Assembly (NCBI RefSeq): GCF_033110965.1
Contig: NZ_CP137003.1
Span: 2,232,001 to 2,296,000 of the forward strand
DNA: 64,000 nucleotides
Origin: Raineyella sp. LH-20
GTDB lineage: Bacteria > Actinomycetota > Actinomycetes > Propionibacteriales > Propionibacteriaceae
Reading direction: 5' to 3'
The position numbers and the translations under genes were made by a program. Position 1 is the first letter of the stretch; each line of letters starts with the position of its first letter. This document shows positions 1 to 64,000 of the stretch, one piece after another. A model generated the notes under the pieces. The model saw nothing but the letters and a program-made list of their open reading frames with translations, did no database searches and was not told where the DNA came from.

Positions 1-238
1 AGTCGCAGTCGTTGTTGCGGACCTTCAGGCCGCCGGCCGGGACCACCAGCCGCTCACCGGGGAAGGCCGCGCCGATGGTGCTGCGGCGGACCGCCGCCGG
101 ATCCGCGGCGGGCAATCGGTCCGGAAGATCGGAGGAGTACGGGGCCCACCCGTCGACGATGAACGTGCGGAACGCCTCGGAGAACGGGCTCTGGCGGTTC
201 GGCAGCTTCTCGGTGGTGGTGACCTCGTCTTCAGCCAT
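1..238 (-). CDS. pepP: Aminopeptidase P family protein, N-terminal fragment (runs off the window start)
   Basis: The first 79 codons are visible, beginning MAEDEVTTTEKLPNRQSPF. The stretch GERLVVPAGGLKVRNNDCD matches the start of the N-terminal domain of actinobacterial Xaa-Pro aminopeptidases, which remove an N-terminal residue next to proline in the cytoplasm. The catalytic creatinase-fold domain with its metal ligands lies outside the window, so activity cannot be judged. It is divergent from the zinc-ribbon gene, with about 170 bp between the two starts. The call rests on a short stretch but the motif is characteristic. Confidence 0.72.
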   Translation of the reverse strand, partial: MAEDEVTTTEKLPNRQSPFSEAFRTFIVDGWAPYSSDLPDRLPAADPAAVRRSTIGAAFPGERLVVPAGGLKVRNNDCD

Positions 239-409
239 GGCCCCCATTCTGACACCGGGCCCGGAGGAGCCGGCCCTGCCACGTCCCCGGAGAAGGGCGT
301 CGTCGCCCGGAGACGGCGTCGTCCCTGGGGAAAGACGTCCGTGGTGCGGGGGCGGCGTACGGTCGCGGGTCGATAGAGTGGGAAACCACATCGGAACAGC
401 GGAGGACGA

Positions 410-1153
410 ATGGCGATGAAGGCCCCGGCGAGCGCACAGCGCAGGCTCCTTGACCTGAACAAGGTCGACACCACCCTCCTGCGGCTCGCGCACCGGCGGA
501 AGCATCTGCCCGAGCATGCGGAGGTCCTGCGCATCCAGGCCGAGCTGGCCACCATCGACGACGAGCTGACCGCCGCCGAGACGGCGGTCGCCGACGGCGA
601 ACTGGCGCAGCGGCGGGCCGAGGCGGACCTGGAGCCGGTGCGGGAGCGCCGCGCGCGCGACCAGGCGCGGATCGACGCCGGGGACGTCGACGCGAAGGCC
701 CTGCGCGGGCTGGTCGACGAGGCGGCCCACCTCGACCGGCGGATCGGGGAGCTGGAGGACCTCGAGCTGGAGGCGATGGAGCAGCTCGAGCAGGCCACCA
801 CCGTCCGCGACGAGGTGGCCGGACGCCGCGCCGGGCTGGACGCCCGGCTCAAGGAGGCGGTGGCGGCCCGGACGAAGGTCGCTCAGCAGATCGACACCGA
901 GGCCAAGGGACAGCTGGCGGTCCGCGCCGGCTACGTGGCCGAGGTCCCGGGCGACTTGTTCGCGCTGTACGAGAAGATCCGCCAGCATCTCGGCTCGGGG
1001 GCGGCCGCCCTGGTGGCCCGCCGCTGCGAGGGGTGCGGATTGGAGGCCAACGCCTCGGACCTGCGGTCGTACGCCGCGGCCGCCGCCGATGACGTGGTGC
1101 GGTGCGCCGAGTGCGGCCGGATCCTGGTCCGCACCGCGGAGTCCGGCCTCTGA
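410..1153 (+). CDS. C4-type zinc-ribbon coiled-coil protein (DUF164/CdsZ type, Rv2229c-like)
   Basis: 247 aa. Residues about 10-180 are a long heptad-like coiled coil rich in Glu, Arg, Ala and Leu, followed by a C-terminal zinc ribbon with two Cys pairs, CEGCG and CAECG. This is the architecture of the DUF164 family, conserved in Actinobacteria and related to Rv2229c of M. tuberculosis. Its biochemical role in Actinobacteria is not settled; nucleic-acid or trafficking scaffold roles have been suggested for relatives. In M. tuberculosis the neighbour is an RNase H/phosphatase. Here the downstream gene is a different nuclease (RNB family), so a nucleic-acid link is plausible but inferred. Confidence 0.8.
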   Translation: MAMKAPASAQRRLLDLNKVDTTLLRLAHRRKHLPEHAEVLRIQAELATIDDELTAAETAVADGELAQRRAEADLEPVRERRARDQARIDAGDVDAKALRGLVDEAAHLDRRIGELEDLELEAMEQLEQATTVRDEVAGRRAGLDARLKEAVAARTKVAQQIDTEAKGQLAVRAGYVAEVPGDLFALYEKIRQHLGSGAAALVARRCEGCGLEANASDLRSYAAAAADDVVRCAECGRILVRTAESGL

Positions 1154-1269
1154 GCTCTGGCGGCACGGCGGGTGAGCCCTGGCGACTCGGCGGTGTGAGC
1201 CCCGCCGGCATGGCAGTGTGAGCCCCGCCGGGACGGCGGTGTCGCCACCCCCGCGCGTAGGGTGGGCAC

Positions 1270-2733
1270 ATGCCAGCGCGCCATCTCAACCTGCATGGCG
1301 TCGTCCCGTCCGCGCTCGCCGAGGGGGTCGCCCGCCTGCAGTCGCGGCTTCACATCCCGGATGCCTTCCCCGCCGATGTCCTGGCCGCCGCCGACGAGGC
1401 CGCCCGGGCGCCCAGCCTGCCGACCCTCGATCGTACGGACCTCGACCTGGTCACCATCGACCCGCCGGGCTCGCGCGACCTCGACCAGGCGGTCCACATC
1501 ACCCGGGATGGCACCGGCTACCTGGTGTCGTACGCGATCGCTGACATCGCCGCCTTCGTCCGGCCCGGCGATCCGATCGACACCGAGGCTCATCGTCGCG
1601 GGCAGACGTTCTACGCCCCGCACCGACGGTTCCCACTGCACCCGCCCGTCCTGTCGGAGGGGGCGGCGAGCCTGCTGCCGGGCGAGGTGCGCCCGGCATT
1701 GCTGTGGCAGATCAGGTTGGACTCCGACGGGGCGACGGTGGAGAAGCATGTCGGCCGGGCCCTGGTCCGGTCCCGCGCCCAGCTCAGCTATGACGAGGTC
1801 CAGATGGAGCTGGACACCGACCGGGCGGACGACTCCCTCGACCTGCTCCGGGAGGTCGGCCTGTTGCGCGAGGAGCGTGAAGCGGCGCGCGGCGGGGTCA
1901 GCCTCAACATCCCGGAGCAGGAGATCGAGGTCCGTTCCCCCGGCCGCTGGCGGTTGAAGTTCCGTCGCCCGGTCCGGATCGAGGACTGGAACGCCCAGAT
2001 CTCGCTGCTCACCGGGATGTCCGCGGCCCGGATCATGCTCGACCACAAGGTCGGCATCCTGCGTACGCTGCCGCACGCCGAGCCGACCGCGTTGTCCAAG
2101 CTGAGGCGTACGGCGGCCGCCCTGGAGATCCCCTGGCCGACCGGCCAGCCGTATCCGGAGTTCGTCCGGACCCTGGACATGCAGCGGCCCGAGGACGCGG
2201 CGATGGGGTATGCCGCAACGATGCTGTTCCGTGGCGCCGACTACGACGCGTTCGACGGGACCCATCCGCTGCTCGACGTCCACGCCGCCCTGGCCACCGA
2301 GTACGCCCACGTCACCGCACCGTTGCGTCGTCTCGTCGACCGCTACACCGAGGAGACCTGCGTGGCGCTGTGCTCCGGGCGGCCGGTGCCGGAGTGGGTG
2401 CTCGCGGCGTACGCACGCCTGCCGGAGGAGATGAACGCCTCCAACAACCGCGCCGCCACCTTCGAGCACGCGATCATCGACATGACCGAGGCACTCACCC
2501 TCTCCGGTCGGGTCGGCCAGGAGTTCGTCGGCACGGTGATCGAGCTGCGCGGGAAGGCCCCGGAGCGGGCACGGGTGATGATCAACAAGCCGGCCGTCGA
2601 GGCCGACGTGGTCGGCACCCCGCAGCTCGGCGAGCGGCTGCGGGTCCGGCTCGACCGGGTCGACGTCGCCCAGGGGCGGACGGAGTTCAGCCTCGTCGAG
2701 CACGTGCTGGGCCCCAGCCGCCCGCGCGGGTGA
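1270..2733 (+). CDS. RNB-domain ribonuclease (RNase II/R family)
   Basis: 487 aa, shorter than RNase R. The RNB catalytic core is clear: the signature PGSRDLDQAVHI near residue 70 carries the metal-binding Asp residues, followed by YAIADIAAFV and, later, HVTAPLRRLVDRY. Predicted to degrade RNA 3' to 5' in the cytoplasm. It lacks the N-terminal cold-shock domains of full-length RNase R and has only a short C-terminal S1/OB-like region (EFVGTVIELRG), as in the short actinobacterial RNB proteins. The ATG at 1270 is preceded by imperfect short direct repeats (1166-1240) without an obvious Shine-Dalgarno site. The RNase P RNA gene follows after about 45 bp. Confidence 0.9.
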   Translation: MPARHLNLHGVVPSALAEGVARLQSRLHIPDAFPADVLAAADEAARAPSLPTLDRTDLDLVTIDPPGSRDLDQAVHITRDGTGYLVSYAIADIAAFVRPGDPIDTEAHRRGQTFYAPHRRFPLHPPVLSEGAASLLPGEVRPALLWQIRLDSDGATVEKHVGRALVRSRAQLSYDEVQMELDTDRADDSLDLLREVGLLREEREAARGGVSLNIPEQEIEVRSPGRWRLKFRRPVRIEDWNAQISLLTGMSAARIMLDHKVGILRTLPHAEPTALSKLRRTAAALEIPWPTGQPYPEFVRTLDMQRPEDAAMGYAATMLFRGADYDAFDGTHPLLDVHAALATEYAHVTAPLRRLVDRYTEETCVALCSGRPVPEWVLAAYARLPEEMNASNNRAATFEHAIIDMTEALTLSGRVGQEFVGTVIELRGKAPERARVMINKPAVEADVVGTPQLGERLRVRLDRVDVAQGRTEFSLVEHVLGPSRPRG

Positions 2734-2777
2734 ACCGACCGGTCGGCGGACGGGCGGGGATGGCGTAGACTGGTCCG

Positions 2778-3140
2778 TCGGACGAGTCGGGCGGACGGCC
2801 GCGGCACGCGAGTGCTGAGGAAAGTCCGGGCTCCACAGAGCAGGGTGGTGGGTAACGCCCACCCGGGGTGACCCGCGGGACAGTGCCACAGAAAACAGAC
2901 CGCCCGCCTTCACGGCGGGTAAGGGTGAAACGGTGGTGCAAGAGACCACCAGCACCCCAGGTGACTGGGGTGGCTCGGTAAACCCCACCCGGAGCAAGAC
3001 CAGACAGGGAGCGTTCGAGGGCTGCTCGCCCGAGCTCCCGGGTAGGTCGCGCGAGGCCGCTGGTGACAGCGGTCCAAGATAGATGGTCGTCGGCGCCTTC
3101 GGGCGTCACAGAACCCGGCTTATAGCCCGGCTCGTCCCCA
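2778..3140 (+). ncRNA. rnpB: RNase P RNA (bacterial type A)
   Basis: The hallmark conserved blocks occur in order: GAGGAAAGTCCGGGCTCC near 2817, ACAGAAAACAGACCGCC near 2890, GGTAAGGGTGAAACGGTGG near 2920, AGATAGATGGTCGTCG near 3080 and ACAGAACCCGGCTTATAG near 3110. The 5' GACGAG and 3' CTCGTC pair as helix P1, which fixes the approximate ends. It is the ribozyme that removes 5' leaders from pre-tRNA. The lower-GC toxin-antitoxin island begins about 300 bp downstream; stable RNA genes are common integration sites, but no duplicated 3' end was found. Confidence 0.97.
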
Positions 3141-3433
3141 CACCTTGCCCAGACGGGTCAAGCAGCGGTGCATGAACCTGCACACCCCTGTGCATACGTG
3201 GTTCGGCGGCATCAGGCCTCACGTCGCTGTAGTTTCTGCACATGGACTGCCTGCGGGCGCCCCTGCCCAGCAGCAAATGGAGTTCCGGCGGCAGGACTGC
3301 GCAGGAGAGGACGACCAGGACCAGGGTGGGGACCAGGAGTAGTTGGCATGTACCGGGGGGATCGGGCGGCGATGGTTGGCCGGGTGGCTGATCGAAGACT
3401 GAGAATTTCGGCAACCAGCTTGCCGGATCCAGG
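3141..3433. other. Intergenic stretch between rnpB and the toxin-antitoxin island
   Basis: About 290 bp without a convincing gene. The short open frames lack start signals and family resemblance. The GC content falls gradually towards the island. No tRNA and no repeat of the rnpB 3' end was seen. Confidence 0.5.
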
Positions 3434-3453
3434 TGTTTAGCGTTGACTAAACA
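3434..3453. promoter_or_regulatory. Perfect inverted repeat at the toxin-antitoxin promoter (putative operator)
   Basis: TGTTTAG (3434-3440), a 6-nt spacer, then CTAAACA (3447-3453): a perfect 7-bp dyad overlapping the TTG that opens the toxin frame. TTGACT (3443-3448) inside the dyad resembles a -35 hexamer. Small dyads of this kind at the head of a type II toxin-antitoxin operon usually bind the XRE antitoxin for autorepression. The function is inferred. Confidence 0.5.
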
Positions 3454-3862
3454 CGGCGAACGTGAAGTGCACGTCGGGCTGGCTGTCCGAGTCGTAGCGG
3501 TCGTCCTGCCGGACGGATCGTGTCCGTTCGACGAGTACATCGAAGGCCTTCCGGTACGCGCGAAGGCTGCGCTGGACAGCAGACTGGAGATGTACTCGCA
3601 GGTCGGTCGGTTGCGACTCACCGACCAGATGAATCGGGTGGAGGCCTCCGGGCAGAAGTCAAGAGGGAAGCGAGCTGGGGAGACACTGTGGGAGATCAAG
3701 CATGCCGACGGCCCGGGCCGGCGGCTCTACGGATACCGGGTGGGGAGTACGTTCGTCATCACCCATGGTTCCGACAAGCGGCATCAGAAGAAGCTTGCCG
3801 CCGAGGTCAAGCTGGCTCAGAAGTACTACGAAGGGTGGTGCAGTGATGTCCGTCAGGGATGA
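3443..3862 (+). CDS. RelE/HigB-like toxin (Gp49/DUF891 type)
   Basis: Up to 139 aa from TTG 3443; GTG 3467 gives 131 aa and may be the true start, since the operator-like dyad covers the upstream codon. The middle LWEIKHADGPGRRLYGYRV and the tail ITHGSDKRHQKKLAAEVKLAQKYYE show the basic beta-sheet and 'KK...E...A' pattern of phage Gp49/HigB mRNA interferases, which cleave ribosome-bound mRNA. The antitoxin frame starts 17 bp before the stop, so the two are translationally coupled in the HigB-HigA order (toxin first). GC is lower than in neighbours, consistent with horizontal acquisition. Confidence 0.75.
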   Translation: MTKHGEREVHVGLAVRVVAVVLPDGSCPFDEYIEGLPVRAKAALDSRLEMYSQVGRLRLTDQMNRVEASGQKSRGKRAGETLWEIKHADGPGRRLYGYRVGSTFVITHGSDKRHQKKLAAEVKLAQKYYEGWCSDVRQG

Positions 3863-4274
3863 GGGTGCCGACTACCAGGAGATGGTCGCTGAAGAGCGCC
3901 TGGTCGGTGATGTCACTGAGCACATCGCCGAGGCCATGGAACAGCGAGGCGTCAGCAAGGCCGATCTCGCGAAGCTCTGTGGCGTCGGGCGATCTGCTAT
4001 CACCCAGCGCCTGACAGGCCGGACCAACCTGACACTTCGCATCGTCGCCAGCACCTTGTATCGTCTCGGCTTCGGACTCGAAGTCGCCCTCGTCGATCGT
4101 CAGCACGAGAACCGCACGACAAGGCTCCGCGACTATGAAGCCGAGTTCGCCTTCGCTGAAGACCGTGCCATCGATGGATCTGATGGCGTCGTTGTCAGAC
4201 TCCCTGGGATCCCTTGGGAGGCGCCAGTCACCGGTCAGCGTGGCACTCAAAGGAGTGAGCAGCTTGCCTGGTGA
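3846..4274 (+). CDS. XRE-family antitoxin (HigA-like)
   Basis: 142 aa from ATG 3846, overlapping the toxin by 17 bp. A helix-turn-helix lies at about residues 30-75: ISKADLAKLCGVGRSAITQRL-type spacing with SKADLAKLCGVGRSAITQRL as the core. It presumably neutralises the toxin encoded just upstream and represses the operon through the dyad at 3434-3453. The C-terminal 70 residues (RQHENRTTRLRDYEAEF onward) match no domain I recognise and may form the toxin-binding part. Its last 11 bp overlap the start of the next gene, which ties a third gene to the operon. Confidence 0.78.
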   Translation: MSVRDEGADYQEMVAEERLVGDVTEHIAEAMEQRGVSKADLAKLCGVGRSAITQRLTGRTNLTLRIVASTLYRLGFGLEVALVDRQHENRTTRLRDYEAEFAFAEDRAIDGSDGVVVRLPGIPWEAPVTGQRGTQRSEQLAW

Positions 4275-4761
4275 CGGAGACGAGCAAGCCGCCGTACCGC
4301 TCGGGGCCAACCTGCTGCTCTGTCGATATGCCGAAGCGAACGATGGTCTCCTCACCATTGTCGGTGGCGGCATCATGGTCGCTCCGTCGCCCGGCTCCCC
4401 TTGGTACCTGGCTGGATCGATCGATATTCCGAGCCGTTCAGTGGCGCAGGGTTTCCATCTCCGCTTGCTCGGTCCAGACCGACTTCCGGTAATCGGTGAA
4501 GGCGGTGCCTTCATCGAGGCACGCGTCAGGGTCTCTTCCGGCAACCCACAGGATTCACCGCCGGACGATGGTCGCATGCTGAGGATCCCCCTCGTGGTCC
4601 CGCTCCCCACGACTGAGCACTTTCCCGCCGCCGATTCTCTGGGGGAGATCCAGTACTGGGAGTTCTCGGGGGAAGCGATCCGCAGCGTCCTGCTTCCCTT
4701 CCGTATGTCATGGACCGGTCCGGGGGAAGAGAATCAGGATCCGGATGAGGATGACCGGTGA
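4264..4761 (+). CDS. Hypothetical protein resembling the DUF6941 family; third gene of the toxin-antitoxin operon
   Basis: 165 aa from TTG 4264, chosen because AAAGGAG (4249-4255) lies 8 nt upstream; GTG 4255 would sit inside that ribosome-binding site. The N-terminus GANLLLCRYAEANDGLLTIV followed by a GGG resembles the 'A-x-Y-A-x-x-x-G-K-L-x-I-x-G-G' opening of DUF6941, small beta-rich proteins of unknown function. No transmembrane segment or signal peptide is visible. Overlap with the antitoxin by 11 bp indicates co-translation. Its job is unknown. A role as chaperone or effector of the pair is only a guess from context. Confidence 0.6.
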   Translation: MPGDGDEQAAVPLGANLLLCRYAEANDGLLTIVGGGIMVAPSPGSPWYLAGSIDIPSRSVAQGFHLRLLGPDRLPVIGEGGAFIEARVRVSSGNPQDSPPDDGRMLRIPLVVPLPTTEHFPAADSLGEIQYWEFSGEAIRSVLLPFRMSWTGPGEENQDPDEDDR

Positions 4762-5148
4762 TCCGCCGGGAGGACAGCCCCAAGTCTTCGGCACCGTGCA
4801 TGGACCTGAACCGTCGGCCGTGGTTCATCCCGAAGCGCCAGAGCAAGTAGTGCAATGTGGATCGTCGCGGGTGGCCGGGTGAATGAGGGTGAGTCAGCAG
4901 TCCGACGTGGCGGGCTTCCAGGATGCGCAGTGAGTGGTGCTGGGTCCGATGATGCCGGCGTGCCGCGCGACGAGGGTCGTCACGTTCGGTCGGGTCCGAT
5001 TGAGGGCATCGGTCGCATCACTCGGAATGTGGTGCTTGGTCTGCGCCTCTCCCAGAGTCCAGTTGGAGACGCTGGTTCTGAGAGGTTGCACGCGTCTGTG
5101 TTCGTGCCGGTCCCGCCCTGCAGAACCTGAGACCGTTAGGCTCCGGCT
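4762..5148. other. Gene-free stretch at the right edge of the lower-GC island
   Basis: About 390 bp. No frame here has a credible start and family resemblance on either strand. It may hold decayed sequence from the transfer that brought the toxin-antitoxin genes, but no terminal repeats or attachment site were found. Confidence 0.45.
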
Positions 5149-5859
5149 ATGAACAGGGAGCGTTGGGGAAACGTCGGCCTCGTCGTTCTGGCCGTGGTGA
5201 CCGTGGCGGCCGTGGTGTTGACCTTCCTGAAGATGGAGCGCGCCACCGCCGAACCGGCGACGGCCCTGCCCGCACCGACCGCCTCGTCCGCCGCCACCCG
5301 CCCGCGGGCGGTGTTCCTCGGCGATGCCTACACCACCGGCACCGGCAGTGACGGGACCCGATGGACGACCCTGGTGGCCGAGCGGATGGGCTGGGACGAG
5401 GTCAACCTCGGCCACGACGGCACCGGCTATGTCACGTCCGTGACCGGCGACCTGGCCAAGAAGTACTGCGGTCTCGACCGCTGTCCGTCGTACGGCGAGA
5501 CGGTCGACGACGTGGTGGCGGCGAAGCCGGACATCGTCGTGGTCTCCGGCGGCCGGGTCGACGGGACGAGGAAGGTCTCCTCGGCGGCCGCAGCCTTGTT
5601 CGCCGATCTCAGTTCGAAGGTGCCGGCGGCCCGCGTCATCGTGGTCGCGCCGTTCTTCGACGATGACCCTGTCCCGGCCTGGTTGACCGCGCAGGCGAGC
5701 GCACTCGAGGCTGCCGCGGCCGAGGCGGGCGTCGACTACATCGACGCCGGGCAGCCGCTCACCGGGCACAGCGAGCTCCTGTCGGGCGATGGGGTCCGGC
5801 CCAATGCACAGGGCCACGGGGCTCTCGCCGATGCTGTTGCTGAGAAGCTCGGCGACTGA
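5149..5859 (+). CDS. SGNH/GDSL-hydrolase-like exported protein lacking catalytic residues
   Basis: 236 aa. One hydrophobic segment at residues 9-27 (signal anchor), then a low-complexity stretch, then an SGNH fold. Block I reads FLGDAYTTG instead of GDSxTxG, so the nucleophilic Ser is Ala60. Block II keeps its Gly (LGHDGTGY). Block III reads SGGRVDG where GxND is expected. Block V reads GDGVRPNAQGH, with Arg217 where DxxH needs His. Three of the four catalytic blocks are altered while the fold-defining residues remain, so this is probably a non-hydrolytic, perhaps carbohydrate-binding, cell-surface protein. An acetyltransferase gene follows 43 bp downstream. Confidence 0.8.
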   Translation: MNRERWGNVGLVVLAVVTVAAVVLTFLKMERATAEPATALPAPTASSAATRPRAVFLGDAYTTGTGSDGTRWTTLVAERMGWDEVNLGHDGTGYVTSVTGDLAKKYCGLDRCPSYGETVDDVVAAKPDIVVVSGGRVDGTRKVSSAAAALFADLSSKVPAARVIVVAPFFDDDPVPAWLTAQASALEAAAAEAGVDYIDAGQPLTGHSELLSGDGVRPNAQGHGALADAVAEKLGD

Positions 5860-5902
5860 CCTGTGGGATCCGGCAGGCGAAGACACAGTAGGCTCACAGG
5901 TC

Positions 5903-6418
5903 ATGGGGTTGGGGCTGAAGACGCGCGCCCGGCGGATGGCCGAGGCGATCGCGTTCTCCGGGATGGTCAGCATGCGATCGAGGTGGAAGGTGCTGCGTCG
6001 ACTCGGCTGGTCCGGGATCGGCCCCGCGCACATCCGCGACGGCTGCTACATCAACGGCACCGACCTGACCACCGCTCCGGGCTGCTACTTCAACCGCGAA
6101 GTGCTGATCGACTGCTCGGCCGCGGTGACGCTCGGCAGTCACGTGCAGATCGGTCCCCGGGCGATGATCATGACCGCCACCCACCAGGTCGGCGAACAGT
6201 GCATGCGGGCCGGAGCGCCGGATCCGCGGCCGATCACCATCGGTGACGGCGTGTGGATCGGAGCGGGCGCGATCGTCCTCCCCGGGGTGACTGTCGGGGA
6301 CGGGTGCATCATCGCCGGCGGCGCGGTGGTCACGACGGACTGCGCGCCGGACGGCCTGTACGCCGGCTGCCCGGCCGTACGGCACAAGGACCTGCCGGTC
6401 GCGAGCCACGGGGAGTAG
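5903..6418 (+). CDS. Left-handed beta-helix acyltransferase (NodL/maltose O-acetyltransferase type)
   Basis: 171 aa from ATG 5903. Hexapeptide repeats run through the C-terminal half (ITIGDGVWIGAGAIVLPGVT, VGDGCIIAGGAVVTTD), and TATHQVGEQ carries the His expected to activate the acceptor hydroxyl. Predicted to move an acetyl group from acetyl-CoA to a sugar. The SGNH-like gene just upstream is interesting because SGNH proteins often remove O-acetyl groups; here that partner looks inactive. The specific acceptor cannot be told. Confidence 0.85.
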   Translation: MGLGLKTRARRMAEAIAFSGMVSMRSRWKVLRRLGWSGIGPAHIRDGCYINGTDLTTAPGCYFNREVLIDCSAAVTLGSHVQIGPRAMIMTATHQVGEQCMRAGAPDPRPITIGDGVWIGAGAIVLPGVTVGDGCIIAGGAVVTTDCAPDGLYAGCPAVRHKDLPVASHGE

Positions 6419-6450
6419 GCCTGCAGTCCGGACCGCGGGTCGGCCGGCGG

Positions 6451-6822
6451 CTAGCTGGTCGGCCGCAGACGCGTACGGATCGCTTCGTCGACCTGGTCCT
6501 GGGTGGGCAGCCCGGCAAGGCCTCGGTCGGTCCGGTAGACCCGGCAGGCCAGGTCGTCGGTGCGTCGCCCGGGGAACAGGTCGACGCCGTCGACCAGGAT
6601 CGTCGGGGAACCGGCGAACGCCACCGCGGCCGCCTCGGTTCGGGTCTGCAGGACGACGTACTCGACATCCACCTCGGCATGCCCGGCGGCGTCGAGGGCG
6701 CGACGGATCATCGCGCCGGCCTCGGCCCAGTTGGGGCATTCCTCGATGTGCAGCACCTGCACCGTCGGCCCGGCGCCCCCGGTCGGGGAGGGCTGCGGGG
6801 GAGTCGGGTCGTCGGTGGGCAT
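6451..6822 (-). CDS. Thioredoxin-fold protein with a single-Cys CPNW motif
   Basis: 123 aa from ATG 6822. After a Pro-rich leader, VQVLHIEECPNWAEA opens a thioredoxin-like fold, and FAGSPTILVDGVDLFPG supplies the cis-Pro loop. Members of this small actinobacterial family have one conserved Cys in place of CxxC (here CPNW) and are annotated as thioredoxin-like or alkylmercury-lyase-associated. The target is unknown. It lies 32 bp downstream of the ABC ATPase gene on the same strand and could be co-transcribed with it. Confidence 0.7.
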   Translation of the reverse strand: MPTDDPTPPQPSPTGGAGPTVQVLHIEECPNWAEAGAMIRRALDAAGHAEVDVEYVVLQTRTEAAAVAFAGSPTILVDGVDLFPGRRTDDLACRVYRTDRGLAGLPTQDQVDEAIRTRLRPTS

Positions 6823-6854
6823 CGGGCTGTCGGTGGGTATCGGGGGTGGGCCGA

Positions 6855-8894
6855 TCAGCCGAGCTGGGCCAGCGCGGCGGTGAGGTCCGCGGCGGACAGC
6901 GGGGAGCCCTCGATCGTCCGGGCGATCCTTCCCTCGTCGAGGACCAGCACCCGCCGGCAGCTGCGTGCCAGCTCGTCGACGTCGGTGGAGATCAGCAGCA
7001 CCGCGGCGCCGTTCTCGGCGGCGTCGGAGAGCTTGCCCCGCAGCACGGCACGGGCGTCGAAGTCGAGGCCGCGGCCCGGCTCGTTGACGATCAGCACGTC
7101 GGCGTCCTGGGTCATCAGTTCGTCCAGCAGGACCATCTGCTGCTGACCACCCGACAGGGTGGAGCCGGCTTCCTCCGGCTTCACCCCGTGGCGCAGTGCG
7201 CGGCGGCCACGCAGCCGCTTGGTGGCCGAGTGGAGCTTCTCGAGGGCGCCGAGGATGGTCGCGATCCCGTCGACCTCCGATTCGAAGCTGGAGCCGTCGG
7301 CCCATCCGCCGGTCATCATGGCGCGGGCGACGGACCGCTTCCGCTCCTCGCCGGTCTCCTCGTCAGGACCGGCCAGGTAGGCGATCTTCAGCAGGGCGGC
7401 GTCCTCCGCGGACGAGATGGAGCGGTTGTAGCCGTTGATCCGCAACGTCCGGAAGGTGCCGGGGGCACGGCCGTTGAGGGCTCCGACGATCGCATCCTGC
7501 CCGGCCCGGCGCGGCCCGGTGATCCCCAGCACCTCGCCGGAGAAGACGCTGAACGAGATGTCGTGGACGGGGTGACCGCTCGTCCCGGGGGCGTCCAGAC
7601 CGGCCACTTCGAGGACGACCTGCTGGGACTCGTCGACCGACTCGTCGGCGTACGTACGCCCGTCGTCGGAGGCGATCGCGCGTCGACCGCCGCCGACGGG
7701 GGCTGCGGGCGCTGCCGGGCTCGGCGAGGTCGGGGTGGCGGTGGAGGCCGGCTCGGTGAACCAGGCCGGGGTCGTCTCGGCCGCCGGGGCGTCGATCCGG
7801 GCCGGCGCGGCCTTCGTCCAGGTGGTGGTCGGCGCGCTCGGGGTCGCCCACATGGTCGTGGAGGCGGCGACCGGCTGCGAAGCCGCCGGCTGTGAGGGAG
7901 CGACCGGCGCAGGGGACGGTGCGTACGACGTCGACGAGGGCGTGTACGTGGGCGAGAAGGTGTGACCCGGGGTGAACCCGCGGGCCGACTCCGTGTGAGT
8001 CGGCCCGCTGTGGGTCGACTCTGTGTGGGTCGACCCTGTGTGGGTTGGCTCGGCGTGGGGCAGGTCGGTGGGGGAGGGGTCGGTGAGCGGCGGCAGGGCG
8101 CGGGTCGGCGAGGCGGTCTCGGTCTCGGCCTCCTCGACGGCGAACTCTTCGTCCAGCCGGTCGGGGAACCAGGCGCGGCGGGCCGCGCGGGTGCGCATGT
8201 GGGCGGCGATGTCCTCGGCCGACACCTGCCGCGGATCGAGGACCTCGGGGACTCGGCCGTTGCGGACGACGGCGATCCGGGAGGCGACCGCCTGCACCTC
8301 GTGGAGACGGTGGGACACGTACAGCACGGACCGCCCCTGGCGGGTCAGTCGGCTGATGATGAAGTGGAGCTGGTCGATCTCCTTGACGTTCAGCGTCGCC
8401 GCGACTTCGTCCATGATCACCAGTTGGGCGTCCTCGGCCAGCAGCCGGACGGCCTCGACGAGGCCCTGCTCGGCGTGGGCGAGCTCGCCCAGCGGAGTGT
8501 CCGGGTCGAGGCCTACGGCGGCGTCGTCGAGCAGCCACTGGGCCGGCCGGATCAGGGCCCGCTGGGGGCGGTCGGCCTGGTAGGTGTTGCGGAAGATGGC
8601 GCGGGCGACCGTCAGCGTCGGGTCCAGGCTGAAGTCCTGCTGGATGATGCCGACTCCGCGCGACTGCGCGTCGGTGGCGTCCTTGGGCCAGTACGGCGCG
8701 TTGTTCAGGCGCATCGTCCCACCGTCGGCCTGCAGCAGACCGGAGAAGACCGACATCAGTGTGGACTTGCCGGCGCCGTTCTCACCGACGATGCCGACGA
8801 CTTCGCCACGCCCCACTGACAAGTCGACACCGTCGAGGACGCGATTGCTGCCGTAGGACTTGGTGATGCCGACGATGTCGAGGAGCGTGTCCAC
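6855..8894 (-). CDS. Orphan double ABC ATPase of the RbsA/MglA sugar-transporter type with a long disordered linker
   Basis: 679 aa against about 500 in RbsA. Domain 1 has an intact Walker A (GENGAGKST, 37-45), but its signature is LGELAHAEQ (135-143) rather than LSGGQ-like, and Walker B is IMDEVAATL where MDEPT is usual. A linker of about 170 residues (about 255-425) is rich in Pro, Thr, Ser and Ala and includes a His-Thr repeat (THTGSTHTESTHSGPTHTES). Domain 2 has a degenerate P-loop (GITGPRRAGQDA, 457-468) but a good LSGGQQQM (580-587) and VNEPGRGLD. No permease or solute-binding protein is adjacent. It may serve a distant transporter or have a regulatory role. Confidence 0.82.
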   Translation of the reverse strand: MDTLLDIVGITKSYGSNRVLDGVDLSVGRGEVVGIVGENGAGKSTLMSVFSGLLQADGGTMRLNNAPYWPKDATDAQSRGVGIIQQDFSLDPTLTVARAIFRNTYQADRPQRALIRPAQWLLDDAAVGLDPDTPLGELAHAEQGLVEAVRLLAEDAQLVIMDEVAATLNVKEIDQLHFIISRLTRQGRSVLYVSHRLHEVQAVASRIAVVRNGRVPEVLDPRQVSAEDIAAHMRTRAARRAWFPDRLDEEFAVEEAETETASPTRALPPLTDPSPTDLPHAEPTHTGSTHTESTHSGPTHTESARGFTPGHTFSPTYTPSSTSYAPSPAPVAPSQPAASQPVAASTTMWATPSAPTTTWTKAAPARIDAPAAETTPAWFTEPASTATPTSPSPAAPAAPVGGGRRAIASDDGRTYADESVDESQQVVLEVAGLDAPGTSGHPVHDISFSVFSGEVLGITGPRRAGQDAIVGALNGRAPGTFRTLRINGYNRSISSAEDAALLKIAYLAGPDEETGEERKRSVARAMMTGGWADGSSFESEVDGIATILGALEKLHSATKRLRGRRALRHGVKPEEAGSTLSGGQQQMVLLDELMTQDADVLIVNEPGRGLDFDARAVLRGKLSDAAENGAAVLLISTDVDELARSCRRVLVLDEGRIARTIEGSPLSAADLTAALAQLG

Positions 8895-8982
8895 GCGTTG
8901 TCCTCCTGGGGAAGCTGGATGCCTGGGGCGGGTCGGGGTGCTCCGATGCGCGCCGGGCCCAATCTAGTCGACTCGGCCCGGG

Positions 8983-9864
8983 TCAGCGATCCCCGGCCGG
9001 GTGGTCGGCGACCGTCAGCACCTCGGCACCGTCGTCGGTGACGACGAGGGTCTGTTCGAACTGGGCACAGACGCTGCCGTCTTTGGTCAGGACGGTCCAT
9101 CCGTCGTCCCATTGGTACCAGTCGTAGCTGCCCAGCGTGATCATCGGCTCGATGGTGAACGTCATCCCCGGCTCCATCACGGTGGTGGCGAACGGTGAGT
9201 CATAGTGCGGGATGACCAGGCCGGAGTGGAAGGCGGTGTGCACGCCGTGGCCGGTGTAGTCGCGGACCACCCCGTAGCCGAACCGCTTGGCGTACTTCTC
9301 GATCGCCAGGCCGATCACGTTGATCCGGCGTCCCGGCTTCACCACCTTGATCGCTCGGTCCATCGCCTCCTTCGTACGGTCGACCAGGTCGACCACCTCG
9401 GGGGCGACGTCACCGCAGAGGAAGGTGTAGCAGTTGTCGCCGTGCACGCCGTTCTTGTACGCGGTGACGTCGATCTTGACGATGTCACCGTCCTCCAGCG
9501 GTCGCTGGTCGGGGATGCCGTGGCAGATCACCTCGTTGACCGAGGTGCAGATCGCCTTGGGGAAGCCCCGGTAGTTGAGCGCCGACGGGTAGGCGCCGTG
9601 GTCGCACATGTACTCGTGGGCGATCCGGTCCAGCGTGTCGGTGGTGACCCCGGGGGCGACCGCGCGGCCTGCCTCGTGCATGGCGTTCGCGGCGATCCGG
9701 CTGACCTCGCGCATCTTCTCGATGGTCTCGGCGCTCTGCACGTCGGAGCCCGTGTAGACGTCGATCGTGGGGTCGTCCTTCGCCTTGGCGGCGTACTCGG
9801 GACGGTCGATGCCGGCCGGCACATGAAGGACTGGGGTCACGGGGAACTGCTTCACGGGCGTCAC
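8983..9864 (-). CDS. map: Type I methionine aminopeptidase
   Basis: 293 aa from GTG 9864. It removes the N-terminal Met from nascent proteins. All five metal ligands and the active-site His are visible in the pita-bread fold: [24 protein letters not shown] (two Asp), TGHGVH, TIEPM and FEQTLVV. An N-terminal extension of about 40 residues before [15 protein letters not shown] resembles the actinobacterial MapB (Rv2861c) class rather than the short E. coli enzyme. It reads away from the small gene at 10032. The longer open frame upstream is not needed. Confidence 0.95.
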
Positions 9865-10031
9865 GTGGGACAGGGTACTCGGCTGGTCGGCGGCATCCGG
9901 GGCCTCGCTGCGGCCGACCGGCGGGTGTTCGGGGTGGGGTCGGCGTCGACGCGACACGCCGGGCGGGACCCGGTGGGATGCTGGAGACAACGGCACGTCG
10001 ACGCGCCGTCACCCGTCGTCAGGAGGGCACC

Positions 10032-10244
10032 GTGACCGAGGTGGAGGACACCTGGTGGTACTGCATGAAGCACCACGCGGTGGAACGTTACGAGGGATGC
10101 CGCTCGGCCGACCGGCTCGGTCCGTACTCGACGCGCGATGAGGCGGTCCATGCGCTCGAACGTGTCCAGGAGCGCAACGAGGCCTGGGACGAGGACCCGC
10201 GCTGGAACGACGAAGAGGACGAGGACGAGCGCGGCGACCGGTAG
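10032..10244 (+). CDS. Small conserved actinobacterial protein, acidic C-terminus
   Basis: 70 aa from GTG 10032, with AGGAGGG (10021-10027) as ribosome-binding site. The sequence WWYCMKHHAVERYEGCRSADRL followed by GPYSTRDEAVHALERV and RNEAWDEDPRWND is a pattern I associate with a small hypothetical family found in Propionibacteriaceae and other Actinobacteria. One Cys pair could be metal-binding or chance. The function is unknown. The tail DEEDEDERGDR is highly acidic. Confidence 0.75.
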   Translation: MTEVEDTWWYCMKHHAVERYEGCRSADRLGPYSTRDEAVHALERVQERNEAWDEDPRWNDEEDEDERGDR

Positions 10245-10252
10245 CTGGGCGG

Positions 10253-11152
10253 TCAGCGGCGCCAGGGATCGTCCGACCCACCGGTCTGCGGGGCGTACGT
10301 CTGCCGGTCGTACGACTGTGGGCCCTGTGCCGGCGGGGCGTACGACTGCCCCGGATAGGACTGCGGGATGTGCGGTTGCTGTGCGTACTGCTTGGACGGG
10401 TACTGCTCGGGTGGGTACTGCTGAGGCGCCTGCGGTTGCCGGGCGTACGTCTGCGGGGCCGGTGGCTGTCGGGCGTACGGCGCCGGGGCGCCGGACGGGG
10501 ACGGATAGCCGACGCCCTGCCGGTCGGTGGCCGCCGGATCGGGAGGTGGGGTGTCGCGGATGGCCGGCATCTGGATGGTCGAGGCGGAGTCCTCGTCCCA
10601 CTGACCGACGGAGACCAGTGCCAGGCCGCCACCCAGCGGGACCACGCGCGGGTCGCTGATCGGCGGTGACTGTGGTGACGGCGGTTCGGGGCGGACCGGG
10701 GCGCTCTGGCCAGGTCTCGACGCGGGGGCCGGTGACGCCGGACCTGCAGCCGCCGCTGCGGTGGACCCGGACCACGAGGGGCCCGAGGATCGGCGGGCCG
10801 TGGTGACACCTGGGTAGGCGGTCGGTGCCGGTCGTGCGGAGGGCGCCGGTCGTGCGGAGGGCGCCGGTCGTGCGGAGGGCGCCGGTCGTGCGGAGGGCGC
10901 CGGTCGTGCGGAGGGCACCGGAGACGCAGAAGGTGGCGGGTAGCCGGCCTGCGCCGGGTAGGGCGGTGCCGGTCGGTAGCCGGCGGGGACCGGGGTCGCC
11001 GATGTCGAGGGGCGCGGGAACGTCGTGGCATGAAGCGCCCACGGCCCGACCACCGTCTCCCGGCCGCGGGCCTGGGGACGAGGCAGCACGGCCCATGGCG
11101 CGGGACGATCGTCCCGGCTGTGGCTCCATCCCGGAAGGCGCCTCTGGATCAC
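10253..11152 (-). CDS. Proline/glutamine-rich low-complexity protein
   Basis: 299 aa from GTG 11152. More than two thirds is Pro/Ala/Ser/Gln/Tyr-rich, with (RPAPSA)n repeats in the N-terminal half and QxYxPxQ repeats in the C-terminal half. The one ordered-looking island is DPRVVPLGGGLALVSVGQW in the middle. No signal peptide or membrane segment is visible, so it may be a cytoplasmic scaffold or simply fast-evolving. The GC pattern by codon position fits coding on this strand. The function cannot be inferred. Confidence 0.6.
   Translation of the reverse strand: MIQRRLPGWSHSRDDRPAPWAVLPRPQARGRETVVGPWALHATTFPRPSTSATPVPAGYRPAPPYPAQAGYPPPSASPVPSARPAPSARPAPSARPAPSARPAPSARPAPTAYPGVTTARRSSGPSWSGSTAAAAAGPASPAPASRPGQSAPVRPEPPSPQSPPISDPRVVPLGGGLALVSVGQWDEDSASTIQMPAIRDTPPPDPAATDRQGVGYPSPSGAPAPYARQPPAPQTYARQPQAPQQYPPEQYPSKQYAQQPHIPQSYPGQSYAPPAQGPQSYDRQTYAPQTGGSDDPWRR
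10831..10920. repeat. 18-bp tandem repeat, five units
   Basis: Unit GTCGTGCGGAGGGCGCCG, five contiguous copies; the last has CA for CG at one step. It encodes RPAPSA repeats of the Pro-rich protein on the minus strand. The length is a multiple of three, so copy-number change would keep the frame. Confidence 0.95.
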
Positions 11153-11253
11153 AGCACGACTCTACCCGGGGACCTCCCCCGGGGGTCTCCGGGCAGCCGG
11201 CCGGACCGTTCTCCGGCATGCCGCATTCCGTTGACCGTCACACCCCGCAGGTC

Positions 11254-11269
11254 GTCACACCGCTGAAAC
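11254..11269 (+). promoter_or_regulatory. Possible GlnR half-operator upstream of glnA2
   Basis: GTCAC, six bases, GAAAC (11254-11258 and 11265-11269) fits the published GlnR unit gTnAC-n6-GaAAC exactly. It ends 23 bp before the glnA2 start. Only one strong half is present, unlike the full array before glnA1, so binding would be weaker. Confidence 0.4.
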
Positions 11270-11292
11270 ACAATTAGCGGCAGACTGTCAGC

Positions 11293-12630
11293 ATGGACAA
11301 GCAGACCGAGTACGTGCTTCGTTCGCTCGAGGAGCGCGACGTCCGATTCGTCCGACTCTGGTTCACGGACGTGTTGGGGTTCCTGAAGTCCGTCGCCATC
11401 GCACCCGCCGAATTGGAGGGGGCGTTCGACGAGGGGATCGGTTTCGACGGATCAGCCGTCGAAGGCTTCGCCCGGGTCTACGAGTCCGACATGGTCGCCC
11501 ACCCCGACCCCTCGACCTTCCAGCTGCTGCCGTGGCGCGAGGAGGCCGGTGGGACCGCTCGGATGTTCTGCGACATTCGCCACCCCGACGGGTCACCGTC
11601 GTGGGCCGACCCCCGCTACGTGCTCAAGCGTGCCCTGTCCCGTGCCTCGGACATGGGCTACACGTTCTACTGCCACCCTGAGATCGAGTTCTTCCTGATC
11701 GAGGCCGACCGCCAGCCGGGCCGGGAACCGACGCCGATCGACCACTCCGGCTACTTCGACCACACCGCGCAGCCCCAGGGCACCGACTTCCGGCGGGCCG
11801 CGATCACCATGCTCGAGCAGATGGGCATCTCGGTCGAGTTCTCCCACCATGAGGCGGGGGCGGGACAGCAGGAGATCGACCTGCGCTACGCCGATGCGCT
11901 GTCGATGGCCGACAACATCATGACCTTCCGGGTGGTGGTGAAGGAGGTGGCGATGAGCAAGGGTGTCCGGGCGACGTTCATGCCCAAGCCCTTCACCGAG
12001 GAGCCCGGATCGGGGATGCACACCCACATGTCGCTGTTCGAGGGGGACAACAACGTCTTCCACGACGCCTCGGCGGAGTACAACCTGTCCAAGACCGGCC
12101 GGCACTTCATCGCCGGCCTGCTGGCGCACGCCGCCGAGATCACCGCCGTCACCAACCAGTGGGTCAACTCCTACAAGCGGCTGGTGCACGGCGACGAGGC
12201 CCCGTCGTTCATCAGCTGGGGACGCAACAACCGGTCGGCACTGGTCCGGGTGCCGATGTACAAGCCGACGAAGGGCAGCTCCGCCCGGGTCGAGCTGCGC
12301 TCCATCGACTCGGCGGCGAACCCCTACCTGGCGTACGCCCTGACGCTGGCGGCCGGCCTGGACGGCATCGAACGGGAGCTCGAACTGCCCCCGGAGGCCG
12401 AGGACGACGTGTCGTCGCTGACCGCCCGGGAGCGTCGGATGCTCGGCATCAGGACCCTGCCGCGCAGCCTGGAGGAGGCCATCGAGGTGATGGAGGGCTC
12501 CGAGCTCGTCGCCGATACGCTCGGCACCCACGTGCACGAGTTCTTCCTGCGCAACAAGCGTGCGGAGTTCGATGCCTACCGACACCGGGTGACCGCGTTC
12601 GAACTCGACACGATGCTGCCCAACCTCTGA
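11293..12630 (+). CDS. glnA2: Glutamine synthetase, GSI-alpha type (GlnA2-like)
   Basis: 445 aa. Carries the GS beta-grasp domain (VRFVRLWFTDVLGFLKSV) and the catalytic domain with PEIEFFL, the HHEAGAGQQEID metal and ammonium motif, GSGMHTHMSLF and RNNRSALVRVP. Makes glutamine or a related gamma-glutamyl amide from glutamate, an amine and ATP. The Tyr of the adenylylation loop (NLYDLP in GSI-beta) is missing: the matching region reads LELPPEAEDD, so GlnE should not control it. The order glnA2-glnE, with glnA1 further on, matches M. tuberculosis Rv2222c-Rv2221c-Rv2220. In some Streptomyces, GlnA-like enzymes of this class act on polyamines, so the substrate is not certain. Confidence 0.9.
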   Translation: MDKQTEYVLRSLEERDVRFVRLWFTDVLGFLKSVAIAPAELEGAFDEGIGFDGSAVEGFARVYESDMVAHPDPSTFQLLPWREEAGGTARMFCDIRHPDGSPSWADPRYVLKRALSRASDMGYTFYCHPEIEFFLIEADRQPGREPTPIDHSGYFDHTAQPQGTDFRRAAITMLEQMGISVEFSHHEAGAGQQEIDLRYADALSMADNIMTFRVVVKEVAMSKGVRATFMPKPFTEEPGSGMHTHMSLFEGDNNVFHDASAEYNLSKTGRHFIAGLLAHAAEITAVTNQWVNSYKRLVHGDEAPSFISWGRNNRSALVRVPMYKPTKGSSARVELRSIDSAANPYLAYALTLAAGLDGIERELELPPEAEDDVSSLTARERRMLGIRTLPRSLEEAIEVMEGSELVADTLGTHVHEFFLRNKRAEFDAYRHRVTAFELDTMLPNL

Positions 12631-12769
12631 CCGAGCGATACAGACTGAGGCGATACGGCCCGGGCCGAGGCGATACGGCCCCGGCCTCTGCGCCGCCGGG
12701 CCGCTGACCGAGGCCGCACCGCAGCGCTCACCAGCTGCCCGGTCGCTCCGCTGTCCGTCCCGACGGGGC

Positions 12770-13597
12770 TCAGCTGACCAGCGGCAGCAGGGGCGACAGG
12801 TCGGTGCGCAGCCCGGACGCGACGATGGCGTGCTCGGCCACAGCCTCGCCCCAGTCCCGACGGCCGGTCATCACCCGGAGGAACGTCGTCGGGTCGGTCT
12901 CGATCACGGCCGGCGGCGTGCCGCGGGTGTGAGCGGGCTCGGGGATGACCACCCCACCCGGCGTGGCCCGGGCCGGGTCGCCGATCTGCACCGCCGCGTA
13001 CGGCGGGACGCGCACCTCGATCGCCTTGCCCGGCGCCCGGGCGGCGAGGACGTCCGCCAGGGCTCGGGTCGCGGTCGCGGTGGCGTCGGACGGCGGGGGC
13101 GTCACGGTCCGGCCGGCCTGCTCCAGCGTGCGTGCCAGGTCGTCGTGGAGGAGCACGATCTCCAGGGCCCGGACCCGCAGGTAGTCGAGCAGGCTGAGCT
13201 GGCCGGCGCCGGTCCCGACCAGTGGGGGCAGGTCGCCGGCGCCCAGCAGGGCGAGGACGTCCGCGATGACGGCGACGAGCTGGGGAGCCAGCACCGTGCC
13301 CGGGTCGCTGCCCGCAGTGTCCACCGCCAGCTCGTAGCGGCGCTGCGTCGTCGAGGTCAGGTGTGCGGCATAGCGTTCCAGGGTGACCGGGCGGGTCGCC
13401 GCGGGGCACTGCAGCTGGGTGACGACCTGGGTCAGCCGCCACAGCGACCCCGCGCACAGCAGGCGTACGTCCCAGCCGGGCCGGACCGCGGGCAGCAGGT
13501 GGTCGGCCGGTTCGAGTCCGGCGACGACGTCCTGCACGCTCCGCAACGCTGCGGCGAGGGTGTGCCGCAGCTTCTCGGTCTGGCGCTGGGTCTTCAT
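12770..13597 (-). CDS. MDMPI-N/sterol-carrier-like family protein
   Basis: 275 aa from ATG 13597. The N-terminal half (PADHLLPAVRPGWDVRLL, then YLRVRALEIVLLHDDLA) has the DinB-like helical bundle of the mycothiol-dependent maleylpyruvate isomerase family, whose His-bearing helix 'R..E...H.DDL' is visible. The C-terminal half (RVPPYAAVQIGDP, PTTFLRVMTGR) looks like an SCP2-type domain. Proteins with this pairing are common in Actinobacteria; a mycothiol-linked or lipid-binding role is inferred. It is convergent with glnA2 and divergent from glnE. Confidence 0.7.
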   Translation of the reverse strand: MKTQRQTEKLRHTLAAALRSVQDVVAGLEPADHLLPAVRPGWDVRLLCAGSLWRLTQVVTQLQCPAATRPVTLERYAAHLTSTTQRRYELAVDTAGSDPGTVLAPQLVAVIADVLALLGAGDLPPLVGTGAGQLSLLDYLRVRALEIVLLHDDLARTLEQAGRTVTPPPSDATATATRALADVLAARAPGKAIEVRVPPYAAVQIGDPARATPGGVVIPEPAHTRGTPPAVIETDPTTFLRVMTGRRDWGEAVAEHAIVASGLRTDLSPLLPLVS

Positions 13598-13757
13598 CGT
13601 CGATGCCACCCGATCGACGCTACCGTGGCCGAGTGTCGGTCGTGTGGCGATGCGGAAAACGAGGGTCGAACGAGTGCCGTCCGGCGGTGCGTCGGCACGC
13701 GGGAGGGCGTGCGGCACGTCGCCGTCCGGCGGGGCGAGGGGACGTACGATGCGAGGC

Positions 13758-16721
13758 ATGGATCGGCTGGAGACGAGGGTGGGACGGCTGGCGCGGCTCG
13801 GCTTCGCCGAGGCGGGCCGCGCCGAGAAGCTGCTCAGTGCCTGGCCCCACGGTGCGGACGCCTGCATCGACCTGCTGGCCGACGCGGCCGATCCCGACCT
13901 CGCGCTGACCGGACTGCACCGTCTGGTCGAGGAGGACCCCGATCTGCCCGAGCGGATGACGGACGATCCGGACCTGGCCCGGCGCCTCATCCAGGTGCTC
14001 GGCGCCAGCCTCGGGCTGCAGCTCCACCTGATCCGGTTCCCCGGCGACATCGGCGAGTTGGCCGGCCGACTGGAGCGTACGCCCGCCGCCGCGCTGCGAG
14101 CGGATCTGCTGTCCGCCGTCGGCGCCGACGAAGGGGCGGTGGCCCCGGTCGCTGACCGGCTGAGCGGCGACGAACTGCGGATCGCCTACCATCGGGCGCT
14201 GCTGCGGATCGCTGCCCGCGACCTGTGCGCCACGGACCCGAGTGCCGTCCAGCCGTCGGTCTCCGCGGAACTGGCCGACCTTGCCGACGCGGTGCTGGAG
14301 TCTGCGCTGGCCATCGGGCGCGGAGAGATCGGCGCCGAGGAGTCCGCTCGGATCCGGCTCGCCGTGATCGCCCTCGGCAAGACCGGCGCCCGGGAGCTCA
14401 ACTACGTTTCCGACGTCGACGTGCTGTACGTCGTCGAGCCGGTCTGTGACGCCGCCGGTGCCCCGCTGGTCGGCGGCGACGCCCTGGCGACGCTGGGGAC
14501 GAAGCTGGCGTCGGCGTTGCAGCGAGTGTGCTCGGCCCACTCGGGGGTCGGCACCATCTGGCCGGTCGACGCGGCGTTGCGGCCGGAGGGCAAGGCGGGG
14601 CCGCTGGTCCGTACGTTGGCGAGCCACCGCACCTACTACCAGAAGTGGGCCAAGGCGTGGGAGTTCCAGGCCATGCTCAAGGCCCGTCCGGCCGCCGGTG
14701 ACCTGCCGCTCGGGCAGGCCTTCGTCGATCTGGTCGCGCCGATGGTGTGGCAGGTCGGTGGCCGCGAGGGCTTCGTCCACGAGGTGCAGGCGATGCGCAA
14801 GCGGGTCGTCCGCCTCATCCCCGCCAAGGAGCAGGGCCGGCAGATCAAGCTCGGCGAAGGGGGCCTGCGCGACACCGAGTTCACCGTTCAGTTGCTCGAG
14901 TTGGTGCACGGGCGGGTCGACGACAGGGTCCGCCAGGCAGGCACCCTGTCCGGCCTGGAGGCGCTGGTCGAGCACGGCTACGTTGGGCGCGAGGACGGCG
15001 CGGAGATGGCGGCGGCCTACCGGTTCCAGCGCACCATGGAGCATCGGGTGCAGCTCTACAAACTGCGACGTACGCACCTGATCCCCGAGGACGAGGCGGA
15101 CCTGCGCCGCCTGGGCCGGTCCCTCGGGTTCCGCCGTAATCCGGCCGAGGAGGTCGTTCGGGCGTGGCGGGAGAGCACTCGCCAGGTGATCGGACTGCAC
15201 CAGCGGGTGTTCTACTCCCCGCTCCTGGAGGCGGTGTCGCGGATCGCCACCGAGGAGTTGCGGCTCACCGCGGATGAGGCCGAGGACCGGCTGCGCGGTC
15301 TCGGCTACGCCGATCCGCGGGCGGCGCTGGCGCACCTGGCGGCGCTCACCCAGGGGATGACCCGGCAGGCCGAGATCCAGCGCCAGATCCTGCCGGCGAT
15401 GCTCGGCTGGTTCGCCGACGGTCCCAACCCGGACGCCGGGCTGCTGGCGTTCCGCAAGGTCTCCGAGGGGCTCGGCCGGACCTCCTGGTATCTGCGGGCG
15501 CTGCGGGACCGCGGCGCGACGGCCGAACGCCTGGCGCTGATCCTGTCGACCAGCCGCTACGCCACCGACATGCTGTTGCGCTCGCCGCAGTCGGTGCAGA
15601 TGCTCGCCGACGAGGCCGAGGAGCTGCCCCGGCCGTTGGAGAAGCTGGTCGCCGACTTCACCGCGACGGCGCTGCGCCACGACGACGCCCGGTCGGCGGC
15701 GGATGCGATCCGGGCATTGCGGCGGGCCGAACTGCTGCGGGTGTCGATGGCCGACATCCTGCACCGGATCGACGTCGAGGATGTCGGTGACGCCCTGTCC
15801 ACGGTGGCCGCAGCCACGCTGGAGGCGACCCTGCAGGTGGTCGCCCGGGAGGCTGCGGAACGCGGCGAGCCGCTCCCGGCGATCGCGGTGATGGCGATGG
15901 GCCGGTGGGGCGGCGGTGAGATGTCGTACGCCTCCGACGCCGACTGCATGTTCGTCATGGAGGACACCGACGACCCTGAACTGCAACGGCGCGCGATCGC
16001 GGCGATCACCCGGCTGCGGGAGGTGTTGCGCCGGCCCGGCGCCGATCCGGCGCTGGAGATCGACGCCGACCTGCGTCCGGAGGGCAAAGGCGGGCCGATG
16101 GTCCGCTCGCTGGAGTCCTTCCGCGCCTACTACCACCGGTGGTCGTCCACCTGGGAGGCGCAGGCGCTGGTCCGGTGCGCCGTCGGTGCGGGTGATCTCG
16201 CACTCGGCGAACGGCTGCTCGCCGAGATCGCGCCGTTGCGCTGGCCGGAGGGCGGGCTGACCGAGGCCCAGGTGCGCGAGATCCGTCGGCTCAAGGCCAG
16301 GATGGAGGCCGAGCGGCTGCCGCGCGGCGTCGAGCGGTCACGGCACACCAAGCTGGGTCCCGGCGGTCTCAGTGACGTCGAGTGGGTGGTGCAGCTGATC
16401 CAGTTGCAGCACGCGTACGAGCATCCGGAGCTGCGGACCACCCGGACCTTGCCGGCGCTGCGGGCGGAGCGTGACCTCGGGCTGATCAGTGCCGCGGACG
16501 CCGCGGTGCTGGAGGAGGCGTGGCTGTTGGCCAGTCGGATCCGCAACGTCATCATGCTGGTCAGGGGGCGGGCGTCCGACACGCTGCCCACCGACGGGGC
16601 GGACGCGGCGGCGGTGGCGGCGACGATGGGCTTCGAGGGATCGGGCCCGTTGAAGGCGCACTACGGCGAGGTCACCCACCGGGCGCGGGGCGTGGTCGAA
16701 CGGCTGTTCTGGGGCGACTGA
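13758..16721 (+). CDS. glnE: Bifunctional glutamine-synthetase adenylyltransferase/adenylyl-removing enzyme
   Basis: 987 aa from ATG 13758 (an in-frame ATG at 13749 is possible). Two nucleotidyltransferase domains are present: the first around KTGARELNYVSDVDVLYVV, the second around MGRWGGGEMSYASDADCMFV. Each has the paired Asp residues that bind metal and is followed by a HD-like helical domain (KLGEGGLRDTEFTVQLLELV and KLGPGGLSDVEWVVQLIQL). It attaches and removes AMP at the GS tyrosine according to nitrogen state. Its natural target is GlnA1 at 30404-31825, which carries that Tyr. Length and domain order are normal. Confidence 0.96.
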   Translation: MDRLETRVGRLARLGFAEAGRAEKLLSAWPHGADACIDLLADAADPDLALTGLHRLVEEDPDLPERMTDDPDLARRLIQVLGASLGLQLHLIRFPGDIGELAGRLERTPAAALRADLLSAVGADEGAVAPVADRLSGDELRIAYHRALLRIAARDLCATDPSAVQPSVSAELADLADAVLESALAIGRGEIGAEESARIRLAVIALGKTGARELNYVSDVDVLYVVEPVCDAAGAPLVGGDALATLGTKLASALQRVCSAHSGVGTIWPVDAALRPEGKAGPLVRTLASHRTYYQKWAKAWEFQAMLKARPAAGDLPLGQAFVDLVAPMVWQVGGREGFVHEVQAMRKRVVRLIPAKEQGRQIKLGEGGLRDTEFTVQLLELVHGRVDDRVRQAGTLSGLEALVEHGYVGREDGAEMAAAYRFQRTMEHRVQLYKLRRTHLIPEDEADLRRLGRSLGFRRNPAEEVVRAWRESTRQVIGLHQRVFYSPLLEAVSRIATEELRLTADEAEDRLRGLGYADPRAALAHLAALTQGMTRQAEIQRQILPAMLGWFADGPNPDAGLLAFRKVSEGLGRTSWYLRALRDRGATAERLALILSTSRYATDMLLRSPQSVQMLADEAEELPRPLEKLVADFTATALRHDDARSAADAIRALRRAELLRVSMADILHRIDVEDVGDALSTVAAATLEATLQVVAREAAERGEPLPAIAVMAMGRWGGGEMSYASDADCMFVMEDTDDPELQRRAIAAITRLREVLRRPGADPALEIDADLRPEGKGGPMVRSLESFRAYYHRWSSTWEAQALVRCAVGAGDLALGERLLAEIAPLRWPEGGLTEAQVREIRRLKARMEAERLPRGVERSRHTKLGPGGLSDVEWVVQLIQLQHAYEHPELRTTRTLPALRAERDLGLISAADAAVLEEAWLLASRIRNVIMLVRGRASDTLPTDGADAAAVAATMGFEGSGPLKAHYGEVTHRARGVVERLFWGD

Positions 16722-16788
16722 GGGGCGCGGGGCGGCGTACGACCACGGACATTGCATCGGGGGGAATGGCGGTGAGGGGGAAAATGCA

Positions 16789-16827
16789 TCGGGGGCCGGC
16801 GCCGTCCTGTGACGGCCCGGCCCCCGA
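16789..16827. terminator. Bidirectional hairpin between glnE and the Cys-rich miniprotein gene
   Basis: Arms TCGGGGGCCGGCGCCGTC (16789-16806) and GACGGCCCGGCCCCCGA (16811-16827), loop CTGT, one unpaired base. It lies between two convergent genes. There is no T-run, as usual in this GC range. Confidence 0.75.
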
Positions 16828-16842
16828 CGACTGACGTAGGGA

Positions 16843-16947
16843 TCAGGATTTTGCCTTGTGGTCGCAGTTCGGGCAGGTGCAAGCGGCTACCGTCGCTCCG
16901 CATCCGCACTGACACAGCGGCTCGGCATTCTTCGTGCTCTCACTCAT
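16843..16947 (-). CDS. Cysteine-rich miniprotein, metallothionein-like
   Basis: 34 aa from ATG 16947, with AAAGGGG placed 6-7 nt upstream as ribosome-binding site. Six Cys lie in 18 residues: CQCGCGATVAACTCPNC, then D-H-K. CxCxC and CxC/CxxC clusters of this kind bind Zn(II) or Cu(I) in small bacterial metallothioneins. It is too short for most gene finders. The strong start signal and the terminator just beyond its stop support a real gene. Metal choice and regulation cannot be told from sequence. Confidence 0.65.
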   Translation of the reverse strand: MSESTKNAEPLCQCGCGATVAACTCPNCDHKAKS

Positions 16948-17185
16948 CCGGTCCCCTTTCGTTGCGCCCTGCAGTTGTCCCAGTCTGCATCGGATACGGG
17001 GTGTCGGCGCGGGATGTGACCGGACTCTCGCTGCGGTCGCCCGTGGTGGTCGCCGGCCCGCCGGGGCGGCGTCCCGTCGTCCGGCACGGTCGGCCGCCGT
17101 GTGGTCCGGGGGTCCCTGGTGGACCGGGGTACCGTACGGGGGCGACAGCCTTCTCGCCGTCGATCCCACCCCCCAGGAGATCGTC

Positions 17186-17863
17186 ATGACCATCGCAGTC
17201 CTCGGCACCGGCCGGGTCGGGCGCACCCTCGCGGCCGGCCTCGCGGGGCTCGGCCACACCGTCGTGGTCGGCACCCGTGACCCCGGCACTACTCTCGCCC
17301 GCACCGGCCCCGACCGGATGGGCACCCCGCCGTACGCCACCTGGGCGGCGGAGCACCGCGACATCCGGCTGGCCACCTTCGCCGCGGCCGCCGCAGAGGC
17401 GGAGATCGTGGTCAACGCCAGCAACGGGGCAGCGTCCCTCGACGTGCTGGCGCTGACCGGCGCCGACAACCTGGCCGACCGGCTGCTGATCGACGTCGCC
17501 AATCCGCTGGACTTCTCCGCCGGCTTCCCGCCGACCCTGCTGCTGAAGGACACCGACTCGCTCGCCGAACGGATCCAGCGGGGCTACCCGCGGACCCGGG
17601 TGGTGAAGACGCTCAACACCCTCACCGCCGACCTGATGGTCCACCCCGAGACGCTGCCCGAGGAGACGACCGTCTTCGTCTCCGGCAACGACGCCGACGC
17701 CAAGGCGACCGTCACCGCCCTGCTGACCTCCTTCGGACACACCGACGTCGTCGACCTGGGCGACATCACCACCGCCCGCGGCACCGAGATGTGGATGCCG
17801 CTGTGGCTGCGGCTGGCGGGCGCGCTGGGGACGCCCTACTTCAACCTGAAGATCGTCCGCTGA
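17186..17863 (+). CDS. NADP-dependent F420-reductase-like oxidoreductase
   Basis: 225 aa from ATG 17186, with CCAGGAGA as ribosome-binding site. The Rossmann motif GTGRVGRTLAAGLAGLGH is followed by VVVGTRDP; Thr-Arg after the second strand suits NADP. VNASNGAASLDVLAL, LIDVANPLDF and RVVKTLNTLTADLMVHPE match the F420:NADPH oxidoreductase/YrrV-like family. Distant members reduce other substrates, so the exact reaction is open. It is monocistronic and convergent with nadC. Confidence 0.82.
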   Translation: MTIAVLGTGRVGRTLAAGLAGLGHTVVVGTRDPGTTLARTGPDRMGTPPYATWAAEHRDIRLATFAAAAAEAEIVVNASNGAASLDVLALTGADNLADRLLIDVANPLDFSAGFPPTLLLKDTDSLAERIQRGYPRTRVVKTLNTLTADLMVHPETLPEETTVFVSGNDADAKATVTALLTSFGHTDVVDLGDITTARGTEMWMPLWLRLAGALGTPYFNLKIVR

Positions 17864-17867
17864 CCGG

Positions 17868-18773
17868 TCACTCCCGCAGGTCGAAGCCCAGGTCGAGCAC
17901 CGTCGCCGAATGGGTCAGCGCGCCGACCGAGATGTAGTCCACCCCGGACGCACCGTACGCCGCCACGTCCGCCAGCGTCAGGCCACCGCTCGCCTCGGTG
18001 CGGACCCCTGCCGGGTGGGCGAGGTCGACGGCGGCGCGTGCGGTCTCGGCGTCCATGTTGTCGAGCAGCACCAGCTGGGCGCCGGCCTCGATCGCCTCGG
18101 CCACCTGGGCGAGGGTGTCGCACTCCACCTCCACCGCGATCTGCGGGGCGTGGCGGCGGACGGCGGCGTACGCGGCGGCCACCGATCCTGCGGCAGCGAC
18201 GTGGTTGTCCTTGATCAGGGCGGCGTCGCCGAGGCCCATCCGGTGGTTGACCCCACCCCCGCAGCGCACCGCGTACTTCTGCAGGACGCGCAGCCCCGGC
18301 ACGGTCTTGCGGGTGTCACGGACCCGGGTCGGGGTGCCGGCCAGGGCGTCCGCCCAGGCGGCGGTGGCGGTGGCCACGCCGGACAGCTGGCAGAGCAGGT
18401 TGAGCATGCTCCGCTCGCCGGTCAGCAGGGTGCGCAGCGGGCCGCTGGCGGTCAGCACCCGGTCACCGGGCCGGACCCGGTCACCGTCGGCCGCCACCAG
18501 GTCGACCTGCACCGTGGTGCCGTCGCGGTGGGCCTGGGTGTGCAGCACGGCGGCCGCGACCGGCACTCCGGCCAGGCAGCCGGGCTTGCGGGAGACGACG
18601 TCGGCGGTCCCGGTGGCCTCGGGCGACAGGGTGGCCTCGGAGGTGACGTCCGGTCCCCAGGAGAGGTCCTCGGCGAGCGTACGATCCGCCACCTCGGCGA
18701 CGTGCCGGGGATCGAGGCCTGCGGCGGTGAGCGCCGCAGTGATCGTGTCGGGCCAGGGGAAGATCGCGGTCAT
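17868..18773 (-). CDS. nadC: Nicotinate-nucleotide diphosphorylase (quinolinate phosphoribosyltransferase)
   Basis: 301 aa. Converts quinolinate and PRPP to nicotinate mononucleotide, the third step of de novo NAD synthesis. Family motifs include LAEDLSWGPDVTS, TRKTVPGLRVLQKYAVRCGG, NHRMGLGDAALIKDNH and EVECDTLAQV. The ATG overlaps the nadB stop as ATGA (18770-18773), so it is translationally coupled as the last gene of nadABC. Regulation is probably by NrtR through the operator at 21575-21597. Confidence 0.96.
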   Translation of the reverse strand: MTAIFPWPDTITAALTAAGLDPRHVAEVADRTLAEDLSWGPDVTSEATLSPEATGTADVVSRKPGCLAGVPVAAAVLHTQAHRDGTTVQVDLVAADGDRVRPGDRVLTASGPLRTLLTGERSMLNLLCQLSGVATATAAWADALAGTPTRVRDTRKTVPGLRVLQKYAVRCGGGVNHRMGLGDAALIKDNHVAAAGSVAAAYAAVRRHAPQIAVEVECDTLAQVAEAIEAGAQLVLLDNMDAETARAAVDLAHPAGVRTEASGGLTLADVAAYGASGVDYISVGALTHSATVLDLGFDLRE

Positions 18774-20545
18774 GCCAGTGCCTCCAGGGGGAGCGTACGG
18801 GTGGGGAGCGATGCGTCGGCGAGTGGCTGCCGGGTCACCACGGGGGCGCCGTCGGTGCCGAGGGCGAGGCACAGATGGTGCTGCCAGTCCGCGACCGGGT
18901 CGGGATGGTCGGCCCGCCGGTGGCAGCCGCGCGACTCGGTGCGGGTGATCGCGGCGGTGGCGACCAGGGTGGCCACGGTGTGCAGGTTGGTCATGTCGAG
19001 GATGGCGTCGTCGAGCACGCCCCCGCCCGGCCGGCCCGCGGTTTCGAGCGTCGGCAGCGCGGCGAGGTCGGCCAGGGCGCCGTCGAGCGCCGCAGCGGTC
19101 CGGGACACCTCCACCCCGCGATCCATCACAGCGCGCAGCCGGTCGCGATGGGCCGGGTCGACCAGCGGGGCGAGGCTGGGGGAGCCCGGGCGGTCGCGGC
19201 CCGCACCCTGGTGGGCGAGGCCCGGCGCAGCCGGCGGGAGGGTGGCCCCGGACGGACGCGACGCGGCCGGCCGTAAGGTCCCACTGCGCCAGTCGGTGGC
19301 CAGCAGGGCGCCGACCCGGTCGCCCGCGACCAGGCCCTCGGTCAGCGAGTTCGAGGCGAGTCGGTTGGCGCCCTGGACGCCGGTCGCGGCCACCTCGCCG
19401 ACGGCGTACAGGCCGGGCACGTCGGTGTGGCCGTCGAGGTCCGCCGCGACGCCGCCGCACAGGTAGTGGGCGCCCGGCCGGACCGGGATCGGGGTGGTGA
19501 CCGGGTCGATGCCGCGCTCGCGGCACATCGCCAGGATCGACGGGAAGCGCTCGCTCCAGGTCCGCTCGCCGAAGCCGCGCCCGTCGAGGAGCAGGTGGTC
19601 GGCCCCGGTGCGCGCCATGTGGGCCTGCATCGCCGCCGAGACGACGTCCCGGGGAGCCAGATCGGCCAGCGGGTGCAGCCCCGCCATCACCCGACGCCCC
19701 GCCTGGTCGATGATCACCGCGCCCTCGCCCCGGACGGCCTCGGAGACCAGCACACCCCGATCACCGGGCACCCGACGGGCAGGGTCGATCCACAGCACGG
19801 TGGGGTGGAACTGGGTGAACTCCATGTCGCGGACGGTGGCGCCGGCCCGGTAGGCCATCGCGATGCCGTCGCCGGTGGCCACCGTGGGATTGGTGGTGAG
19901 CGGCCAGACCTGGCCGATGCCTCCGCTGGCGAGAACGACCGCGGCGGCCGACCAGTCTCCGATGGTCCCGTCGTCCTGACGGACCCGGACCCCGCGCACT
20001 CGGCCGGCCGGATCGGTGAGGACGTCGACCGCGCGCAGGTGCTCCAGCACCTCCACCGAGGAGCCGGGCGCGCCGATCGCCCGGCGCAGGGCGGCGGACA
20101 GCGCCCGCTCCACCTCGTGGCCGCTCGCGTCACCGCCGGCGTGCAGGATCCGGCGAGCGTGGTGGCCGCCCTCCAGGTGCAGGTCGTACGCTCCCTCGGC
20201 GTCCCGGTCGAACCGGGCGCCGAGCCGGACCAGTCGGCGGATCGCCGCCGGGGCACCGTCGACCAACTCGCGGACGGCGGCGGGCTCGCACAGACCGGCT
20301 CCGGCGACCAGGGTGTCCTGCACGTGGCAGTCGGCGGAGTCGGTGGCGTCCCAGACCGCGGCGAGGCCGCCCTGGGCCCAGTCGGTCGAGCTGTCGGCGA
20401 GGCCCGCACGGGTGAGCAGCACGGTCGGCACGCCGGCCGCGGCGAGGTGGACCGCGGCGGACAGACCGGCCGCCCCGGACCCGACGATGACCACCCCGGT
20501 CGAGCGCTGCCAGGCAGGGCGGGGGGTGGGGAGACGTACGGTCAT
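18770..20545 (-). CDS. nadB: L-aspartate oxidase
   Basis: 591 aa. A flavoprotein that oxidises aspartate to iminoaspartate for quinolinate synthesis. The FAD-binding dinucleotide motif VIVGSGAAGLSAAVHLA is at the N-terminus; DSSTDWAQGGLAAVW, EGGHHARRILHAGGDASG and GVQGANRLASNSLTEGLV are family signatures. The start, at 20545, follows the nadA stop by a single base. The C-terminal region (GGVLDDAILDMTNLHTVATL) is slightly longer than in E. coli, with a Pro/Ala-rich insertion near residue 430. Confidence 0.96.
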   Translation of the reverse strand: MTVRLPTPRPAWQRSTGVVIVGSGAAGLSAAVHLAAAGVPTVLLTRAGLADSSTDWAQGGLAAVWDATDSADCHVQDTLVAGAGLCEPAAVRELVDGAPAAIRRLVRLGARFDRDAEGAYDLHLEGGHHARRILHAGGDASGHEVERALSAALRRAIGAPGSSVEVLEHLRAVDVLTDPAGRVRGVRVRQDDGTIGDWSAAAVVLASGGIGQVWPLTTNPTVATGDGIAMAYRAGATVRDMEFTQFHPTVLWIDPARRVPGDRGVLVSEAVRGEGAVIIDQAGRRVMAGLHPLADLAPRDVVSAAMQAHMARTGADHLLLDGRGFGERTWSERFPSILAMCRERGIDPVTTPIPVRPGAHYLCGGVAADLDGHTDVPGLYAVGEVAATGVQGANRLASNSLTEGLVAGDRVGALLATDWRSGTLRPAASRPSGATLPPAAPGLAHQGAGRDRPGSPSLAPLVDPAHRDRLRAVMDRGVEVSRTAAALDGALADLAALPTLETAGRPGGGVLDDAILDMTNLHTVATLVATAAITRTESRGCHRRADHPDPVADWQHHLCLALGTDGAPVVTRQPLADASLPTRTLPLEALA

Positions 20546-20546
20546 C

Positions 20547-21557
<1,011 letters not shown>

Positions 21558-21574
21558 GGATACTCCTTCGTTCG

Positions 21575-21597
21575 GTTTTCGACTATAAGGCGAAAAC
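21575..21597. promoter_or_regulatory. Putative NrtR operator between nadA and nrtR
   Basis: GTTTTCG (21575-21581) and CGAAAAC (21591-21597) form a perfect dyad with a 9-nt AT-rich centre, ACTATAAGG. It overlaps the likely -10 elements in both directions (TATAGT on minus, TATAAG on plus). Its position between a nad operon and nrtR is the standard place for NrtR control and autoregulation. Confidence 0.7.
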
Positions 21598-21613
21598 TGA
21601 GGTGAACTGTAGC

Positions 21614-22393
21614 ATGCGATCCGTGGGTGTCGACAAGGAGTCTGGCCGCGGACCGCTGCGGGACGATGCGGGGGTGGCGAAGTACCGGCACGAGGCGATC
21701 GCCGCGGTGCTGCAGGTCCGGGTCGATCCGGTCACCGGGGCGATGGTGCTGTCGGTACTGGCGACCCGCCGCCGACGGGCGCCGTACGCTCGGCAGTGGG
21801 CGCTGCCCAGCGGGCCGGTGGAGGTCGACGAGACGATCGGGCAGAGCGCCCGCCGGCACCTGGCGGCGAAGGTCGACCTTGCCGAGGTCGCACATCTCGA
21901 GCAGTTGGAGACGCTGAGCGACCCCGGCCGCGACCCGTACGACCGGACGATCGCCACCGCCTATGTGGGGCTGGTGCCGTGGACCAGCGACCCGGCGCTG
22001 CCGGCCGCGGCGGGCTGGCTGGCGGTCGACGCGTTGCCGGCGATGGCGTTCGACCATGCCGCGGTGGTCCGCCATGCGGTGGCGCGGATGCGTGCGAAGC
22101 TGTCGTACACCAACATCGGCTTCGCGCTGGCGCCGGAGGAGTTCACCATGGCCCAGTTGCGCGACGCGTACGCCGCGGCCCTCGGCCACGAGGTGAACGC
22201 GACCAACCTGCAGCGGATCCTGGTCCGGCGGGGACAGCTGGTGGCGACCGGCTCGTTGTCCGTGCCGGGCAGCGCCGGTGGGCGACCCGGGAAGGTGTTC
22301 CGGTTCGCGACCCGCGGGCTGACGGTGACCGACCCGTTCGCCACCCTGCGACCGGCGGGGGCGGCGGGCCACGGCGCGGCGCCCGGAGACTGA
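21614..22393 (+). CDS. nrtR: NrtR: Nudix-related transcriptional regulator of NAD synthesis
   Basis: 259 aa from ATG 21614, with ACTGAGG 11 nt upstream (GTG 21602 is an alternative). An N-terminal Nudix-like domain ([21 protein letters not shown]; the hydrolase Nudix-box Glu pattern is incomplete, as in regulators) is joined to a C-terminal winged helix ([36 protein letters not shown]). NrtR senses ADP-ribose and represses NAD genes. It is divergent from nadABC with the operator between, which fixes the assignment. Confidence 0.9.
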
Positions 22394-22400
22394 CTGAGTC

Positions 22401-22442
22401 CTGCTGTTGTCGGCCTGCTGTTGTCGGCCTGCTGTTGTCGGC
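22401..22442. repeat. Three perfect 14-bp direct repeats upstream of ppk2
   Basis: CTGCTGTTGTCGGC occurs three times head to tail with no spacing, ending 39 bp before the ppk2 start. Direct repeats at this distance could bind a regulator with helical phasing of 14 bp, or be a slippage product. It does not match the PHO box I know. Confidence 0.9.
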
Positions 22443-22481
22443 ACGGTGGCTTCCTGCAGGGTGCAGTGGAAGGATTGGTCC

Positions 22482-23654
22482 ATGACGGAGGCGACATCGG
22501 AGCACAGGAAGTTCGGCGCCGGGGCTCTCGGGAGCAAGGCGGGCAGCTGGACGTCGGAGAACGGCCATGTGAAGACCACCCATGGCCACGACAGGTCCGA
22601 TCGCGGCCGCTCTGACAACGCCGAAGCGGGCACTGGACACGACGCGGATGGGCACGGTGTGTCGGGCGACGGGAAATCCTCCGGCGGCGAGAAGTCCGGC
22701 AACGGCAAATCGGGGAACGGCAAATCCGGGAACGGCAAGTCCGGGAACGGCAAGTCCGGCAACGGTAAATCCGGGAACGGTAAATCCGGCAACGGCAATG
22801 GCAAGAACGGCAAGCACAAGGTGATGGATCGCAAGATCTACGAGTCCGAACTGCTACGTCTCCAGGCCGAACTCGTCGAGATGCAGGAGTGGGTCAAGAC
22901 CACCGGCCAGCGGATGGTGGTGATCTTCGAGGGGCGCGACGCGGCGGGCAAGGGCGGCGCGATCAAGCGGGTCAGTGAGTACCTCAACCCGCGCCTCACC
23001 GAGATCGTCGCCCTCCCGGCCCCCACCGAGCGGCAGCGTACGCAGTGGTACTTCCAGCGCTACATCGAGCACCTGCCGGCCGCCGGGGAGATCAAGCTGT
23101 TCGACCGCTCCTGGTACAACCGCGGCGGTGTCGAGCGGGTGATGGGCTACTGCACCCCCGACGAGTACGTCCGGTTCCTGCGTCAGTGCCCGATCTTCGA
23201 GCGGATGCTGGTCGAGGACGGGATCATCCTGCGCAAGTACTGGTTCTCGGTCTCGGCGGAGGAGCAGTACCGGCGGTTCGAGTCGCGGCTGACCGACCCG
23301 ATGCGGCGGTGGAAGCTGTCGCCCACCGACATCGAGTCGCTGACGAAGTGGGAGGACTACTCGCGGGCGAAGGACGAGATGTTCGTCCACACCGACCTGC
23401 CGGAGTCCCGCTGGCACGTGGTCGAGTCGGAGGACAAGCGGGCGGCCCGGATCAACATGATCGCCCATCTGCTCGCCTCGGTGCCGTACGAGCACGTCGA
23501 GCACCCGAAGCTCACCCTGCCGAAGCGTCCCGAGTCGACCGGCTACCGGCGGACCGACCGGGAGCTCCAGCACGAGGTGCCGGACTACGCCGCGAGCCTG
23601 ACCGACGAGAACGTCCCGTCGCCGTACGAGGACCCGGAGGACTTCGCCCGGTGA
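22482..23654 (+). CDS. ppk2: Polyphosphate kinase 2 with a KSGNG-repeat N-terminal tail
   Basis: 390 aa from ATG 22482. Residues about 1-115 are low complexity and include seven KSGNG units. The PPK2 domain follows: Walker A GRDAAGKGG, the lid DRSWYNRGGVERVMGYC, and KLSPTDIESLTKWEDYSRAKDEMF. Enzymes of this type use polyphosphate to phosphorylate nucleoside di- or monophosphates, or the reverse. The basic, Gly-rich tail is absent from the core family and could hold polyphosphate or nucleic acid, which is inference. A hairpin terminator follows. Confidence 0.93.
   Translation: MTEATSEHRKFGAGALGSKAGSWTSENGHVKTTHGHDRSDRGRSDNAEAGTGHDADGHGVSGDGKSSGGEKSGNGKSGNGKSGNGKSGNGKSGNGKSGNGKSGNGNGKNGKHKVMDRKIYESELLRLQAELVEMQEWVKTTGQRMVVIFEGRDAAGKGGAIKRVSEYLNPRLTEIVALPAPTERQRTQWYFQRYIEHLPAAGEIKLFDRSWYNRGGVERVMGYCTPDEYVRFLRQCPIFERMLVEDGIILRKYWFSVSAEEQYRRFESRLTDPMRRWKLSPTDIESLTKWEDYSRAKDEMFVHTDLPESRWHVVESEDKRAARINMIAHLLASVPYEHVEHPKLTLPKRPESTGYRRTDRELQHEVPDYAASLTDENVPSPYEDPEDFAR
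22692..22796. repeat. 15-bp coding tandem repeat, seven units (KSGNG)
   Basis: Unit AAATCCGGGAACGGC with synonymous variants (AAA/AAG, GGC/GGG, GGC/GGT). The synonymous drift shows the array is old enough to vary while the peptide is kept, which suggests selection on the protein. Confidence 0.92.
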
Positions 23655-23670
23655 GATCGGCCGGATGACG

Positions 23671-23707
23671 CCTGTCGGGCCCACCCGGAAAGGGCGGACC
23701 CGACAGG
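23671..23707 (+). terminator. Hairpin downstream of ppk2
   Basis: CCTGTCGGG (23671-23679) pairs with CCCGACAGG (23699-23707) around a 19-nt loop. It lies 16 bp after the ppk2 stop and between convergent genes. Confidence 0.65.
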
Positions 23708-23759
23708 GGCGCGATATCTCGATGTATCGGCGGCGGGGCGACGCGGCCGACGGGTCGGA

Positions 23760-24698
23760 TCAGTTCGCCGGCTGTGCGGAGAGTTCCCGGTCGAGGAGAT
23801 CGGCGACGGTGCCCGCGGGCCCCCATCCGAAGGCCGTCCGGAAACGTACGTCGTCGACCAGGAAGTCGCGGTCACTGAGATAGGCCATGTCGTTCGAGGC
23901 CCGCACCAGTGGGCTGACCCAGCCGGCCACGGTCAGCACCGCCGGCGGGAGCACCGCCGGTACGACCTCGTGCCCGGACCGCTGCGCCAACATCCCGCAG
24001 ATCTCCCGGCCGGTGACCGGCTCCAGCGCGGGCAGCAGCCAGGTCGGCTGCGACGTACGCTCCTCGCAGGTGGCCAGCGCGACCAGGGAGCGGGCGACCT
24101 CGTCGGCGGAGGCGTAGCTGTGTGTCGTGTCCGGGTCACCGATCCAGGCCAGCCGGGTGCGGCGGTCGCCGGCGCGGCCGGCCTTCTCCAGGGTGCTCCA
24201 CCGGAGCAGGGTGGTCTCGACGCCCGGGCCGAGGAAGTCGGCCGCGCGTGCCACCGTGATCGGCGTCCCGTCCGCGACGGCTGTGGTGAGGATGTCGGCG
24301 ACCTCGGCCCGGACCCGACCCATCCGGGAGCAGGGCGCGAACGCCGTCTCCTCGGTGATCGGCGCGGTGGTCTCCCCGTACGGGTAGCAGTTGTCGAGCC
24401 AGACCATCGGGACCTCCGCGGCGCGGACGGCGGCGATGACCGACCGGGTCAACGGACTCCACTGTGCGGTCCAGGTGGCGATGTCGTAGTGGAGACCGAG
24501 GGTGGCGACGACGACGTCGGCGCCGCGTAGGGCGGTGGCGAGCTGGTCGGGGTCGGCGGCGTCGACAGCGCGCCAGTCGACAGGCGGGGCGGTCGGCGGG
24601 CGGCGGGAGATCCCCACCACCTCGTGGCCGTCGTGGTGGGCGGTCTCGATGACACGGGCACCGATCTGGCCCGTGGCGCCGATGACGGCGATGCGCAT
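23760..24698 (-). CDS. NAD(P)-binding Rossmann protein (atypical SDR), last gene of the KS/AOS cluster
   Basis: 312 aa. Begins MRIAVIGATGQIG, the glycine-rich motif of atypical short-chain dehydrogenases and epimerases; VGISRRPP after the second strand suggests NADP. LDNCYPYGE (with a Tyr at the active-site region) and ARAADFLGPGV follow. The start lies 13 bp after the stop of the phosphopantetheinyl-transferase-like gene, so it belongs to the same transcript. In this context it could reduce the ketone left by the oxoamine synthase. That is inference; many atypical SDRs have no demonstrated redox activity. Confidence 0.75.
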   Translation of the reverse strand: MRIAVIGATGQIGARVIETAHHDGHEVVGISRRPPTAPPVDWRAVDAADPDQLATALRGADVVVATLGLHYDIATWTAQWSPLTRSVIAAVRAAEVPMVWLDNCYPYGETTAPITEETAFAPCSRMGRVRAEVADILTTAVADGTPITVARAADFLGPGVETTLLRWSTLEKAGRAGDRRTRLAWIGDPDTTHSYASADEVARSLVALATCEERTSQPTWLLPALEPVTGREICGMLAQRSGHEVVPAVLPPAVLTVAGWVSPLVRASNDMAYLSDRDFLVDDVRFRTAFGWGPAGTVADLLDRELSAQPAN

Positions 24699-24711
24699 GG
24701 TTGTGTTCCTC

Positions 24712-25353
24712 TCAGGGAGTGTCGGTGGGGCTGGGGGTCGCCACGCAGCAGGTCAGGTCGCCGAGGCACCGGTGGGTCAGCGATACGCCGGCGGCGAGCG
24801 GTGGACGAAGGGACGTGAGGCGGGGTCTGCCGGCGGGGGAGAGCAGGCGTCCGTTGGCGAGCTTGGTCAGGGCCTCCACCGCGGTCCAGACTGCCAGGTC
24901 GGAGGGTCCGTCCCCAAGGAGGGGAACGTACGGGCCGGCGGTGTCCCGGGCGCCGGCGTCGGCGCGGGCGTGGTCCCCCTCGTGGTCCGCGCACAGCAGG
25001 GCCCGTTCGGCCGGGGTGAGCACCAGGGGCAGTGCCGACCGGATCGAGTCGCCCCGGCCCTCCGCGCACAGGTCGAAGCCGATCCCGCCGTCCCGATCCG
25101 CCGGGCTGGCGGGACTCACCGCGAGCCCGACCCGGCCGGCCTCGTGGGACGCCGAGACCCGGTGGCGCCGGGTGCCGTCCCGCCCGACGATCTCGAGGAG
25201 CGTACGGTCGACCACCTCGATCCGGACCGGCGGGGCGCCCGACCCGGCCAGGGCCCCGGCGAGGCGCCCGAGCAGGGCCGGGTTGTCGGGCCAGTGACCG
25301 GGCCGGTCGGGAACGATCACCACGATCGCCCGACCGACCCGGGCCACCGTCAC
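24712..25353 (-). CDS. 4'-phosphopantetheinyl-transferase-like protein
   Basis: 213 aa from GTG 25353, overlapping the stop of the 1060-aa gene. Three family motifs occur in order: VSASHEAGRVGLAVS (SASH at 67-70), GIGFDL (90-95, in place of GvDiE) and WTAVEALTKLANG (156-168, in place of WxxKEAxxK). These enzymes load the pantetheine arm onto ACP domains, which suits the ACP encoded next door. The Lys of KEA is Val159, and the region between motifs 2 and 3 is poor in matches, so it is a divergent member that may be weak or altered in activity. Confidence 0.62.
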   Translation of the reverse strand: MTVARVGRAIVVIVPDRPGHWPDNPALLGRLAGALAGSGAPPVRIEVVDRTLLEIVGRDGTRRHRVSASHEAGRVGLAVSPASPADRDGGIGFDLCAEGRGDSIRSALPLVLTPAERALLCADHEGDHARADAGARDTAGPYVPLLGDGPSDLAVWTAVEALTKLANGRLLSPAGRPRLTSLRPPLAAGVSLTHRCLGDLTCCVATPSPTDTP

Positions 25354-28300
25354 GCAGACGCGCCGACGAGGGTGGCGTCGGAGATCTCGGCCAGCGCCTC
25401 GAGGGCGGCGTCCAGGTCCTCCCGGGTGTGCATGGCGGTCACGAACACCCGCAGCCGGGTGAGCCGTTCGGCCACCGCGGGCGCCAGGATCGGGTTGATG
25501 CTGATCCCCTTGCGGTAGAGGGCGTTCGCCACCCGGAGCGTACGGGCCGAGTCGCCGTAGATCACCGGCACGATCGGCGTGCCGGCGCCGTCGCCCCAGT
25601 CGAGACCGAGCCGGTCCACGCCCGTCCGGAAGTAGTCGGCGTTCGCCAACAGTCGCTGCACCCGCTCGGGTTCCCGGCGCAGCACCCGCAGGGAGGCCAG
25701 CGCGGCGGCGGTGTTGGCCGGCGACAGGCCGGCGCTGAAGACCAGGCTGGACAGGTTGTAGCGGAGGAACTCGACGAACCGGTGCGAGCCGCCGATGTAG
25801 CCACCGCAGCTGGCCATCGACTTCGACAGGGTGCCCATCAGGATGTCCACCTGCGAGGGCGAGACGCCGGACGCCTCACAGATGCCGCGGCCGGTCGCCC
25901 CCATGGTGCCGAAGCTGTGCGCCTCGTCCACCATCAGCAGCGCGCCGTAGCGTTCCTTCAGCGCGACGATCTCCGCCAGCGGGACGGTGTCGCCGTCCAT
26001 GCTGTAGGCGCCCTCGACGCAGATCAGCGCCCGCCGGTAGCTGCCGCGGCGACGTGCCAGGGCGGTGCCGAGGGCGTCCATGTCGTTGTGCGGGAAGCTG
26101 TGCCGGGCGGCCCCGCTCGCCCTGATGCCCTGCTGGATGCTGTCGTGGGCCAGGCTGTCGTGGAAGACGATGTCACCGGCGGCGACCACCTGCGGCACGA
26201 TCGACGCGTTGGTGGCGTGCCCGCCGACGAGCACCACCGCGTCCTCGCTGCCGAGGAAGTCGGCGATCTCGTGCTCCAGCTCGTCGTGCAACGGCCGATT
26301 GCCCGACAGGATCCGGGCGGCGGAGACCGAGGTGCCGTAGCGGTGGACGGCGTCGACGACCGCGGCCTGCACCTGCGGATCCTCCGACATGCCGAGGTAG
26401 TTGTACGAGCTGAACGAGATCATCGGGTGTCCCTCGATCTCGGTGTGGTTGGAGATGATCCCGTCGTGCGGCAGGTAGTAGGGGACCAATGCCTCGGTGG
26501 CCGCGAACTCCGCCTGCTTGCGTTCGAAGGCCGCCAGCTCCGGGAACGAGGCCAGGGTGCGCTCGCAGCTGTCGGGCAGTACGAAGGCCTCCGGTGCCGG
26601 GTGGGCGTCCATGTCCGGGGTCGGGCCGCTGCTCGCGCCGACCACCCGGGCCAGTTCCGCGGTGAGGTCGTCCAGGGTCCGTACGTTCTCCAGGGCGAGG
26701 TCGGTGGCCCGCAGGTCGGGCACCTGCTGGGACAGCCGGCGCAGCGTGTCGGCCATCAGCAGGGAGTCGAAGCCGAGGTCCTCGGCGAGCCGGCCGCCGC
26801 GGGCGATCTCGGCGATCGGGGACGAGGAGGCCTCGGCCATCGCGGTGAGCAGGGCGGTGCGGATCGCCTCGAGCGACACCGCGTCGGGCTGTGCCGCAGG
26901 TGCCGCAGCAGTCGTGGGGAGCGGGTCCGCGATCGGGAGGCCGCGGGTGGTGATCCGGGAGCGGTCGGCGGTGGTGTCGTGGGCGGTGGCCGTGGGGGCC
27001 GTGGGGGCCGTGGTGCGCTCGGTGCTGCCGGTCATCCGGGGCGTCCTGTTCGCGGTGGGGACGGGGTGTGCGGGCTGGGTCGGCGCCGGATCGTCGGCGC
27101 GGTGCGGCGCGACGGCGGACAGCTTGATCACCGAGTGCCGGTCGAGGCGTACGTCCTGCAGACGCCAGCGGGCGGCGACGCCGCTGTGGGCGAGCACCGG
27201 GGCGAGGTGGATCCCCGGCAGCGTCACGAACAACCGGGCCAGGCCATGCAGCACCGCGTCGCGGTTGTCGTTGGTGCCGCCGAAGCCGACACCGACGAAG
27301 GACGACTCGGGATGGTCGTGGCGCAGCATCCTGAGCAGCGACTCCCCGCCGGACAGCTGGACGACCACGTCCGGCGCCGCGGCGAGGATCTCGACGCCCG
27401 CTGCCCGGAAGTCCACCGGTGTGGTGACCTGGTCGGCCAACCGCTCCCGGATCGCCGCCGGGTCGGTCTCGGCGTGTCCGGACACCGTGGACACGAAATG
27501 CCCGGTGGGGGCGGCGAGGGCGGCGTCGTCCAGCAGCGCGGCGAAGTCGGGCCGGCTGGCGGCCATCAGCGGCGTGTGGAAGGGCCCCTGGGCGGGCAGC
27601 GGCGTGGCGAGGATGCCGGCCGCGCGACAGGCCTCGACGTACGGCTCGAAGGCCTCCTTGGTGCCGCCGTACACCGTCTGGTGCCCGTCGTTCCAGCAGG
27701 TCGGATACACACCGGGAGCCGACTCGGCCAAGGCGGCGGCCTCCGCACCGGAGCAGCGCAGCGCGACCATGCCGTACTCGCCGTCGGACAGCTGGGCGCG
27801 CATGATCCGGCCGCGTTCCGAGGCGAGGCGTACGGCCTCCTCGGCCGTCAAGCCGCCGACGGCGTGCAGCGCGGAGAACTCACCGACGCTGTGCCCGGTG
27901 GCCAGGCCGGGACGTACGCCCAGCCGGGCGAACAGTTCGGTCGCCGCGACGCCGAGCACGGTCAGCACGGTCTGGGCGGCATCGGTCATGTTGATCGCTG
28001 TGTTGTCGAGAGGCGCGCTGTCGAGAGGCGTACGGTCCTCGGTCTCGGGCCAGCCGGCCGTCATCAGGGGCTGCAGGCCGGGGACGACCGACGAGTCGAG
28101 GAGTTCGGCGCAGCGATCGGCGAACACCGGGTCGAGGGTGGCCAGGATGCGCTGGTCGCCGACCCGCTGGGCGCCCTGACCGGGGTAGAGGAAGGCCACC
28201 CGCTGCGGGGTGTCGGTCACCGTGGCGGCGTACCAACGCCCGGAGTCGGCGGCGTCGGTGGGATCGGCGGGGTCGTCGGGGAGGTCCGGCAGGTCGGGGA

Positions 28301-28532
28301 GCAGGTCGATCGCCCGGTGCAGCGCCCGGCGGGTCTCACCCACCGTGGACACGACGACAGCGAGACGGTGTCGACCGGGGGTGGCGACCGCGAGGCGCGA
28401 CTGCAGGTCGTCGAGGGAAGCGGAGTGGTTGGCGTGGTCGTCCAGGGAGGTCAGGACGGTCTCGCAGCGGGCCCGCAGGTCATCGGTGGTGGCGCCGGAG
28501 AGGAGCAGGAGGGAGGAGTGCGTCGGGTTCAT
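25350..28532 (-). CDS. Acyltransferase-ACP-alpha-oxoamine synthase fusion protein
   Basis: 1060 aa. It opens with a KS-AT linker-like segment (about 1-105). An acyltransferase follows (about 110-430; GQGAQ, nucleophile Ser215 in GHSVGE, His319 in GPFHTPLM), then a disordered Pro/Thr linker, an ACP (about 550-635; Ser590 in LGFDSLLMAD), and a PLP-dependent alpha-oxoamine synthase (about 690-1050; SFSSYNYLG, MVDEAHSFG, Lys904 in GTLSKSMASCGG). Expected chemistry: load an extender onto ACP, elongate with the separate KS, then condense the acyl-ACP with an amino acid and release an alpha-aminoketone. Related logic is known from PigH (prodigiosin) and SxtA (saxitoxin). Overlaps its neighbours at both ends (ATGA, GTGA). 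Confidence 0.9.
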   Translation of the reverse strand: MNPTHSSLLLLSGATTDDLRARCETVLTSLDDHANHSASLDDLQSRLAVATPGRHRLAVVVSTVGETRRALHRAIDLLPDLPDLPDDPADPTDAADSGRWYAATVTDTPQRVAFLYPGQGAQRVGDQRILATLDPVFADRCAELLDSSVVPGLQPLMTAGWPETEDRTPLDSAPLDNTAINMTDAAQTVLTVLGVAATELFARLGVRPGLATGHSVGEFSALHAVGGLTAEEAVRLASERGRIMRAQLSDGEYGMVALRCSGAEAAALAESAPGVYPTCWNDGHQTVYGGTKEAFEPYVEACRAAGILATPLPAQGPFHTPLMAASRPDFAALLDDAALAAPTGHFVSTVSGHAETDPAAIRERLADQVTTPVDFRAAGVEILAAAPDVVVQLSGGESLLRMLRHDHPESSFVGVGFGGTNDNRDAVLHGLARLFVTLPGIHLAPVLAHSGVAARWRLQDVRLDRHSVIKLSAVAPHRADDPAPTQPAHPVPTANRTPRMTGSTERTTAPTAPTATAHDTTADRSRITTRGLPIADPLPTTAAAPAAQPDAVSLEAIRTALLTAMAEASSSPIAEIARGGRLAEDLGFDSLLMADTLRRLSQQVPDLRATDLALENVRTLDDLTAELARVVGASSGPTPDMDAHPAPEAFVLPDSCERTLASFPELAAFERKQAEFAATEALVPYYLPHDGIISNHTEIEGHPMISFSSYNYLGMSEDPQVQAAVVDAVHRYGTSVSAARILSGNRPLHDELEHEIADFLGSEDAVVLVGGHATNASIVPQVVAAGDIVFHDSLAHDSIQQGIRASGAARHSFPHNDMDALGTALARRRGSYRRALICVEGAYSMDGDTVPLAEIVALKERYGALLMVDEAHSFGTMGATGRGICEASGVSPSQVDILMGTLSKSMASCGGYIGGSHRFVEFLRYNLSSLVFSAGLSPANTAAALASLRVLRREPERVQRLLANADYFRTGVDRLGLDWGDGAGTPIVPVIYGDSARTLRVANALYRKGISINPILAPAVAERLTRLRVFVTAMHTREDLDAALEALAEISDATLVGASA

Positions 28533-29884
28533 CTCTGGGTTCCTTCGGGATGGGAGACGAGCAGGTGGCCGTTGGCCCCGCCGAATCCGAAAGAGTTGAT
28601 GGCGATGCGCCGTACGTCGCGGTGGCGGTCGCGGTGGCCGGCCACGTGCAGCCGGGTCGACGCGAGGCCGGGGTGCACGCCGGTGCGCACCGGCGGCTGG
28701 GGCGGGACGATCTGGTGGCGGATCATCTGCACGGCTTTGACCGTCGACAGGGCACCGGACGCGGCCAGGGTGTGCCCGGCGATGGCCTTGACCGAGCCGA
28801 TCGGCAGGCCGGGGCCGTCGGGGTCGGGATCGGTGCCGGAGACCGAGAGGATTTCCTGGGCGTCACCGACGGTGGTCCCGGTGCCGTGACCCTCGATGTA
28901 GTCGACCGGCAGCTCCCCGCCGGCGCGGCGCCGGGCGGCGCGGATGGCGCGCACCTGTCCCTCGCTGGTGGGGGTCATGATGCCGGGCGCCCGGCCGTCG
29001 GAGCTGGCGCCCCAGCCCTCGATGACGGCGTAGATCGGGTCGTTGTCGCGTCGGGCGGCGTCGAGGTTCTTGAGCAGCAACAGGGCGCCGCCCTCCCCGA
29101 GGGTGAAGCCGTCGGCCGCAGCGGTGAAGGGCCGGCAGGTGCCGGTGGGGGAGAGGGCACCGACCTGGGCGAAGCCGATCAGGACGTCCGGAGTCAGCGC
29201 CACGTAGACGCCGCCGGCGAGGCACTCGTCGACCTCACCGGACTCGATCAGGGTGCAGGCGAGGTGGATCGCGGTGAGGCCGGAGGAGCAGGCGCTGTCC
29301 ACGGCGAACGAGGGCCCGTTGAGGTCGAACTGCTGCTGGACCACCGAGGGGATGATGTTGTTCAGCACCCCGGACATCGAATAGCCGCCGATCCGCTGGA
29401 TCCCGGACGAGGCCGCGGTCATCAGGCCCTGCTCCACAGCGGGATCGTCGACCCCGAAGGAGCCGTCGGCGGTCATCCGGGCGATGACCGGGGCGACCGT
29501 GACCAGCCGGTAGTCGTTCGAGCTCACCCCGACGATGGTCGCGATGCCGCGCCCGGCCACCGACTGCGGCGTCCGGCCGGCCCGGTCGAAGGTCTCCCGG
29601 GCGAGGGTGAGGGTGAGGCGCTGCTGGGGATCCATCCCCCGGGCCCGGGCGACCGGGATCCCGAAGCCCGCACGGTCCCACCCGTACGGATCCTCCAGCG
29701 CGGCCATGGTGTTGGTGTAGGAGGTAAACGGACGGCTGCGTTCGTGCGAGAGGACGGAGTCCTCGCGCCATCGATCGAAGGGGGCGGGGGCGAACTGCGG
29801 CACCGCGCCGGCCACGATCTGCCAGAATTCGTCGGCGTCGGAGGACCCGGCGGAGCGTGCGGAGAAACCAACCACTGCAATCAT
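28529..29884 (-). CDS. Stand-alone modular-PKS-type ketosynthase
   Basis: 451 aa from ATG 29884. A beta-ketoacyl synthase with the complete triad: Cys199 in DSACSSG, His333 in EGHGTGT, His371 in SVKAIAGHTLAASG. FTAAADGFTLGEGGALLLLK and INSFGFGGANGHLLVS complete the thiolase fold. It resembles the KS of type I PKS and PfaA-like systems more than FabF, yet is encoded alone; its usual C-terminal linker is found at the start of the next protein. The two genes look like one split PKS module. The stop overlaps the next start (ATGA). Confidence 0.92.
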   Translation of the reverse strand: MIAVVGFSARSAGSSDADEFWQIVAGAVPQFAPAPFDRWREDSVLSHERSRPFTSYTNTMAALEDPYGWDRAGFGIPVARARGMDPQQRLTLTLARETFDRAGRTPQSVAGRGIATIVGVSSNDYRLVTVAPVIARMTADGSFGVDDPAVEQGLMTAASSGIQRIGGYSMSGVLNNIIPSVVQQQFDLNGPSFAVDSACSSGLTAIHLACTLIESGEVDECLAGGVYVALTPDVLIGFAQVGALSPTGTCRPFTAAADGFTLGEGGALLLLKNLDAARRDNDPIYAVIEGWGASSDGRAPGIMTPTSEGQVRAIRAARRRAGGELPVDYIEGHGTGTTVGDAQEILSVSGTDPDPDGPGLPIGSVKAIAGHTLAASGALSTVKAVQMIRHQIVPPQPPVRTGVHPGLASTRLHVAGHRDRHRDVRRIAINSFGFGGANGHLLVSHPEGTQR

Positions 29885-30312
29885 GCGATTCTCGATTCTG
29901 GAGCGCGGACGAGCCACTCCTGCGCACCGCGGTGGTGGCCCCGGGGACATTCGGGACGTGCACGCCACTCCGTGTGGCCCTGCACCGGAGGCGACGTCGC
30001 AATCCACAGACGGGTCTACCGAGGCAAGGTGAACGTACTCAACCGGTAGTTGACGCCCCTGTGACGGGCGAGCCAACTCGGCTTGGTCACACGATCGGCG
30101 CGAAAGGTGTCCGAAAGGTCGCTGTGGAGCGGAGCGGCGGGGTGGTACGCGCTGCTGCGGGAACCTGTGGGTCGACTGGGAGTCGGCCGCGAGGGTCTCT
30201 CAGGAGCGTCTGGCGGTCGTTACCAGCCGTCTCGGTGGCCGGCGGGAGGCGCCTGGCGATGACGTCATCGGCGCCTGCCGGAACAGGGATGCAGTGGGTC
30301 GTACGACGACGA
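29885..30312. other. Leader region of the KS/AOS operon
   Basis: About 430 bp between the glnA1 terminator and the ketosynthase start. No gene is evident on either strand. It should hold the operon promoter. I could not single out a -10/-35 pair or an operator with confidence. Confidence 0.5.
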
Positions 30313-30369
30313 AAACGGCGGCTGACACTGGACGACGCCGAGAAGCGTTTCCAGGGTCAGCCGCCGTTT
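30313..30369 (-). terminator. Strong hairpin downstream of glnA1
   Basis: Two 19-nt arms (30313-30331 and 30351-30369), beginning AAACGGCGGCTGAC and ending GTCAGCCGCCGTTT, with one mismatch and a 19-nt loop. It lies 34 bp past the glnA1 stop and insulates the KS/AOS operon from glnA1, which is transcribed in the same direction. Confidence 0.85.
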
Positions 30370-30403
30370 CGGCGACTACCGGCAGGGGCTGAGAGCCCCC
30401 TGA

Positions 30404-31825
30404 TCAGATGTCGAAGTACAGATCGAACTCGTACGGGTGCGGGCGCTGACGCAGGGCGGCGATCTCGCCCTCCTTCAGCTCGATCCAGGTCTCGATCAGG
30501 TCCTTGGTGAACACGTCGCCGGCGAGCAGGTACTCGTGGTCCTCGCGCAGCGCGTCGAGGGCGCCCTCCAGGGAGGCCGGGACGGTGGCGATGTCGGCGT
30601 GCTCCTCGGGCGGCAGCTCGTACAGGTCCTTGTCGATCGGCTCCGGCGGCTCGATCCGGTTCTGGATGCCGTCGAGGCCGGCCAACAGCATGGCCGAGAA
30701 GGCCAGGTACGGGTTGGACGACGGGTCGGGGCAGCGGAACTCGACGCGCTTGGCCTTCGGGTTCGGGCCGGTGATCGGGATGCGGATGCAGGCCGAACGG
30801 TTGCGCTGCGAGTAGACCAGGTTGACCGGCGCCTCGAAGCCCGGCACCAGGCGGTGGTAGGAGTTCGCGCTCGGGTTGGTGAAGGCGAGCAGCGACGGGG
30901 CGTGGGTCAGCAGGCCACCGATGTACCAGCGGGCGATGTCGGACAGGCCGCCGTAGCCGTTCTCGTCGAAGAACAGCGGCTGGCCGTCCTTCCACAGCGA
31001 GGAGTGCACGTGCATGCCCGAGCCGTTGTCGTTGAAGACCGGCTTCGGCATGAAGGTGGCGGTCTTGCCGGCCTCCCACGCAGTGTTCTTGATGATGTAC
31101 TTGAACTTCATCACGTCGTCACCGGCGGACTGCAGCGTGTTGAAGCGGTAGTTGATCTCCTGCTGACCGGCGTTGCCGACCTCGTGGTGGGCCCGCTCGA
31201 GGGTCAGCCCGGCGCCCTCGAGGTTGCGGACCATGTCCTGGCGCATGTCGGCGAAGTGGTCGACCGGGGCCACCGGGAAGTAGCCGCCCTTGGTCTTCAC
31301 GTGGTAGCCACGGTTGCCACCCTCCTTGGAGGTGCCCGTGTTCCAGGCGGCCTCTTCGGAGTCGATGTGGTAGTAGCTCTCGTGTGCGTTGGTGTCGAAG
31401 CGCACGTCGTCGAAGATGTAGAACTCGGCCTCGGGGGCGAAGAACGCGGTGTCGGCGACGCCGGTCGACTTCAGGTAGGCCTCCGCCTTGCGCGCGATGT
31501 TGCGCGGGTCGCGGCTGTAGGGCTCCTTGGTGATCGGGTCATGGACGTAGAAGTCCAGGACCAGCGTCTTCGCCTTGCGGAACGGGTCGATGTAGGCGGT
31601 CGTCGGGTCCGGGAGCAGGGCCATGTCCGACTCGTGGATCTTCTGGAAGCCGGTGATCGAGGAACCGTCGAACGCCAGGCCTTCCTCGTACGCGTCCTTG
31701 TCGAACGACTTGGCGGGGACCGCGAAGTGCTGCATGACGCCGGGGACATCGCAGAACCGGACATCGATGACCTCGACGTCCTGCTCTTTGATATAGGCCA
31801 ACAGGTCGTCAGCTCCCTGGAACAT
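30404..31825 (-). CDS. glnA: Glutamine synthetase type I (GSI-beta), adenylylation-regulated
   Basis: 473 aa from ATG 31825, with GGAGG upstream (GTG/ATG codons further out are not needed). The main ammonium-assimilating enzyme. [48 protein letters not shown] and the adenylylation loop [11 protein letters not shown] with Tyr402 are present, so it is the GlnE substrate. Upstream, minus-strand TAGGCT (31866-31871) is a likely -10 element, and a four-half-site GlnR array lies at 31882-31919. Divergent from the RDD gene, as in M. tuberculosis. Confidence 0.97.
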
Positions 31826-31881
31826 TGCGCCTCCGAAGGGGTAGGTAGTGGTGAACTGCGTGAACAGCCTAGGAATCACGG

Positions 31882-31919
31882 ATTTCTCGGTCGTTGCACG
31901 ACTATTGCGGACATGTTAC
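31882..31919 (-). promoter_or_regulatory. Putative GlnR operator with four regularly spaced half-sites
   Basis: On the minus strand: GTAAC-n6-GCAAT-n6-GCAAC-n6-GAAAT, every spacer exactly six. This matches the actinomycete GlnR box (gTnAC-n6-GaAAC-n6-GtnAC-n6-GaAAC) in layout and in most bases. It ends 57 bp upstream of the glnA1 start and just upstream of a TAGGCT -10 candidate, suitable for activation of glnA1 in nitrogen limitation. Confidence 0.72.
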
Positions 31920-32041
31920 GGCTGGCGTGTCCGCGCGTGATCGATCGCACCATGTCGGCAGCACCATTCGGCACGGCCGACCGTGATCAGCGGGCTGGTC
32001 AACAGCACCGTACGCCCCGACGGCGCAGGTAGCCTGTCCGG

Positions 32042-32482
32042 GTGACCAATACCACCCCTGGCACCACTCGTGACGAGGACTACCCCGGCCGTTCCCTGGG
32101 CCTGCCCGCTGACGGGCGCGGCGCACTGGCGTCCTGGGGGCAGCGGATCACCGCCCTGGTCCTCGACTGGGCGGTGGCGATGCTGGTGGCTTCGCTGATC
32201 ACCTGGGGGGCGGTGCTGTCCAGCACCGGGCCGGAGAAGTTCGCCACGCTGATCGTCTTCTTCGTCGAGAAGGCGCTGCTCACCGGGCTGACCGGCTCCA
32301 GCCTCGGCCAGCTGATCGTCCGGATCGGGGTCACCCGGACCGACGGGCAGCCGATCAGCTTCTGGGTGGCGATCGTCCGCACTCTGATGATCTGCGTGGT
32401 GATCCCGGCGGTCGTCATCGGGGCGGACCGGCGCAGCCTCAACGACATGCTGTTGCACACGATGGTGGTGAAGCGGCGCTGA
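32042..32482 (+). CDS. RDD-family membrane protein
   Basis: 146 aa from GTG 32042. Three to four hydrophobic segments (ITALVLDWAVAMLVASLI, FATLIVFFVEKALLTGL, FWVAIVRTLMICVVIPAVVI) with the Arg/Asp pattern of RDD proteins: RITALVLDW and, near the end, ADRRSLNDMLLHTMVV. An RDD gene sits beside glnA1 in many Actinobacteria (Rv2219A). Its function is unknown; some RDD proteins act as Na+/H+ antiporters. It may share the GlnR region with glnA1. Confidence 0.88.
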   Translation: MTNTTPGTTRDEDYPGRSLGLPADGRGALASWGQRITALVLDWAVAMLVASLITWGAVLSSTGPEKFATLIVFFVEKALLTGLTGSSLGQLIVRIGVTRTDGQPISFWVAIVRTLMICVVIPAVVIGADRRSLNDMLLHTMVVKRR

Positions 32483-32520
32483 CCCACCGGTGCGGGCGGG
32501 GGCCAGCGCCGCTCCTCGGG

Positions 32521-32943
32521 TCAGGTGGACTGTACGTACGCGACGAGGTGGTCGCGCTCCTGGCGCAAGTCGTCCAGGTGGGCCTTCACGACGTCACCGA
32601 TGCTGACCAACCCGCTGAGCCGGCCGTTCTCCACCACGGGCACGTGGCGGACGCGTTGGTCGGTCATCAGCGCGGCAAGGGCTTCGACGTCCTCGTCGGG
32701 TGCGCAGGTGTGGACGTCCGTGGTCATCAGATCGCTGATCGGGGACTCGGGGGCGACGATCCCGAAGGCGTGGGAGATGTCGCGTTCGGAGACGATGCCG
32801 GCGATGGCGCCGGCGGGGTCGGTCACGACGACGCAACCGATGCCGTGGTCGCGGAGGACGGTGACGGCGTCGGCGACTGTCGCTGTCACGGCAAGGGTGA
32901 GAACGGTGTTCCCCTTGCGTCGGAGCAGGTCGCGGATCTTCAT
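32521..32943 (-). CDS. Protein of two CBS domains
   Basis: 140 aa. Two CBS repeats: residues about 8-62 (VADAVTVLRDHGIGCVVVTD, IAGIVSERDISHAF) and 72-130 (LAALMTDQRVRHVPVVENGR, GLVSIGDVVKAHLDDL). Stand-alone CBS pairs bind adenine nucleotides such as AMP or ATP and act as energy sensors on partner proteins. No partner domain is fused and no obvious partner is adjacent. Convergent with the RDD gene. Confidence 0.92.
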   Translation of the reverse strand: MKIRDLLRRKGNTVLTLAVTATVADAVTVLRDHGIGCVVVTDPAGAIAGIVSERDISHAFGIVAPESPISDLMTTDVHTCAPDEDVEALAALMTDQRVRHVPVVENGRLSGLVSIGDVVKAHLDDLRQERDHLVAYVQST

Positions 32944-33439
32944 GGCTCAGGGTAACCCGCGCTCGCCAGTGTGGTCCAGATCACGTTTGGGTGACAGTCT
33001 TCGGGCCCGACGGGGTCCTCGGGGCAACCCCGGGCACCGCTGGGCGGGCCCATGGATCCCGTGTCTGGCGGACGCCGCGGAGCCGGTGGGCCTTGGCGGC
33101 GTTGGCATCCGCGGTGGTTCCCGCGTTTCCTGGCGGCGTTGGCATCTGTGGGTGGCGTTGGCATCCGCGGTGGCCCTCGCCTCCCCGGTGGATCTCGCAT
33201 TCCCCGACGATTCTCAGGCTCCGCGATCTTGCGCGGGTACCCCGACCGTATTCGGTCGGGGTACCCGCCGTACATCGGGGTAGCTGAGATTCGTCGGGGT
33301 ACCTGAGAATCGTGGCGGTGGCGACTGCTGCCGGGGTCGGGCGCCACTCCTGGCTGTCTGGCCGGCCAGGTATGTCGCCGCCCGGTGGCCCTCTCGCCGG
33401 TAGCGTCTCGGTATCCGGAAGAGTGTGGAGGTATCCATC
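32944..33439. other. Repeat-rich intergenic region between divergent CBS and HdeD genes
   Basis: About 500 bp. Holds two to three copies of a GGCGTTGGCATCCGCGGTGG-like direct repeat between 33097 and 33173, then the nested inverted-repeat element at 33202-33313. Open frames exist on both strands but are driven by the repeats and resemble no family. Both flanking genes point outwards, so the hairpins are not terminators for them. Confidence 0.7.
33202..33313. repeat. Nested inverted-repeat element with a perfect 14-bp central hairpin
   Basis: Centre: GGGTACCCCGACCG (33235-33248), loop TATT, CGGTCGGGGTACCC (33253-33266). Right side: two tandem 19-bp units, TCGGGGTAGCTGAGATTCG (33275-33293) and TCGGGGTACCTGAGAATCG (33294-33312). 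Left side: the reverse complement of that unit (33202-33218, reading CCCCGACGATTCTCAGG). The outer arms ACGATTCTCAGG and CCTGAGAATCGT pair across the centre. A short palindromic mobile element or a multi-site protein target would look like this. Confidence 0.85.
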
Positions 33440-34003
33440 ATGTCCACCGACACCCACGACACTGGCATCGACAAGGCCCGTGCCGTCATCCGTACGGCCT
33501 GGGGGATCAGCGGTCTCGTCGCGCTCGTCATCGGCCTACTGATCCTCGTCTGGCCGGGCAAGACAGCCGCCGTGGTCGCCGCGATCATCGTCGTCTACGC
33601 CATCATCACCGGCCTGGTCTATCTGGGCCTCGGGATCTTTGCGCAGCGGTTTAGCCCGCTGGCGCGGATCGGCCACGCCGTGCTCGGCGTCCTCTTCATC
33701 GCCGGCGGCGTGGTCGCCCTGATGAACCTGCGGACGACCACCGTGGTCCTCGCGCTGTTGCTCGGCATCATGATCGGCATCCTCTGGATCGTCGAGGGTG
33801 TTGCGACGCTCACCCTGCTGGGCGGGGTGCAGTCGGCGACCTGGGTCATCGTCTACGCCGTGATTTCGATCCTCGCCGGCATCACCCTGCTGTTCTCCCC
33901 GGGCTACGTGCTGACCCTGTGGTGGCTGCTCGGCATCTGGCTGGTGGTGATGGGCGTGGTCCACATCGTCCATGCCCTGCGGACCCGGGCCGTACCCGCC
34001 TGA
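33440..34003 (+). CDS. HdeD-family (DUF308) membrane protein
   Basis: 187 aa from ATG 33440. Six hydrophobic segments arranged as three hairpins, each with the DUF308 pattern: GLLILVWPGKTAAVVA, then LFIAGGVVALMNL, then ISILAGITLLFSPGYVLT. HdeD of E. coli is linked to acid and density-dependent stress, but the molecular role of the family is not established. Monocistronic. Confidence 0.88.
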   Translation: MSTDTHDTGIDKARAVIRTAWGISGLVALVIGLLILVWPGKTAAVVAAIIVVYAIITGLVYLGLGIFAQRFSPLARIGHAVLGVLFIAGGVVALMNLRTTTVVLALLLGIMIGILWIVEGVATLTLLGGVQSATWVIVYAVISILAGITLLFSPGYVLTLWWLLGIWLVVMGVVHIVHALRTRAVPA

Positions 34004-34054
34004 TCCGCGCGCGGGCGACGAGGGGGCGTACGCCGCCAGCGGTCCCTGCTTGGT

Positions 34055-34160
34055 GTCTGGGTCGGCCTGGTGTCTGGGTCGGTCTGACGTACTGGGCCGA
34101 CCTGACGCACTGGGGCCGACCTGACGCACGGGGCCGACCCGACGCACGGGGCCGACCCGG
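34055..34160. repeat. Degenerate tandem repeat of about 19-21 bp
   Basis: Variants of GGGCCGACCTGACGCAC, four to five units, between the HdeD stop and the ABC-F stop. Copies vary in the third position and in length. No function is evident. Confidence 0.75.
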
Positions 34161-34182
34161 CGTTCCCGGTCGCCCGGTGCTC

Positions 34183-35997
34183 CTAGTCGAAGAGGACCGA
34201 CAGCTCCAGCCAGCGCTCCTCCAGGGTCTCCGCCTCGTCCTCCAGCCGGGTGATCGTGGCCATCTCCGAGGCGAGGCGCTGATAGTCGGACTGGTCGAGG
34301 TCGGCGAGCTGCGTACGCGCCGCGGCCGCCTGTTCCCGTAGCCGTTCGACCCGCCGTTCCAGCGAGGTGAGCTCCTTCTCGGCTGCTCGTAGCTCCCGGC
34401 CGGAGAGGCCGCCCGCCGCCGAGGTGTCGGCGTCGCGCTGCCCGGTCCGGGGTGCGGGACCGGCGGCCTCGGCTTCCGCCTCCTGGGCCGCCCGCAGCTT
34501 CAGGTACTCGTCGACCCCTCCCGGCAGGTGGCGTAGCCGGCCGTCGAGGACGGCGTACTGCTGGTCGGTCACCCGCTCCAGGAAGTACCGGTCGTGGGAG
34601 ACCACGATGAGGGTGCCCGGCCACGAGTCGAGCAGGTCCTCCAGTGCGGCGAGCATGTCGGTGTCCAGGTCATTGGTCGGCTCGTCGAGGATCAGCACGT
34701 TGGGCTGGTCGAGCAGGATCAGCAGCAGCTGCAGTCGACGCTGCTGACCGCCCGACAGGTCCTTCACCGGGGTCGAGAGCTGGGCACCGGAGAAGCCGAG
34801 CCGCTCCAGCAGCTGTGCCGGTGTCAGTTCCTGGGCCTTGGATCCCGATCCGAGGGTGTACGTCGTCCGCAATCGGCCGATCACCACCCGGACCGGCTCG
34901 TCGAGGAACTCCTCGAGCTCGTCCAGCCGCTGGGTGAGGGTGGCGGTCTTCACGGTCGTGCCGCGCTTGACCCGACCGCCGGTGGGCGGCACCGACCCGT
35001 CGATCAGCCCCAACAGGGTGGACTTGCCGGCGCCGTTGACACCGAGGATGCCGGTCCGCTCGCCGGGCGCCAGCCGCCACTCCACGCCGCGCAGCACCTG
35101 CTTGTCCCCGTACGCCACGGAGACGTCCAGCAGGTCGACGACGTCCTTGCCGAGCCGAGAGACCGCGAGCGACTGCAGCGCGACGGTGTCCCGGATCGGG
35201 GGGACGTCGGCGATCAGGGTGTTGGCGGCCTCGATGCGGAACTTCGGCTTCGAGCTGCGCGCCGGTGCGCCGCGGCGCAGCCAGGCGAGCTCCTTGCGGG
35301 CCAGGTTCTGCCGGCGAGCCTCGGTGACGGCCGCCTGCCTGTCGCGCTCGACCCGCTGCAGGATGTACGCGGCGTAGCCGCCCTCGAACGGCTCGACGAT
35401 CCGGTCGTGCACCTCCCAGGTCGTCGTACACACCTCGTCCAGGAACCACCGGTCGTGGGTGACCACCAGCAGGCCACCGGCGTTCGCCGCCCAGCGGCGC
35501 TTGAGGTGGTCGGCCAGCCAGGTGATCGCCTCCAGATCGAGGTGGTTGGTCGGCTCGTCGAGGGCCAGCACGTCCCAGGTGCCGGCCAGCAGCGCGGCCA
35601 GCGCCACCCGTCGGCGCTGGCCACCGGACAGCGTGGCGAGGGCGGCGCCCCAGTCCAGGTCACCGAGCAGGCCGGCGATGATGTCGCGGATCCGCGGGTC
35701 GCCGGCCCACTCGTACTCGGGCGCGTCGCCGACCACCGCATGCCCGACCGTCTCGTCGTCCGGCAGCGTGTCCGCCTGGTCCAGCACACCGATGCGTACG
35801 CCGTTGCGGACCGTCACCCGGCCCCCGTCCGGCGTACGGCGCCCGGCGAGCATCGCGAGCAGGCTGGACTTGCCGTCGCCGTTGCGGCCGACGATGCCGA
35901 TCCGGTCGCCCTCGTTCACCCCGAGGGTGACCGCGTCGAAGACCAGCTTGGTCGGATATTCCAGGTGAAGGGCCTCGGCCCCGAGCAGATGCGCCAT
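34183..35997 (-). CDS. ABC-F ATPase (Uup type)
   Basis: 604 aa, no membrane segments. Two ABC domains: GRNGDGKSS, LSGGQRRR, LALDEPTNHLDLE, then GVNGAGKST, LSGGQQRR, LILDEPTNDLDT. A linker of about 80 residues joins them, and a C-terminal coiled coil (about 530-604, RELRAAEKELTSLERRVERL) is the Uup mark. ABC-F proteins act on the ribosome. Uup-like members aid ribosome function and genome stability, while others protect from antibiotics; the coiled coil favours a housekeeping role. Self-standing. Confidence 0.93.
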   Translation of the reverse strand: MAHLLGAEALHLEYPTKLVFDAVTLGVNEGDRIGIVGRNGDGKSSLLAMLAGRRTPDGGRVTVRNGVRIGVLDQADTLPDDETVGHAVVGDAPEYEWAGDPRIRDIIAGLLGDLDWGAALATLSGGQRRRVALAALLAGTWDVLALDEPTNHLDLEAITWLADHLKRRWAANAGGLLVVTHDRWFLDEVCTTTWEVHDRIVEPFEGGYAAYILQRVERDRQAAVTEARRQNLARKELAWLRRGAPARSSKPKFRIEAANTLIADVPPIRDTVALQSLAVSRLGKDVVDLLDVSVAYGDKQVLRGVEWRLAPGERTGILGVNGAGKSTLLGLIDGSVPPTGGRVKRGTTVKTATLTQRLDELEEFLDEPVRVVIGRLRTTYTLGSGSKAQELTPAQLLERLGFSGAQLSTPVKDLSGGQQRRLQLLLILLDQPNVLILDEPTNDLDTDMLAALEDLLDSWPGTLIVVSHDRYFLERVTDQQYAVLDGRLRHLPGGVDEYLKLRAAQEAEAEAAGPAPRTGQRDADTSAAGGLSGRELRAAEKELTSLERRVERLREQAAAARTQLADLDQSDYQRLASEMATITRLEDEAETLEERWLELSVLFD

Positions 35998-36029
35998 AAC
36001 CCCTCAAGAGTAGTCAGGGGCGAGGACGG

Positions 36030-37508
36030 TCAGGCGTGGCCGCCGACCGGTCGTTCCCCAGCGCGGTCCGGCCGACGGATGAAGAACGCCGGGACGATCG
36101 CCAGCGTGCTGAGGATCGCGCCGACCAGGAACGCTGCGCGGATCCCCGCCGCCTCGGCGACGATCGGCTCGGTGCCGCCGCTGCCCCAGCGGGCGGCGGT
36201 GGCCGCCATGGTGGAGATGAACAGCGCGGTGCCCGCCGCGCCGGCCACCTGCTGGACGGTCGACACCGTCGCCGACCCGTACGCGTAGAGACGCTGGGGC
36301 AGCGACCCGAGGCTCGAGGTGAACAGCGGGGTGAAGATCAGCGCCAGGCCGATGCTGAGCACCACGTGGGCGGCGAGGAACACCGGCCACGGGGTCCCCG
36401 GCGCGCTGATCCGGGTGAACGTCCACAGCACACCGGCCACCAGAACGGTGCCGGGCACGAGCAGCGGCAGCGGGCCGACCCGGTCGAAGATCCTGCCGAC
36501 GAGCGGCGCGAGCAGCCCCATCACCAGACCGCCCGGCAGGAGCAGCAGGCCGCTGTCCAGGACGGTCATCCCCAGCACGTTCTGCAGGAACATCGGCAGC
36601 AGGATCAGGGTGCCGAAGAGCGCCATCATGCTGACCACGAACATCGTCACCGAAACGGCGAACGTCGGGACGCGGAACGTACGCAGGTCCAGCAGGGCCC
36701 GGTCGGCCCGTTGCAGCGTCAGCTGGCGCCAGATGAACAGGCCGAGCGCCAGCGCGCCGATCGCCAGCGTGCCGATCAGGGTGATCGGCACGCCATCGCC
36801 GGTGGAGGCACCGAGGCTGCTCAGGCCGAACACCAGCCCGCCGAAGCCGAGCGCCGACAGCACCACCGAGGGCACGTCGATCGGCGCGTGCTCCGGCTCG
36901 TTGACGTTCGGCATCCGCAGGGCGCCCACCACCAGGGCGGCCAGCGCGATCGGCAGCACCAGGACGAACATGAAGCGCCAGCTCAGCACACTGAGGACCA
37001 GCCCGGAGATGGTCGGGCCGATGGCGGGTGCCACCGAGATGACGATGGAGATGTTGCCCATCCGCTGTCCGCGCACCTCCGGCGGCACCAGGGTCATCAC
37101 CGTGGTCATCAGCAGCGGCATCACGATCGCCGTCCCGGTCGCCTGGATGATCCGGCCGGCCAGGAGCACTTCGTGCCCGGGCGCGGCCGCTGCCACCGCG
37201 GTGCCGAGGGAGAAGAGCGACATCGCGGTGATGAACAGCCCCCGGGTCGGGAACCGCCGGATGAGCATCCCGGTGACCGGGATGACGGTGGCCATCGTCA
37301 GCATGAACGCGGTCGTCAGCCACTGCGCCGCCACCGCGGTGACGTGCAGGTCGATCATCAGGCGCGGGATCGCCACCCCCATCACCGTCTCGTTGAGGAT
37401 GACGACGAACGCGGAGACGAGCAACAGGTTGATCACCAGGTTGTCGCGCCGGGTGGTGGATCCGGGGTCGGCGGAGCTCGACCGGGAACGGAGGGCGGTC
37501 TGGGACAC
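36030..37508 (-). CDS. MFS multidrug transporter, DHA2 (14-TM) family
   Basis: 492 aa from GTG 37508. Fourteen predicted membrane segments. Motif A-like GMLIRRFPTRGLF after TM2, and motif C-like VAPAIGPTISGLVLSVLSWR in TM5, which marks drug:H+ antiporters. Likely exports toxic compounds using the proton gradient. No regulator gene is adjacent. Substrates cannot be told. Confidence 0.9.
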   Translation of the reverse strand: MSQTALRSRSSSADPGSTTRRDNLVINLLLVSAFVVILNETVMGVAIPRLMIDLHVTAVAAQWLTTAFMLTMATVIPVTGMLIRRFPTRGLFITAMSLFSLGTAVAAAAPGHEVLLAGRIIQATGTAIVMPLLMTTVMTLVPPEVRGQRMGNISIVISVAPAIGPTISGLVLSVLSWRFMFVLVLPIALAALVVGALRMPNVNEPEHAPIDVPSVVLSALGFGGLVFGLSSLGASTGDGVPITLIGTLAIGALALGLFIWRQLTLQRADRALLDLRTFRVPTFAVSVTMFVVSMMALFGTLILLPMFLQNVLGMTVLDSGLLLLPGGLVMGLLAPLVGRIFDRVGPLPLLVPGTVLVAGVLWTFTRISAPGTPWPVFLAAHVVLSIGLALIFTPLFTSSLGSLPQRLYAYGSATVSTVQQVAGAAGTALFISTMAATAARWGSGGTEPIVAEAAGIRAAFLVGAILSTLAIVPAFFIRRPDRAGERPVGGHA

Positions 37509-37837
37509 GGCTGGTACTCCAGGGATCGGGCCACGGGTGGGGACATCCGGCTCATCCGCCGAGGCGGGATGCTGGGCCGGGGCCTCGACGCTGAGGAGAA
37601 ACGGACACCACGGCCGGTGTGGCGCCGGCCGATGTGACGCAGACAACTCTACAGGGCGGTGCAGACACCACGGATCCCCGTCGCCCCCGCCCGTCGTCGC
37701 ATCCCGGAGGCCGCATCCTCGCGGAGGTGGCGCCGGCCTGAGGGTCATCGGTGGGCCGCCCGGAACGCCGATCCGCGTGTGCCGGGCGTACGTCGCTCGG
37801 CACACGCGGATCGTGGCAGCAGAGGGTGTGTCCGGGG
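37509..37837. other. Intergenic region with a terminator hairpin
   Basis: About 330 bp between the MFS start and the DUF4191 stop, both minus-strand genes. Apart from the hairpin at 37769-37813 I see no gene. The MFS promoter should lie in the 37510-37760 part. Confidence 0.5.
37769..37813 (-). terminator. Perfect 15-bp hairpin downstream of the DUF4191 gene
   Basis: CGATCCGCGTGTGCC (37769-37783) and GGCACACGCGGATCG (37799-37813) with a 15-nt loop that itself contains CGTACG. It lies 25 bp past the DUF4191 stop. Confidence 0.75.
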
Positions 37838-38617
37838 TCAGCGACCGCGCAGGGCGCGCCGGCTGCCCTTCACCTGGCGGGCGTTGGTCGGCATCGGGCC
37901 CTTCGGCATGGACATCCGCGGACGGATGGCGTCGAGTGCCTTGACCCGCGAGGAGACCTCGGTGATCTGGTACTTGTCCAGTGCCTTCGGCAGCTTCCGG
38001 ATGTACTTGGCGAGGTCGTCGAGGGAGACCTGCCCGTCGCGGTCGCCCATCTGGACCACCCACACCGGCAGGTCGGTGACGAGCTGGGCGTGCTTGCGCT
38101 CCTCGGAGGCGAGCAGGATCTTGAGGCGGCCGGGCTCGCCCTCACCGATCAGCACCACGCCGGACGGGCCGATCACCCGGTGCACCAGGTCCTGCTGGCG
38201 GGTCCCGGTGATGCCCAGCTCGTGTGTCCACACCTTGTCGTTGAGCATGCCGAGGGCTGCGGCGGCGGAGCCGACCTGCCCGCGGGCCTGCTCCAGGGTG
38301 GCGTGCTTCATCCGCCGGGTGAGGACCAGCACGGCCAGCACCAGGCCGGCCATCACGCCGGTGATGATCCACATCACCCATCCGCCCCGGAGCAGGGCGG
38401 CGACGATCACAGCGACCAGGATCGGCGCCACGAACGCGCCGATCATCCACAGGGGGAGCTGCTTGTCGACCTTGGCCGTCGCCTTGTAGGCGTAGACGAT
38501 CTGCTTCCACCAGCCCCAGTCGCGGGGGTCGTCGCTGGAGCGCTTGCGCTCCTTCTCGGCGCGGCGCGCGGCCTTCTGCTTGGCGGCCAGCTCCTTCGCG
38601 GCCTCACTCTTGGCCAT
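37838..38617 (-). CDS. DUF4191 membrane protein (Rv2219-like)
   Basis: 259 aa from ATG 38617 (a TTG directly before is an alternative). A basic Lys/Arg/Ala N-terminus of about 30 residues, two membrane segments at about 58-100 (LPLWMIGAFVAPILVAVIVA, WIITGVMAGLVLAVLVL), then a soluble domain (VIGPSGVVLIGEGEPGRLKI). Conserved next to lipA in Actinobacteria, function unknown; a link to lipoate or E2 metabolism is suggested only by synteny. Confidence 0.88.
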   Translation of the reverse strand: MAKSEAAKELAAKQKAARRAEKERKRSSDDPRDWGWWKQIVYAYKATAKVDKQLPLWMIGAFVAPILVAVIVAALLRGGWVMWIITGVMAGLVLAVLVLTRRMKHATLEQARGQVGSAAAALGMLNDKVWTHELGITGTRQQDLVHRVIGPSGVVLIGEGEPGRLKILLASEERKHAQLVTDLPVWVVQMGDRDGQVSLDDLAKYIRKLPKALDKYQITEVSSRVKALDAIRPRMSMPKGPMPTNARQVKGSRRALRGR

Positions 38618-38794
38618 CAATCATCACCTTGCTGTCGTGCTCTCGGTTCGGTCGTCGGCGTGTCCGCCGGTGCCGGGCGGTGCCCAGCCGGAAGACGATG
38701 GGCCCGGACGTACGTCATGGTGCGGTCCCCGGCGATCGTCGCACCGATCGTACGGGACGCGGACGGTGCCGTACGCCACGGACCGACGGGTCGG

Positions 38795-39775
38795 TCAGGC
38801 GTTGCCGCTACTGGTCGGGTTGACGCCGTGGATCTTCATCACGGCGCCGCCCTGGCCACGCGCCTCGGTGGCCTGACGATACAGCCGTCCGGCACGGTAG
38901 GAAGACCGGACCAGCGGGCCGCTCATCACACCGGTGAAGCCGATCTCGCGGGCCTCCTCGGCGAACGCGTCGAACCGTTCCGGGGTGACCCACCGGTCGA
39001 TCGGGTGGTGCCGCTCGGACGGGCGCAGGTACTGGGTGATGGTGATGATCTCGGTCCCCGCCTCGTGCAGTTCGCGCAGGGCCTGGGAGACCTCGTCGTC
39101 GGTCTCGCCCATGCCGAGGATCAGGTTGGACTTGGTGACCATCCCGGCCGACCGGGCCCGGGAGAGCACGTCCAGCGACCGCTCGTAGCGGAAGGCGGGA
39201 CGGATCCGCTTGAAGATCCGCGGGACGGTCTCCACGTTGTGCGCGAACACCTCCGGCTGGGCGTCGAAGACGGTCTGCAGCGCGGCGGGATCGCCCTGGA
39301 AGTCGTCGACCAGCAGCTCGACACCACAACCGGGGATCAGTTCGTGGATCTGGCGGCAGGTCTCGGCGTACAGCCACGAGGCGCCCTGCGGCAGGTCGTC
39401 GCGGGCGACACCGGTCACCGTCGCGTAGTGCAGCCCCATCGTCTTCACCGACTCGGCCACCCGGCGCGGCTCGTCACGGTCGTACGCCGCAGGCTTGCCG
39501 GTGTCGATCTGGCAGAAGTCGCAGCGTCGGGTGCACTGGTCGCCACCGATCAGGAAGGTGGCCTCGCGGTCCTCCCAGCATTCGAACTGGTTGGGACAGC
39601 CTGCCGACTGACAGACGGTGTGCAGTTGTTCGGCCGCGACGAGGTCTTTCAGCTCGCGGTAGTTCGGGCCGAACTTGGCGCGGGTCCGGATCCACGACGG
39701 CTTGTCCTCGATCGGGGTCTGCGCGTTGCGGACCTCGAGACGAAGCATCTTGCGTCCCTCTGGTGCGATGGTCAC
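38795..39775 (-). CDS. lipA: Lipoyl synthase
   Basis: 326 aa from GTG 39775. A radical-SAM enzyme that inserts two sulfurs into protein-bound octanoate. The auxiliary cluster Cys lie in [22 protein letters not shown], the SAM cluster in CTRRCDFC, and the C-terminal RSSY motif is present (LVRSSYRAG). It acts on the octanoylated lipoyl domains of E2 (43949-46093) after LipB, encoded next to it. The start [19 protein letters not shown] matches other actinobacterial LipA proteins. Confidence 0.97.
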
Positions 39776-39842
39776 CCGCGAGAGTCTACCCGGTGGGGTC
39801 GGATCGGCCGGGTCCGCTCGTGCCGCCCGGGGCCGGCTCAGC

Positions 39843-39934
39843 CGGTCAGGCCGTACGTGACGGCGGGGCTCAGACGGTCAGGCCGTACGTCACGGCCGGG
39901 GCTCAGACGGTCAGGCCGTACGTCACGGCCGGTG
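39843..39934. repeat. 32-33-bp tandem repeat at the lipB 3' end, nearly three units
   Basis: Unit beginning CGGTCAGGCCGTACGTCACG. The copy furthest upstream in lipB orientation encodes the last residues PAVTYGLTV and the stop; the other two repeat that end, stop included, in the intergenic space. It looks like slippage duplication of the gene terminus. Confidence 0.85.
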
Positions 39935-40757
39935 CTTCGTCGCCGCTCGGGGCGGCTGGACGGCGGTGGTGGGCGGTCTGCGGGTTGTCCGCGTGTTCCT
40001 CGCCGACGTCGGGGGAGGCCTCGTACGGCTCGTAGCGGAGCATCTGGTCGAGGTGCGGTCGCACCCGCGCGGCGAGGTCCGCGAGGCTGGGGGAGGACCC
40101 GAGCTCCCGGGCGATGCTGGTGACGCCGGCGTCGCGGATGCCGCAGGGGATGATCCGGTCGTACCAGCTCATGTCCATGTCGGCGTTGAGGGCGAAGCCG
40201 TGCATCGTGGTCTTGCGGGAGACCCGGATGCCGATCGCGGCGATCTTGCGCTCCGGCTGGGGCGCGATGCCGCGGGCCGGATCGCCGGCGGTGGCGCCGA
40301 GCCACACGCCGGTGCGGTGCGGCACCCGGCCGGCGGTGATCCCGAGCTCGCCGAGCGTACGGATCAGTGCCTCCTCCAGCCGGCGGACGAAATCGACGAC
40401 GCCGATGCCGTTGGCCGGCAGCTTGACGATCGGGTAGCCGACCAGCTGGCCGGGGCCGTGGTAGGTGATGTCCCCGCCGCGGTCGACGTCGATCACCGGC
40501 GTCCCGTCGGTCGGCCGGTCGGCGGGATCGGTGCGCTTGCCCGCGGTGTAGACCGGATCGTGCTCGAGCAACAGCACGGTGCCGCGATCGCTGCCGTCGA
40601 CCACCCGGGCGTGCAGCTCGCGCTGCAGCTCCCAGGCCTGTGCGTAGTCGGTCGTCTCCGTACGCTCCGGCCACAGGCCGAGCGTGCGGTAGGTGATGCC
40701 GAGGGGGGAGACGATCGAGACGTCGGCGCCGGGCACATTGATCGGGGAGGCGGACAT
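39903..40757 (-). CDS. lipB: Octanoyl-[ACP]:protein octanoyltransferase
   Basis: 284 aa from ATG 40757. Transfers octanoate from ACP to lipoyl domains. RGGDITYHGPGQLVGYPIV carries the substrate pocket, and the Cys/Lys dyad is in IPCGI and ERKIAAIGIRV. The C-terminal 40 residues (SPDVGEEHADNPQTAHHRR onward) are extra and low complexity compared with the M. tuberculosis enzyme (230 aa). The last codons are repeated downstream. Order lipB-lipA, both minus, with 127 bp between. Confidence 0.95.
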   Translation of the reverse strand: MSASPINVPGADVSIVSPLGITYRTLGLWPERTETTDYAQAWELQRELHARVVDGSDRGTVLLLEHDPVYTAGKRTDPADRPTDGTPVIDVDRGGDITYHGPGQLVGYPIVKLPANGIGVVDFVRRLEEALIRTLGELGITAGRVPHRTGVWLGATAGDPARGIAPQPERKIAAIGIRVSRKTTMHGFALNADMDMSWYDRIIPCGIRDAGVTSIARELGSSPSLADLAARVRPHLDQMLRYEPYEASPDVGEEHADNPQTAHHRRPAAPSGDEAPAVTYGLTV

Positions 40758-41017
40758 GCGGCCGAGTGTACGCGGCGGCCTCGCCATCTCCCTGGCATGC
40801 GGGCGCCGGTGGTACGGCGCCTGGTGCCCTCCGAACGTCCGACGTCGAGCATCGAGCATCGAACGTCGAACGTCGAGCGCTGAGCCGCGCTGGGGCGTAC
40901 GGACGTGATGGTCCTCGTACGGCTCGGAACGGAGACACCGGTGGCCGGCACCGTCGGTCACTGACCAACCGCGCGACCGGGCACGCGGATCGTGTCGGCA
41001 CGTCGTAGCCTGCGACT

Positions 41018-42133
41018 GTGCTGATGATCGGGCTGACCGGCGGGATCGGATCGGGCAAGTCGACGGTGGCCCGGCTGCTCGCCGAGCGGGGGGCGTTGGT
41101 GGTCGACGCAGATGCCCTCGCGCGGGAGGTGGTCGAGCCGGGGACGCCAGGACTGGCGGCGGTGCGGACCCGTTTCGGGGCCGGTGTCGTACGGTCCGAC
41201 GGGTCGCTGGACCGGGCTGCGCTGGGGGCGATCGTGTTTGCCGACCCGGCCGCCCGCCGCGACCTGGAGGCGATCACCCATCCGTTGATCCGGGAACGTA
41301 CGCGGGGGATCATCGCCGCGGCACCGCCTGGCACCGTCGTGGTGCACGACATCCCGCTGCTGGTGGAGACCGGGGTCGCCAGCAACTATCACCTCGTGGT
41401 GACGGTCGATGTGGACGTCGAGGAGCGGGTGCGGCGGCTGGTCTCGTCGCGCGGGCTGGCGGAGGATGACGCGCGCGCCCGGATCGCCCACCAGGCCTCT
41501 GAGGCTGAGCGGCGCGCCGTCGCCGATGTGGTGATCGACAACAACGGGGCGCCCGATGCCGTGGTGCCCCAGGTCGACGCGCTGTGGCGGCGCCTCATTG
41601 CCTTCGAGGGGAACCTGGGCGCCGGTCGCCCCGCCGTGCCGACCGCTGTGGGCACGGAGCCCACCGGTGCCACCGAGAGGGGTGCTGGGGCGGCCGGTGC
41701 CACCGAGGGAGGCGTGGCTGCCACTGAGAGGGCCGCGGCTGGTGCCACTGAGAGGGGGGCCTACGAGGCGCAAGCCGCTGTCACGGCGGATGCCGGGAGC
41801 ACTGAGCGAGACGTCAGTGGGGTGCGTGCTGCCGCGGTGGTCCGGGTGTTGGCGCGGGTCGCTCATCGGCTGGGGCCTGTGGTCGGGCCGGACGCCACGT
41901 ACGACAGCATCCGGTCGGCGGACGCGCCGGTGACGGGCGCCGGTGAGGTCGATGACCCGGTGGCGGATGAGGTCCTCGACCTGGTGGTCCGGGTGCCCGA
42001 CCTCGAGTCCGTTCCGTGGGATCGGGTGGGGAAGGCATTGGTCCTGGCCGGCTTGGTGGAGACAACCGACGGCACGTACGCATCGGCTGATCCTGGGCTT
42101 CCGGCACGACTGAGGGTCCTCGCCGCCCGGTGA
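41018..42133 (+). CDS. coaE: Dephospho-CoA kinase with a long C-terminal extension (degenerate GrpB/UPF0157-like)
   Basis: 371 aa from GTG 41018. The kinase (about 1-200) has GLTGGIGSGKST, VVDADALAREV and DIPLLVETG; it phosphorylates dephospho-CoA in the last step of CoA synthesis. Then come a low-complexity Ala/Thr/Glu/Gly linker (about 210-270) and about 95 residues (RVLARVAHRLGPVVG, VADEVLDLVVRVPDLE) that resemble a decayed GrpB/UPF0157 domain. M. tuberculosis CoaE also carries such a domain, there intact, which controls folding of the kinase. Here key residues appear lost. Confidence 0.9.
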   Translation: MLMIGLTGGIGSGKSTVARLLAERGALVVDADALAREVVEPGTPGLAAVRTRFGAGVVRSDGSLDRAALGAIVFADPAARRDLEAITHPLIRERTRGIIAAAPPGTVVVHDIPLLVETGVASNYHLVVTVDVDVEERVRRLVSSRGLAEDDARARIAHQASEAERRAVADVVIDNNGAPDAVVPQVDALWRRLIAFEGNLGAGRPAVPTAVGTEPTGATERGAGAAGATEGGVAATERAAAGATERGAYEAQAAVTADAGSTERDVSGVRAAAVVRVLARVAHRLGPVVGPDATYDSIRSADAPVTGAGEVDDPVADEVLDLVVRVPDLESVPWDRVGKALVLAGLVETTDGTYASADPGLPARLRVLAAR

Positions 42134-42259
42134 GCCGTGACCCGGCGGAGCACTGCCGACCTCTGGCGTCTCGCGCCTCCCTCAGCCCCGTGTCCGTCTG
42201 CTTGTCTGCTTCCTCGGCCCCCTGCCTGTCGCATGCGCGCCTTGGCCTCGCAGGGGTGA

Positions 42260-42317
42260 TGCGTTGTGCTCATGCGTTGGTGTTGGAAGACACGCACCAA
42301 CGCATGAGCACAACGCA
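42260..42317. repeat. Large perfect hairpin, copy 1 (23-bp arms, 12-nt loop)
   Basis: Left arm 42260-42282, starting TGCGTTGTGCTCATGCGTTG; right arm 42295-42317, its exact reverse complement. The same arm sequence recurs at 43701-43760 on the other side of the DUF559-like gene, with a different loop. Each arm contains the octamer ATGCGTTG twice when the base before it is counted. Confidence 0.95.
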
Positions 42318-42374
42318 GAGGTGGGAGACGCAGCCTCGTCAAGCGCAACGCTCGCTCGTGCCACGGGAGTGGTG

Positions 42375-42557
42375 GGTCGGTCGGTGTCGCTCGTGTCACC
42401 GCCGTGCCCGGTCGGTCGGTCGGTCGGTGTCGCTCGTGTCACCGCCCTGCCCGGTCGGTCGGTGTCGCTCGTGTCACCGCCCTGCCCGGTCGGTCGGTGT
42501 CGCTCGTGTCACCGCCCTGCCCGGTCGGTCGGTGTCGCTCGTGTCACCGCCGCGCCC
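42375..42557. repeat. 35-bp minisatellite, five units
   Basis: Units start at 42375, 42418, 42453, 42488 and 42523, each containing GTGTCGCTCGTGTCACCGCC. The second period has 8 extra bases from duplication of GGTC steps. Units are contiguous with no unique spacers, so it is not a CRISPR array. It runs up to 26 bp before the stop of the DUF559-like gene. Confidence 0.95.
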
Positions 42558-42583
42558 GGTCGCCGGCCTCATGTTGTCCGCTG

Positions 42584-43516
42584 TCACCCGCAGCGCTCGC
42601 AGAGCATGCGTCGTCCGTTCCATCCTCGGCGGCGTAGCGTGATGTCCAGCACGCCGGCGACGGCACAGGGCCGAGTCATCACGTCGCTCCAGCCGAACCG
42701 AAGGGTCACCAGGCCGTTCGCGGCGCTGACGTTGTCGCGGTGGAAGTCGCGGAATCGGTCGGGTCCCCAGTGCCCCAGACGGCCGTCGAGTTCGACCACC
42801 ACGCAGTGCTCGTCGTACAACAGGTCGTGGACGTGCCCCGATCGTGCCGCCTGTCGGATGCCGGACGGCAGGCCGTGCGGCCGCAGGACCCGCTCGTCGA
42901 ACCGATACTCGAGCACGCTGTGGAGGCCGGAACTGTCCCGGACCATCTCCAGGAGGAGTGACTGCCCGCTCCTGGGACGTCGTTCGAGGACCGCGATGAG
43001 GCCGGCTTCGGTGGTCAAACGTTGGCCCAGGGCGCGGGTCACCACGTCGATCATCTCGCCGGCACCCAGCTCGGGGCACAGATCGGCCAGCAGGTGTTCG
43101 ATCGGGATGGTCGCCGGATCGCCGAGGGATCTCCCCAACCTGCCCTGACCGTCCTGGTGGAAGAGCCACCTCCCCGTCGGCCGTCGTGCCCGTCCCTCGG
43201 GCACCCAGACGTCGATCACCGGCGGCAGCGTGGTCGAGGTGGCCAATCCCAGCAGATGCGCGGCTGCCCACCCGCCGATGGCGGACCCGGCGCCACCGCG
43301 GATGAGGCCCGCCAGGCACAGGTCCGTCACGGTGGGATCGGTGGCGCGGGCCAGGACAATGCCCCGGGTGAGGCGGTGCCACGTGCCGTCTCGCACATAG
43401 CGGCGGATCGAGGCGTACGGAAGGCCCTGCTCGAGAGCCTGGGCGACGGTGATGACGTCGTGCTGATGGCGGGCGATCTCGCGAAGTTCCGCGCAGGGGA
43501 CGGCAGCTGGTCTCAT
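42584..43516 (-). CDS. AbiEi-antitoxin-like winged helix fused to a DUF559/Vsr-like endonuclease-fold domain
   Basis: 310 aa from ATG 43516. Residues about 5-60 (AELREIARHQHDVITVAQAL, SIRRYVRDGTWHRLTRGIVL) match the N-terminal helix-turn-helix seen in type IV AbiEi antitoxins. The C-terminal third (SVLEYRFDERVLRP, CVVVELDGRLGHWGPDRF, RDNVSAANGLVTLRFGW) has the E...D-E-x-D-G pattern and 'R-D-x-x-R-x-N-x-L-x-x-x-G' helix of DUF559, a PD-(D/E)XK relative of Vsr. Such genes are frequent and variable in Actinobacteria. No AbiEii toxin is adjacent. Two copies of one hairpin bracket the gene, which hints at mobility or a defence role. Confidence 0.75.
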   Translation of the reverse strand: MRPAAVPCAELREIARHQHDVITVAQALEQGLPYASIRRYVRDGTWHRLTRGIVLARATDPTVTDLCLAGLIRGGAGSAIGGWAAAHLLGLATSTTLPPVIDVWVPEGRARRPTGRWLFHQDGQGRLGRSLGDPATIPIEHLLADLCPELGAGEMIDVVTRALGQRLTTEAGLIAVLERRPRSGQSLLLEMVRDSSGLHSVLEYRFDERVLRPHGLPSGIRQAARSGHVHDLLYDEHCVVVELDGRLGHWGPDRFRDFHRDNVSAANGLVTLRFGWSDVMTRPCAVAGVLDITLRRRGWNGRRMLCERCG

Positions 43517-43546
43517 GCCTGGAGGGTGGGCCAGTGGGGTGCGTAC

Positions 43547-43602
43547 GGGGACGATCGGGCCGTCAGCTGTGGACGGGGACAATCGGGCCGTCAGCTGTGG
43601 AC
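43547..43602. repeat. 28-bp tandem duplication in the DUF559-like gene's promoter region
   Basis: GGGGACGATCGGGCCGTCAG and eight more bases (43547-43574), repeated at 43575-43602 with one change. It lies 30-86 bp upstream of the ATG at 43516, where a regulator could bind twice, though duplication by chance is as likely. Confidence 0.85.
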
Positions 43603-43700
43603 AACTGGAGCCGATGCAGACGTGCGGAGGCCTTCCCAGCGAACTCGAGCGATGCCGGGTGCTCGCGGGGCTGGTCGGCATCGACACACCGGCACCACTT

Positions 43701-43760
43701 ATGCGTTGTGCTCATGCGTTGGTGGGTGTCATTGAGCACCAACGCATGAGCGCAACGCAT
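43701..43760. repeat. Large hairpin, copy 2 (24-bp arms, 12-nt loop, one mismatch)
   Basis: Left arm 43701-43724, right arm 43737-43760, same arm sequence as the copy at 42260-42317. The single mismatch at 43752 can form a wobble pair. The loop differs completely (GGTGTCATTGAG against TTGGAAGACACG), so stem sequence is conserved and loop is not. Confidence 0.95.
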
Positions 43761-43895
43761 GAGCATGTCGCTCTGGCCCGATGCGGTGGCGAGGTGCCGC
43801 AGTCCCGAGGGTGATGCTGCCAGAGGACGACGCGGTCGCGAAGGCGATGCAGGAGCTGACAGCGATGCTCCGGGCCCGAACGGCCAGGGATGACA

Positions 43896-43926
43896 CAGGG
43901 CCCCGGGGATCACTCCCGGGGCCCTG
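43896..43926 (-). terminator. Perfect 12-bp hairpin downstream of the E2 gene
   Basis: CAGGGCCCCGGG (43896-43907), loop GATCACT, CCCGGGGCCCTG (43915-43926). It starts 22 bp past the stop of the E2 gene. Confidence 0.85.
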
Positions 43927-43948
43927 CTGCGTCAGGTCGATGCTGCGG

Positions 43949-46093
43949 TCAGGCCTCGACGCCGAACTCTGCGCCGAAGTCGCCGTCCTCCAGGCGGTCC
44001 TTGATGGCCACCAGGAAGCGGCCCGCGTCGGCGCCGTCGATGATCCGGTGGTCGTACGACAGATTGAGGTACATCATGTCGCGGATCGCGATGGTCTCAC
44101 CGAGGTGCTTGTCGACCAGCACCACCGGGCGCTTGACGATGGCACCGGTGCCCATGATCGCGGACTCGGGCTGATTGATGATCGGGGTGTCCCACAGAGT
44201 ACCGACCGAGCCGTAGTTCGTGATGGTGAAGGTGCCGCCCGACAACTCGTCCGGCGAGACCTTGCCCTCGCGGGTACGGCTGCCGAGATCGCCGATCGCC
44301 TTGGCGAAGTCGGTGACGGTGAACGCCCCGGCGTTCTTGAGCACCGGGACCATCAGGCCCTTCGGGGTGTCGACGGCGAGGCCGAGGTTCTCGTTGGCCG
44401 GGTAGCTGATCGTCTTGTCGTCCATGTTCACGCTGGCATTGACGATCGGGTACTGCTGCAGGGCCTCGACGGCGGCCTTCGCGATGAACGCGAGGTAGGT
44501 CAGGCCGACCCCGTGCTGTGCCTTGAAGCTGCTCTTGATCTGGGCCCGGAGCCGCGAGATCAGGGTCAGGTCCACCTCGACGGTAGCGGTCAGCTGGGCG
44601 GCGACGTCCTTCGAGTCGCGCATCCGGCGGGCGATCGTCTGGCGGATCCGCGACATCTTCTCGGTGGTGCCGCGCAGCGGCGAGACCTCGCGAGCGGCGG
44701 CCTCGACCGGGGCGGCGACCGCGGCGGCCGGAGCGGCCGGAGCCTTGGCGGCGGCGGCCGCGGCCAGGACGTCCTGCTTGCGGATCCGGCCACCCACGCC
44801 GGTCCCGGCGAGGGCCGTCAGATCCACGTCGTGCTCGGCGGCCAGCTTGCGGACCAGCGGCGTGACGTACGCGGCCTCGGCGACGTCACCGCCCGCAGCG
44901 CGCGGGGCGGCGACCGGGGCGGCAACCGGTGCGACCGGGGCGGCAACCGGTGCGACCGGGGCGGCAACCGGTGCGACCGGGGCAGGGGCGACCGGTGCCG
45001 CAGCAGGGGCGGGGGCGACCGGGGCCGGAGCCGCGGGGGCGACCGGGGCCGGAGCCGCGGGGGCAGCCGGGGCGGCGGTGGCGTCGCCGATGACGGCGAG
45101 GACTGCGCCGACCTCGACGGTTTCGTCCTCGGCGACGCGGATCTCGAGGATGGTGCCGGCGACGGGGGAGGGGACCTCGGTGTCGACCTTGTCGGTGGAG
45201 ATCTCGACGATGGGTTCGTCGATGGTGACGGTGTCGCCGACCTTCTTGAGCCAGGTGGAGACGGTGCCCTCGGTGACGGACTCACCGAGCGCGGGCAGGG
45301 TGACCTGGGTGCCCTGGGCGGGAGCGGCCGGGGCCGCAACCGGTGCCGCGGGGGCGACGGGGGCCGGAGCAGGGGCGGGGGCGACCGGAGCCGGAGCCGC
45401 GGGGGCGGCAGCCGGAGCCGCGGGGGCGGCAGCCGGAGCCGCGGGGGCGGCAGCCGGAGCCGGGGCGACCGGGGCAGCGGTGGCGTCGCCGATGACGGCG
45501 AGGACTGCGCCGACCTCGACCGTCTCGTCCTCGGCGACGCGGATCTCGAGGACCGTGCCGGCGACCGGTGAGGGGACCTCGGTGTCGACCTTGTCGGTGG
45601 AGATCTCGACCAGCGGCTCGTCGACGGTGACGGTGTCACCGACCTTCTTGAGCCAGGTGGAGACGGTGCCCTCGGTGACGGACTCACCGAGCGCCGGCAG
45701 GGTGACCTGGGTGCCCTGGGCAGGCGCAGCAGGCGCGGCAGGTGCAGCGGGTGCAGCGGCCGGGGCCGGTGCCGCGGGGGCCACCGGCGCAGCCGGAGCG
45801 GGGGACTGCGCCACCGGAGCAGGAGCGGCCGGAGCCGGCGCGGAGCCGGCCTCGCCCGGTTCGCCGATCACGGCCAGGACTGCGCCGACCTCGACGGTCT
45901 CGTCCTCCGCGACGCGGATCTCGAGGACCGTGCCGGCCACCGGTGAGGGGACCTCGGTGTCGACCTTGTCGGTGGAGATCTCGACCAGCGGCTCGTCAAC
46001 GGCGACCGTGTCACCGACCTTCTTGAGCCAGGTGGAGACGGTGCCCTCGGTAACGCTTTCCCCCAGGGCCGGGAGAGTTACAGAAGTCGACAT
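43949..46093 (-). CDS. sucB: Dihydrolipoamide acyltransferase (E2, 2-oxoglutarate/pyruvate dehydrogenase) with three lipoyl domains
   Basis: 714 aa. Three nearly identical lipoyl domains, with the lipoylated Lys in DKVDTE at residues 43, 168 and 302, joined by Ala-Pro linkers. The E3/E1-binding domain follows (about 409-445, YVTPLVRKLAAEHDVDLTAL). The catalytic domain (about 470-714) ends with the YDHRIIDGADAGRF active site. It moves acyl groups to CoA within the dehydrogenase complex. In M. tuberculosis the positional counterpart (Rv2215, DlaT) serves both complexes with one lipoyl-domain fewer. LipB and LipA, encoded nearby, supply its cofactor. Confidence 0.95.
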   Translation of the reverse strand: MSTSVTLPALGESVTEGTVSTWLKKVGDTVAVDEPLVEISTDKVDTEVPSPVAGTVLEIRVAEDETVEVGAVLAVIGEPGEAGSAPAPAAPAPVAQSPAPAAPVAPAAPAPAAAPAAPAAPAAPAQGTQVTLPALGESVTEGTVSTWLKKVGDTVTVDEPLVEISTDKVDTEVPSPVAGTVLEIRVAEDETVEVGAVLAVIGDATAAPVAPAPAAAPAAPAAAPAAPAAAPAAPAPVAPAPAPAPVAPAAPVAAPAAPAQGTQVTLPALGESVTEGTVSTWLKKVGDTVTIDEPIVEISTDKVDTEVPSPVAGTILEIRVAEDETVEVGAVLAVIGDATAAPAAPAAPAPVAPAAPAPVAPAPAAAPVAPAPVAPVAAPVAPVAAPVAPVAAPVAAPRAAGGDVAEAAYVTPLVRKLAAEHDVDLTALAGTGVGGRIRKQDVLAAAAAAKAPAAPAAAVAAPVEAAAREVSPLRGTTEKMSRIRQTIARRMRDSKDVAAQLTATVEVDLTLISRLRAQIKSSFKAQHGVGLTYLAFIAKAAVEALQQYPIVNASVNMDDKTISYPANENLGLAVDTPKGLMVPVLKNAGAFTVTDFAKAIGDLGSRTREGKVSPDELSGGTFTITNYGSVGTLWDTPIINQPESAIMGTGAIVKRPVVLVDKHLGETIAIRDMMYLNLSYDHRIIDGADAGRFLVAIKDRLEDGDFGAEFGVEA

Positions 46094-46264
46094 GATCGCT
46101 TTGGACTCCTTCGGAACGGTGACGACGCAGTCAAGTACGTCGTTACCCTACCCGCAGGCGCCCGGACCGCGAGCGACGTTCCGATGACTCACCGGGGCGT
46201 CCTGCATCCCGGCACACCGCGCCGTGGTGCCGATCGACGCCGATCGCGACGCCGTGACGGCCGG

Positions 46265-47773
46265 TCATTCCATCGTCAGGGCGAGGTCCACGAGGGTCCG
46301 TACGCCGGCACCGGTGCCGCCGGTCGAAAGGTGCCCGTCCGCGGCGCCGTCCCGCCAGGCCGGGCCGGCCACATCCAGGTGGGCCCAGTTGCGCTCACCC
46401 GCGAAGTGCTCGAGGAACGCCGCCGCCACCTGCATGCCGAGGTAGCCGTCGGTGGCGGACGAGGCGAGGTCGGCGTACGGCGTACGCAGCTTCTCCCGGG
46501 CTTCGTCGGTCAGCGGCAGCTGCCACATCGCTTCGCCGCTGGTCTCGGCGGCGTGCAGCAGACGTCCGGCCACCGTGTCGCTGCTGGCGACCAGGCCGAT
46601 CGTGTTCAGGCCCAAGGCCCGCATGCACGCCCCGGTGAGGGTGGCGATGTCGACCACCAGATCGGCGTCGTCGGCGGTCGACAGGGACAGGCAGTCGGCC
46701 AGGACCAGCCGCCCCTCGGCGTCGGTGTTGGTGACCTCGACCGTGGTGCCGTCGTGCATCGTCAGCACGTCCGAGGGGCGATAGGCGGTCCCGGACGGCA
46801 TGTTCTCGGCCATCCCCGCGTAGGCGATCACCTCCAGTCGCAGTCCCAGGTCGGCGATCGCCCGGGTGGCGGCCATCACGGCGGCCGCGCCACCCATGTC
46901 GCACTTCATCGTGAGCATGCCGGCGGCCGTCTTGATGTCGAGTCCGCCGGCGTCGAAGGTCATCCCCTTGCCGACCAGCACCAGTCGCTGGGTGGCACCG
47001 TCGGGGGCGTACGAGGCGCGGACCACTCGAGGGGCGTGCGCCGAACCGGCGCCGACCGCGAGAATGCCGCCGACCCCTTCAGCGGCGAGCTGCTGCTCGT
47101 CGCGGACGGTCACCTCCACCGCACTCCCGTCGAACCAGTCGACCACCGCCGCGGCGAACGTCTCCGGGTAGAGCAGATTCGCGGGGGTGTTCACCCAGTC
47201 GCGGGCCCGTGCGACGGCGGTGCTGGTGGCAGCGGCCAGGCGGAGCGCCGGAGCGTGGTCGTCCGCGTACGCGTCCAGCACGACGACCTCGGCGATCTTT
47301 GCGGCGGCGACCTCGCCGACCGGGCGGATCGGGTCGTAGGTGCCGAGCACTGCGCCCTCGGCGGTCGCCCGGACCGCGTCGAAGGCCGAGATCGGCATGA
47401 CCACCGCATCCTCGTGGAGGGACACTGCGACGCGTACGCCGTCCCCTGCGGCGACCCCGCCGCTGATCGTACGCAGCGCCGCCCCGGCCGCCCGCCGCAG
47501 CACTTCGGAGGTCGGCGTGACGGAGCCGAGGCCGACCGCGACCACGCGGGTGCCCCCGGCCAGTCGGCCCAGTGCGGTCACACTGCCGATCTCGGTGCGC
47601 TTCTTCGGCCCGACCGCGAGCAACGCGAGGTCGAGAGTCGAGGTGTCCACCCCGTCGGGCAGCCCGTAGACGGTGCCCCGGTCCTCGGCGAGCCGTGTCC
47701 CCACGACCAGGTAGTCGATGCTGTCGGGCAGTTCCTCTGCCAGACGGAGCCCGGGCAGGGTGGTGATGTTCAC
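46265..47773 (-). CDS. pepA: Leucyl aminopeptidase (M17)
   Basis: 502 aa from GTG 47773, with GAGAGG upstream. A cytosolic two-metal exopeptidase. The catalytic half shows GKGMTFDAGGLDIKTAAGM, MKCDMGGAAAVMAA and the hallmark NTDAEGRLVLADCL, whose Asp/Glu bind metal and whose Arg is catalytic. Matches PepB/Rv2213 by position next to the E2 gene. The N-terminal macro-like domain is present but divergent, as usual. Confidence 0.95.
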   Translation of the reverse strand: MNITTLPGLRLAEELPDSIDYLVVGTRLAEDRGTVYGLPDGVDTSTLDLALLAVGPKKRTEIGSVTALGRLAGGTRVVAVGLGSVTPTSEVLRRAAGAALRTISGGVAAGDGVRVAVSLHEDAVVMPISAFDAVRATAEGAVLGTYDPIRPVGEVAAAKIAEVVVLDAYADDHAPALRLAAATSTAVARARDWVNTPANLLYPETFAAAVVDWFDGSAVEVTVRDEQQLAAEGVGGILAVGAGSAHAPRVVRASYAPDGATQRLVLVGKGMTFDAGGLDIKTAAGMLTMKCDMGGAAAVMAATRAIADLGLRLEVIAYAGMAENMPSGTAYRPSDVLTMHDGTTVEVTNTDAEGRLVLADCLSLSTADDADLVVDIATLTGACMRALGLNTIGLVASSDTVAGRLLHAAETSGEAMWQLPLTDEAREKLRTPYADLASSATDGYLGMQVAAAFLEHFAGERNWAHLDVAGPAWRDGAADGHLSTGGTGAGVRTLVDLALTME

Positions 47774-47969
47774 GGTGGGTCCTCTCAACAGCAGCGGCCG
47801 TCGACGTCCGCCGGGTCCGTCCCGGAGCGTACGGCGGTGCGGGCGGAATGACCGGCGCACCGCTCCGCCACGCTAGTCCGTCGGCGGGACGGTGCCCGCT
47901 GGGGGTGCCACTATCGGCCCGGGGATGTCGCGATCCGGCCCGGGGGCCTCACTGTCGGTGACGGGGCGG

Positions 47970-48173
47970 TCAGGCGCTGAGGGCCATCGGCCCGTACACG
48001 ACGACGTCCCCGTCGAGCAGGGTGACGGACTCGACGCCGGCCTCGTCCAGGTCGGTCCAGTGTTCGGCGAACCACGCCTCCGCGGCCGCCTGGGTGGCGA
48101 AGGAGGCTCCGAGCCCCACGGCGGTGTTGGTGTCGGCATCGAGTGCCGGGTCGGTGGTCCAGGTGAAAGACAT
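47970..48173 (-). CDS. Small conserved actinobacterial protein
   Basis: 67 aa from ATG 48173. MSFTWTTDPALDADTNTAVG, then SFATQAAAEAWFAEHWTDL and DGDVVVYGPMALSA. The pattern with a central AEAW helix and a terminal VYGPM strand is a small hypothetical family I associate with Actinobacteria. Function unknown. It starts 8 bp after the stop of the DUF3043 gene, so the two are one transcript. Confidence 0.75.
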   Translation of the reverse strand: MSFTWTTDPALDADTNTAVGLGASFATQAAAEAWFAEHWTDLDEAGVESVTLLDGDVVVYGPMALSA

Positions 48174-48180
48174 GGTCACC

Positions 48181-48753
48181 TCAGATCTTGTCGCCGCGGC
48201 GGACACGGGGGGCGGGCATCCGCCAGCGGCGGAGCTGGAGGCAGCGGTTCATCCCGTACATGAACAGCCCCCGCTTGGGATGGCCGGGGTGACGCTCCTC
48301 GAGGATCTTGGTGAACTGGCGCCACATGAAGGCGATGTCGATCAGCACGGCCAGCACGATCAGGTAGAACAGGGCCATCACGTAGTTCGCCAACTGCGGG
48401 GTCTTGCCGACGAGCAGGCTGGCCGCCAAGGTGACCAGCAGCAGCGGCATGACGATCTCGCCCAACCGGAACCGCGAGTCGACCACGTCGCGCATCAGGG
48501 TCCGGCCGACGTCGGAATCGCGCTTGCGGACGTCCTCCTGGCGGGCCCGCCGGTCGGCCTCGATGTCGCGTTGGCGGCGCTCCTTCTTCGTCAGCGAGGG
48601 GTTGACCCGGGCCTTGCGAGCGGCCTCCGCCTCCTTGCGGGTGGGGGTGGGGCCTTCCTTCTTCCGGTGCGCGGTGGGGACCGGCGCCACCGCCTGCGCA
48701 TCGTGCGCGGCGTCCTTCTTGGCGGAGTCGTCTTTCTTGCTGAACAGTCCCAC
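48181..48753 (-). CDS. DUF3043 membrane protein
   Basis: 190 aa from GTG 48753, read as VGLFSKKDD. A charged N-terminus of about 85 residues with KKERRQRDIEADRRARQED, then two membrane segments (LGEIVMPLLLVTLAASLL, YVMALFYLIVLAVLIDIAFM) and a basic C-terminus (NRCLQLRRWRMPAPRVRRG). Matches DUF3043, found next to pepA or respiratory genes in Actinobacteria. Function unknown. Confidence 0.88.
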   Translation of the reverse strand: MGLFSKKDDSAKKDAAHDAQAVAPVPTAHRKKEGPTPTRKEAEAARKARVNPSLTKKERRQRDIEADRRARQEDVRKRDSDVGRTLMRDVVDSRFRLGEIVMPLLLVTLAASLLVGKTPQLANYVMALFYLIVLAVLIDIAFMWRQFTKILEERHPGHPKRGLFMYGMNRCLQLRRWRMPAPRVRRGDKI

Positions 48754-49047
48754 GTCGGCCCTTCTCGTCCGTCCTGCGCTCCCGGGACGCACGCGGCTGA
48801 CGTACGCCCTGTCCCGACCCGCCACCGTCGGCGGTGGATGGTCCGTCCTCAAGAGTAGCGGGCCACGCGGTGGGCATCGTCGTCAGGACGGAGCCGTGCC
48901 GAAGAGGTGTCTGCGTCGCCCGGCTCAGGGACCTCACCCCCTGGGCCCCGAACCGGAGGCCGGGGGCTCGTGTGTCGGCTCCCGAGCCCCTAGGCTGGAC
49001 GGCGTACGTACGACCCGAGAGCCCAACGGAAGGACCAGGGACCGTCT

Positions 49048-50043
49048 ATGAGTGGCATCTTCCAGAGAATCTCGACGATCTTCAACACCAAGGCGAACAA
49101 GGCCCTGGATCGGATGGAAGACCCTCGCGAGACCCTCGACTATTCCTATGAGCGTCAGCTCGAGCTGCTCCGCAAGGTCCGCCGGGGCGTCGCCGACGTG
49201 GCGACCAGCCGCAAGCGCATCGAACTGCAGGCCAACCAGCTCGGGCAGCAGGTCGACAAGCTCGACCAGCAGGCCCGCCGGGCACTCGAGATCGGTCGGG
49301 AGGATCTGGCCCGCGAGGCGCTGACCCGCAAGTCCGGTCTGGCCTCCCAGCTCACCGATCTTCAGGCCCAGCATGCGCAGTTGCAGGAGGAGGAGGAGAA
49401 GCTCGTCCGCGCCTCCCAGCGTCTGCAGGCCAAGGTCGATGCCTTCCGCACCAAGAAGGAGACCATCAAGGCCACCTATTCGGCGGCGGAGGCGCAGACC
49501 CGGATCAGCGAGGCCTTCTCCGGGATCGGTGAGGAGATGGGCGACGTCGGCCTGGCCATCCAGCGGGCCGAGGACAAGACCCTGCAGCTGCAGGCCCGGG
49601 CCGGCGCGGTCGACGAACTGCTCGCCTCCGGTGCCCTCGACGACGTCACCGGGTCGGCCCAGGACGACCTCACCCGCGAGCTCGACCAGCTGGCCTCCAC
49701 CTCCCAGGTGGAGAACGAACTGGCCGCGATGAAGCAGCAGCTCGCGCTCGGGCCGTCCACGCCGGCACAGCAGGCGATCGGACAGGGGCAGGGCTACCGG
49801 GCCGGTCAGCCGCAGCAGCTGCCTCCGGGGCAGGCCCAGCAGGTGCCGCCGCCCACCCCGCAGGCGTCTCCGGCCCCGCAGGCGTCCCCCGCCCAGCAGG
49901 TGCCCCCGGCCCAGGCTCCCGAACAGTCGTGGACCGTACGTGCGGAGCAGGTGCCCGACACGACGGTGCCGGCCCAGGGCCAGCCGTTCGGCCAGCCCAC
50001 TCCCGCCTCCCCGAATCCGCCGCGGCCAGAGGAGCAGCAGTGA
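49048..50043 (+). CDS. pspA: Phage-shock protein A family (PspA/IM30) with a Pro/Gln-rich tail
   Basis: 331 aa. The PspA core (about 1-235) begins with an amphipathic helix (MSGIFQRISTIFNTKANKAL), then DRMEDPRETLDYSYERQLEL and the long coiled coil. It binds stressed membranes at the cytoplasmic face and forms oligomeric scaffolds. The last 90 residues are Pro/Gln/Ala-rich and not part of the family. The start of the next gene overlaps its stop, so PspA is made with its small partner. Confidence 0.93.
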   Translation: MSGIFQRISTIFNTKANKALDRMEDPRETLDYSYERQLELLRKVRRGVADVATSRKRIELQANQLGQQVDKLDQQARRALEIGREDLAREALTRKSGLASQLTDLQAQHAQLQEEEEKLVRASQRLQAKVDAFRTKKETIKATYSAAEAQTRISEAFSGIGEEMGDVGLAIQRAEDKTLQLQARAGAVDELLASGALDDVTGSAQDDLTRELDQLASTSQVENELAAMKQQLALGPSTPAQQAIGQGQGYRAGQPQQLPPGQAQQVPPPTPQASPAPQASPAQQVPPAQAPEQSWTVRAEQVPDTTVPAQGQPFGQPTPASPNPPRPEEQQ

Positions 50044-50324
50044 TCGTCCGCATCCTGAACGAAGGCCAGTTCCGACTCTCCGAGCAGGCGCTGACGGCGC
50101 TCAACTCCTTCGACGACGACGTCGAGCGGGCCCTCAACAGTGAGGACCAGGCCGCGTTGACCGCGGTGCTGAAGGCCCTGCTCGAGGACATCCGGACCCG
50201 CGGGGAGCGGGTGCCGGACGACGAATTGGCCGACTCCGACCTGATCCTGCCCGACGCCGAAGCGACCCTGGCCGACGTCCGCGCATGGTTGAGCGACAGC
50301 GAAGAAGGGCTGATCCCTGACTGA
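50040..50324 (+). CDS. PspA-associated protein PspAA
   Basis: 94 aa from GTG 50040, overlapping the pspA stop by 4 bp. MIVRILNEGQFRLSEQALTA, then LNSFDDDVERALNSEDQ and LPDAEATLADVRAWLSDS match the PspAA family, which accompanies pspA in Actinobacteria and archaea and is thought to regulate its assembly. No other Psp regulator is adjacent. Confidence 0.9.
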   Translation: MIVRILNEGQFRLSEQALTALNSFDDDVERALNSEDQAALTAVLKALLEDIRTRGERVPDDELADSDLILPDAEATLADVRAWLSDSEEGLIPD

Positions 50325-50331
50325 TCCTGTC

Positions 50332-51516
50332 GTGGGCGGTCGCCCGACGCGCGTCGCATTCGTCACCGACCGGATCGGCACGCTGTCGGCGGCCGAGGCC
50401 GGGGAGTCGTTGGCCGCCGGCTGGATGTCCCGGCGGCCGGACGACGACCTGGTGGTGGTGCCGCTCGGTGCATCCGGTGCTGGCCTGGCGGAAGCGTACG
50501 CCGCACTGGTGCAGCGTCCCGTGTCGGTTGCGCCGGCGGTCCGGGCGACCGGGGCCGATCGGCCGGCTGCCGACGCCACCCTGTTGCTCGAGGTGGCCGG
50601 GCCGGAGGCGGTCCTGGTCGCCGTCGAGTCGGCCCCCGCTGCCCGGGTGCCGGGTGTCGATCCCAGCAGGGAGGCCAGCTCTTGGGCCTGGGGCGAGGCG
50701 ATCGCCCGGGCCCTCGCCGAGCATGAGGACGTACGTCGCCTCGTCGTCGACCTCGGCGGCATGCGGGCACGGGACGGCGGCGCGGGATTGCTCGCCGCCC
50801 TCGGCGCGACCGCGGACGTCCCGCTGGACCGGGGCATCGCCGGCCTGACCGGGCTCACCACGCTCGACCTGACCGCGCCCCGGGCGGCGTTGGCCGGGAT
50901 CGAGGAACTCGTCGCGGTCGTCCCGGCCGACCAGGCCGATCGCGTCCTGCTCGGCATCCAGGGGGTCACCTCCCTGCACGGAGTGGTGCTGCGGGAACAG
51001 GGACTGCCCTGGGACCCTGCGGACCTCTTGGCGGCCGACGCCACGCTGCAGCGCCTGGCCGCACTGGCCTCCCCTCGGCGGACCGATGCCCCCGGTCTGG
51101 GGGCCTGTGGCGGTGTGGCGTACGCCCTGGCCGCCCTCGGTGCCACCGTCACCACCGGCCCGGCCTGGCTCGCCGGTCTGACCGGGCTGGAGGAGACCCT
51201 GGCCGCTGCCGATGTCGTCGTCACCGGCAGCGGGGCGTACGACTTCGCCCATCGCGGCGGGGAGACGGTCGAGGCGGTCGTCGGGATGGCCGGTCGGGCG
51301 ATGCGGCCGGTGGTCGCGGTGGCCGGCTACGTCACCATCTCCGCCCGTGAGATGAGGGCGCACGGCCTCGACGCCGCGTACGCCGTCCACGACGGGGTGC
51401 CCGGAGCCAGCGTGCTCGTCGACAGGGCCGACCTGGAGCAGATGGGCCGACGGATCGCCCGCACCTGGGCCGGCGCGACGCCCCCGGGGGTTGGAACCCC
51501 CGGGACCGCGTCCTAG
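50332..51516 (+). CDS. Glycerate kinase family protein
   Basis: 394 aa from GTG 50332, 7 bp after PspAA. GGMRARDGGAGLLAALG (DxGxGxL-type substrate loop), LGACGGVAYALAALGA and VVVTGSGAYDFAHRGGETVE match the GlxK/GckA glycerate 2-kinase fold, in which the last block usually reads 'TGEGxxDxQT'. It may phosphorylate glycerate, but the changed TGEG (here TGSG) leaves the substrate uncertain. Corresponds in position to Rv2205c, next to an ErpA-like gene. Confidence 0.82.
   Translation: MGGRPTRVAFVTDRIGTLSAAEAGESLAAGWMSRRPDDDLVVVPLGASGAGLAEAYAALVQRPVSVAPAVRATGADRPAADATLLLEVAGPEAVLVAVESAPAARVPGVDPSREASSWAWGEAIARALAEHEDVRRLVVDLGGMRARDGGAGLLAALGATADVPLDRGIAGLTGLTTLDLTAPRAALAGIEELVAVVPADQADRVLLGIQGVTSLHGVVLREQGLPWDPADLLAADATLQRLAALASPRRTDAPGLGACGGVAYALAALGATVTTGPAWLAGLTGLEETLAAADVVVTGSGAYDFAHRGGETVEAVVGMAGRAMRPVVAVAGYVTISAREMRAHGLDAAYAVHDGVPGASVLVDRADLEQMGRRIARTWAGATPPGVGTPGTAS
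51483..51504 (+). terminator. Hairpin overlapping the 3' end of the glycerate kinase gene
   Basis: CCCGGGGG (51483-51490) and CCCCCGGG (51497-51504), extendable by two pairs into the loop TTGGAA. It lies within the last 12 codons, so termination would need ribosome clearance. Moderate. Confidence 0.5.
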
Positions 51517-51646
51517 ACTGAAGTCCGCGGTTGCCCTGTCAACCAGATGTCGTCAACACCCCGGATCCAGACGGACCGGCAGCACCACCGATGACGGCCA
51601 GCACCGATCGTCACGACCGCGACCGGACGGCCGGAGGAGAAGCGAT

Positions 51647-52000
51647 ATGACCGTGCAGAACGAGACCCTGGCCCAGCAGGGCGTCATCCTGACCACCGAG
51701 GCCGCCGCCAAGGTGAAGTCCCTCCTGGCGAGCGAGGGGCGCGACGATCTCGCCCTGCGGATCGCCGTGCAGCCGGGCGGTTGCTCCGGCCTGCGCTACC
51801 AGCTGTTCTTCGACGAACGTGAGCTGGAGGGCGACATCGTCACCAGCTACGACGGCGTGAACGTGGTGACCGACCGGATGAGCGCGCCCTATCTGGGTGG
51901 CGCCACCATCGACTTCATGGACACCATCGAGCAGCAGGGGTTCACCATCGACAACCCGAACGCGCAGAGCTCCTGCGCCTGCGGCGACAGCTTCCACTGA
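51647..52000 (+). CDS. erpA: Iron-sulfur cluster insertion protein (ErpA/IscA/HesB type)
   Basis: 117 aa from ATG 51647, with GGAGGAG upstream. The three cluster Cys are in QPGGCSGLRYQL and SSCACGDSF. Delivers Fe-S clusters to apo-enzymes. Here neighbours include the Rieske protein (58686-59756), and lipoyl and quinolinate synthases are elsewhere in the window. Corresponds to Rv2204c by position. A strong terminator follows. Confidence 0.94.
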   Translation: MTVQNETLAQQGVILTTEAAAKVKSLLASEGRDDLALRIAVQPGGCSGLRYQLFFDERELEGDIVTSYDGVNVVTDRMSAPYLGGATIDFMDTIEQQGFTIDNPNAQSSCACGDSFH

Positions 52001-52042
52001 TCCACGCCATTCCGGCACGTGCCGGATCCTGGCACGTACCAC

Positions 52043-52078
52043 ACGCGGGGTCCCGCCCATTTGGGCGGGACCCCGCGT
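52043..52078 (+). terminator. Perfect 16-bp hairpin after the ErpA-like gene
   Basis: ACGCGGGGTCCCGCCC (52043-52058), loop ATTT, GGGCGGGACCCCGCGT (52063-52078). It separates erpA from the ctaC promoter. Confidence 0.93.
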
Positions 52079-52118
52079 CGTCCAAGTCACAGTCCGGCGC
52101 TATTACCCGACATTGACC

Positions 52119-52132
52119 GTGATTCATGTCAC
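52119..52132. promoter_or_regulatory. Candidate CRP/GlxR-type site upstream of ctaC
   Basis: GTGA-TTCATG-TCAC, a perfect dyad with the 4-6-4 spacing of the CRP core (consensus TGTGA-n6-TCACA). It lies 142 bp upstream of the ctaC start. GlxR is known to bind upstream of cytochrome oxidase genes in Corynebacterium glutamicum. Confidence 0.5.
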
Positions 52133-52274
52133 TTCGAAGCGGTACGGTGAGCGGGAACGATGACGAGTCCGCATCGACGCCAGCCGCCGATGCCGTACTC
52201 AGTTACTGTGGGACAGACCGAAAGTGGCAGCAGGGTTGTGCCCTGCCGCCTGGGTGTGATCGGAAGGGTGTGAC

Positions 52275-53126
52275 GTGGGTCTGAAGGGATGGCGGCGGCC
52301 ACGAACGTGGGCTGCCCTCGGTGCCTCGGGGCTGGCGATGCTGCTGGCTGGGTGCGGCGACGCGCAGCAGGGAGCTGGTCAGGGCCGGAACTTGGGTCTG
52401 CCCGAGGCTGCGAGCGATCGTGCTCCGGCCATGGGGCAGATGTACGTGGGCTCCTGGATCGCCGCTTTCATGGTCGGCGCCCTCGTGCTGTCGATCCTCA
52501 TCTACGCCCTGATCCGCTTCCGGCGGCGTGATCCGCAGGAGGTGCCGCGCCAGGTCCGCTACAACCTGCCGCTGGAGTTCGTCTACACCCTGGTGCCGAT
52601 CATCATCGTCTGTACGCTCTTCTTCTACACGGTGAAGACGCAGAACCTGGTCCAGGCCAAGGCCGACTCGACCAAGGTCCACCAGATCGACGTGGTCGGC
52701 TTCAAGTGGTCGTGGGCCTTCAACTACGTCGAGGAGAAGAACCCGGCGGTCGGCGCGAACGTCAACGCCATCGGCACCATCGAGTCGCCGCCCACCCTGG
52801 TGCTGCCGGTCAACGAGCCGGTGCGGTTCCACCTCTACTCGCCCGACGTGATCCACTCCTTCTGGATCCCGGCTTTCTACTACAAGCTGGACGTGATCCC
52901 GGGACGGTCGAACACATTCGACGTCACCCCCACCAAAGTCGGGACGTACGCCGGTAAGTGCGCCGAACTGTGCGGCACCTACCACTCCGCGATGATCTTC
53001 AACGTCAACATCGTCCCGGTCGAGCAGTACAACGCGTATCTCAAGGGGCTGCAGGCCGAGGGCCGTACCGGTACGTTCTACGGTCCGCTGCAGGCCAACC
53101 CCCAGCTCCAGAAGGAGGGCAACTGA
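52275..53126 (+). CDS. ctaC: Cytochrome c oxidase subunit II
   Basis: 283 aa from GTG 52275. A lipoprotein signal with lipobox LLAGC, two membrane segments (about 55-80 and 98-120), and a periplasm-side CuA domain with HSFWIPAF and [12 protein letters not shown], where two Cys, two His, Met and Glu bind copper. It receives electrons from the cytochrome bcc complex. No cytochrome c domain is fused, as expected when QcrC has two hemes. ctaD follows directly. Confidence 0.97.
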
Positions 53127-53128
53127 CG

Positions 53129-54835
53129 ATGACGACTCTCGCACGCGTCGCCACGACGTCTGAGACCCGTGAGAAGCCCGCCGTCTCCGCCGGCGCGCGG
53201 ATCATGGAGTGGCTCACCACGACCGACCACAAGCTGCTCGGTCACATGTACCTGATGGTGGCGTTGTTCTTCTTCGCCGTCGGTGGTGTCCTGGCCCTGT
53301 TCATGCGCGCCGAGCTGGCCAACCCGGGTCTGCAGTACCTCAACTACGAGACCTACAACCAGTTCTTCACGATGCACGGCACGATCATGCTGCTGATGTT
53401 CGCGACGCCCGCCTTCGCAGGCTACGCCAACGCGCTGATGCCGCTGCAGATCGGTGCTCCGGACGTCGCCTTCCCGCGGCTGAACTCGTTCTCCTTCTGG
53501 CTGTACGTCTTCGGCTCGATCACCGCCTGCCTCGGCTTCTTCACTCCTGAGGGTGCGGCGAGCTTCGGCTGGTTCGCGTACGCCCCGCTGTCGAACTCGA
53601 TCAACACCCCGGGCGCCGGCGGCGACCTGTGGACGGCCGGCCTCTACCTGCTGGGCCTGTCGTCGATCATGGGCTCGGTCAACTTCGTCACGACGATCAT
53701 CACCCTGCGCGCGCCGGGCATGACGATGTTCCGGATGCCCATCTTCACCTGGACGGTCTTCGTCACCGGCATCCTGGTGCTGGTCACCTTCCCGGTGCTG
53801 GCCGCCGGCCTGATGGTGCTGTTCGCCGACCGTACGCTCGGGACCCAGCTCCTGGATGCCGCGAACGGTGGCCCGCTGCTGTGGCAGCACCTGTTCTGGT
53901 TCTTCGGTCACCCCGAGGTGTACGTGCTGGCGTTGCCGTTCTTCGGCATCACCTCCGAGATCGTGCCGGTGTTCAGCCGCAAGCCGCTGTTCGGCTACGT
54001 CGGCCTGGTCATCGCGACCATCGCCATCGGTGGCCTGTCCTTCACCGTGTGGGCGCACCACATGTTCGTCACCGGTGCGGTCAGCCTGCCGTTCTTCTCC
54101 TTCATGACCTACCTGATCGGCGTGCCGACCGGTGTGAAGTTCTTCAACTGGCTGGGCACCATGTGGGGCGGTTCGATCTCGCTCGACACCCCGATGCTGT
54201 GGGTGATCGGCTTCATCACGACGTTCCTCTTCGGTGGTCTGACCGGCATCATGCTGGCCTCCCCGCCGCTGGACTTCCAGATGTCCGACTCCTACTTCGT
54301 GGTGGCGCACTTCCACTACACGCTGTTCGGCACCGTCGTCTTCACCTTCTTCGCCGGTCTCTACTTCTGGTGGCCGAAGTTCTTCGGACGCATGCTGAAC
54401 GAGACGTGGGGCAAGATCCACTTCTGGCTCACCTTCGTCGGCTTCCACACCACTTTCTTGGTGCAGCACTGGCTGGGCATGGAGGGCATGCCGCGGCGCT
54501 ACGCGGACTACCTGGTCACCGACCACTTCACCACGCTGAACCAGATCTCCACCGTGGGCGCCTTCATCACCGGCATCTCGCTGCTGGCCTTCGTCTGGAA
54601 CCTGTGGATCTCCCGCAACAACCCGCGGGTCCAGGTCGACGACCCGTGGGGCTGGGGCCGTTCGCTCGAGTGGGCCACGTCCTGCCCGCCGCCGTCGTTC
54701 AACTTCCTGTCGCTGCCGAAGATCCGCTCCGAGGCGCCGGCCTTCGACCTGCACTACCCCGAGATCGCTCGTACGGTCCACGGCCACAGCCTGGACGATG
54801 AGCCCGTCGTCGCGACCAAGGAGGTCACCAAGTGA
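53129..54835 (+). CDS. ctaD: Cytochrome c oxidase subunit I
   Basis: 568 aa, start 53129, two bases after the ctaC stop, with AGGAGGG upstream. Twelve membrane segments. Heme a/a3 and CuB ligands: [29 protein letters not shown] (His-Pro-Glu-Val-Tyr with the cross-linked Tyr), WAHHMFV and [10 protein letters not shown]. It reduces oxygen and pumps protons. An aa3-type A-family oxidase. Confidence 0.98.
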
Positions 54836-55245
54836 AGGCCGAACAGTGGGTGTTCTGGGGGATCGCGATCTACCTGGCCATCATGAGCCCGGTGTATGCC
54901 CTGTCCACCTGGATGACCGAGGGATACGTCGAGATCATCGGCACCGTCGTGCTGATCCTGACCTTCATCTTCACCGCGATGATCGCCGGGTTCATCGCGA
55001 TCACCGGTCGCCGGATGGATGCCCGCCCGGAGGACCGGATCGATGCCACGATCGCCGAAGGCGCCGGACCGATCGGCTTCTTCGCCCCCGCGAGCATCTG
55101 GCCCTTCTGGTGCGCACTGGTCGTGATGCTGATGTTCCTCGGCTGGATCTTCGGCTACTGGCTGACCATCATCGGTGCCGGGATCGGCGTGTGGGCGGTC
55201 GCCGGCTGGTCGCTGCAGTTCTACCGCGGGGACTACGCCCACTGA
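54832..55245 (+). CDS. ctaF: Actinobacterial cytochrome c oxidase subunit IV
   Basis: 137 aa from GTG 54832, overlapping ctaD by 4 bp. Four hydrophobic segments in two hairpins; [18 protein letters not shown] and [20 protein letters not shown] are typical. A structural subunit of the actinobacterial bcc-aa3 supercomplex. Terminator directly downstream. Confidence 0.94.
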
Positions 55246-55268
55246 CGTACCTCAGCTGCTGACCTCAC

Positions 55269-55305
55269 GAAGGGGCCCGGACGGATCGACCGTCCGGGCC
55301 CCTTC
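55269..55305. terminator. Perfect 16-bp hairpin between ctaF and guaB1
   Basis: GAAGGGGCCCGGACGG (55269-55284), loop ATCGA, CCGTCCGGGCCCCTTC (55290-55305). It lies between convergent genes and can serve both. Confidence 0.93.
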
Positions 55306-55335
55306 GGTCGTCTACGGAGCCGAGGGCGGTGCCGG

Positions 55336-56913
<1,578 letters not shown>

Positions 56914-58686
56914 TCAGTGTTTCTCAGAGCCCTCGAGCTCACGCTCGGGTGCGGCGGGTGCGGCGGCGACCTCCGGCTGGGCCGGGGCCTCCTCCACCTC
57001 GTGCTCGCCGTGGGCGTGGGCGGCCTCCAGCTCGTCGCGGGTGGGGTGCGGCAGGTTGCTGCCGGACCACCACTGCGAGGCGCGGGCGCGAGCTGCAGAG
57101 ACCTGCTTGCCGTCGCGCTGCACACCCCGGGCGTCGGTGTCCGCACTGCGGTCGAGCGCCGGAGCGTGGTCGACGGAGGTGAGGGCGTACGCCTCGTCGT
57201 GGCTGATCGGCACGTGCGCCTCGTAGTAGCCGCCCTCGGCGTTGCGACGCATGTCGCCGGACGCCGAGCCGTGCAGCAGTCGCTCCTGGTCGCTCTTCTT
57301 CATGCCCAGGCAGATGCGCTTGGTGACCCAGAAGGCGATCACCGGCACGACGAAGATCGCGAACCGTAGGAACCAGGAGATCGCGTTGAGCGACAGCTTG
57401 AAGTGCGTGGCGATCAGGTCGTTCGCACCACCGAACTGGAGCAGCAGCATGAAGGTGATGATCGCGACGCCGAACGCGGTCCGGGTCGGATTGTCCTGCG
57501 GGCGCTCCAGCAGGTTGTGCGGCTGGGTGTCACCGGTGAACCACTGTTCGATCCAGGGCCACAGGGCCATCACGGTGAAGAAGGCGCCGAGCAGGATCAC
57601 GCCGGGGATGAAGATGTTCCAGGACCAGGTGGTGTGACCCCAGTGGGACTCCCAGCCCGGCATGATCCGGACCGCACCCTCGACCCAGCCCATGTACCAG
57701 TCCGGCTGGGAACCAGCGGTGACCTGCGCGGGGTTGTACGGGCCGTAGGTCCACACCGGGTTGATGGTGATCAGGGCGCCGAACAGGGCGAGGGTGCCCC
57801 AGGTGAGGAAGAACAGCCCGCCGGCCTTGGCGATGTACACCGGGAAGGCCGGCTCGCCGACGACGTTGCTCTCGGTTCGCCCGGGGCCCGGGTACTGGGT
57901 GTGGTGGTAGTAGGAGACCAGCCCGACGTGGGCGGCCACCAGCGCGAGGATCAGCGCCGGGATCAGCAGGATGTGCACCATGTAGAGCCGGGAGACGATC
58001 AGGTCGCCGGGGAACTCGCCGTTGAAGACGAAGAACTCGACCCAGGTGCCGACCAGCGGGATGGAGCGCATCAGGCCGTCGGCGAACCGCAGGCCGGTGC
58101 CGGACAGCAGGTCGTCGGGCAGCGAGTAGCCGGAGAAGCCGCCCATGGTGGCCAGGAAGAGCAGCCCGACGCCCAGGATCCACTGGATCTCACGAGGCTT
58201 GCGGAAGGCTCCGGTGAAGAAGACCCGGGCCGCGTGGACGAAGGCGGCGGCGACGAAGAGCAGGGCGGCCCAGTGGTGCATCTGGCGGAGCAGCAGGCCA
58301 CCCCGGATGTCCATCGAAATATGGATCGTGGACTCGAACGCCTGGGACATCATCATGCCCTTCATCAGCTGGTACGAGCCGTTGTACTCGACCTCAGCCA
58401 TGGAGGGCTTGAACCACAGGGTCAGGAAGACACCGGTGATCAGCAGGACCACGAAGCTCCACAGCGCGATCTCACCGATCAGGAAGGACCAATGGTTCGG
58501 GAAGACGTAACGCAGCACGGCCTTCCCGATACCGGCGATGCCCGACCGGTCGTCCAGCCATCGGGCCGTCCCGCCCTGGTTGACCAGGGCGGGGGGCAGG
58601 TCGATGTCCTTCGCCGACGCGGTGCGCGTGGTGGTGGCCGCGTCGCCCGGATTGCGGGGTTCAGAGACGGATGCGGGCTTGGCCAT
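56914..58686 (-). CDS. qcrB: Cytochrome bc1 complex cytochrome b subunit
   Basis: 590 aa from ATG 58686, whose A overlaps the last base of the qcrA stop (TGATG); GTG 58689 is an alternative. Heme b ligands sit in RQMHHWAALLF with VHAARVFF, and in MVHILLIPALILALVAAHV. The quinol site PDWYMGW, variant of PEWY, is present, as usual in Actinobacteria. The C-terminal 60 residues are Glu/Ala/Pro-rich. Target class of Q203-like inhibitors in mycobacteria. Confidence 0.97.
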   Translation of the reverse strand: MAKPASVSEPRNPGDAATTTRTASAKDIDLPPALVNQGGTARWLDDRSGIAGIGKAVLRYVFPNHWSFLIGEIALWSFVVLLITGVFLTLWFKPSMAEVEYNGSYQLMKGMMMSQAFESTIHISMDIRGGLLLRQMHHWAALLFVAAAFVHAARVFFTGAFRKPREIQWILGVGLLFLATMGGFSGYSLPDDLLSGTGLRFADGLMRSIPLVGTWVEFFVFNGEFPGDLIVSRLYMVHILLIPALILALVAAHVGLVSYYHHTQYPGPGRTESNVVGEPAFPVYIAKAGGLFFLTWGTLALFGALITINPVWTYGPYNPAQVTAGSQPDWYMGWVEGAVRIMPGWESHWGHTTWSWNIFIPGVILLGAFFTVMALWPWIEQWFTGDTQPHNLLERPQDNPTRTAFGVAIITFMLLLQFGGANDLIATHFKLSLNAISWFLRFAIFVVPVIAFWVTKRICLGMKKSDQERLLHGSASGDMRRNAEGGYYEAHVPISHDEAYALTSVDHAPALDRSADTDARGVQRDGKQVSAARARASQWWSGSNLPHPTRDELEAAHAHGEHEVEEAPAQPEVAAAPAAPERELEGSEKH

Positions 58687-59756
58687 CACGCGTCACCTTC
58701 CTGGAAATCGTTGCGCGAATCGCGTTCGAAGAAGCTCGGCCCCACCGGAACAGTGAAGTCCTGTGTCGCGATGAGGTAGCCCTCGGTGTCGACACCGATC
58801 TTGAGCTGGGGGAGCGAACGGGCCGCCGGCCCGAACACCACCCGGCCGGAGTTGCCGAGGTCGAAGGTCGACTGGTGGCAGGGGCACAGCAGGTGGTGCG
58901 TCTGCTGCTCCCACAGCGTGATCGGGCAGCCGACATGGGTGCAGATCTTGGAGTAGCAGAGGATGCCGGACACCTGCCAGTCCTTGCGGGAGGCCGGGAT
59001 GTTGATCGAGGCCGGGTCCATCCGGACCAGGATGATCGACGACTTGGCCTTCTCCTGCTGGTACTCCACCTCGTGGTAGTCCTGCAGGTTCTCTGGCTGG
59101 GCGTTGATCAGCTGGCCGATCTCGACGTCGGCCGCCTTGATCGGCTTCCAGGTGATGTCGTTGACAAGCCGGATCGGCTTCTGCGGGGTCGCCTCGGCGA
59201 AGATGGTCCGCTCGATCGTCTGGGCACGCTTGCGGCCGGTCGGCCACGGACCCATGTCGGCGAGGGTGACCACGAGCGGCAGGGCGAACAGGCCCAGCGC
59301 GCCGCCGAGGCTGGCGAGGATGACCTTGCGCCGGGCGACGCCCGAGGCGCGGATGCCTTCACTCAGCGTCACCAGGGCGTCGGTGCGGGCCTCCTCGGAC
59401 GAGGGCGGGGCGTGGCGCTCCTGGGCGACCTCGTCGTCGTCCATCAGGTTGCGACCCCAGGTGACGGCACCGACACCGATCAGGAAGATCGCCAGGCCCA
59501 TCGTGGTGCCGAAGACCACGTTGTGGAGGCTGCTGTGGAACGAGCCGATCTTGATCTGGACGTCGAGCGGGATGGCGAAGTACGCCACGACGGAGGCCAG
59601 GGCGGACAGCGCCGACACCGCGAACGCCACGACGACGCGGCCCTCGGCGTGCTTCGCCGCGTGCGGATTGGTCGAGACCCAGCTGGGGGCCTCGACCCCC
59701 AGGCCCGGATCGTCCACCGGTCGCTGCTGGAGCTGGTTGGTCGTGTTGTCGTTCAC
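58686..59756 (-). CDS. qcrA: Rieske iron-sulfur subunit of the cytochrome bcc complex
   Basis: 356 aa from GTG 59756, overlapping the qcrC stop (GTGA). Three membrane segments, the actinobacterial form, not the single-helix type. The 2Fe-2S ligands are in CTHVGCP and CPCHQSTFD. It passes electrons from quinol to QcrC. The last residue overlaps qcrB, so translation is coupled along qcrCAB. Confidence 0.97.
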   Translation of the reverse strand: MNDNTTNQLQQRPVDDPGLGVEAPSWVSTNPHAAKHAEGRVVVAFAVSALSALASVVAYFAIPLDVQIKIGSFHSSLHNVVFGTTMGLAIFLIGVGAVTWGRNLMDDDEVAQERHAPPSSEEARTDALVTLSEGIRASGVARRKVILASLGGALGLFALPLVVTLADMGPWPTGRKRAQTIERTIFAEATPQKPIRLVNDITWKPIKAADVEIGQLINAQPENLQDYHEVEYQQEKAKSSIILVRMDPASINIPASRKDWQVSGILCYSKICTHVGCPITLWEQQTHHLLCPCHQSTFDLGNSGRVVFGPAARSLPQLKIGVDTEGYLIATQDFTVPVGPSFFERDSRNDFQEGDA

Positions 59757-60562
59757 TTGGAGCGTGCTCCCTTCGAGGTGACCCAGACGGCGAGCACGAT
59801 CAGGCCGCCGATGCCCGCGACCCAGGCCCACAGGCCCTCGGTCACCGGGCCCATGCTGCCGAGGGACAGGCCGCCACCACTGCTGCCGGCGCCTCCGTTC
59901 ACGCTCTTCAGGTAACCGATGATCTCCTGGGCGTCCTGGTCGGAGATGACGTTCTTGGAGAAGACCGGCATCTGCTGCGGGCCGATGCGCATGGCTTCAT
60001 AGATGTGCACCGAGTTGACGTTGGCCAGGGTGGGGGCGAACTTGCCGTTCGGCAGCGCGCCGCCCTTGCCGGTGATGTTGTGGCAGGCCGAGCAGTTGGT
60101 GCGGAACAGCTCGCCGCCGCGGGCGATCTGCTCGTCGGTCAGGTTCGTCGGGTCGATGACCGTGGCCTCCGGGATCGCGGGGCCGGGGCCCAGCGTCGCG
60201 ACGTACGTCGAGATCGCGGAGATCTCAGCCTGCGAGAACTCAGTCTTCTTGCGTGGCGCCTGCTGGCCCGGACGGGCCATCGGCATCCGGCCGGTGCCCA
60301 TCTGGAAATCGACGGAGGCGGCGCCGACACCGACCAGGGACGGGCCCTGGGTGGTGCCCTCACCGTTCATGCCGTGGCAGGAGGAGCAGGAGACCTGGAA
60401 GAGGGCCTTGCCCTCCTCGGCCTGCTGGGACAGGCCGGGGGCGGCGGAGACCCGGGTGCCCGGCATGACGAGCGCGTACACGGCTCCGACCAGGAACAGG
60501 GCGAGCACCAGGATGAGTGGCTTGGCAGCCGGGTGTCGCCTCCGCGTGGACAGATACTTCAC
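59753..60562 (-). CDS. qcrC: Diheme cytochrome c subunit of the bcc complex
   Basis: 269 aa from GTG 60562. An N-terminal membrane anchor (PLILVLALFLVGAVYALVM), two c-type heme domains (CSSCH and CSACH) and a C-terminal membrane helix (LWAWVAGIGGLIVLAVWV). It carries electrons straight to CtaC in the bcc-aa3 supercomplex, which removes the need for soluble cytochrome c. Confidence 0.97.
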   Translation of the reverse strand: MKYLSTRRRHPAAKPLILVLALFLVGAVYALVMPGTRVSAAPGLSQQAEEGKALFQVSCSSCHGMNGEGTTQGPSLVGVGAASVDFQMGTGRMPMARPGQQAPRKKTEFSQAEISAISTYVATLGPGPAIPEATVIDPTNLTDEQIARGGELFRTNCSACHNITGKGGALPNGKFAPTLANVNSVHIYEAMRIGPQQMPVFSKNVISDQDAQEIIGYLKSVNGGAGSSGGGLSLGSMGPVTEGLWAWVAGIGGLIVLAVWVTSKGARSK

Positions 60563-60602
60563 AGCAATGTGCCTCTCTGTGGGGTGTGGTCCGTGACGCT
60601 CG

Positions 60603-61295
60603 TCAGTGCAGGAAGTAGATCACCGAGAACAGGATGATCCACACCACATCGACGAAGTGCCAGTAGTACGAGAGGGCGATCGCGCTGACCGCCTGCTCGT
60701 GCGTGAAGGTCCGCGCGAGGTAGGTGCGGGCCGTGATGAACAGGAAGCCGACGAGGCCACCGAGCACGTGGAGGCCGTGGAACCCCGTGCCGAAGAAGAA
60801 GACCGAGCCGTACGCGAACGACTGCGGGGTGAGGCCCTCGGAGAAGAGGGTCGCGTACTCCATGATCTGACCGGAGATGAAGAAGGCACCCATCACGAAG
60901 GTGAGGGTGTACCACTCCCGCATGCCCCAGCCGGCGATGTTCACCAGCGACCCGGTGCGCTTCACGCGCCCGTGCTCGGCGGCGTGGACACCCAGCTGGC
61001 AGGTGATCGACGAGGCCACCAGCACGATGGTCACCGTCGTCGCCTTCGGGATGTCGAGCCACTCGGCCGGGGTCCAACCACCCGTACCGGCCGCCGCGTG
61101 GATGTTGCGCATGTTGAAGTACGCCGCGAAGATCGCGGCGAAGAACATGAGCTCGGACGCCAGCCAGATCCACATGCCCACGGCGAGCGGATCGGGGCGG
61201 CCCGGCAGACCGCGGAGTCGGGTGTTCGGGACGGAATGGAGGGCTCCGGTGGGAATGGCCCGCCCGGTGCCCAGCAAGTCAGATGAAGAAGCCAC
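60603..61295 (-). CDS. ctaE: Cytochrome c oxidase subunit III
   Basis: 230 aa from GTG 61295. Five membrane segments; WIWLASELMFFAAIFAAYFN, GLHVLGGLVGFLFI and YYWHFVDVVWIILFSVIYF are typical. The start has no Shine-Dalgarno site, but CATAAT lies 6 nt upstream on this strand, so the mRNA may be leaderless. The longer frame to 61418 is low in family resemblance. First gene of ctaE-qcrCAB. Confidence 0.93.
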   Translation of the reverse strand: MASSSDLLGTGRAIPTGALHSVPNTRLRGLPGRPDPLAVGMWIWLASELMFFAAIFAAYFNMRNIHAAAGTGGWTPAEWLDIPKATTVTIVLVASSITCQLGVHAAEHGRVKRTGSLVNIAGWGMREWYTLTFVMGAFFISGQIMEYATLFSEGLTPQSFAYGSVFFFGTGFHGLHVLGGLVGFLFITARTYLARTFTHEQAVSAIALSYYWHFVDVVWIILFSVIYFLH

Positions 61296-61404
61296 GTGTG
61301 CATTATGGCCGGAATCACTCTCCGGCGCTCCTCCTCCGGAGTGACGGGGCAGTTTGGTTGGGTGATCGTTACAGGAACCGGTGTGATGTAGGACGATCTC
61401 TGTG

Positions 61405-61435
61405 GTGACGGCGAGCACAATGTGTTCGCCGTCAC
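61405..61435. promoter_or_regulatory. 31-bp palindrome between divergent ctaE and the pseudo-receiver gene
   Basis: Arms of 15 bp (GTGACGGCGAGCACA and TGTGTTCGCCGTCAC) around a single A, 14 of 15 pairs matching. Both neighbours are transcribed away from it, so a terminator is unlikely and an operator for a dimeric repressor is favoured. Confidence 0.6.
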
Positions 61436-61572
61436 TTCTGGCGCGGCGTGATATTTGCCGTCAGATGGCACGGAGGCGTCGGCGACAGGTCGGGCGGCGG
61501 TCGGAGCAGGGCGGTCGCGGGGCTGACGCTACGATGCATCTGTTTGCTGGAGCCGAGTCCCGAGGAGGGCAG

Positions 61573-61998
61573 ATGAGCGCAGACGCGTCCGCCGCAGACA
61601 AGACGGTGACGGTCCTGCTGTACTCCGATGACCGTCAGGTCCGTGAGAGCCTGAAGCTGGCGCTGGGGCGCCGGGTGGCCGCCGATCTGCCCGAGGTCGT
61701 GATCGTCGAGACGGCCACGCACGCCGCGGTCGACCACGCCATGCGCGAGGGAGGTGTCGATCTCGCGATCCTCGACGGGGAGGCCGCGCCGGCGGGCGGG
61801 ATGGGCATCTCCAAGCAGTTCAAGGAGGAGATCGCGGACTGCCCGCCGATCCTGCTGCTGGTGATCCGCAAGGACGACGCATGGCTGTCGGCATGGTCGC
61901 TGGCGGACGCCGTCGAGCGGTACCCGATCGACCCGGTCGCGTTCCCGTCGACCGTCGCCGACCTGCTGCGTCGGCGACTCCAGGCCACCGGCGTCTGA
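61573..61998 (+). CDS. Receiver-like protein without the phosphorylation pocket
   Basis: 141 aa from ATG 61573, with GAGGAGGG upstream. VTVLLYSDDRQVRESLKLAL opens like a response-regulator receiver, and VDLAILDGEAAPAGGMGISK follows where D-x-x-M-P is expected; the basic Lys of strand 5 is not clear. No output domain. A pseudo-receiver near trpD and ctaE in Actinobacteria, function unknown. Paired promoter region with ctaE. Confidence 0.75.
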   Translation: MSADASAADKTVTVLLYSDDRQVRESLKLALGRRVAADLPEVVIVETATHAAVDHAMREGGVDLAILDGEAAPAGGMGISKQFKEEIADCPPILLLVIRKDDAWLSAWSLADAVERYPIDPVAFPSTVADLLRRRLQATGV

Positions 61999-62087
61999 AC
62001 CATCCGGCGCCCGGGGGAGTCGCCCCCGGCGCCGGCCCAGCGGCCCGCGCTCCGGTGACGGGTCGCGATCACCCGAGGAGGAGTGAC

Positions 62088-63146
62088 ATGACCACGAGGA
62101 GTCACAGCTGGCCGGACGTACTGACCGGCCTCCTCAACGGCGAGGACCTGACATCCGAGGCGACGGCCTGGGCGATGCGCGAGATCCTCGGGGGCAACGC
62201 CACCCCGGTGCAGATCGCCGGGTTCGCGGTGGCCCTGCGGGCGAAGGGGGAAACGGTCGAGGAGGTGACTGCGCTCTCGGACGTCATGCTGCAGTTCGCT
62301 CGCCCCGTCCATGTCGAGACCCGTGCGGTGGACGTCGTCGGGTCGGGCGGCGACCGTGCCAACACGGTGAACATCTCGACCATGTCAGCCATCGTCGCCG
62401 CTGCGGCGGGAGCCAAGGTCGTCAAGCACGGCAACCGGGCCGCGTCGTCGCTGTGCGGCACCGCGGACTGTCTGGAGGCGCTCGGCCTGGTCCTGGACCT
62501 CGCGCCGGAGAAGCAGCAGCAGGTGATGGACGAGGAGGGGATCGTCTTCCTCTTCGCGCCGCTCTACCACGGCTCGCTGAAGTACGCCGCGACGTCCCGG
62601 CGGGAACTGGGCATCGCCACGATCTTCAACTACCTGGGTCCGCTGTCGAATCCGGCCCGCCCACAGGCCCAGGCCATCGGGATCGCCAACGAGACGATGG
62701 CCGGTCTGCTGGCCGGAGTGTTGGCCGCCCGGGGCAACCAGGGCATGGTCTTCTACGGCGGCGACGGGCTCGACGAGCTCACCACCACCACGTCCTCGAC
62801 GATCTGGCTGATTCGCGACGGCAGGGTCGTGCCGACCCACCTCGATCCACTGGATCTGGGGATCCCCCGCGCCCAGAAGTCCGATCTGGTGGGCGGCAAG
62901 CCCGCGGTGAACGCGGAGATCGTCCGGGAGACGTTCGGTGGGAAGCCCGGGGCCGTCCGCGACATCGTCGTGCTGAACGCGGCAGCCACGATCCTGGCGT
63001 ACGACGGCCCGGATCTCGAGGCGGACGTCACCGAGCAGTTCCGGGCGTACGTCGATCGTGCCCGGGAGGCTATCGACAGTGGCCGCGCGCTGGCCCGGCT
63101 GGAGAGCTGGGTGGCGACCACCCGGCGGCTGGCCGCCGAGCACTGA
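62088..63146 (+). CDS. trpD: Anthranilate phosphoribosyltransferase
   Basis: 352 aa from ATG 62088, with GAGGAGGAG upstream. Second step of tryptophan synthesis from anthranilate and PRPP. DVVGSGGDRANTVNISTMSA (a G-S-G-G-D variant of GTGGD), KHGNRAASSLCGTADCLEAL and NPARPQAQAIGI are family motifs. Other trp genes are not in the window, as in M. tuberculosis, where trpD sits by ctaE. Confidence 0.95.
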   Translation: MTTRSHSWPDVLTGLLNGEDLTSEATAWAMREILGGNATPVQIAGFAVALRAKGETVEEVTALSDVMLQFARPVHVETRAVDVVGSGGDRANTVNISTMSAIVAAAAGAKVVKHGNRAASSLCGTADCLEALGLVLDLAPEKQQQVMDEEGIVFLFAPLYHGSLKYAATSRRELGIATIFNYLGPLSNPARPQAQAIGIANETMAGLLAGVLAARGNQGMVFYGGDGLDELTTTTSSTIWLIRDGRVVPTHLDPLDLGIPRAQKSDLVGGKPAVNAEIVRETFGGKPGAVRDIVVLNAAATILAYDGPDLEADVTEQFRAYVDRAREAIDSGRALARLESWVATTRRLAAEH

Positions 63147-63220
63147 GCGCCCGGACGGCGGCCCGGCCGAGGTCTGAGCCGCCCGGCGGCCGGCGCGCGG
63201 CGTCGGCCGGCTGCCGGTCG

Positions 63221-63997
63221 TCAGCCGAGCGGTCCCGTCGCGTCGAGCAGTACGGACGCGACGGGGCCGAGCCACATCCAGGGACCGTACGGGAAGGGGC
63301 TGCGGCGACCGGTCAGTGAGCGGGCGATGCCCCACAGCGCCCCGAGGAGGCTGCCGGCGAGTAGTGCCACCCACCAGCCGGTCCACGACACCGACGCGCC
63401 GAGGGCGCCGATCAAGGGGCTGATCCGTACGTCACCGAAGCCGAGGCCGTGGCCGAGGCGCCACAGCACCAGATAGAACAGGGCGGACGCCAGGGCTCCG
63501 AGGAGCACCCGTGCGGTCTCGGCGGACCGGACGGCCTCGGTGGGCCCTCCGGGGTCGGTCAGGGCCGAGACGGCGATGGCTACGGCGGTCAGGATCCAGA
63601 CGACGCGGGTCAGGCGGAGCGGCAGCCAGGTGGTCCGCGCGTCGACGGCGACCAGCAGGGCGAACAAGGACGACCACACCAACCACAGCGGCAACCACCC
63701 GGCGGGCGCCAGGGTGAGTGCTGTGAGCGACGCCGCGGCGGTGAGGCCGCCACAGGTCAGGGCGAAACCGGGGGTGGCGAGATCGGGGTAGTGCGGGGGA
63801 GCATCGTCGGTGATCTCGGTGATCTCGGTGATCTCGGTGATCTCGGTGATCTCGGTGATCTCGGTGATCTCGGTGCGGGGAACGGGTCCGCTCGTGGGGA
63901 CACCGCCACCAGCGAGGACGGTGGCACCCGGCGGGGTGGGATGACCCACAGGAGTCGGATCGGCTGCGGCAGCGGGCTCCGGCAGCCGGCGCAGCAC
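63221..63997 (-). CDS. Prepilin-peptidase-like membrane protease (A24 family), start may lie beyond the window
   Basis: 258 aa as seen, from GTG 63997; the true start may lie outside. Five to six membrane segments. The two catalytic Asp are in AVDARTTWLPLRLT and GFGDVRISPL (GxGD motif). Cuts leader peptides of type IV pilin-like proteins for Flp/Tad or competence systems. The N-terminal tail is low complexity with Glu-Ile-Thr repeated seven to eight times, from the 9-bp repeat at 63807-63875. No pilin gene is in view. Confidence 0.82.
   Translation of the reverse strand: MLRRLPEPAAAADPTPVGHPTPPGATVLAGGGVPTSGPVPRTEITEITEITEITEITEITEITDDAPPHYPDLATPGFALTCGGLTAAASLTALTLAPAGWLPLWLVWSSLFALLVAVDARTTWLPLRLTRVVWILTAVAIAVSALTDPGGPTEAVRSAETARVLLGALASALFYLVLWRLGHGLGFGDVRISPLIGALGASVSWTGWWVALLAGSLLGALWGIARSLTGRRSPFPYGPWMWLGPVASVLLDATGPLG
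63807..63875. repeat. 9-bp tandem repeat, seven full units and a partial one
   Basis: TCGGTGATC repeated without variation. It encodes EIT repeats in the A24 peptidase tail. Perfect identity suggests recent or ongoing slippage, which keeps the reading frame. Confidence 0.95.
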
Positions 63998-64000
63998 CGG

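What the first reader, a model, noticed from the sequence alone, without database searches (positions are those of the whole stretch)
23760..29884. Compact ketosynthase / acyltransferase-ACP-alpha-oxoamine synthase / PPTase-like / reductase cluster
Seen: four minus-strand genes in one apparent operon (3-4-bp overlaps between the first three, a 13-bp gap before the fourth). A PKS-type KS stands alone, its C-terminal linker begins the next protein, and that protein fuses AT, ACP and a PLP-dependent oxoamine synthase with all catalytic residues present. A PPTase-like protein and a Rossmann protein follow. Known: oxoamine synthases fused to ACP occur in PigH and SxtA. Inference: one elongation, decarboxylative release with an amino acid, then reduction to an aminoalcohol, giving a small lipid amine. 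I know of no described pathway with exactly this order.
Basis: partly seen in the sequence, partly recalled or inferred. Interest (0 to 1): 0.82.

Follow-up and report, generated by a model that had tools for sequence, protein, structure and literature searches.

The report
Split mini polyketide synthase making aminoketones
A four-gene actinobacterial operon encodes a very small polyketide machine that probably adds one two-carbon unit to an acyl chain and releases it onto an amino acid, most likely giving a small lipid-like pyrroline or pyrrole ring; it is an uncharacterised variant of known chemistry.

Summary
In detail: four minus-strand genes (KS; linker-AT-ACP-AOS; PPTase-like; SDR) overlap or abut as described and keep their catalytic residues. 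They occur together in 3 of the 4 genomes held for the genus, beside glnA. The synthase is not unique. Six loci in other actinomycetes carry relatives: three fused KS-AT-ACP-AOS genes, one with the same domains but an interrupted frame, one KS-ACP-AOS without AT, one KS-AT cut by a contig end. One of them is followed by a clear PPTase that resembles the PPTase-like gene; two have the same kind of SDR nearby; three have an MMPL transporter. Seen only in this genus is the split exactly between KS and its linker. That precedent, and the absence of any ketoreductase domain, favour a 4-keto-2-alkylpyrroline or pyrrole over the proposed aminoalcohol. The SDR lacks the usual Tyr-Lys pair and shows no sequence link to a RedK-like domain, so its step is inference. 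No product is known; eight paper searches found no description. New variant of a known kind.

The parts
28529..29884 (-). Stand-alone PKS-type ketosynthase, 451 aa; Cys (DSACSSG), His (EGHGTGT), Lys and His (GSVKAIAGHT) present; carries a roughly 30-residue insertion shared with the fused S. anthocyanicus KS
   Evidence: Pfam PF00109/PF02801; alignment A3; tree
25350..28532 (-). Linker-AT-ACP-AOS protein, 1060 aa
   Evidence: Pfam, translation
28215..28532 (-). KS-AT linker region, residues 1-106 of the second protein
   Evidence: alignment with KS-AT linkers of L046, L079, L082 and the post-KS region of L081
27330..28193 (-). Acyltransferase domain (residues 114-401): GHSVGE, conserved Arg, GPFH at the HAFH position
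   Evidence: PF00698 7.1e-34; alignment
26658..26852 (-). Acyl carrier domain (residues 561-625), DLGFDSL
   Evidence: PF00550 0.0032, below cut-off; alignment with ACPs of L046 and the RedL-like protein
25353..26555 (-). Alpha-oxoamine synthase domain (residues 660-1060), TLSKS lysine
   Evidence: PF00155 1.6e-50; BioF/SPT models, below their cut-offs; trees
24712..25353 (-). Divergent PPTase-like protein, 213 aa, shorter at the N-terminus than the PPTase of L082; SASHEAG / IGFDLC / WTAVEALTK stretches largely kept in three genomes
   Evidence: alignment A1; sub-threshold ACPS hits in two orthologues; homologue in L082 with PF01648 1.2e-10
23760..24698 (-). Atypical SDR (Epimerase/NAD_binding_10 type), 312 aa; MGxxRA in place of YxxxK
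   Evidence: Pfam; alignment A4
30404..31879 (-). Glutamine synthetase, upstream boundary (not part of the pathway)
   Evidence: PF00120; syntenic in G044, G061, G022
22407..23654 (+). Polyphosphate kinase 2, convergent; downstream boundary of the operon (not part of the pathway)
   Evidence: PF03976 1.7e-101

Best explanation
A minimal type I PKS-AOS synthase, split into two proteins. The PPTase-like protein loads pantetheine on the ACP. The AT charges the ACP with malonate. The free-standing KS takes an acyl starter (from type II fatty acid synthesis or an acyl-CoA; source unknown) and extends it once. No reductive domain follows, so the beta-ketoacyl-ACP goes to the AOS, which condenses it with a small amino acid, losing CO2, to give a 1-amino-2,4-diketone. 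As in RedL and RedN/PigH this should close to a 4-keto-2-alkylpyrroline (3-hydroxypyrrole tautomer), which the SDR may reduce towards a hydroxypyrroline or pyrrole. Shown: genes, domains, catalytic residues, relatives, co-conservation. Inferred: substrates, number of extensions, amino acid, ring closure, SDR step.
For: Domain content KS + AT-ACP-AOS with no KR/DH/ER. The AOS falls in one 16-row clade (100/100) with the RedL-like AOS of G070 and AOSs that lie beside PKS genes as in SgaAB, apart from PigH/RedN. It is sister to the AOS of a fused S. anthocyanicus KS-AT-ACP-AOS in that tree (98/97); with four more actinomycete rows added the trio falls in an unresolved group of eight with all five (91/91). 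KS and second protein, searched apart in plasmids, both give that S. anthocyanicus protein as the top row (303 and 485 records with a match). Relatives at six loci outside the genus. PPTase homologue directly after the synthase in L082, same DLC motif, over Pfam's cut-off. Same kind of SDR directly before the KS-ACP-AOS gene in L081 and about 4.6 kb from the KS in L083. In the own genome the PF00109 search shows, besides this KS, one 419-aa KS that groups with type II enzymes and one thiolase; the PF01648 search shows only a 119-aa AcpS. So this is the only PKS seen there, and the 213-aa protein the only other PPTase candidate I know of. RedL/RedK chemistry as described in PMC12654105 and PMC11188435 (passages).
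Against: No metabolite is known. RedL-type proteins have an acyl-AMP ligase and a loading ACP that are absent here, so the starter route is open. The SDR shows no sequence relation to the RedK-like domain fused to the RedL-like protein of G070 (best E 0.05), lacks YxxxK, and its model is poor (mean pLDDT 58.8). The ACP is below Pfam's cut-off. The PPTase-like protein has no significant family hit and a poor model (pLDDT 42.8), and AcpS might load the ACP instead. AOS residues do not settle the amino acid: the SAAR stretch, shared with L046 and L079, differs from both the SgaB-like rows (mostly SASR) and the RedL-like row (AATP). MMPL transporters beside three relatives suit a longer lipid as well as a pyrroline.
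Confidence: 0.5

Rival explanations
1. One reading: the released aminoketone is reduced by the SDR to an aminoalcohol, a sphingoid-like lipid amine, with the beta position reduced in trans or the chain not elongated at all.
For: The AOS lies in the same clade as AOSs that sit beside PKS genes as SgaB does; P. fluorescens SgaAB makes sphinganines (PMC12134224, passages and section 9). I did not have the SgaB sequence itself in the tree. MMPL transporters next to relatives suggest a lipid.
Against: The two Sga-like PKSs scanned carry KR, DH and ER domains (L048, L057); here there is none. A KS would serve no purpose if an unextended fatty acyl group were condensed. The SDR lacks the usual catalytic pair.
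Confidence: 0.22
2. The SDR reduces the beta-ketoacyl-ACP in trans before the AOS acts, giving a 4-hydroxy-2-ketoamine that may remain open or cyclise differently.
For: The SDR gene is co-conserved with the synthase in the genus and lies near relatives in L081 and L083; polyketide ketoreductase SimC7 is among the low-TM fold matches of a poor model.
Against: In 4 of the 6 loci outside the genus no such SDR was found in the stretch held (L046, L079, L080, L082), so the synthase core does not seem to depend on it there.
Confidence: 0.15
3. The operon is decaying and makes nothing in this genus.
For: KS read in two frames in G061; fast PPTase-like gene (dN/dS 0.54); odd AT motif GPFH; absence from G022.
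Against: KS dN/dS 0.09 and intact catalytic residues in G000 and G044; AOS 94% and 87% identical in the two orthologues.
Confidence: 0.08

Closest known systems
RedL + RedK (2-undecylpyrrole branch of undecylprodiginine, Streptomyces coelicolor)
   Same: Non-reducing KS-AT-ACP-AOS module order (seen in the RedL-like protein of G070); one elongation then decarboxylative condensation with an amino acid; separate reductase; AOS in the same clade as that RedL-like protein
   Different: The RedL-like protein is one chain with an acyl-AMP ligase and loading ACP; here glnA and PPK2 flank the operon; SDR not detectably related to the RedK-like domain
Fused actinomycete KS-AT-ACP-AOS proteins (S. anthocyanicus plasmid WP_331764634.1; L079, L082; L080 with interrupted frame), function not known to me
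   Same: Same domains and order; KS 38-41%, AOS or ACP-AOS 44-57% identical; shared KS insertion in the one aligned
   Different: Not split between KS and AT; none of the four has the SDR in the stretch held; three of the four lie near an MMPL transporter
SgaA-SgaB (sphinganine synthesis, Pseudomonas fluorescens MYb115)
   Same: PKS feeding an AOS; AOSs of like gene arrangement fall in the same clade
   Different: Like-arranged PKSs scanned here are fully reducing; AOS is a separate gene; product is a very-long-chain sphinganine (PMC12134224)
PigH / RedN with PigJ / RedX (bipyrrole branch of prodiginines)
   Same: KS protein working with a separate ACP-AOS protein; beta-ketothioester condensed with serine to a pyrrole ring (PMC11188435, passages)
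   Different: PigH/RedN has tandem ACPs and no AT (PMC3870968, passages); its AOS is in another clade

Membership tests
RedL/RedK alkylpyrrole pathway | KS-AT-ACP-AOS core without reductive domains | tested here: met
   compared with the RedL-like protein; the window core is split in two proteins
RedL/RedK alkylpyrrole pathway | acyl-AMP ligase and loading ACP in front of the KS | tested here: not met
   none in the two synthase proteins; genes flanking the operon are glnA and PPK2
RedL/RedK alkylpyrrole pathway | RedK-type reductase | tested here: inconclusive
   an SDR is present but BLASTP to the RedK-like domain of P0005 gives E 0.05
RedL/RedK alkylpyrrole pathway | 4-keto-2-alkylpyrroline product | not testable with these tools
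   needs metabolite data
SgaAB sphinganine cluster | reducing monomodular PKS plus separate AOS gene | tested here: not met
   no KR/DH/ER and AOS fused to AT-ACP; Sga-like PKSs L048 and L057 do have KR, DH and ER
PigH/RedN | tandem ACP-AOS without AT | tested here: not met
   one ACP and an AT; separate AOS clade
Alpha-oxoamine synthase family | fold-type I PLP domain with catalytic lysine and family-level similarity | tested here: met
   PF00155 1.6e-50; best PDB relatives are serine palmitoyltransferases, 2.7e-68; TLSKS motif
Sfp-type PPTase (213-aa protein) | PF01648 match above cut-off | tested here: not met
   no hit for P0002; E 0.31 and 0.19 for its orthologues
Sfp-type PPTase (213-aa protein) | homology and motif order shared with a certain PPTase | tested here: met
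   tblastn 33% over 127 aa, E 1.8e-5 (five loci as database) to L082, whose protein hits PF01648 1.2e-10 and PF17837 8.5e-9; aligned motifs; profile comparison with two other PPTases E 0.0009 but probability only 23%
Classical SDR ketoreductase (P0001) | YxxxK catalytic pair | tested here: not met
   M/K-G-x-x-R-A in 7 of 7 aligned proteins

The most novel reading that the evidence does not exclude
Actinomycetes hold an unrecognised family of minimal PKS-AOS synthases whose end product is a free alkyl-pyrroline or pyrrole lipid, exported by MMPL proteins in some members, independent of prodiginines; in one genus the synthase has split at the KS-linker boundary so that a bare KS works in trans with an AT-ACP-AOS partner.
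Probability: 0.35. Interest if true: 0.7.

Novelty: new variant of a known kind. Interest (0 to 1): 0.5.

Why it matters
It gives the smallest PKS-AOS gene set seen here (two synthase proteins, a PPTase-like protein, a reductase-like protein) in a 3.6 Mb genome where a KS search found no other PKS, so one deletion should reveal the product. If the ring reading is right, alkylpyrroline chemistry known from prodiginines exists on its own. The natural KS/AT split is also a ready test of how a KS without its linker recognises its partner.

Tried and rejected
Structure prediction of the PPTase-like protein gave an unusable model (mean pLDDT 42.8) and no fold search was run on it. The SDR model was half confident (58.8); its fold matches show only an SDR/Rossmann relation. 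PDB sequence searches found nothing meaningful for the PPTase-like protein. A plasmid search with it found no match at E 0.1 in 72,556 records. Viral contigs: no relative. The single genome-contig scan used patterns drawn from one sequence and returned 18 AOS relatives; no match to the PPTase-like protein or the SDR was found in them; it cannot be read as absence. In 23600-30500 no promoter-like site and one plus-strand terminator-like site inside the synthase gene were found, about what shuffles give. The minus-strand ORFs 22854-23684 and 21554-22834 were rejected as operon members: neither has a Pfam match at 1e-5 and both overlap PPK2 on the other strand. A direct RedK homology was tested and not found. 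Amino-acid choice from active-site residues was considered; the residue meanings are recalled, so I drew no conclusion.

Rows dropped: the AOS tree left out duplicate loci and hits under 280 aa; the KS tree left out duplicates and hits under 230 aa, so G061 is there with its longer KS piece only; the tree used 24 of the 48 earlier rows plus four new ones.

Paper searches for an existing description, none of which showed this operon: 0 papers; 22; 7; 10; 4; 74, 25 listed; 6; 4. Only open-licence PMC papers are covered, and most were seen as listings only.
Full report
What is there. The window lies at 2232001-2296000 of a 3.63 Mb single-contig genome. Four minus-strand genes run from 29884 to 23760: a 451-aa KS, a 1060-aa linker-AT-ACP-AOS protein, a 213-aa PPTase-like protein and a 312-aa SDR. 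The first two junctions are 4-base overlaps (ATGA, GTGA) and 13 bases precede the SDR. Upstream is glnA in the same direction, with 519 bases between; downstream is PPK2 on the other strand. The operon therefore ends with the SDR.

Domains. Pfam gives KS, AT and AOS with strong scores; the ACP is below the cut-off (E 0.0032) but carries DLGFDSL; the SDR is of the Epimerase/NAD_binding_10 kind; the 213-aa protein has no match. No KR, DH or ER is present. The KS keeps its Cys, two His and Lys, the AT its GHSVG, Arg and His, with GPFH where the S. anthocyanicus and RedL-like ATs read HAFH, the malonyl-type motif as I recall it, the AOS its PLP lysine. The N-terminal 106 residues of the second protein align with the KS-AT linker inside fused relatives, so the genes are split between KS and linker.

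Conservation in the genus. Four genomes of the genus are held, own included. G044 and G061 have the same four genes in order beside glnA; G022 has no match, and a LigD gene lies between its glnA and its PPK2. Beyond the SDR, G061 keeps the window's neighbours while G044 does not show them in the stretch held, so the four genes behave as a unit. dN/dS against G044: KS 0.09, AT-ACP-AOS 0.28, PPTase-like 0.54, SDR 0.38, with glnA at 0.06 as a yardstick. The G061 KS is read in two frames, which may be a sequencing error or real damage.

Distribution. Of 97 family genomes, 51 match the second protein at 1e-40, but a match over its whole length occurs in 3, all of this genus (in G044 as two pieces); one more genome (G070) matches over ACP-AOS, and the other listed rows match over the AOS region only (up to 8 candidates per genome were scored). 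With the KS as query, 1 of 60 genomes of the phylum (the own genome) passes 1e-60 (up to 28 scored), and 5 of 197 of the class, own included, pass 1e-70 (up to 8 scored). These are lower bounds. The four other genomes gave five loci. L079 and L082 hold fused KS-AT-ACP-AOS genes. L080 has all four domains in order but not in one open frame. L081 holds KS-ACP-AOS without an AT. L083 holds KS-AT running off its contig. A sixth locus is the 1607-aa KS-AT-ACP-AOS on a Streptomyces anthocyanicus plasmid, the top plasmid row for the KS and for the second protein separately. The KS of that protein shares a roughly 30-residue insertion with the window KS that the RedL-like KS and the one Sga-like KS aligned lack.

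Neighbours of the relatives. L082 has a 228-aa PPTase directly downstream (PF01648 1.2e-10). It is the only place outside the genus, among the loci searched, where the 213-aa protein found a match (33% over 127 aa, E 1.8e-5), and it has the same position and DLC motif. L081 has a P0001-like SDR (33.6%) whose frame ends at 11378, just before an ATG at 11363 that opens the KS frame; L083 has one (34.7%) about 4.6 kb from its KS, plus an AMP-binding enzyme. MMPL transporters lie near the synthase in L046, L079 and L082, 3 of 6 loci. None was seen among the neighbours scanned in L080 (7 ORFs), L081 (8) and L083 (4), which are not all the genes of those stretches.

Trees. The AOS sits in a 16-row clade (100/100) with the RedL-like AOS of G070 and AOSs lying beside PKS genes as in SgaAB, away from PigH/RedN, and is sister to the S. 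anthocyanicus AOS (98/97). With four more actinomycete rows that close tie dissolves: S. anthocyanicus pairs with L079, and the genus trio is one branch of a group of eight at 91/91, short of the tool's mark for firm support. The KS tree gives S. anthocyanicus as partner weakly (89/52). The label RedL-like for G070 rests on its order AMP ligase-ACP-KS-AT-ACP-AOS with a C-terminal stretch I read as Rossmann-like (no Pfam hit there), on neighbours whose best NCBIfam matches are RedH/PigC and PigJ, though under the curated cut-offs, and on the report that redL and redK are fused in Streptomyces MBK6 (PMC8102152, passages). The Sga-like label rests on gene arrangement and, for two loci, on KR, DH and ER domains in the PKS; the P. 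fluorescens sequence itself was not in hand.

Mechanism. RedL is described as extending dodecanoate once, condensing the beta-keto thioester with glycine through PLP and cyclising to 4-keto-2-undecylpyrroline, which RedK turns into 2-undecylpyrrole; RedX/PigJ with RedN/PigH do the like with serine (PMC12654105 and PMC11188435, passages). The window operon has the same core and no reductive domain, so the beta-ketone should survive until release and the amine should close on it. That is the ground for preferring a pyrroline over an aminoalcohol. In the own genome the KS family search shows one further full-length KS, which groups with type II enzymes, and a short hit inside a thiolase; the PF01648 search shows only a 119-aa AcpS. 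The starter is therefore probably a fatty acyl group from type II synthesis or CoA, and the 213-aa protein the likely ACP-loading enzyme. These last points are inference; AcpS could also do the loading, and PF01648 did not detect the 213-aa protein itself.

Against. There is no product. The starter route is unknown and the RedL-type ligase and loading ACP are missing. The SDR lacks YxxxK, as do all seven proteins aligned, and is not detectably related to the RedK-like domain. The relatives' MMPL transporters suit lipids generally. P. fluorescens SgaAB makes sphinganines (PMC12134224, passages and section 9) and like-arranged AOSs lie in the same clade, so a lipid amine cannot be excluded.

Novelty. 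A 2013 survey of PLP domains in assembly lines lists AOS domains after carrier proteins, including A-CP-KS-AT-PLP and CP-CP-PLP in Streptomyces griseoviridis (PMC3870968, abstract, outline and passages, with the Aminotran_1_2 rows of its Table 2). I did not see KS | AT-ACP-AOS in those rows or in my eight paper searches. The kind is known; the split, the minimal gene set and the MMPL-linked relatives make it a new variant.

Noticed in passing
L027 (G070) 3-17095: A prodiginine-type cluster in another genus of the same family: best NCBIfam matches RedH/PigC and PigJ (below curated cut-offs), an ACP-AOS protein grouping with PigH, and a RedL-like megasynthase with a RedK-like tail.
   Followed up: partly
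L081:7854-11363: KS-ACP-AOS protein without an AT domain that keeps the KS linker and an ACP motif, next to a P0001-like SDR and a TetR regulator.
   Followed up: partly
L025 around 12000 (G061): The KS orthologue is read in two overlapping frames, possibly a sequencing error or a damaged gene.
   Followed up: no
L069 (G022) 11237-13525: Where the operon lies in this genome, between glnA and PPK2, G022 has a LigD (DNA ligase/primase) gene.
   Followed up: yes
window 11293-12630 and 30404-31879: Two glutamine synthetase genes in one window.
   Followed up: no
L062:5040-9077 (Streptomyces sp. NBC_00158 plasmid): A protein annotated as a fusion of SDR oxidoreductase and PLP-dependent aminotransferase near a ketosynthase gene, another AOS-PKS arrangement.
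   Followed up: no
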